This document shows positions 1 to 21,939 of a stretch of DNA of 21,939 nucleotides, in pieces. This stretch comes from a virus. A program made the position numbers and the translations under genes. The notes beneath the pieces are model-generated. The model worked only from the letters and a program-made list of their open reading frames with translations. It ran no database searches and was not told the origin of the DNA. How positions within the stretch are numbered: the stretch's first letter is position 1; each line of letters opens with the position of its first letter. The DNA lies in IMG/VR virus record IMGVR_UViG_3300049893_000760, positions 1-21,939 of that record. One strand, given 5' to 3'.

Positions 1-428
1 GAGAACTGTTTGCCAGGGATCCTGGCTGGCATGATGAACTTGATTGGGCGCTTGCGAATGAGGTGCAGTTTCATCCTGAACAGGGTGATCTTCTCGCCGT
101 TGCCGACGTTCGTCTCCCATTCAGTGAGGCTGATCTTGTCACACAGCCAGTTGTCTGGACTGAGTCCGTTAGCCTCCATCAGCTTTTCTGGTGACGGCTT
201 GTAGTTGAGGTTATTGGCAACAATCTCTGCGTCTTCGTTGCCGACCGTTACCCTGTTCGTGGTTCCATCGTCACCGGGATTGATTTCGTGGTTGTAGTAC
301 CACCGCATCAGTGTCGATCTGGCGATTCCGTATCGCCGTGACATCTCCCGGACGCTTCCATTGCACTCTTGATACCGTTCCACGAACTCTTCGCGGATAC
401 GGATCCAGCCAGGTGCGGCCACAGGCAT
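1..428 (-). CDS. HTH protein, possible N-terminal part of a phage metallophosphoesterase (partial)
   Basis: Leftward gene cut by the window edge; about 142 codons are visible with no stop. I read it by translating the complement. Residues 11-45 look like a helix-turn-helix: a helix around FVERYQE, then VREMSRRYGIARSTLMRWYY, the pattern of a resolvase or MerR-like recognition unit. After a polar linker comes LSPDNWLCDKISLTEW and, further on, a basic beta-rich segment ending PARIPG. From memory, this arrangement (short HTH, then a 'LxPDxW...xxW' segment) precedes the calcineurin-like phosphatase domain in many actinophage proteins, but the catalytic domain would lie outside the window, so the function is inferred. 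Start: ATG at 428 has GAGGGGG directly against it, while GTG at 422 has the same purine run at about 6 bases, so GTG may be the true start. An in-frame TAA lies just upstream. It is the only convincing gene on the minus strand here. Confidence 0.6.
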   Translation of the reverse strand, partial: MPVAAPGWIRIREEFVERYQECNGSVREMSRRYGIARSTLMRWYYNHEINPGDDGTTNRVTVGNEDAEIVANNLNYKPSPEKLMEANGLSPDNWLCDKISLTEWETNVGNGEKITLFRMKLHLIRKRPIKFIMPARIPGKQF

Positions 429-527
429 CCCCCTCGTGAGCCTTTACTGCGGTCGCCGACGTGTGTGGTATGGTCGGCAACTTCCCCTGCAAAGGGATGG
501 AAGTAATGTTCGACGAAGGGAGAGGTT
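429..527. promoter_or_regulatory. divergent intergenic control region
   Basis: This 99-base gap separates the leftward HTH gene from the rightward late genes, so it must serve both directions. It contains an inverted repeat, GCCGAC at 455-460 and GTCGGC at 473-478, with 12 bases between. Inside it is GTGTGTGGTATGG. TATGGT at 469-474 fits a TANNNT -10 box for rightward transcription. No good -35 box is spaced correctly upstream. The same three blocks (GTGTGT, GGTATGG, GTCGGC) recur before the tail chaperone gene at 19846-19876. Promoter and operator function is inferred from position and repetition. Confidence 0.45.
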
Positions 528-1022
528 GTGCGCCTCAAACAGATCACAATCATCGCAACAGCAATAGTAATGATGGCTATTCCATCAACGGCAAACGCTC
601 ACGAGATCAAGCGTAAGCAGTGCCGACAATATGCTTCTATGCACGCCGTAGTCGTGAAGCCAACGAAGTATTCGCGCGCAATCGTTCGCGCTGCGATACG
701 AAGGTGTTGGCGCAAAGCAAAGATTCACATGCTTCAGCATCCACTGCCGAACCTTCCGGCCCTGCTGGTCGCTATCAGGGCGTGCGAGAGTGGCGGTGGC
801 GTGTTTGGTCGATACAACTACAAGGCCGACAACGCAAGTCCGACGAGTGATGCCAGCGGCGCATACCAGTACCTGGACTCGACATGGGGTGGTCACATGG
901 GTTACAGCCGAGCTATGTACGCACCTCCGCGCATCCAGGATCGAAGGGCGTTGCGTGATATTCGCAACGGAGGGACGTCTCCCTGGGCCGCTTCACAGAG
1001 CTGCTGGTCGAATCTTCTGTAG
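528..1022 (+). CDS. secreted transglycosylase-like lysin
   Basis: 164 residues, GTG start preceded by GGGAGAGG at a good distance. The N-terminus is a textbook Sec signal: MRLK, then a hydrophobic stretch (about 7-19), then the cleavage motif ANA before HE (after residue 24). The C-terminal half carries the lysozyme-like fold seen in resuscitation-promoting factors and soluble lytic transglycosylases: ACESGGG with the probable catalytic Glu at 87, an N-Y-N-like segment, then SGAYQYLDSTW (110-120). These enzymes cut the glycan strand of peptidoglycan. The four cysteines (32, 60, 86, 159) would suit an exported, disulfide-bonded protein. It is followed by a holin-like gene, so a host-lysis role is the best reading; a cell-wall role at entry is the alternative. 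There is no recognisable separate wall-binding domain. Confidence 0.8.
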   Translation: MRLKQITIIATAIVMMAIPSTANAHEIKRKQCRQYASMHAVVVKPTKYSRAIVRAAIRRCWRKAKIHMLQHPLPNLPALLVAIRACESGGGVFGRYNYKADNASPTSDASGAYQYLDSTWGGHMGYSRAMYAPPRIQDRRALRDIRNGGTSPWAASQSCWSNLL

Positions 1023-1055
1023 CCGTACATTACCTCGATACGAATCGGGGGATTC

Positions 1056-1445
1056 ATGGACGCAGATTCCGTCACTCAGCTCTCTACTGCATTCATCGGT
1101 CTTGTCGGTACGATCATCGGAGGTGGCTTCGGGGCCGCCTTTATGAAGTACCGGCTTGGAGCCAAGCGCGTCGAAGAGGTTGAAGCGCCAACGGCTGCCG
1201 CAAAAGCGTTCGAGATAGCGATGAACGTTCAGTCACAGTTGAACGATTCTGTGAATGCGAACGTCAATGCGATGCAGAAGACAATCATCGTTCTCCAGGA
1301 GCAGGTTGCTCACTTGGAGAAGGAGCTTCGTGTCAGGGATGACAAGATTGCAGAGCTGATGAATGAGATCAAGCTGCACGAGAAGGATGCGACGATAGGC
1401 CGCCTTGAGTACGAGGCCGAGCATCGAAGCCCATCGGAAGAGTAG
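1056..1445 (+). CDS. single-helix membrane protein with coiled coil, holin-like
   Basis: 129 residues. One glycine-rich hydrophobic segment (about residues 8-30, LSTAFIGLVGTIIGGGFG) is followed directly by basic residues (KYRLGAKR), as at a membrane exit, and then by a long charged heptad region (about 72-110) likely to form a coiled coil. There is no enzymatic motif. The position directly after the lysin supports a lysis role: a holin, or a regulator or partner of one. One transmembrane segment is few for a holin but known in the group. TCGGGGGATTC before the ATG is the probable ribosome site. A GTACATTAC motif lies in the 33-base gap upstream. The membrane segment is seen; the holin function is inferred from context. 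Confidence 0.55.
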   Translation: MDADSVTQLSTAFIGLVGTIIGGGFGAAFMKYRLGAKRVEEVEAPTAAAKAFEIAMNVQSQLNDSVNANVNAMQKTIIVLQEQVAHLEKELRVRDDKIAELMNEIKLHEKDATIGRLEYEAEHRSPSEE

Positions 1446-1453
1446 CGCCTGCC

Positions 1454-1918
1454 ATGAAGTCGTGGAGAGGACATAGGCACACCACGCAGACGATGGAGAT
1501 TGAGGTTCCGCTCGAATGGGATCTCATCGTCACCGGCAGAAAGACAGAGCTGCGCTCTCCAAAGCCTCTCCTTGATCCAGACGTAGAAGGCCCTTGTATG
1601 GTGATGCTTCACCACAACGGCAAGTATGTCCCGTTCGTTCTCGAAGAGGTGTGGCGAGAAGAGCTTGCAGACGTTACAGAGTCAGATGCCGTTGCGGAGG
1701 GCTTCGACTCACTGGCTTCTTTCAAGAGGCACTGGGTATCAAAGACCGGGGTGGTTCACTTCTCGCCCGTGGAAAGGGTGTGGGGGTATGCCCTTGCTGG
1801 CCCCTGGGATCCAGATGACTTCGCCAGGGATCACATGAAGACAGGATCGGAGAACAGCTCGTTTGCGACTGCCGTGCTCGCCCTGGTGGACTACTTGTAC
1901 CCGACTACAATGAAGTGA
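1454..1918 (+). CDS. ASCH-domain protein
   Basis: 154 residues. The family signature is clear: IEVPLEWDLIVTGRKTELRS at 16-35 (the 'I..GxKxxExR' strand), a central beta segment HNGKYVPFVLEEVW, the helix-forming ELADVTESDAVAEGFDSL and FKRHW, then a final strand VERVWGYAL. ASCH proteins share the PUA-like fold and bind or process RNA; some are amidohydrolases for modified nucleosides and some are ribonucleases. The substrate cannot be told from the sequence. The C-terminal 35 residues are outside the domain. ATG at 1454 has no strong ribosome site; GTG at 1463 and ATG at 1493 (MEIEV, at the domain start) are alternatives. The stop overlaps the next start by four bases. It lies between the lysis pair and the packaging genes. 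Confidence 0.75.
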   Translation: MKSWRGHRHTTQTMEIEVPLEWDLIVTGRKTELRSPKPLLDPDVEGPCMVMLHHNGKYVPFVLEEVWREELADVTESDAVAEGFDSLASFKRHWVSKTGVVHFSPVERVWGYALAGPWDPDDFARDHMKTGSENSSFATAVLALVDYLYPTTMK

Positions 1919-2292
1919 CATTGGACAGGATCGAGTCGTACAACGAGCGTCGCGCACACGAGAAGTCCGTGAAGGACACTCGGAAGAAGGCGATGAACAA
2001 GCTGATGCGCTTGGCGAAGAGCAAGATCAAAGACGAGGGCGTGTGCAGGAACCCAAACTGTACGACCAGGAAGAGGCCACAGTGGCATCACGCTGTTCCT
2101 CGATCCAAGTTCGGGAGCAAGGACGAGCGCGTCCATCACGTCGATAACGCCATCCCCCTGTGTCACGACTGCCACATGACGTGGCACCAAAACGTCATAG
2201 TTCTGCGACGTTCAGATCTCACGGCGTCCGAGGTGTCGTTCATACTGGAGGCTGCCGGTGAGGTGTTCCTCGACCGCCACTACCCGGAGTGA
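1915..2292 (+). CDS. HNH endonuclease next to the terminase genes
   Basis: 125 residues. A basic N-terminal helix region is followed by a zinc-bound HNH fold: CRNPNC (C44, C49), WHHAVPRSKFG (H58, H59), DNAIPLCHDCH (N78, C83, C86) and TWHQ (H91). All expected metal and catalytic positions are present. HNH proteins encoded beside terminase are known in several HK97-like phages to be part of the packaging motor, where they help cut the genome ends, so this one is a candidate packaging nuclease rather than a homing enzyme. It starts on a GTG that overlaps the previous stop (GTGA), which ties its translation to the ASCH gene. Its base composition matches its neighbours, unlike the second HNH gene at 3168. 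Confidence 0.8.
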   Translation: MTLDRIESYNERRAHEKSVKDTRKKAMNKLMRLAKSKIKDEGVCRNPNCTTRKRPQWHHAVPRSKFGSKDERVHHVDNAIPLCHDCHMTWHQNVIVLRRSDLTASEVSFILEAAGEVFLDRHYPE

Positions 2293-2295
2293 TGG

Positions 2296-3171
2296 ATGCC
2301 CCCGAAGAAACGCGACAACTACGAGATCGACCCAGACACTGGATTGCCTCGGCGCATCATGGCCGACGAGCGCAAGAAGCGTGAAGAGGCAGAGGATCGT
2401 GAGCGCAAGCTGGCAGAGGCAGCAGCGAAACGCCGACAGAAGCGCGTTGGTGGAGACACGAAGAAGCCATCGCGCGCAAAGAAGCCAAAGACGTCAATCG
2501 TCAATGATGAGGAGACAGGACAGAATGTCTCCGTGTATCACGAGAGACTGCCTCATGGTGGGACGATCACGCTCCAGAATCCAGAGGAAGTTGCCTATTT
2601 CCGTGGCTTGAAGAAGGAGTACGAGGCCGAGTACGCAAGCCTCCTCCTGAAGCCCAACGACAGAAACAGGCTGTCGCAGCTCATCAACTTCGAGTTGATC
2701 GCACATCGGTACACGCAGCGGATGATGGGAACCGTCAATGTGTATGACGGGAACGGGAACATCACCGGCATCGAGAAGGTTGATCCGGTAGAGATGAACC
2801 TCATCACGCAGAATCTGCCAAAGGTTCAGGACGAGATCCGAAAACTGGAAGGCGCGCTGAAGATCGACAAGCGCACCAGGGAGGGGTCTGGCGAGGGCGA
2901 CATCCGCAACTACATGGAGACTCTCAAGAAGGCTGCGATCAACTACAAGGTTCACCTCTCAAAGAGGTATGAGGCATACGACGAGTTCGTGAATGAGACT
3001 CGCTGGCGTCTCCGTGTCATCAGGGATGCCGACAATGAGGATCGTGCGTATCACGGACTCGACACTCCAGAGAAGTTCTTTGATTGGATGAATGAACAGC
3101 TCCGCGAGCTGGAGGAGATCGACAAGGAGTTCGCGGTGAACAAGCAGGCTCTGTGGTTGGGCAAGGTATGA
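2296..3171 (+). CDS. probable terminase small subunit
   Basis: 291 residues, highly charged. Residues 20-65 are a Lys/Arg/Glu-rich helical, likely disordered region. A conserved-looking core follows: TITLQNPEEVAYFRGLKKEY (90-109), a helical segment with LSQLINFELIAHRY, and LPKVQDEIRKLEGALKIDKR (174-193), then RNYMETLKKAAINYKVH. From memory, this 'NPEE..YF' plus 'QxEIRxLExxLxxDKxxR' pattern occurs in small terminase-type proteins of actinophages. The location two genes upstream of the large terminase agrees. The small subunit recognises phage DNA and loads the ATPase. A start at 2296 is supported by GGAG about six bases upstream. The family assignment is from pattern memory, so moderate. Confidence 0.55.
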   Translation: MPPKKRDNYEIDPDTGLPRRIMADERKKREEAEDRERKLAEAAAKRRQKRVGGDTKKPSRAKKPKTSIVNDEETGQNVSVYHERLPHGGTITLQNPEEVAYFRGLKKEYEAEYASLLLKPNDRNRLSQLINFELIAHRYTQRMMGTVNVYDGNGNITGIEKVDPVEMNLITQNLPKVQDEIRKLEGALKIDKRTREGSGEGDIRNYMETLKKAAINYKVHLSKRYEAYDEFVNETRWRLRVIRDADNEDRAYHGLDTPEKFFDWMNEQLRELEEIDKEFAVNKQALWLGKV

Positions 3172-3614
3172 CGACAGACGACATCATTCACTTTGTATCA
3201 AAGAGGTTCTGGTCGCATGTCAATATCGGAGACAGTGATTCTTGTTGGCCGTGGACTGGGAGTACGAATCCGACAGGATATGGCCTTGCAATCATTCCAT
3301 GCACTGGATCAAAAAGAATGGCTGCTCACCGCCTTGCATACATATATGCGAATGGAGGTGTGAGCGACAGTCTTGTTATTGACCACTTGTGCAGAAACAG
3401 GATCTGCTGTAATCCATCTCACTTGGAGGCGGTCACAACCAGGGAGAATATATTGCGAGGATCGGCACCTCCGGCAGCACATGCACGAAAGACTCATTGC
3501 ATTAGGGGCCACGAGTTTACTGACGAAAACACCATTAGAAACGGAAAAGGAAGAAAGTGCAGGCTATGCCACAACGATCTTCATCGTCGCAGGTATAGGG
3601 AAAAAAAGGTGTGA
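3168..3614 (+). CDS. HNH homing-type endonuclease
   Basis: 148 residues from ATG 3168, which overlaps the TGA of the previous gene (ATGA). An in-frame GTG at 3153 exists, but the overlapping ATG is the more natural start. The N-terminal half has the common phage module CWPWTGSTNPTGYG (26-39) and AHRLAYIYANGG. The HNH core is IDHLCRNRICCNPSHLEAV (71-89), with D72-H73, C75, C80/C81, N82 and H85. A C-terminal zinc ribbon uses C111, H115, C131 and C134. This is the class of free-standing nuclease that mobilises between phage genomes. It is visibly more AT-rich than its neighbours (24 of 60 G/C at 3181-3240 and 26 of 60 at 3481-3540, against 34 of 60 at 4801-4860), which fits recent arrival between the two terminase genes. 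Confidence 0.85.
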   Translation: MTTDDIIHFVSKRFWSHVNIGDSDSCWPWTGSTNPTGYGLAIIPCTGSKRMAAHRLAYIYANGGVSDSLVIDHLCRNRICCNPSHLEAVTTRENILRGSAPPAAHARKTHCIRGHEFTDENTIRNGKGRKCRLCHNDLHRRRYREKKV

Positions 3615-3615
3615 T

Positions 3616-3831
3616 ATGAGTACATGCAGGTGTGGCAATGGAGATAGGACTGTCTCCGTGAAGTTTGAGAAGTTCGCTCCGGTGAGCGTGTGCCCGGATT
3701 GCGCGGCCGAGTGGGAGCGCATGAAAATGTACTTCTGGAATCAGTTCGTTGATCCGCCGAAGTACCGAAAGCCTCGCGGCCTGAACTCTGCCGCAATGGC
3801 AAGGATGGGCCTGCTTGACAAGCGAGACTGA
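3616..3831 (+). CDS. small zinc-ribbon protein
   Basis: 71 residues. The frame stays open upstream to 3373, but that stretch overlaps the HNH gene, and the ATG at 3616, one base after its stop, is the sensible start. MSTCRCGNGD and SVCPDCAAEW give a four-cysteine zinc site (C4, C6, C26, C29) around a short beta hairpin. The rest is a basic, aromatic tail (MKMYFWNQF, then PPKYRKPRG). The function is unknown. Small zinc ribbons next to terminases may assist DNA handling, but nothing in this sequence shows it. The 3' end overlaps the large terminase by 17 bases, so the two are probably translated together. Confidence 0.6.
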   Translation: MSTCRCGNGDRTVSVKFEKFAPVSVCPDCAAEWERMKMYFWNQFVDPPKYRKPRGLNSAAMARMGLLDKRD

Positions 3832-5548
3832 CATCGACTGGTCAGAGTACGACTCTGACATTCACGTTGGGCCTGACGGCTTCGAGGGAAGCTCGGTGAC
3901 GTTCGGAGACATGACGTTCGACGACACCGATCTGTTCCTGATTTCTATCCTGAAGGACACTGTTCTCGCACCAGAGTTCTGCTGGTCGAACCCGAACAAC
4001 GTTGAGTACGGCGGCACATATCGTGTGCGCGACTACCAGGTGAAGTTCAACCGGGTGTCAGACCACTATGCCGGATTCTCGTGTGCCCGCTCAGTTGGTA
4101 AGACGGAGCGCGAGATGATCTTCGCGTTCACTCATGCCTTCAGGCGATCAGGTGAGAACCTTCTCATCACAGCTCCAGAACTTCTGCACCTCCATCCACT
4201 GACGAAAGCAATCGAGGATCGCATTGAGCGGTGCAGGCTGACCAGGGAATGCCTTCGTAAAGACAAGCCTGGCATGACTGGTTTCAGCCACAACCCGTTT
4301 GGAGTCGAATACTCGGATGGAACGAAGATTGTGGGCCGCATTCCGAACCGTGATGGTCGCGGCGTGAAGGGTCAGCACCAGAGGGATCTCATCATCGAAG
4401 AGGCTCAGGACTATCCTGATGCTGGCTGGACTGAGGTTCACGAGACGGTGATGAAGGAGGGTGACTTCCGATACCACTTCTACGGAGTGCATCGAGGTGC
4501 TCGCGGTGGTGGATTCGCAAAGAGAGTTCAGGGCGGAATGTTCAACATCCACACCCTGACTGCAATCCAGCGTCCAGGCTGGGGGCCGGAGGAGAAGCGT
4601 GCTGCCATCGACACATACGGTGGCGTGAACTCACCTGACTATCGCCGAAACATCCTGGGAGAGCCAGGGGCGGCGTCGTCGCCAATCTTCGTTGTTGCCC
4701 GCCTGATGGCTTGCGTGGATCAGAATCCTGATAGTGAGTACAACACCAAGACCTATGTTCAGCAGCACTTCCGATGGGAAGACTTCGCGCAATCCGGTCT
4801 TGAGCTTGCACACGCCCTTGACCTTCCGTCTGTTCTTGCCACGAAGAAGATCCTGGTGGGAATGGACTTGGGCTTGACCAACTCGCCTACTGTGTGTTCG
4901 ATCTTTGCTGAGATCAAGCATCGTGGTAAAGGAGAGTCTGCTGCCAGGCCGCGCCTTGCTCTGATCCGAAGATTCACTCTTCAGCACTTCAAGTCGAAGG
5001 ACATCAGGCACTTGGCTTACCTGATCTGGAGGTGGAGGAAGGACATCGCTGGTACGGGAATGGATACCACCGGCCTTGGCTTCCCGATCTTCCAGGAGAT
5101 CGAAGACGACGAGTCGTACCCGGACGAGTTCAAGCGTTCTGTTCATGGGTGGAAGTTCAACGAGAAGATCGAGATCACGTCTGACGACAACCGTGGTCAC
5201 GAAGAGGTTCAGGAGGGGATGCCCTTCTACTTCAAGTCTCAGGATGAGCAGAAGACAACCTCAATGACGGTGATCGAGGCAACCACCAACTACCTCCGCG
5301 AGTGGGTGGACTCCAACTACCTCCTCCTCCCTATGGACAACGAGGTGGTGGAAGACCTTCTTGCCGAGAACATCCAGCGCGTTCAGGATGTCAGTAGGCT
5401 GACTGGGTCGAAGAAGCCGAACAGGTTCCACATTCTGGACAGCTTCAGGATGGCGTCGCTGATTGAGCGGCTTTCAGAGTCGGAGCATGTGGCTGAGATG
5501 ATGAGCGGCCCTGTTCTGGACAGGGTCATTGATCCGGGGATGATGTGA
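3815..5548 (+). CDS. terL: terminase large subunit
   Basis: 577 residues: the motor ATPase and nuclease that pumps DNA into the prohead and cuts it. The Walker A motif is CARSVGKT (90-97), and the Walker B is DLIIEEAQD (191-199) with the acidic pair after four hydrophobic positions. The C-terminal RNase H-like nuclease domain shows its acidic residues in order: VGMDLGLTN (D351), GTGMDTTGLGFP (D417) and HILDSFRMASL (D542). The domain order and length are standard for the family. The start is TTG at 3815, inside the end of the zinc-ribbon gene; the first likely later start, at 3911, would shorten the N-terminus by about 32 residues and cannot be excluded. The last codons run into the next gene. 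Confidence 0.95.
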   Translation: MTSETDIDWSEYDSDIHVGPDGFEGSSVTFGDMTFDDTDLFLISILKDTVLAPEFCWSNPNNVEYGGTYRVRDYQVKFNRVSDHYAGFSCARSVGKTEREMIFAFTHAFRRSGENLLITAPELLHLHPLTKAIEDRIERCRLTRECLRKDKPGMTGFSHNPFGVEYSDGTKIVGRIPNRDGRGVKGQHQRDLIIEEAQDYPDAGWTEVHETVMKEGDFRYHFYGVHRGARGGGFAKRVQGGMFNIHTLTAIQRPGWGPEEKRAAIDTYGGVNSPDYRRNILGEPGAASSPIFVVARLMACVDQNPDSEYNTKTYVQQHFRWEDFAQSGLELAHALDLPSVLATKKILVGMDLGLTNSPTVCSIFAEIKHRGKGESAARPRLALIRRFTLQHFKSKDIRHLAYLIWRWRKDIAGTGMDTTGLGFPIFQEIEDDESYPDEFKRSVHGWKFNEKIEITSDDNRGHEEVQEGMPFYFKSQDEQKTTSMTVIEATTNYLREWVDSNYLLLPMDNEVVEDLLAENIQRVQDVSRLTGSKKPNRFHILDSFRMASLIERLSESEHVAEMMSGPVLDRVIDPGMM

Positions 5549-6000
5549 TGGATCAGTCTCAGATCGACAGGATCGAGAATCAAATCTCACAGTTCTATGA
5601 GGTTGTGCAGTCGGCGCTCTCACAACGTCTGAGGATGTGGGGCGAGTACAGTTCGGCCAGGATGAGGGCAGAGGGACTCGCCGATCAGATGGTCGAGGTT
5701 GCAAACGTGGCAACAGACCTGGAGGAGAAGCTCTCGATGATGCTCATCATTCAGCAGCACATCGACATGCTCTGGGACGACGCGGTTGCCACCTACCTCG
5801 ACAAGAGTCCGTTCGCATCTTCTGACAGGTACAAGTCATTCAGGGAGACAGAGTACGCTGTGGTGGCAGAGAACGGTGAGCTTCACTCCCTGAAGAAGAG
5901 GCTTGACGCATGTGTGGAGACTGGAAAGCGTGGTGTTGCCAGGCTTGAATCGCTCCATGCAGTGGCATCTCGTGCGGCTGGTATTGCGTACTCTCAATGA
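5548..6000 (+). CDS. helical protein of unknown function between terminase and portal
   Basis: 150 residues from ATG 5548, which shares its A with the terminase stop (TGATG); a GTG three bases earlier would add one Met-encoding codon. CCGGGGATG upstream gives a purine-rich ribosome site. The sequence is almost wholly amphipathic helix: IDRIENQISQFYEVVQSALS, then LADQMVEVANVATDLEEKLS, and later LHSLKKRLDACVETGKRGVA. There is no catalytic, membrane or zinc motif. I do not recognise a family. Its position, tightly coupled to the large terminase and just before the portal, suggests a packaging or head-assembly accessory role, which is inference only. Confidence 0.6.
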   Translation: MDQSQIDRIENQISQFYEVVQSALSQRLRMWGEYSSARMRAEGLADQMVEVANVATDLEEKLSMMLIIQQHIDMLWDDAVATYLDKSPFASSDRYKSFRETEYAVVAENGELHSLKKRLDACVETGKRGVARLESLHAVASRAAGIAYSQ

Positions 6001-6042
6001 TTCCCGAACATTACCCCATGAACTCTTTCTGATCGAGGATCA

Positions 6043-7641
6043 ATGGCAAACGATCTCATCAACGCGGTAGTTGTCAATCAAACTGGGCTACCTGATCGCG
6101 TCGTCGGCAACGCTGTGAATGAGCAGTGGGAGCAGATCGTAGGCGAGCGATTCGTTGAGCTGTCGTCGTTCAGCCCGTCCTCGATTGGCGGCTACAACAG
6201 CAGGCAGGTCAAGCCACAGGGCCTGTTCGTCAGGTCGGATTACATCCCCCCGACCAACGCCATCGAGGAGATGGAGCTTGCGATCCGCCTCTACCAAGAG
6301 GACGACGATGTTGCAAACACTGTCGGCATGATGGCAGCGGTGGCGTTTGCTGGTATGAAGAACCTTCATCCTGACAAGACGACTGAAGACTTCTTCAACG
6401 CCATCGCCTACGAGGTGAACATGGACGCCAGGCTTCGTGAGCTGTACGAGCAGCTTCTCGTGGCGTCGTCTGTGTACCAGATGACCGCGTACATGCGGAA
6501 GTCGATCCCGAACTTCAAGAGCGGGCCAGACCCATCGCTGGTGATTCCAGCGATCACCTACCTGAATCCCCTGTCGATCAGGATCATCTCCAGCGCAGAT
6601 TTCCAGGATGCCCCGCTGGCGCAACTCGTTGATGAAGATACAAATGACATCCTCTCGAAGCTGTATAGCCCATCAACTACTGCTGCCGAGAAGAATCAGA
6701 TCAGGAAGGCGTATCCTCTGATCGCCGCTCTCTACCTGGGGAAGTGGACTCCCACATCGCAGCAGCTTTCCGATGACGACACGCTCTCCGGCGCGGAGGA
6801 TATGTGGGTGTTGAATCCGCTCTTCGTGAAGCGGTATGTCATCAACTCGAACTCTGCCCAGTCAAAGTATCCACAGTCTCTGATCCGCAGGGTGTTCGGA
6901 CTGTGTGAGGCGAAGCGCCTGCTGAACATTGCAGACTGGAGCCTGCTGTCTGGAGCGATCAACTACCTCGTGGTCGTTCGCAAGGGTTCAGACAAGATTC
7001 CAGCCCACCCGCTGGAGATCGAGAACCTCCAGGGATTGGTGAAGAGCGCAGCTCGATCCGGCGTGATGGTTGGCGACCACCGTCTGAGCGTGGATCTCAT
7101 CATGCCTGACATGACGAACATGCTTGACGACAGCAAGCGCAGCCTGCTTGGGCGGAAGATTGCGAAAGCCATCATGCGCTTGCCGGACTTCGAGTTCGGT
7201 CGAGTGGAGGGTGGTGGAACGCCGGAGGGCGAGATCGTCAGCCAAGTCATGTCTTCTGACCGATTGCTGGTGAAGCGCCTTGTGGAGCGAAACCTGTACG
7301 CCGAGATCATTGCCAGGAATCCCAGCGTGTTCAAGCAGGGATCTCCAAAGCTGTGGTTCCCGCCGATCACGATCACTGGGCACCGATTCTTCAACGATCA
7401 GATCCTGAAGCTGCGTGACCGTGGCGACATCTCACGATCCACTACAGTGGAGACGATTGGCCTGGATCCAGAGGCAGAGATGGCTCGACGCGAGCAGGAG
7501 AAGGATGCCGGATTCGACGAGGTGATGACGGCAGAGAATGTTCCTTCCACTGGTGACAACCCAATGAACACTGGGCGGCCACGGTCGGAGGATCAGGTCA
7601 AGACAGACGACACTACGACCACGTCTCCTGGCGGGCCGTAG
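6043..7641 (+). CDS. portal protein
   Basis: 532 residues. The portal forms the ring at one head vertex through which DNA enters and leaves. Evidence: the size, the place right after the terminase, and the C-terminal hallmark GDISRSTTVETIGLDPEAEM followed by a Glu/Arg-rich stretch, which is the usual end of portal proteins (a wing or crown region that states a turn, then 'E..R...E'). Earlier segments include a helical YQEDDDVANTVGMMAAVAFA and a long alpha/beta core with NPLSIRIISS. The last 35 residues are Thr/Ser/Pro-rich and probably disordered. Start ATG 6043 has GAGGA at the right distance. A GAACATTAC sequence, a relaxed match to the repeated intergenic motif, lies in the 42-base gap before it. 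Confidence 0.85.
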   Translation: MANDLINAVVVNQTGLPDRVVGNAVNEQWEQIVGERFVELSSFSPSSIGGYNSRQVKPQGLFVRSDYIPPTNAIEEMELAIRLYQEDDDVANTVGMMAAVAFAGMKNLHPDKTTEDFFNAIAYEVNMDARLRELYEQLLVASSVYQMTAYMRKSIPNFKSGPDPSLVIPAITYLNPLSIRIISSADFQDAPLAQLVDEDTNDILSKLYSPSTTAAEKNQIRKAYPLIAALYLGKWTPTSQQLSDDDTLSGAEDMWVLNPLFVKRYVINSNSAQSKYPQSLIRRVFGLCEAKRLLNIADWSLLSGAINYLVVVRKGSDKIPAHPLEIENLQGLVKSAARSGVMVGDHRLSVDLIMPDMTNMLDDSKRSLLGRKIAKAIMRLPDFEFGRVEGGGTPEGEIVSQVMSSDRLLVKRLVERNLYAEIIARNPSVFKQGSPKLWFPPITITGHRFFNDQILKLRDRGDISRSTTVETIGLDPEAEMARREQEKDAGFDEVMTAENVPSTGDNPMNTGRPRSEDQVKTDDTTTTSPGGP

Positions 7642-7660
7642 GTGTCATAAAGTAACCGTT

Positions 7661-7684
7661 AGCGACCTATATGGTCACTACACT
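7661..7684 (+). promoter_or_regulatory. candidate promoter/operator dyad before gene at 7717
   Basis: The gap after the portal holds AGCGACC, five bases (TATAT), then GGTCACT: a dyad with six of seven positions paired (7661-7679). TATATGGT (7668-7675) and TACACT (7679-7684) both fit a TANNNT -10 box. With TACACT, transcription would begin near 7691 and give the ATG at 7717 a short leader with AAGGA. There is no clear -35 box. Promoter activity is inferred. Confidence 0.35.
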
Positions 7685-7716
7685 GTATGAAACGACACGG
7701 TAAGGACGGTCAGGAC

Positions 7717-8187
7717 ATGAAGCGATACCAGAACATCTCGACGGTGACTACGTCTGTGGTCAAGAAGTCTGCCGGTGGCGATTTCAAGACGCTGACGGTG
7801 AAGCCTGGTCAGGTGATCCATGTCAATGACGATGACATCGAGATGACCAAGGACTCGTACAGCCCTCGGACGGCAAACCCGTTTGATCGTGGGTTCATCG
7901 CTTCGATTCCTGATGGCAAGACCGAGCACCCAAATGCTCCAAAGCTCACGAAGAACCCTACGCTGAAGCAGGCTCAGTCTGCGATCCGCGAGGGGACGAT
8001 CAAGAAGACGCTTGCGAACATCACAGATCACCGAGGTTTGGTGATGGTTCGACGCGCCCTTGAGTCTGAGCGCAAGGCAATCAGCGACAGCCAGTTCTCT
8101 GAGATCGACCGCATGATCGACAAGCAGCAGGACAAGGTTGATCGCTTCCAGCGTGACAACGCCGAGAAGTTCGGCATTCAGGTGTGA
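7717..8187 (+). CDS. unknown virion-region protein
   Basis: 156 residues from ATG 7717 (MKRYQNISTV). An upstream in-frame ATG at 7687 would add ten polar residues, but AAGGA sits about ten bases before 7717 and the candidate promoter leaves almost no leader for 7687. The N-terminal 45 residues look like a small beta domain (VVKKSAGGDFKTLTVKPGQ, then VIHVNDDDIE). The C-terminal half is charged helix (LKQAQSAIREGTIKKTLANI, later IDRMIDKQQDKVDRF). I do not recognise the family. The position between portal and head connectors suggests a virion or head-assembly protein, with no direct evidence. Confidence 0.6.
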   Translation: MKRYQNISTVTTSVVKKSAGGDFKTLTVKPGQVIHVNDDDIEMTKDSYSPRTANPFDRGFIASIPDGKTEHPNAPKLTKNPTLKQAQSAIREGTIKKTLANITDHRGLVMVRRALESERKAISDSQFSEIDRMIDKQQDKVDRFQRDNAEKFGIQV

Positions 8188-8195
8188 GGTAGAAG

Positions 8196-8744
8196 ATGCC
8201 GGATTTGGCAGATGTGAGAATCTTCATTCCGAGGATCAGGCGAGAGCTTGACCCTGGGACTCCCCCTGCATCTGCCGCCGCAGACTACTCCGATGACATG
8301 CTGAAGGATGTAGCTGCCGACGCTGTCGGGGAGCTGTATTTGGTTGGCGGTTCTGCGTGGCCATACGCGCTGAACATCGCCAGTGCAACTCCAGCTTCGG
8401 CGTTCTCGCCAGACCAATGGGAATACTACACAGACCCTGAAGTTCCACTGATGCTTCACAACCTGGTTGCGATCCAGGCAGCACTGACACAGCTCTACCG
8501 CGACGCGCAGGAGTTCAAGACTCAGGAGAAGATCTCCGACGAGGGGTCTGCGTGGGAGGTTCAGCGATCAGCAACCCTGATGAGGGAGCGCCTCGCTGCG
8601 ATGTTGAAGCGCCGCCAGGAGATTATCGACCAGCTCAAGTACGAGAATCCGCAGCTTGTCACGGACGGATTTGTGAATCTTCTTGCGGAGAGAACTCCGA
8701 GCCTTGACGTGTTCATTGAGCCGTACTACTACGATGGGTCGTGA
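8196..8744 (+). CDS. putative head-tail adaptor (connector)
   Basis: 182 residues. The N-terminus VRIFIPRIRRELDPG, followed by YSDDMLKDVAADAVGELYL (31-49), has the pattern of the small helical adaptors that dock below the portal ('...YSDdxL...A...A...L'). It continues with helical stretches (LMLHNLVAIQAALTQLYRDA and LMRERLAAMLKRRQEIIDQL). The C-terminus is aromatic and acidic (FIEPYYYDGS). GAGGTAG lies a suitable distance before the ATG. Downstream of the portal and upstream of a second connector-like gene is the usual place for an adaptor. The assignment is by position and general pattern, not by a diagnostic residue. Confidence 0.5.
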   Translation: MPDLADVRIFIPRIRRELDPGTPPASAAADYSDDMLKDVAADAVGELYLVGGSAWPYALNIASATPASAFSPDQWEYYTDPEVPLMLHNLVAIQAALTQLYRDAQEFKTQEKISDEGSAWEVQRSATLMRERLAAMLKRRQEIIDQLKYENPQLVTDGFVNLLAERTPSLDVFIEPYYYDGS

Positions 8745-8749
8745 TATAG

Positions 8750-9220
8750 ATGGCGAACGTCCCAGATCTGGCAGGTTTCAGGGCTGCTCAGGAAAGCCTT
8801 GTTGAGAACCTCGGCCTCGATGTCGCATTCAACTTCACCGACGTGAATGGGTATGCCTCTGGCGTCTACTTGGATCCAGAGCACGGAACGCCGCTTGACC
8901 CGACGCTATCGCCATCAGCTTCAGCTCCTGCTTCAGCCTCGGTCGTGGTTCGAGCCACCGTCATCAGGCGCATTCCGCAGCTCACCAGGAGCGGGCAGAA
9001 TGATGGCAATGCCACGGCCGGAGGTGTCATCCCTACCGGAAAAGCGTGGCTGAGAATACCTGCTGGGACATACGACGCTTCGATCCTGAATGCAACCACT
9101 GTGGACATCAATGGCGAAACATTCACCATTGACAGGTTCATAGAGGATGGGATCGGACAGGTTGATCGGTTGTATGTGGAGTGCGAGATGATCGGCGATT
9201 CGCTGACTCCGCAGCCGTAG
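8750..9220 (+). CDS. putative head closure (stopper) protein
   Basis: 156 residues. After a short helix (FRAAQESLVENLGLDVAFNF) comes a Ser/Ala/Pro-rich linker (PTLSPSASAPASAS, 52-65) and then a beta-rich domain with RIPQLTRSG, KAWLRIPAGTYDAS and NATTVDINGETFTIDRFIED, ending VDRLYVECEMIG. This beta pattern ('...I.G..y.I......g....~~~v..') resembles the small beta-barrel stopper proteins that close the head after packaging. The ribosome site is weak (GATATAG before ATG). The TAG stop is embedded in a GTAGATTAC motif. The call depends mainly on order after the adaptor; a minor structural role is the alternative. Confidence 0.45.
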   Translation: MANVPDLAGFRAAQESLVENLGLDVAFNFTDVNGYASGVYLDPEHGTPLDPTLSPSASAPASASVVVRATVIRRIPQLTRSGQNDGNATAGGVIPTGKAWLRIPAGTYDASILNATTVDINGETFTIDRFIEDGIGQVDRLYVECEMIGDSLTPQP

Positions 9221-9225
9221 ATTAC
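9217..9225 (+). repeat. GTAGATTAC motif, copy 1
   Basis: Exact copy; its TAG is the stop codon of the head-closure-like gene. GTAGGA follows after three bases. It lies 40 bases ahead of the first fibre gene. Confidence 0.75.
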
Positions 9226-9256
9226 GGGGTAGGACATTCACGGCCCTGGATGACAC

Positions 9257-9925
9257 ATGCCCGACCAGACACCTCCAATCAGAAACTTCGAGCGACTTGT
9301 TCAGTACGCTCGACCTGGAAAGATTCTGATCGCTGGATACTACGGGGACAGCGGAAATGTCTATCCAGAGTGGTCTGAGGGCACTGCCGGGTCTGGCCAG
9401 ATCGTAGCCTTCAATGGTTCGACGTTCGCTGCAATGGACGTCGAGGAGGCAATCGTCGCCGGTGGTGGCAGCCTTGCTTCTGGTGGCTTGACATTCGCCG
9501 ATACTGATCCGCGCTATGTGAATGCTTCTGGCGATGTGATGGAGGGACACCTCTTCCAGCCGAATGCGCCGACCGCATCTGGTCATCTGGTGAACAAGGC
9601 ATACGCCGATAGTCTGATCTCTGGCGGCGAGGCGTTCTCGACGGAAACTTCGGATGTTGTACTCACCGATGTGAATGCCGTCGTGTTCGTGGATTCGACT
9701 GGCGGCCCGGTGGACGTTGAGCTTCCGAATCCGCACACGCCTGGCAGGCGAATCACGGTGAAAGACTTTGGCACTGATGGTGATGGGTTCACGCAGACGA
9801 ATGCTGTGACTGTCTCTCCTGGTGGTGCCGCAAAGATTGAGGGTGTCGCGTCTCCGCTGGCACTCACTCAAAACAAAGAGTCAGCCACGTTCGTGGGTGA
9901 TGGAACAAACTGGGGAAGGGTCTAG
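9257..9925 (+). CDS. fibre-like structural protein 1
   Basis: 222 residues. The N-terminal 65 residues (containing RNFERLVQYARPGKILIAG) may anchor the protein. Next is a fibre motif, LTFADTDPRYVNASGDVMEG (78-97), the 'YVNxSGDxMxG' unit common in phage tail fibres, and then HLVNKAYADSL, the 'VNKxYVD' unit that often follows it. The C-terminal 95 residues form a beta-type domain ending VGDGTNWGRV. The next gene ends in a related domain (VSDGTNWHRF). ATG 9257 is preceded in frame by a stop, so the start is fixed although the ribosome site is weak. The protein is probably an oligomeric appendage subunit. Which part of the virion carries it is not known; see the finding on cassette position. Confidence 0.7.
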   Translation: MPDQTPPIRNFERLVQYARPGKILIAGYYGDSGNVYPEWSEGTAGSGQIVAFNGSTFAAMDVEEAIVAGGGSLASGGLTFADTDPRYVNASGDVMEGHLFQPNAPTASGHLVNKAYADSLISGGEAFSTETSDVVLTDVNAVVFVDSTGGPVDVELPNPHTPGRRITVKDFGTDGDGFTQTNAVTVSPGGAAKIEGVASPLALTQNKESATFVGDGTNWGRV

Positions 9926-9927
9926 GG

Positions 9928-11142
9928 ATGTCATACATTCCAGTAATCGACAGCACGCGGCTTGCCGCAGATTCAGTAAATAGCTCGAAGGTTGCTGATG
10001 GCACTCTGGTGAATGCCGACATCAGCGCATCAGCAGCCATTGCGTTCTCCAAGTTGGAGGCTGTGCCGTGGCACGCTGGCAATGATGGCGCTGGCTCTGG
10101 CCTCGACGCCGACCTGCTTGATGCTCAGAGCAGCGCGTACTACCTGTCTCGCACCAACCACACTGGTACGCAGACAGCTTCGACGATCTCTGACTTCGAC
10201 ACGCAGGTTCAGTCGAACAGCATTGATGAACTTCAGGATGCTGCTGCTGACGTTGGCATGGGCGGGTTCAAGATCACCAGCCTTGGCACTCCGACCGCCG
10301 CTGGCGATGCGGTGAACAAGAGCTACGTCGATGCGATTGCGACTGGTCTTGTTGATTACAAGGCTTCGGTTCGCGCTGTAGCGACTTCAACGATCACCCT
10401 GTCTGGTCTTCAGACTATCGACGGTGTATCGCTTGCTGATGGTGATCGCGTCCTGTACGCGCCGGGAGCTGCTTCGGCTGCTGGCCTCTACACCGCTTCT
10501 GCCGGAGCGTGGACACGAACGCCTGACGCCGATACCTCTTCAGAGGTCACTGCTGGCATGTACCTCGCCGTCGAGGAGGGCACGAACTACGCCGACAGTG
10601 TCTGGCTGCTCGCCACTGACAATCCGATCACTCTCGACACTACTGCTCTGACGTTCATTGAGCTGCCGTCGATTCAGGATCTGATCGCCGGTGCTGGTCT
10701 TACGAAGACTGGCAACACGGTTGATGTTGGTGCTGGCACTGGCATCACTGTCAATGCGAACGATGTCGCTATCGACACTGCTGTTGTTCCGCGCAAGGGT
10801 GTTGCGAACACCTTCACGGCAGAGCAGACGATGCAGGCTCGCCTGGTTACTCAGGCTGGTGTTCGCGTCTTCATTCAGACGTTCGCCGCAGATCACACAT
10901 TCGATCCAACTGCGGATCACTTCATGGTGATGGACTCGGCTGCTGCTGTTCGCACGGTGACGCTTCCTTCGAGCCATGCTGCTGGCGATCATTTGTACGT
11001 CAAGCGGAATGGTGCGAACTCCGTTGTTATCGCAACGAACGACTCTGACACGATTGACGGTTCTGCTTCTGACGTGACGCTCACGCAGGATCAGGAAACC
11101 GCTCTGATCGTCAGCGACGGAACCAACTGGCATCGCTTCTAA
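9928..11142 (+). CDS. fibre-like structural protein 2
   Basis: 404 residues, rich in Ala, Ser, Thr, Asp and Val. In order: an N-terminal segment with SSKVADGTLVNADISASAAI; the fibre motif LDADLLDAQSSAYYLSRTNH followed by TGTQTASTI (about 59-87), common in tail fibre proteins; then PTAAGDAVNKSYVDAIATG; a beta domain with VSLADGDRVLYAPGAASAAG that looks like a repeated phage-fibre module; AGLTKTGNTVDVGAGTGITV; and a C-terminal domain ending VSDGTNWHRF. The last domain is a paralogue of the end of the preceding protein. TAGGG sits directly before the ATG, two bases after the previous stop, so the two are co-translated. A fibre shaft and tip subunit is the natural reading; receptor binding is inferred. 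Confidence 0.75.
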   Translation: MSYIPVIDSTRLAADSVNSSKVADGTLVNADISASAAIAFSKLEAVPWHAGNDGAGSGLDADLLDAQSSAYYLSRTNHTGTQTASTISDFDTQVQSNSIDELQDAAADVGMGGFKITSLGTPTAAGDAVNKSYVDAIATGLVDYKASVRAVATSTITLSGLQTIDGVSLADGDRVLYAPGAASAAGLYTASAGAWTRTPDADTSSEVTAGMYLAVEEGTNYADSVWLLATDNPITLDTTALTFIELPSIQDLIAGAGLTKTGNTVDVGAGTGITVNANDVAIDTAVVPRKGVANTFTAEQTMQARLVTQAGVRVFIQTFAADHTFDPTADHFMVMDSAAAVRTVTLPSSHAAGDHLYVKRNGANSVVIATNDSDTIDGSASDVTLTQDQETALIVSDGTNWHRF

Positions 11143-11162
11143 TCCGACTGGATGACTGAGGA

Positions 11163-12176
11163 ATGAGCTACACGCCAAAAAGGGACATTGATCTCACCGG
11201 TGATCCGACTGCGCCGACACCGGCGTCCGGTGATGCCGACACTTCTCTGGCAACGACTGCATTCGTCGCCGGTGAGATCACTGCTGCCATTTCGGCGTCT
11301 GGTGGATTGACGTTCACGGATACTGATCCAAGGTATGTGAACGCTTCCGGCGACACAATGACCGGGTCGCTCATTGTCAATGCTGATGTTGAGATTGTTG
11401 GAAGGTACAAGGCCGCTGGAGGCGTGCCTGGACTGTGGATGGAGGACACCTACGCCTCCGCTGCTTCGGGTACATACATCGTCCAAGACGCAGATCTGTT
11501 CCAGATTCAATCAAGGGCATCCGGGTTTGGCGCGTTCATTCAGACGGACTTCTCGATTGATCGTGGAGCAAACGTAGCCAGGTTCGATCAGTCTCTGTCA
11601 GGTGTTCGTTGGGCCGCGTCAGCGGTTACAAACGCAGACCTCACCAACAAAGGGTATGTGGACAACGCTGTAGGTGTTGCTTCGGCAAACGCAGGTTCGT
11701 TGTTCGTGAAGTCTTCTGGCGATTCGATGTCAGGGGCGCTGACTGCTTCTGCGTTCTATGCAAGCGGAACGATACTGTCGTCTGGGGCGATCAACTCTCG
11801 GGCTGGTGCAACGTTTGCGTCTGGGACTGTAACTGTTCAGGGTTCGTCAAGCCCTGTTCAGATCACACTCCTTACTACGGGCGCTCTTGACAATACGATT
11901 CTGTTCAACAGGAACAGCAACACGAACAGATTCACTATTGGGAACCAGACAAACGACTTCAGGCTTCATAGCCCATCCATTCCGGTTACGTTCTTTACTG
12001 CGTCTGGTAATGGTGGGTTGTACCTGGCTCCAACAGGTGTTGGTTCTGCGTTCTACCAGGGGCCGGTTACAGCGTCTGCGAACATTGCAAACAAGGGGTA
12101 CGTCGATAGCGCCATCGCCGCATCCGCTGGAACTGGCGGCGCATCAAGGGCCTTCGCTTTCGTGATGGGCACATAG
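11163..12176 (+). CDS. fibre-like structural protein 3
   Basis: 337 residues. Motifs in order: an N-terminal PTAPTPASGDADTSLATTAF; LTFTDTDPRYVNASGDTMTG (50-69), nearly identical to the unit in fibre protein 1; LTNKGYVDNAVG; a second SSGDSMSGAL; then beta-repeat sequence with IGNQTNDFRLHSP, and near the end another IANKGYVDSAIA. Each pairing of 'SGDxMxG' with 'NKxYVD' probably marks one fibre repeat. The C-terminus (SRAFAFVMGT) lacks the DGTNW domain of the two preceding proteins. GAGGA directly abuts the ATG. It is probably an appendage shaft protein. Its resemblance to protein 1 in the 5' third, but not the rest, suggests duplication or module exchange. Confidence 0.75.
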   Translation: MSYTPKRDIDLTGDPTAPTPASGDADTSLATTAFVAGEITAAISASGGLTFTDTDPRYVNASGDTMTGSLIVNADVEIVGRYKAAGGVPGLWMEDTYASAASGTYIVQDADLFQIQSRASGFGAFIQTDFSIDRGANVARFDQSLSGVRWAASAVTNADLTNKGYVDNAVGVASANAGSLFVKSSGDSMSGALTASAFYASGTILSSGAINSRAGATFASGTVTVQGSSSPVQITLLTTGALDNTILFNRNSNTNRFTIGNQTNDFRLHSPSIPVTFFTASGNGGLYLAPTGVGSAFYQGPVTASANIANKGYVDSAIAASAGTGGASRAFAFVMGT

Positions 12177-12185
12177 GAGATAACG

Positions 12186-12509
12186 ATGGCTGACGCATTC
12201 AAGCTGCTCAATCCAGGCAACACTCTTCTGAACACCTCACCGGTGGCGGTCTATACGTCTCCGGCTGCTGGCTCTGGAGTAGTGAAGGACATCGAGATCT
12301 TCAACGCCTCTGCTGCTTCGGCAAGCGTCACGCTCTATGTTGCTGGCTCTGCATCGCAGAACACTCTTGCTGTCGCTCCACTTGATGTCAGTCCTGCTGG
12401 TGCCACGAGGCAGGGCAACATTATGCTCACTGGCGGCCAGGCTCTGTATGCGAAGTCTTCTGTGGCTTCTGCTGCAATCATCCACTGCTTCGGGATGGAG
12501 ATCACCTGA
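12186..12509 (+). CDS. small beta-type structural protein
   Basis: 107 residues, Ala/Ser/Val-rich and predicted mostly strand: SPVAVYTSPAAGSGVVKDI, FNASAASASVTLYVAGSA, IMLTGGQALYAKS and AAIIHCFGMEI. This is the pattern of a small single-domain beta sandwich often found in phage structural regions, sometimes as a decoration or fibre-associated protein. No catalytic motif. AGGAGA lies well placed before the ATG, and the stop overlaps the next start (TGATG). The genes on both sides are fibre-like, so a fibre-associated, oligomeric role is likely but inferred. Confidence 0.6.
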   Translation: MADAFKLLNPGNTLLNTSPVAVYTSPAAGSGVVKDIEIFNASAASASVTLYVAGSASQNTLAVAPLDVSPAGATRQGNIMLTGGQALYAKSSVASAAIIHCFGMEIT

Positions 12510-13531
12510 TGGGATGGGACATTCGACTGAATGACGGATCTGTTGCATCTTCGTATGATGTTCCAGATGGTCACATAACTACGGCAAAGATCGCCGACTC
12601 TGCTGTTACCGATCCAAAGCTGAACAACAACTACGTCAGCGCATCTGGCGACACGATCATCGGCACGCTTGAAGTGAACAGCGGAGCTGCCAATACTGGG
12701 TGGAATCGTCTTGCTGTAGGAGTCGATCCTTACTACGGGGCATTCGAGGGGCAGTCTGATACTCAGCCAACAGCTCGTATTGGCAGTGTGAGCGGCTCCG
12801 GTCAGATTGCTCTCGGCCCAGGAGCATCAACGTCTCCGACGTGGTCAATCTCATTCACCTCGATTGCTTCCGCCGCTTCTGCTGCCAGTGGCAATGTGGC
12901 TACTCTTTCGGCGAACTCTCACATCAGGTCGCAGACTGACCCTGTGAACAACAATGATCTGGCTCGCAAGAGTTATGTCGATAACATGGTTTCGCCCGCG
13001 ATTGTCAATGACCTCCCATCATCTCCAGCCGATGGCGATGTTGTTGCATACGACACTGGTTCTGGGGCGGTGTGGATGTTCAAGTATGACCAATCCGCTT
13101 CGGCTGCATACCCGTGGAAGTTTCTTGGGGGAGCGCCAATCGGCGGCTATGTCAATACGGCAGAGACGACTTCAACAGGGTCGTATGGAGATCTTGCGAC
13201 TGTCGGGCCATCCGCTGTTTTCCCCTTGACTGGTGATTACAAGATGGAGTGGGGTTCTACTCAGCGATACTCTGCTGGTATTACCAACAACAGGAATATG
13301 TACCACGCTGTTGGCGTTGCGTCAGCATCGGCAGGTGACAGCAACTCTGCGAGAAGCGCGCATCCGAATCTTGTGAACATGCTCATGTCTGTTCACTTCG
13401 GGATAGATAGGCCGTCCATTCCGGCCGGAGCCGCCGCCGACTCACAGTACCGTGGAGCTGCCGGTGAGACGGCAGAGTTCCAGGATAGGTATTTGAGAAT
13501 CATTCCAGTCGCAGTGAAGAGAGGTGCCTGA
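12509..13531 (+). CDS. fibre-like structural protein 4
   Basis: 340 residues. It begins MGWDIRLNDGSVASSYDV with a following HITTAKIADSAVTDPKLNNN, the 'ItTaKIaDsaVTxxKL' unit typical of phage fibres, then YVSASGDTIIGTLEVNSG. After a beta region comes NNNDLARKSYVDNMVSP (the 'KSYVD' unit) and VNDLPSSPADGDVVAYDTGS, a module often found before a C-terminal head domain. The last 130 residues (STGSYGDLATVGPSAVFPLT onward) look like a compact jelly-roll-type tip that could bind a receptor. The N-terminal MGWD segment is shared with fibre protein 5, two genes on. The start overlaps the preceding stop by one base. Confidence 0.7.
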   Translation: MGWDIRLNDGSVASSYDVPDGHITTAKIADSAVTDPKLNNNYVSASGDTIIGTLEVNSGAANTGWNRLAVGVDPYYGAFEGQSDTQPTARIGSVSGSGQIALGPGASTSPTWSISFTSIASAASAASGNVATLSANSHIRSQTDPVNNNDLARKSYVDNMVSPAIVNDLPSSPADGDVVAYDTGSGAVWMFKYDQSASAAYPWKFLGGAPIGGYVNTAETTSTGSYGDLATVGPSAVFPLTGDYKMEWGSTQRYSAGITNNRNMYHAVGVASASAGDSNSARSAHPNLVNMLMSVHFGIDRPSIPAGAAADSQYRGAAGETAEFQDRYLRIIPVAVKRGA

Positions 13532-13532
13532 C

Positions 13533-13676
13533 ATGCCTGTGACGAACTGTGAAGTTTGCAGCGCCGACATAACCCAAACGTCTGTTGAGAAGTGCTCGGT
13601 GTGCGGCAAGGAGTTGTGCCCTGATTGTCACGCTGGCGAGGGTTACTGCGCTGCCGATCATCCTGGGGGAGAATGA
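13533..13676 (+). CDS. 47-residue cysteine-rich (zinc-binding) protein
   Basis: A short gene I found by translating the gap between two fibre genes. It reads MPVTNCEVCSADI, then EKCSVCGKELCPDCHAGEGY and CAADHPGGE. Seven cysteines and two histidines are arranged as C6-x2-C9, C21-x2-C24, C29-x2-C32, H33, C39 and H43, a cross-brace-like array as in B-box or RING-type zinc folds. GAGG precedes the ATG by about nine bases. The start is one base after the previous stop, and its own TGA overlaps the next ATG (TGATG), so it fits the operon exactly. The function is unknown. Confidence 0.7.
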   Translation: MPVTNCEVCSADITQTSVEKCSVCGKELCPDCHAGEGYCAADHPGGE

Positions 13677-14296
13677 TGGGCTGGGACTTACGATCTCAAA
13701 CCGGGGCGAAAACAACTGCTCCTGGTAATAGTTCTGTAAACACACAGCATCTTGTGAATGCGGCGGTCACGTCGGCAAAAATAGGCAATGATGCGATCAT
13801 CCCATCTCTCCTTGACGCACCAGAGTGGATGCAGATTGATGTCACCAGCGGAATATCTCTCACCGAGGACACTGAATCTATTGTTACCGCCGCAGCAAAC
13901 GCTGCAAGCCTGAACGTCGCTGGCAGCTACGGAACGCTTCTTGGTTGGGATGACACCAACAAGAGGCCATACGCTATTGAGGCCGGAACCGTTCTTGTGG
14001 TGATCCAATCAGAGCTTGTTGTTGTTCACAGCGCAGCGTCTGATATTCAGACGATGAACATCCTGAAGAAGAACACATCAACTGTTGTTGAGCAGACTGA
14101 CACCTCGTATGTCGGCGGCGGAACCGGCACGACAAGGCAGATGAACTTGATGAGGATGCTGACGGTAAACGCAAACGATTATCTAAGGTGGGCAGTGAGA
14201 GCAAATCAGGCAACTGGTTTAGCCACAACAAGGACTTTGTCCAACGGATCGCAGTCTGCTTCGTCGATGCAGATCATGTATCTCGGAGCGCAGTAG
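13676..14296 (+). CDS. fibre-like structural protein 5
   Basis: 206 residues from ATG 13676; the frame is open back to 13625, but that part lies inside the cysteine-rich gene, and GGGGGAG precedes this ATG. It starts MGWDLRSQTGAKTTAPGNSS, like fibre protein 4, followed by NTQHLVNAAVTSAKIGNDAI, the same 'vTsaKIgNdaI' unit. The C-terminal 130 residues (LLGWDDTNKRPYAIEAGTVL onward) carry LMRMLTVNANDYLRWAVRAN and end SSMQIMYLGAQ, a strand pattern like the C1q/TNF-type jelly roll used as a fibre tip. It may therefore be a short receptor-binding or tip protein that shares the docking segment of protein 4. Tip identity is inferred from strand pattern only. Confidence 0.65.
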   Translation: MGWDLRSQTGAKTTAPGNSSVNTQHLVNAAVTSAKIGNDAIIPSLLDAPEWMQIDVTSGISLTEDTESIVTAAANAASLNVAGSYGTLLGWDDTNKRPYAIEAGTVLVVIQSELVVVHSAASDIQTMNILKKNTSTVVEQTDTSYVGGGTGTTRQMNLMRMLTVNANDYLRWAVRANQATGLATTRTLSNGSQSASSMQIMYLGAQ

Positions 14297-14304
14297 TAGA
14301 TTAC
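14296..14304 (+). repeat. GTAGATTAC motif, copy 2
   Basis: Exact copy; its first base is the last base of the TAG stop of fibre protein 5. It ends eight bases before the ATG of the protease-scaffold gene, which has no Shine-Dalgarno sequence of its own. Confidence 0.75.
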
Positions 14305-14312
14305 ACAGAACC

Positions 14313-15542
14313 ATGAAGTCCTTCTCTCAACAGATCAACGGCAAGCTGTACCTGAACTCTGAGCTTCGGGTGTTCCAGCCAACCACCGACGAGATCTCAT
14401 CGTTCCAGTTCGCGCAGTCGGCGATGCAGTCTGCTCCTAACGAGCAAATCGTTTGGCTTCAAGGAGAGTACGTTGCTGGCGACACTCCCAATCGGAACGG
14501 CCAGCTCTGGACATCAGATGAGGTTTCGATCAAGAGCGTCACTGCCAGGCTGATGCCCGTAACTGTGATGCACGACTTCAGGACTGCTGTTGGCGTGATT
14601 GCCGATACGAAACTGGTCGAAGAGGAGACGTCTGACGATACTCCTGGTCGGGTGAAGCTCACTACGGTTCTTGCTATCTGGGCGCATCGCTTTCCTGACA
14701 TTGCTCAGGAGATTGCTCACAACGCTGAGATGGGGACGTTGATGCAGTCGCAGGAATGTGACGCTCCGTCATACGAATGTTCTTCATGTGGACAGGTGTT
14801 TGTAAAGCCCGTTGAGGAGTCTCAACACTGCGATCACCTGAAGACTGGAGAATCCTCCCGTACATTACGGGATGTCACCTTCACGGGGACGGGCCTGATC
14901 TTCGGATCGCGCGGGGCCGAGGGAGCGAATCCCAACGCCAAGCTCGATACAGTGATGGCAGAGGTCGCCCGTTGGTCAGATGTCAAGAATGGCATCGAAC
15001 AGCGAAAGCAGGAGACTGCAAACGTGGATACCATTGAAATCAAGCGCGCAGAGTACGACGAGCTGAAGGCACGGCCTTCCCGTGACGACTTCGACGCCAT
15101 CAAGGCCAAGCTGGACGAAGCCGAAGAGTCGCGTGATGCGGCTGTCAAGGCCCAGGAAGAGGCCGAGGTAGCACGCAAGGCTGCGGAAGACGCAAAGGTT
15201 GCCGCCGACGACGAGCTTGCCACGCTGAAGGGCGAGGTTGAAGCCGACGAGATGGCGAAGGAGCGCATGGACGCGGTGGACGACGAGTTGTCTGCTGCCC
15301 TCCCCGATTCGATCAAGGAGCGCCTGGTCAAGCAGGCTCGCACCATGAGCGATGACGAGTGGAGCGAGCGCATCACCGAGCTGTCGGAGCTGGTGAAGGT
15401 GGAGGCCAAGCCCAACGAGGGTGGCCAGACCTTCTCTGCCGACGAGATCTCGAAGTTCAACGGGCAGGGCAAGAAGGGTTCCACTTCGGTGGATCCGACC
15501 CAGATCGGCCGCGCCCTCTACAAGAACGCGGTCAAGGCGTGA
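14313..15542 (+). CDS. capsid maturation protease-scaffold fusion
   Basis: 409 residues in two parts. The N-terminal part (about 1-215) has VWLQGEYVAGDTPNRNGQLW (47-66) and LMPVTVMHDFRTAVGVIADT (80-99), a segment style I associate with phage prohead protease-like proteins; H87 and S146 (in GTLMQSQECD) are candidate catalytic residues. A zinc-knuckle pattern follows: YECSSCGQVF (C156, C159) and HCDHL (C173, H175). The second part (about 240-325) is a long Ala/Glu/Lys coiled coil, typical of scaffolding, and the C-terminus GRALYKNAVKA could be the capsid-binding end. The protein would organise capsid assembly and then be cut. The protease call is moderate; the scaffold call is stronger because the capsid genes come next. 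The ATG lacks a visible ribosome site. Confidence 0.65.
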   Translation: MKSFSQQINGKLYLNSELRVFQPTTDEISSFQFAQSAMQSAPNEQIVWLQGEYVAGDTPNRNGQLWTSDEVSIKSVTARLMPVTVMHDFRTAVGVIADTKLVEEETSDDTPGRVKLTTVLAIWAHRFPDIAQEIAHNAEMGTLMQSQECDAPSYECSSCGQVFVKPVEESQHCDHLKTGESSRTLRDVTFTGTGLIFGSRGAEGANPNAKLDTVMAEVARWSDVKNGIEQRKQETANVDTIEIKRAEYDELKARPSRDDFDAIKAKLDEAEESRDAAVKAQEEAEVARKAAEDAKVAADDELATLKGEVEADEMAKERMDAVDDELSAALPDSIKERLVKQARTMSDDEWSERITELSELVKVEAKPNEGGQTFSADEISKFNGQGKKGSTSVDPTQIGRALYKNAVKA

Positions 15543-15561
15543 CACAGGGAGCATCTGAACG
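15543..15561 (+). repeat. leader repeat copy 1 with ribosome site
   Basis: TGAC(A)CAGGGAG spans the scaffold stop and the ribosome site of the next gene. The same block with one change (G for A) occurs before the major capsid gene at 16162-16174. The strong GGGAG sits about nine bases before the ATG. Confidence 0.55.
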
Positions 15562-16164
15562 ATGACTGCATACACTCGTGGACATACTCTCACCTCGCTG
15601 GCAGACCTGGCTCGCGTGACCATGACCATCATGCCAGCACATGGGGATCTGATCTCCAACGTGCAGGCTTCCGGCGCTGTTCAGCCCGGCGAGGTCGTTG
15701 AGCGCGTAGCTGCTGCTGGTGCAGAGAGCTACCAAGCGGTCGGTACGCCGCAGGGTCGCGTGGCGAAGGTGGCTGGAACTCCAGCATCCGCTACTCGTGG
15801 CCTTCGTCGGCTGGGCGTTGCAATGCGCCCCATTGAGCATAGCTCGCTGTTCACCGATCCGAACTCGACGAACACGAACATTGCTCAGTCGAACACTGAG
15901 ATGGCAGATGGCGATTGGGTTCGCGTTGCTTATAGCGGCGTGATCCTCACCACGCTCACAGAGCAGACAGCTTCGGCATCTGTCGCATCAACATTCGCGC
16001 CAGGTACTCTCCTGACGTGGGACGGAGCTGCAACTCGCCCGACCGGCATTTCCGGTACTGGCGCGTGGGCACCGTGCGCCGCGAACGAGACGCCTCTGGC
16101 GGAAGTCGTATCTATCAAGCCGGTCGGCGACGGCGGCCTGCTGGAACTCAAGCTGCTCGCGTGA
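15562..16164 (+). CDS. putative capsid decoration protein
   Basis: 200 residues, located directly between scaffold and major capsid genes. It is beta-rich: an N-terminal helix or strand (YTRGHTLTSLADLARVTMTI), NVQASGAVQPGEVVERVAAA, a middle VRVAYSGVILTTLTEQTASA, and a C-terminal domain with GTLLTWDGAATRPTGISGTG and ETPLAEVVSIKPVGDGGLLE. The latter resembles the small beta domain of head decoration proteins that clamp the capsid surface, and decoration genes are frequently adjacent to the capsid gene. No diagnostic motif proves this, and a capsid-stabilising accessory or head fibre is possible. Codon use is C/G-ending and like the capsid gene, as expected for a protein made in large amounts. 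Confidence 0.5.
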   Translation: MTAYTRGHTLTSLADLARVTMTIMPAHGDLISNVQASGAVQPGEVVERVAAAGAESYQAVGTPQGRVAKVAGTPASATRGLRRLGVAMRPIEHSSLFTDPNSTNTNIAQSNTEMADGDWVRVAYSGVILTTLTEQTASASVASTFAPGTLLTWDGAATRPTGISGTGAWAPCAANETPLAEVVSIKPVGDGGLLELKLLA

Positions 16165-16183
16165 CGCAGGGAGACGAACAACG
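16162..16183 (+). repeat. leader repeat copy 2 with ribosome site
   Basis: TGAC(G)CAGGGAG, matching the leader before the decoration-like gene in 12 of 13 positions starting at the stop codon, followed by an A-rich spacer (ACGAACAACG) and the capsid ATG. Confidence 0.55.
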
Positions 16184-17140
16184 ATGACTAACGCACTCCA
16201 TACCATCAAGCGCGTTCTGGACGCGCCGGAGGATCAGCGTACCCTGCTCATGGAGCAGTCGGACGCGGAGCTGTCGGCGTTCTTCTCCAAGCCGCAGAAC
16301 CACGGGATCCTGAACGAGCTGGCTTACAGCATCGTCGGGATGGCCTGGACTGACGCGATGGCAGAAGACATCACCAGCAAGGTGATCGAGGTCAAGACCG
16401 TCGGCCTGAACGACCGCGACTACATCGAAGAGGATCTTCGGGGTATGCGTGCCTATTGGCAGGGCAAGGGCGGCGACATCATGTCGTACACCCTGCGCCA
16501 CTCGCGTGAAGAGATGCCGCGTGACGAGATGGTCGCTGCGCTGGACATCCATGACGACGATGTGGCCAACAGCTTCTGGGGCGCACTGAACGATCTGTCT
16601 TCGCAGTATCGGGAGAAGCTGACCCAGCTTCCTCTTCTGCGGCTGATCGAGCTGCTTCAGGCTGCACTGCCTGTTGGTTCGACCGTCGATGGCGAGTCGG
16701 TGTCTGCAACCTTCGCGGCTGCAACTCTCACTGACGACAACGTGGATTCGGTTCTTACCACGATCCGCAAGTTTGCCAAGGGGCCGATCTCGATCCTCGG
16801 TTCGAGCTGGGCGATGCACTACCTGGCGAATGTCGGCCTCACCTTCGGTGACAACGTCGCACAGCAGGTCTTCAACACTGGCCAGGTCGGTCAGTACAAG
16901 GGCGCTGCCTGTGTGCAGGTTGAGAACTTCGAGGACTTTGACGGCAATCGCGTCCTCCCGGACAACGAGCTTTGGTTCGTTGCTCAGGACGCTGGTCGTC
17001 TCACCTACTACGGCAACAGCCCGAAGGTGGCTGTCATTCGACGCCCGAGCTTCTACCAGCGGTGGGAGACGGCACGGGACGCCGGTATGCTTCTCTACGG
17101 AGTTCAGCATGGTCGCCTCGGCCGAATCGTGCTGACCTAG
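16184..17140 (+). CDS. major capsid protein
   Basis: 318 residues, HK97-fold candidate. Position (after protease/scaffold, before a terminator hairpin and tail genes), size and codon use agree. Sequence features: an N-terminal helical region with EQRTL-like charged helices (RTLLMEQSDAELSAFF), an E-loop-like stretch around KTVGLNDRDYIEEDLRGMRA, a long spine-helix region NSFWGALNDLSSQYREKL, and a C-terminal domain with GPISILGSSWAMHYLANVG, FGDNVAQQVFNTGQVGQYKG, and later NELWFVAQDAGRLTYYGNSP, the 'ggs...~~l.....GtvGTydG' type P-domain and A-domain pattern of capsid proteins. It forms the icosahedral head. The ATG has GGGAG at the best spacing in the window. I see no separate delta domain; scaffold is supplied by the upstream gene. 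Confidence 0.8.
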   Translation: MTNALHTIKRVLDAPEDQRTLLMEQSDAELSAFFSKPQNHGILNELAYSIVGMAWTDAMAEDITSKVIEVKTVGLNDRDYIEEDLRGMRAYWQGKGGDIMSYTLRHSREEMPRDEMVAALDIHDDDVANSFWGALNDLSSQYREKLTQLPLLRLIELLQAALPVGSTVDGESVSATFAAATLTDDNVDSVLTTIRKFAKGPISILGSSWAMHYLANVGLTFGDNVAQQVFNTGQVGQYKGAACVQVENFEDFDGNRVLPDNELWFVAQDAGRLTYYGNSPKVAVIRRPSFYQRWETARDAGMLLYGVQHGRLGRIVLT

Positions 17141-17166
17141 AGATTCCTCGGGGGCAAGGGGATGAC

Positions 17167-17198
17167 GGGGGCTGGGCCACATCGGCCTGGCCCCCTTG
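17167..17198 (+). terminator. strong hairpin after the capsid gene
   Basis: GGGGGCTGGGCC (17167-17178), loop ACATC, GGCCTGGCCCCC (17184-17195): twelve pairs with two G-U, then TTGT. The stem is very stable but the T tract is short, so it may attenuate rather than fully stop transcription, or stabilise the capsid mRNA 3' end. Confidence 0.65.
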
Positions 17199-17213
17199 TC
17201 GTAGGAGGGTGTG

Positions 17214-17690
17214 ATGCTGTCGCGGGTTGATGAACTGACACAGTCTTTGCAGGACTACATCAGGTCGTTCCTTGACACGAACGGATATTCGGGGAAGTAC
17301 GTCTTTGTTGATGACTATCCGAGTGATCGTGTGAATCCGTTGGGCAAGACGGTGATCGTTCTCTCCCATGATGAGAGCGGCCCTGCGGAGGACGGAGAGC
17401 TGGGTGGCCCTCTTGCGTTCGAGAGAATCACATACAACTGTGATGTTCTTGGTGCGTCTCATAGGTGGGGGCAGAACATTGCGTCTTTGGTGAAGCAGAA
17501 GCTGGAGGATGGCGAGGCGATCCCGTTGAACGACTACTCGTCGCCAACTCCCACTGAGGTTGATCGCATTCCGTATATTGACGGTGCGATTCATACGAGG
17601 CTTCGCTTCCCCAATCCCTTTCCTTGGCAGCAGCACTGGAACGTTGTGACGTTCGCGGTGAGTCTCGAATACAACAGGAGTGCGCTCTGA
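17214..17690 (+). CDS. putative tail terminator protein
   Basis: 158 residues. ATG 17214 is preferred to the GTG three bases earlier because AGGAGG ends six bases before it. The fold pattern is a helix (DELTQSLQDYIRSFLDT), strands (GKYVFVDDYP, TVIVLSHDESG), FERITYNCDVLGASHRWG, a helix NIASLVKQKLED and a terminal strand region (NVVTFAVSLEYNRS). A short alpha-beta protein that begins with an amphipathic helix and ends with 'W..V.tf.V.le' is what tail terminators (lambda U-like) look like. These cap the tail tube before it joins the head. Its location before the major tail protein fits. The assignment is by pattern and order, so moderate. Confidence 0.5.
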   Translation: MLSRVDELTQSLQDYIRSFLDTNGYSGKYVFVDDYPSDRVNPLGKTVIVLSHDESGPAEDGELGGPLAFERITYNCDVLGASHRWGQNIASLVKQKLEDGEAIPLNDYSSPTPTEVDRIPYIDGAIHTRLRFPNPFPWQQHWNVVTFAVSLEYNRSAL

Positions 17691-17926
17691 TGGATCGCAA
17701 AGAGTATCTGTACCAGCGCCGCAATCGTTGTGTTGGCCGCCTACTTGGTGAGCTTGAGGGGATTGTTCCTGAAGAGCTGATGGGCCAGGTGCGTCGCGCT
17801 GTGAAGACCAGGGTGAGCGAGTACCACACTGATGTTCTTGATGTCATCGACGACAACAATGGGGCTGTGTTCAATGCTCTGGCCATGAAGGTGAGGGATC
17901 GGGTTGGCAGTTCGAGTTCGCATTGA
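17690..17926 (+). CDS. small helical protein
   Basis: 78 residues from ATG 17690, which shares one base with the previous TGA; AGGAG lies about nine bases upstream. The frame is open further 5' but overlaps the previous gene. It is a charged helical protein (RRNRCVGRLLGELEGIVPEE, LMGQVRRAVKTRVSEYHTDV) with a Ser-rich end (GSSSSH). I do not recognise it. Placement between two neck/tail-completion candidates suggests a virion assembly part. The end overlaps the next gene by 23 bases. Confidence 0.55.
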   Translation: MDRKEYLYQRRNRCVGRLLGELEGIVPEELMGQVRRAVKTRVSEYHTDVLDVIDDNNGAVFNALAMKVRDRVGSSSSH

Positions 17927-18476
17927 GGCTGACAGGGCGAGGTGGAATCGGCAGGTTGATGCTCGCTTCCGCACGTTCCAACGTCAGATGGATGTCAGTG
18001 CCAGGCTGGTTGCCGGTGCGCTCGAACGCGAGGTCGATGCTCTTGTGGCTTCCAGGCTGACCAGGGATGAGAATCCTCGTCGTCAGCGTCGTCGTGGTTT
18101 GGGTGATGCGATCAAGGAATCCATCCTTCCAATCGCGGAGGGGCGGAATCAGTACGGCGTTGGCATTCGGATCACTGACCAGGCAACTCTGTCGAGGATC
18201 GCTCTGTACTGGCACGCCATTGAAGTTGGTTCGGATCACATCGTTGGCATTCGTGTTGTTGGCTTTGGTGTGCGTCGTCGTGGACGGATGACTGTGTCGA
18301 GACTTACCCCTCCTGGGCAGGCAACTCGGCAGCCTGACGCATTGGCGTCAAAGACTCGTGGTGTGACGGTGAAGCGCCCGATCACTGGGCATAGATACCT
18401 TGAGACGATCTCGACTCGTGCTGCCGCTCGTTTCAGTGCCCGTGTTGGCGTTGATTTGCAGCGGGCATTCTCGTAG
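17904..18476 (+). CDS. putative tail completion/neck protein (HK97 gp10-like)
   Basis: 190 residues, starting at TTG 17904 with GTGAGGG seven to ten bases upstream; no ATG or GTG start fits better. The N-terminus is Arg-rich helical (ADRARWNRQVDARFRTFQRQ). Then come LGDAIKESILPIAEGRNQYG, ALYWHAIEVGSDHIVGIRVV and, at the end, KRPITGHRYLETISTRAAAR. The pattern 'Y..~iE.Gsd..v......P...G..yl......' with an overall basic character resembles the HK97 gp10-type neck family, which joins head and tail. The C-terminal helix (ARFSARVGVDLQRAFS) is also usual. Not certain: a minor tail protein is the alternative. Confidence 0.5.
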   Translation: MAVRVRIEADRARWNRQVDARFRTFQRQMDVSARLVAGALEREVDALVASRLTRDENPRRQRRRGLGDAIKESILPIAEGRNQYGVGIRITDQATLSRIALYWHAIEVGSDHIVGIRVVGFGVRRRGRMTVSRLTPPGQATRQPDALASKTRGVTVKRPITGHRYLETISTRAAARFSARVGVDLQRAFS

Positions 18477-18485
18477 TCCCAGGTC

Positions 18486-18494
18486 GTAGATTAC
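18486..18494 (+). repeat. GTAGATTAC motif, copy 3
   Basis: Exact copy in the 48-base gap before the major tail protein gene; a GTAGGAGG sequence with the tail gene's ribosome site follows 15 bases after it. Confidence 0.75.
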
Positions 18495-18524
18495 TTGTAG
18501 CGCAGCGCGTAGGAGGAAACCCTG

Positions 18525-19778
18525 ATGGCCATTCGCGGCGGGCAGATCTTGCATCTTGGTGGCTCGGCCACCGTCATCGACCGACTCCAGTCGGTTGGAG
18601 CAGACGTGAACATCGGATCGGATACGATCCGTGAGGTAGGCAACTACCTGAACGTAGACAAGGTCAAGCAGGATCCAGAGGTTACGTTCAGCATGGAGAG
18701 CTTCGATGTCTCGACTGAGGCAGAGGCTCTTCTCTCCAATCGTCTCGACGATGCGAACGCTGACGCCGATGGAACCGAGTACCTGTTCTCAGAGATGGGT
18801 GCTCTGAACATCATCTCTCCTTGGAAGGATGAGGCTGCTGGTTCTGCTGGAACCATCGACGGAGGCGTGATCCTCCCTGGCTACTACTGCTCGCGCGCTT
18901 CATACCGATTTGGTGTGGACGACAACGCTGGCGTAACTTTCGAGCTTGCTGGTTCCGACCAGTACCTCGCCCGCTTCGTCCCGCAGAACGAGCGATTCAC
19001 TGGCAACGGTGCGTCTGCTTCGTTCACCACCACGGCTTCCGCCGTTCGTCACCGCGTCGGCGGATACGACTCTGGCGAAATGAAGTACGTCCTTGGCGTT
19101 GTCCTGAACGGCAACACTCAGGTCGAGGGTTCAGACTTCACCGTCACGCCTTCTGCTGGTGGTGCCGCAGAGGTGATGACCGTCACCTTCGCTACTACTC
19201 CGGCGACGAATGCCAAGATCGAGGTAGCGTACTTCGCTTCTGGCGTAACTGCTTCGTTCCCGCAGACGATTCACCCTGATGCGGTGACGAAGCCTGCTGC
19301 TGTTCGCGGTCGTGACATCAAGGCATACGTCCACCTCCCGGCTTCTGGATACGAGGCTTCTGGCCGCGTTCGCCTTCCTGGCATCCAGTCAGTCACGGTC
19401 GATGCCCAGAAGCAGACCACTCTCGAACGAGAGATGGGAACCCTTCTGCCTATTGGTCGCACCGTCGAATCAACGGACGTCACTGGCGACATGGGTGTTC
19501 ACCCTGCTGGTCAGACGGCGTTCTTCAAGCTGATGCGTCAGATCACTGGCGTCGATGCAGTCGAAGTTGTTGGCATTCTCAACGACTTCCCAATCGGCCT
19601 GGAGATCGAGATCCTCAATCCGAAGGATCGCTCGCAGACCCTGAAGACGCTGTTCATTGAGGACGCGAAGTTCCAGGTTCCTGGTACTCCGGCTCGGGCT
19701 GGCGCGGTGGTGGACTTCTCCATCAACTGGGAGTCTGCCGAGGGTGAGCTGAAGGTCTACAAGGGTGCGAAGCCCTGA
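18525..19778 (+). CDS. major tail protein (tail tube)
   Basis: 417 residues. It polymerises into the tail tube. Support: place between neck genes and the frameshifted chaperones, strong AGGAGG ribosome site, and a beta-rich sequence (EVTFSMESFDVSTEAEAL early, IQSVTVDAQKQTTLEREMGT and GIEIEIL-like GLEIEILNPKDRSQTLKTLF late, ending INWESAEGELKVYKGAKP), which is the tube-protein pattern of an N-terminal and a C-terminal half-barrel. Residues about 157-239 look like an extra domain: FTGNGASASFTTTA, VLNGNTQVEGSDFTV, and VTFATTPATNAKIEVAYFA, an Ig- or carbohydrate-binding-like beta unit found as a decoration in many phage virion proteins. That makes it longer than an ordinary tube protein. Only the tube role is well supported. 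Confidence 0.75.
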   Translation: MAIRGGQILHLGGSATVIDRLQSVGADVNIGSDTIREVGNYLNVDKVKQDPEVTFSMESFDVSTEAEALLSNRLDDANADADGTEYLFSEMGALNIISPWKDEAAGSAGTIDGGVILPGYYCSRASYRFGVDDNAGVTFELAGSDQYLARFVPQNERFTGNGASASFTTTASAVRHRVGGYDSGEMKYVLGVVLNGNTQVEGSDFTVTPSAGGAAEVMTVTFATTPATNAKIEVAYFASGVTASFPQTIHPDAVTKPAAVRGRDIKAYVHLPASGYEASGRVRLPGIQSVTVDAQKQTTLEREMGTLLPIGRTVESTDVTGDMGVHPAGQTAFFKLMRQITGVDAVEVVGILNDFPIGLEIEILNPKDRSQTLKTLFIEDAKFQVPGTPARAGAVVDFSINWESAEGELKVYKGAKP

Positions 19779-19809
19779 TAGTTCGCCAGCATGACTGGCA
19801 ATAGTTGAT

Positions 19810-19846
19810 CCAGGGGGCGGGACTGCACAGCGGTTCCCCCCCTTGG
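19810..19846 (+). terminator. GC-rich hairpin between tail tube and chaperone genes
   Basis: CCAGGGGG and CCCCTTGG form the outer stem, one C-C mismatch, then GGGAC and GTTCC, with loop TGCACAGCG: thirteen pairs, two of them G-U. A weaker hairpin GCCAG-CATGA-CTGGC lies at 19785-19799, soon after the stop codon. There is no T tract (TGTGTCT follows), so termination or mRNA-end protection is inferred. It would lower chaperone expression relative to tube protein. Confidence 0.55.
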
Positions 19847-19876
19847 TGTGTCTGGTATGGAAGGTATGGTGTCGGC
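19846..19876 (+). promoter_or_regulatory. candidate promoter before the chaperone gene
   Basis: GTGTGTCTGGTATGGAAGG then TATGGTGTCGGC sit directly before the ATG. TATGGT (19865-19870) fits a -10 box; TTGGTG 16 bases upstream is a poor -35 match. The same blocks occur in the divergent region near 461-478. If TATGGT is used, the message would start at or next to the ATG (leaderless). Confidence 0.4.
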
Positions 19877-20746
19877 ATGGATGAGAACGTCACAGAAGAA
19901 GTAGAAACTCCTGTCAATGTGGAGCCTGAGTGGAAAGAGTTCGACTCTGATCCGACTCCACACCTCTCCTTCTCGAAGGAGGTGAAGGCCACTGTTGATG
20001 GCGAGGAGTTCTCCGCGTTCATCAGATTGCCAAACCCCTGGCAGCATCGGAAGGTTCAAGACCATGCTGCTGCGGCTCGCGCCAGGATGGTGATGCAGCT
20101 CCGAGACAAGGAGTCTGATGCTTACGCCATTGTGCAGGAGCAGATTGGCAGCATTGACGATCTTGAGGACGAGAAGGTGATCGACTACCTTGTTGGTCGC
20201 CACGCGCCGGAGGCGATCTTCCGAGCGCAGATCGAGCTTGAGACGATGGAAGACGTCGATGCGAACGGCAAGGCGTTCAAGCCCTGGGGCAACATGCAGG
20301 AGCACCAGGAGCGGTATGCCATCCTCCTCCAGCGAGAAGAGACTGAGAGCGACGAATACAAGAAGCTCGAAGGTCACATCATCTCCTACGCCGAAGCTCT
20401 CCAGGAGCGGGCACAGCACCACCTCGAACCGAAGGAGCAGGTGTACGCTGCCCTGGATCGTGATGGGCTGATGGAGAGGGTTCGTCGCGCGCTCTGCCAT
20501 GCGAAGGCGACGGACGAGTTCATCAATGTTTACAACCAGTGGCAGATCTACTACGGGACACGCCAGTCGGGCAATCACAACAAGCTGTACTTCTCATCGT
20601 TCATGGAGTTGCTTGATGCGAACACTGGCCTGGTCGAACTGCTGACTGAGGAGTTCGCCCAGCTTGACGCCATGAAGGCGGGTGAGTTGGGAAAATCTCC
20701 ACGAGCGACCTCTTTGTTGGCCTCGCTCGAACAGTTCGAGATTTAG
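19877..20746 (+). CDS. tail assembly chaperone (G-type, zero-frame product)
   Basis: 289 residues from ATG 19877 (MDENVTEEVETPVNVE); the frame is open further 5' but over a hairpin region that is clearly non-coding. The protein is acidic, with a beta start (LSFSKEVKATVDGEEFSAFI) and a long helical remainder (VQDHAAAARARMVMQLRDKE, YKKLEGHIISYAEALQERAQ, LMERVRRALCHAKATDEFIN). Located between the tail tube and tape measure genes, it corresponds to lambda gpG, which keeps the tape measure soluble and recruits tube subunits. It carries the slippery GGGAAAA 17 codons before its stop. The ribosome site is weak: GGAAGG lies 12 bases upstream. Confidence 0.85.
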   Translation: MDENVTEEVETPVNVEPEWKEFDSDPTPHLSFSKEVKATVDGEEFSAFIRLPNPWQHRKVQDHAAAARARMVMQLRDKESDAYAIVQEQIGSIDDLEDEKVIDYLVGRHAPEAIFRAQIELETMEDVDANGKAFKPWGNMQEHQERYAILLQREETESDEYKKLEGHIISYAEALQERAQHHLEPKEQVYAALDRDGLMERVRRALCHAKATDEFINVYNQWQIYYGTRQSGNHNKLYFSSFMELLDANTGLVELLTEEFAQLDAMKAGELGKSPRATSLLASLEQFEI

Positions 20747-21093
20747 GTGATTGGCGAGTGGCGTGGCCCGAGGGCGTCACTCATGTGTACGACCTGCCGT
20801 GGAACTTTGTAGCCGCTTGGCAGCAGGCCATCACCATTCTCAACTGGCAGGAGAACCTGCCGGAAGAAGACATGCCACCCAAGTCTATCTGGAGGGATGG
20901 AGATCTCCTGGAGGCGCACTTCAAGAAGATCAAGGCGAAGTGGCGCGGCAAGGATGAAGGCGAGTTCGATTCTCCGAGAGGGTCGTTCGATGATGCCATC
21001 GACGGCAAGTTCTCTGTGAACATTAGGAACCGACTTGGCGACTATGTTCGTGAGTCTCTGAACGATCCTTGGGATGACTTCTCGGACTTCTGA
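19877..21093 (+). CDS. tail assembly chaperone fusion (G-T, -1 frameshift product)
   Basis: Ribosomes that slip back one base at 20695 read 273 codons of the zero frame, then 132 residues of the -1 frame, giving 405 residues. The T part begins ISTSDLFVGLARTVRDLGDW and includes VYDLPWNFVAAWQQAITILN and MPPKSIWRDGDLLEAHFKKI, close to the 'PP...W.dg..l..wf' pattern of T domains of tail chaperones. The -1 frame has no stop between the slip site and 21093, and no ATG at its head (the first in-frame start codon, GTG 20758, has no ribosome site). The fusion is produced in small amount and binds tube protein through T and tape measure through G. Its end sits 97 bases before the tape measure start. 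Confidence 0.9.
20689..20729 (+). promoter_or_regulatory. programmed -1 frameshift signal
   Basis: Slippery heptamer GGGAAAA (20689-20695), positioned as G GGA AAA in the zero frame, so it fits X XXY YYZ exactly. Six bases later CGAGCGA (20702-20708) pairs perfectly with TCGCTCG (20723-20729), a seven-base stem at the standard spacer distance, with an optional inner CC-GG pair around TCTTTGTT. Confidence 0.9.
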
Positions 21094-21101
21094 CGGTGGT
21101 C

Positions 21102-21110
21102 GTAGATTAC
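21102..21110 (+). repeat. GTAGATTAC motif, copy 4
   Basis: Exact copy nine bases after the chaperone stop, followed after three bases by GTAGGA exactly as in copy 1. An inverted repeat, AAGCGC (21119-21124) and GCGCTT (21133-21138), lies downstream before the tape measure gene. Confidence 0.75.
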
Positions 21111-21189
21111 AAGGTAGGAAGCGCACACCCCGGCGCTTGCCCGTGTGGCTGGTCGTTTCTCATAGATCTGTCAGATTGAGGGAATGACT

Positions 21190-21939
21190 ATGCCCCAGGG
21201 CGCGAACTACTTCTTGAAGGTACAGGTTGATCCAACCTCGATTGCCCGTGCCCAGCAGCAGCTCCGATCCCTCGGGAACTTTGCTCAATCCAACGTAGTT
21301 CAGCAGCAGGTTCAGGTTCCACGAGCAGCCACTGGAGCGGTGGCACAGCAGCAGCGCCTCGCGTCTATCCAGGCTCGATCAGTTGCAGACAGCGTCCAGA
21401 GCCAGGCGTCATCCTTCCGCCGTCTTGAGAACGAGCTTTCTGGGGCAGTCCTTGCGAGTAATCGCACGGCAGGATCACAGCTCAATCTTGCTCGCGCCAC
21501 CGGCGAGGTTGGCATTGCCACCTCTCGAACCACCAGGCAGATCCTTCTCGGCCAGCGTTCGTTCCGGCAGATCGGAACCGAGGTTGCCCTCGTTGCCACA
21601 AAGCTGACGCTGTGGACGGCTGCTGCCGCAGGTATCACGGCAACCATCGGGATCTTCGCCAGTCTGGCAGAGCAGATCCTCGCCGTGAACGATGCGATGA
21701 TTGGTCTTCAGCGTGTCACGAACCAAACTTTCAATCGTGATGTTGCGGCTGCCGGGATTGCAGACAACATGCGCGACCTCAACGTCTCCGCTACTGATGC
21801 CGCTACCGCAGCGTTCGAGATGGGGAAGGCGTATGGGAATCTCCGCGAATCACTGGCTGCTTCCAGAACTGTCCTCCTGGCCAACAAGGTTGCTGAGATC
21901 GACCTTGCTCAAGCATCGCAGCAGCTCGTCCAGGTAACG
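21190..21939 (+). CDS. tape measure protein (partial, N-terminal part)
   Basis: The frame is open from 21184 to the right edge; 250 codons are visible from ATG 21190. I prefer that start (MPQGANYFLKVQVDPTSIAR) over ATG 21184 because GAGGG is about six bases before it, while it touches the other. The sequence is Gln/Ala-rich helix (RAQQQLRSLGNFAQ, VVQQQVQVPRAATG, then LASIQARSVADSVQSQASSF), followed by a hydrophobic stretch EVALVATKLTLWTAAAAGIT (about residues 131-150) and NDAMIGLQRVTNQTF. This opening (small beta strand, coiled Gln-rich helix, hydrophobic segment) is typical of siphophage tape measures, whose length fixes tail length. Position right after the chaperone pair confirms it. The gene is truncated by the window, so total length is unknown. 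Confidence 0.9.
   Translation, partial: MPQGANYFLKVQVDPTSIARAQQQLRSLGNFAQSNVVQQQVQVPRAATGAVAQQQRLASIQARSVADSVQSQASSFRRLENELSGAVLASNRTAGSQLNLARATGEVGIATSRTTRQILLGQRSFRQIGTEVALVATKLTLWTAAAAGITATIGIFASLAEQILAVNDAMIGLQRVTNQTFNRDVAAAGIADNMRDLNVSATDAATAAFEMGKAYGNLRESLAASRTVLLANKVAEIDLAQASQQLVQVT

Follow-up and report, generated by a model that had tools for sequence, protein, structure and literature searches.

The stretch of DNA analyzed here, hereafter the window, is an entire virus record of 21,939 nt (21.9 kb), taken as a fragment, whose late genes lie on the + strand (Table 1). Their names come from weak profile matches together with position, and the tail protein gene has no PHROG match. Two HNH-endonuclease-like reading frames (1915–2292 and 3168–3614) precede the terminase gene, the second resembling an HNH gene of L007 and L055. 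A repeated stretch, TDPRYVNASGD, is common to the fibre-like genes spanning 9257–13531, which appear to be tandem paralogues. The gaps after the capsid gene (17141–17210) and after the tail protein gene (19779–19876) lack the motif described below; by eye, both hold G+C-rich inverted repeats and are likely terminators.

A short element recurs at the gene boundaries of the window and once within a gene. All seven sites listed in a preliminary description of this DNA were found again on the + strand, i.e., the late-gene strand, where GTAGATTAC occurs four times, GTACATTAC twice, and GAACATTAC once. Under a first-order Markov model of the window, 0.012 copies of GTAGATTAC are expected on this strand, in agreement with the earlier estimate of well under one for this 9-mer, and the core GTANATTA is seen 6 times where 0.114 copies are expected. 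With one mismatch allowed, the motif count was matched by none of 100 shuffles of the window. The motif is present in five of the eight intergenic gaps that measure 30 nt or more, and in one gap of 16 nt. The larger frame GTAGATTACnnnGTAGGA, shared by the copies at 9217 and 21102, was rejected as a family signal: since it is unconserved in relatives and its 53 matches on viral contigs lack structural-gene relatives (their sole protein match to the window is the HNH gene of L055), this frame is, by these comparisons, chance or a Shine-Dalgarno-like stretch.

Table 1. Genes, predicted late promoter elements, and associated features of the window
Feature	Coordinates	Strand	Remarks
Late promoter element (predicted), GTACATTAC	1025..1033	+	Before holin-like gene; predicted transcript start ~1038
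Holin-like gene	1056..1445	+	Downstream of element; weak PHROG matches, function of these unknown
Late promoter element (predicted), variant GAACATTAC	6006..6014	+	Before portal gene; predicted transcript start ~6019
Portal gene	6043..7641	+	Downstream of element; phrog_2739, E 2.8e-6
Late promoter element (predicted), GTAGATTAC	9217..9225	+	Overlaps stop codon of gene 8750-9220; before first fibre-like gene (start 9257)
Late promoter element (predicted), GTAGATTAC	14296..14304	+	Before protease-scaffold gene; predicted transcript start ~14309, near-leaderless
Prohead protease with C-terminal scaffold domain	14313..15542	+	phrog_18299 head maturation protease, E 4.9e-6
Intragenic late promoter element (predicted), GTACATTAC	14860..14868	+	Within protease gene, codons CGT ACA TTA; predicted transcript start ~14873, upstream of nested scaffold start
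AGGAG, Shine-Dalgarno-like	15010..15014	+	Before nested scaffold start
Nested in-frame scaffold reading frame	15024..15542	+	GTG start, 172 aa, within protease-scaffold gene
Late promoter element (predicted), GTAGATTAC	18486..18494	+	Before major tail protein gene; leader has AGGAGG at 18511-18516
Tail protein gene	18525..19778	+	Downstream of element; conserved in relatives; name from position and preliminary description
Late promoter element (predicted), GTAGATTAC	21102..21110	+	Before tape-measure gene
Tape-measure gene, cut by window end	21184..21939	+	Downstream of element; has relatives; name from position and preliminary description

Conservation and anatomy of the element in related phages

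The capsid, portal, and tail proteins of the window match syntenic phage records at 30–80% protein identity, and the motif is kept before the portal and protease genes in relatives at 30–60% protein identity. Upstream of the portal gene, these relatives carry GTACATTAC (L008 and L007), GTACATTAT (L005), GTAGATTAG (L004), or GTAAATTAG (L006). Upstream of the protease gene, GTAGATTAC, GAACATTAT, GTACATTAG, and GTAGATTAA are found, and the element at this place (14296 in the window) is conserved in L005, L001 (as a variant), L003/L006, L007, and L062. Furthermore, L008 has GTACATTAC at the place homologous to the element at 1025. Because of these variants at homologous places, the conserved core is, on the alignments, GTANATTA, and the final C of the 9-mer singled out earlier is dispensable.

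The conservation that the preliminary description proposed to look for in relatives is borne out by a set of 32 nonredundant records of this capsid family, totaling 1.28 Mb (G030 was dropped as a copy of G017), in which GTANATTA occurs 144 times on the late-gene strand vs once on the opposite strand. Compared with all other 8-mers of the same shape present in 60 or more copies, it has the highest strand ratio and the highest observed/expected ratio, and among 1120 letter permutations scanned in the first eight records, the motif gave 44 forward and 0 reverse copies, the next best giving 21 and 9. The sites on the late strand are confined to a stretch of 13–43% of the genome in the twelve records of 60–88 kb, taken as circular. 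When each site was assigned to its nearest mapped gene, 21 were located upstream of the portal gene, 23 upstream of the protease gene, and 19 upstream of the tail protein gene (within 400 nt), 29 inside the protease gene, and 46 had no mapped neighbour. The sole copy against the late strand in the 1.28 Mb, on the minus strand of G027 at 25298, may be due to chance.

Scanning with the capsid profile added more virus records and one metagenome-assembled contig, binned as Actinomycetota, whose capsid relative is the sole host clue. In a collection of named phages, searches with the capsid, terminase, and tail proteins retrieved only GX15bay, and those with the protease and the sigma-like protein described below gave no match. 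GX15bay, a distant relative, has no copy of the motif and no sigma-like gene by profile search. Its gene annotated as an epimerase (MK557849.1, 33831–35048) is homologous to the tail protein gene of the window, and this annotation is therefore probably wrong.

The consensus of the aligned sites is TCGTANATTAGG, which contains the hexamer TANATT; position by position, the pooled alignment of the 144 sites reads T (94/144), C (141/144), G T A N A T T A, G (98), and G (112). The -35 region carries no information in this alignment, and in tests made record by record, p exceeded 0.05 in 11 of 13 records, G031 and G032 being borderline. No -35 hexamer was found 16–18 nt upstream of the -10 element, where host sigma-70/sigma-A promoters have theirs, and the AAC motif of ECF-type -35 elements is absent from the pooled logo, a weak A-rich stretch being seen only in G009 and G021. 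These are also the only two of the 13 records where the upstream stretch exceeds the null, as a longer GC-rich extension touching the core in G009 and as the A-rich stretch in G021. In G009 the conserved block is much longer, reaching upstream so that the element reads about CCGACGCGCGTCGTACATTAG.

The spacing between TANATT and a start codon peaks at 6–7 nt, a distance found at 38 of the 144 sites where about 3 are expected by chance. Of the 115 sites outside the protease gene, 54 have, 5–9 nt downstream, an ATG or GTG that opens a reading frame of 80 codons or more (47%, vs 5.5% of random places), and 26 of the other 61 have a leader carrying a Shine-Dalgarno-like stretch. Transcripts driven by a -10 hexamer begin about 5–9 nt downstream of it; because the start codon at the former sites sits where such a transcript begins, the corresponding mRNAs should be leaderless.

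A copy within the protease gene and a nested scaffold reading frame

The preliminary description rightly placed one copy inside the protease gene and considered that many copies inside genes, as dense as in the gaps, would speak against its reading of the motif. That criterion does not apply to this copy, which is no stray one: it is present in 29 of the 29 records that contain this part of the protease and, being the most conserved copy of all, it is not noise but a conserved site in its own right. The element is written in the codons CGT-AYA-TTA (CGT-ATA-TTA in 27 records and CGT-ACA-TTA in 2), the adjoining codons vary, and TTA makes up about 1% of the leucine codons (0.8–2.6% in the records counted). 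In all seven records examined, the coiled-coil-like scaffold part opens with a GTG or ATG codon 142–184 nt beyond the element, and this nested start is often preceded by a purine-rich Shine-Dalgarno-like stretch. We infer from this arrangement that the intragenic element is a promoter from which the nested in-frame scaffold would receive its own transcript, in addition to that of the full-length gene, so that more scaffold than protease would be made.

A sigma-70-like protein and the possible readers of the element

Pfam profiles for regions 2 and 4 of sigma-70 match one gene, encoding about 206–219 aa, in three large relatives, and adding a profile built from these three brought the count to 12 of the 12 relatives of at least 60 kb. 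The protein matches PHROG sigma families (E 2.7e-8) and, among PDB profiles, SigH (3.5e-9), the ECF factor CnrH (9.6e-8), and SigE chains. Its AlphaFold model shows two confident domains, which align with region 2 (1rp3, Z 8.9) and region 4 (1ku3, Z 7.3); the alignment was made domain by domain, Foldseek giving low global TM-scores owing to the disordered linker of the model. Both regions that characterize the sigma-70 family are found by sequence profiles and in the model, and the structural match, between helical domains at Z 7–9, is supporting rather than proving. Scans of other virus families gave sigma matches only in members of this capsid family. Neither the window nor its closest relatives L008, L005, and L001, all of which are fragments, yielded a sigma gene, and we infer that the phage from which the window derives would also carry one.

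At -2 before the core, six phages have T throughout their sites (G004 is of this type), four have G throughout (G031 among them), and two are mixed. This flank covaries with the sigma sequence (Mantel r 0.61, p 0.0008), also when capsid distance is taken into account (partial r 0.45, p 0.0012), although shared ancestry among these 12 related phages can inflate both values.

Ten of the 12 phage sigmas end in AA, mostly as LAA, VAA, or IAA, and that of G009 ends in PVA; the observation refers to the sigmas of G004, G007, G009, G010, G017, G019, G024, G025, G027, G029, and G032. By its resemblance to the degradation tails of the ssrA/ClpXP type, this ending may make the sigma short-lived. In G004 (43922–45610) and G007 (2560–4236), the gene immediately before that of the sigma encodes a helicase-like protein of about 560 aa, which looks SNF2-like by eye.

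Taken from sequence comparisons, the motif is very probably the on-switch for the late, particle-building genes of this soil phage family, and its reader is most likely a sigma factor carried by the phages themselves. We consider it highly probable that the elements are late promoters used by the host RNA polymerase together with a phage-encoded sigma resembling phiEco32 gp36. The core promoter would consist of the -10-type element alone, with its TANATT hexamer and no conserved -35, located in the gaps before the portal, protease, and other head, tail, and lysis genes, and it would be read by the host enzyme loaded with the small sigma-70-like factor, which is encoded outside the late module. 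For about half of the sites, transcription is predicted to start on or next to the start codon, which would give leaderless mRNAs; transcripts from the remaining sites would have a leader, in some cases with a Shine-Dalgarno site. The suggestion of a phage late promoter with a TANNNT -10 box, made in the preliminary description, gains from the strand ratio of 144 to 1, the restriction to the structural module, the modal start distance, and the conservation. Several observations pull the other way: the sigma has a region-4-like domain, usually the reader of a -35 element, yet no -35 is conserved; its Pfam matches (Sigma70_r2 and Sigma70_r4) are weak and lie under the curated cut-offs in most members (one lies over them, with its neighbours); the covariation is open to the effect of ancestry mentioned above; and the window and its three closest relatives, all fragments, gave no sigma match.

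Alternatively, the TANNNT box might be recognized by a host sigma factor of the sigma-A or ECF type, aided by a phage activator, in which case the phage sigma-like protein would do something else. TANNNT is the actinobacterial -10 consensus, which TANATT fits, and leaderless genes are common in Actinobacteria, the phylum suggested by the binned contig with a capsid relative. However, a sigma-A -10 is shorter and less strict than this element, which has C at -1 in all but three sites and lacks a -35, the base upstream of the element is phage specific and follows the phage sigma, and the sigma gene occurs in every record of at least 60 kb, all of which renders the use of a host sigma improbable. 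A signal acting in translation, such as a start-associated RNA sequence or an unusual ribosome-binding site, would account for the many copies 6–7 nt before a start codon and for the AGG that often follows them; it is very unlikely in view of the copies 20–90 nt from a start, some of which have a separate Shine-Dalgarno stretch, of the protease copy, which lies in no gap and far ahead of the nested start, and of the restriction of the motif to the late module.

An operator for a phage repressor or another DNA-binding protein, in the manner of mycobacteriophage stoperators or start-associated sequences, has even less to recommend it: the motif is directional, intergenic, short, and repeated, with outer GTA...TAC letters that are partly palindromic in some copies, but its distance to start codons is fixed, the rest of the genome is devoid of it, and the gene found to accompany it encodes a sigma-like protein. 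Finally, a single 9-mer seen four times in 22 kb could have been picked post hoc; chance or coding constraint is nevertheless refuted by the strand ratio in diverged relatives, the first rank among 8-mers of the same shape, and the rare codons kept in all 29 records, and its probability is negligible.

Beyond the identity of the promoters, we regard as fairly probable a family-wide late regulon in which a dedicated sigma and a -10-only element yield leaderless virion genes, a promoter in rare codons of the protease gene yields the scaffold transcript, and the sigma and the promoter flank diverge together.

Significance and comparison with known systems

Judged by the open papers and collections searched, three features of the predicted promoters are new: their sequence, their leaderless geometry, and the placement of one of them inside a gene. 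Among the open papers listed, no precedent came up for phage late genes without leaders or for scaffold promoters located within a gene, and no paper was retrieved on actinobacteriophage, sigma factor, and late promoter together. For a soil phage family that is uncultured and nearly without relatives in the named-phage collection searched, the analysis yields a transcription programme open to test. The 12 sigma-promoter pairs, whose specificity has apparently diverged, are of use for understanding how region 2 reads extended -10 DNA in the absence of a -35. The protease copy clearly exemplifies the conservation of a promoter-like site in coding sequence against codon bias, and it suggests how the scaffold-to-protease dosage may be set.

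Among known elements, the start-associated sequences and stoperators of mycobacteriophages have a consensus that differs from the motif described here. With bacterial ECF (group IV) sigmas, the phage proteins share a size of about 180–220 aa, the presence of regions 2 and 4 only, and profile matches to CnrH and SigE, whereas their putative promoters lack the conserved -35 AAC motif. In lambda C/Nu3, the scaffold is made from an internal in-frame start within the protease gene; the putative nested scaffold is alike, except that here its start is preceded by a promoter-like element embedded in the codons of the protease. The late promoters of T4 gp55 (TATAAATA) are also of the -10-only kind and are read by a small phage sigma, a likeness by description, but the T4 system requires the gp33 co-activator and the gp45 clamp.

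According to PMC8948821, gp47 of phage 7-11 is a sigma for late genes with promoters before structural genes, as proposed here, but these promoters are bipartite (GTAAtg-16-aCTA). The nearest described system is phiEco32 gp36, a phage-encoded sigma with middle/late promoters (PMC8948821, PMC4331800). According to PMC8948821, these promoters have a single highly conserved element, tAATGTAtA, without a -35, before structural genes, transcripts start 6–8 bp downstream of it, and gp36 is reported to lack region 4; term searches of that paper gave neither leaderless spacing nor an intragenic promoter for phiEco32. The element sequence, the modeled region-4-like domain, and the phage family set the present system apart. 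Both systems nonetheless combine a phage sigma or sigma-like protein with one -10-like element lacking a -35, upstream of structural genes on one strand; the sigma gene lies in the same genome in all the large relatives of the window, itself a 22-kb fragment, and the start-codon spacing is consistent with a transcript start 6–8 bp downstream, a likeness that would be functional and does not imply homology.
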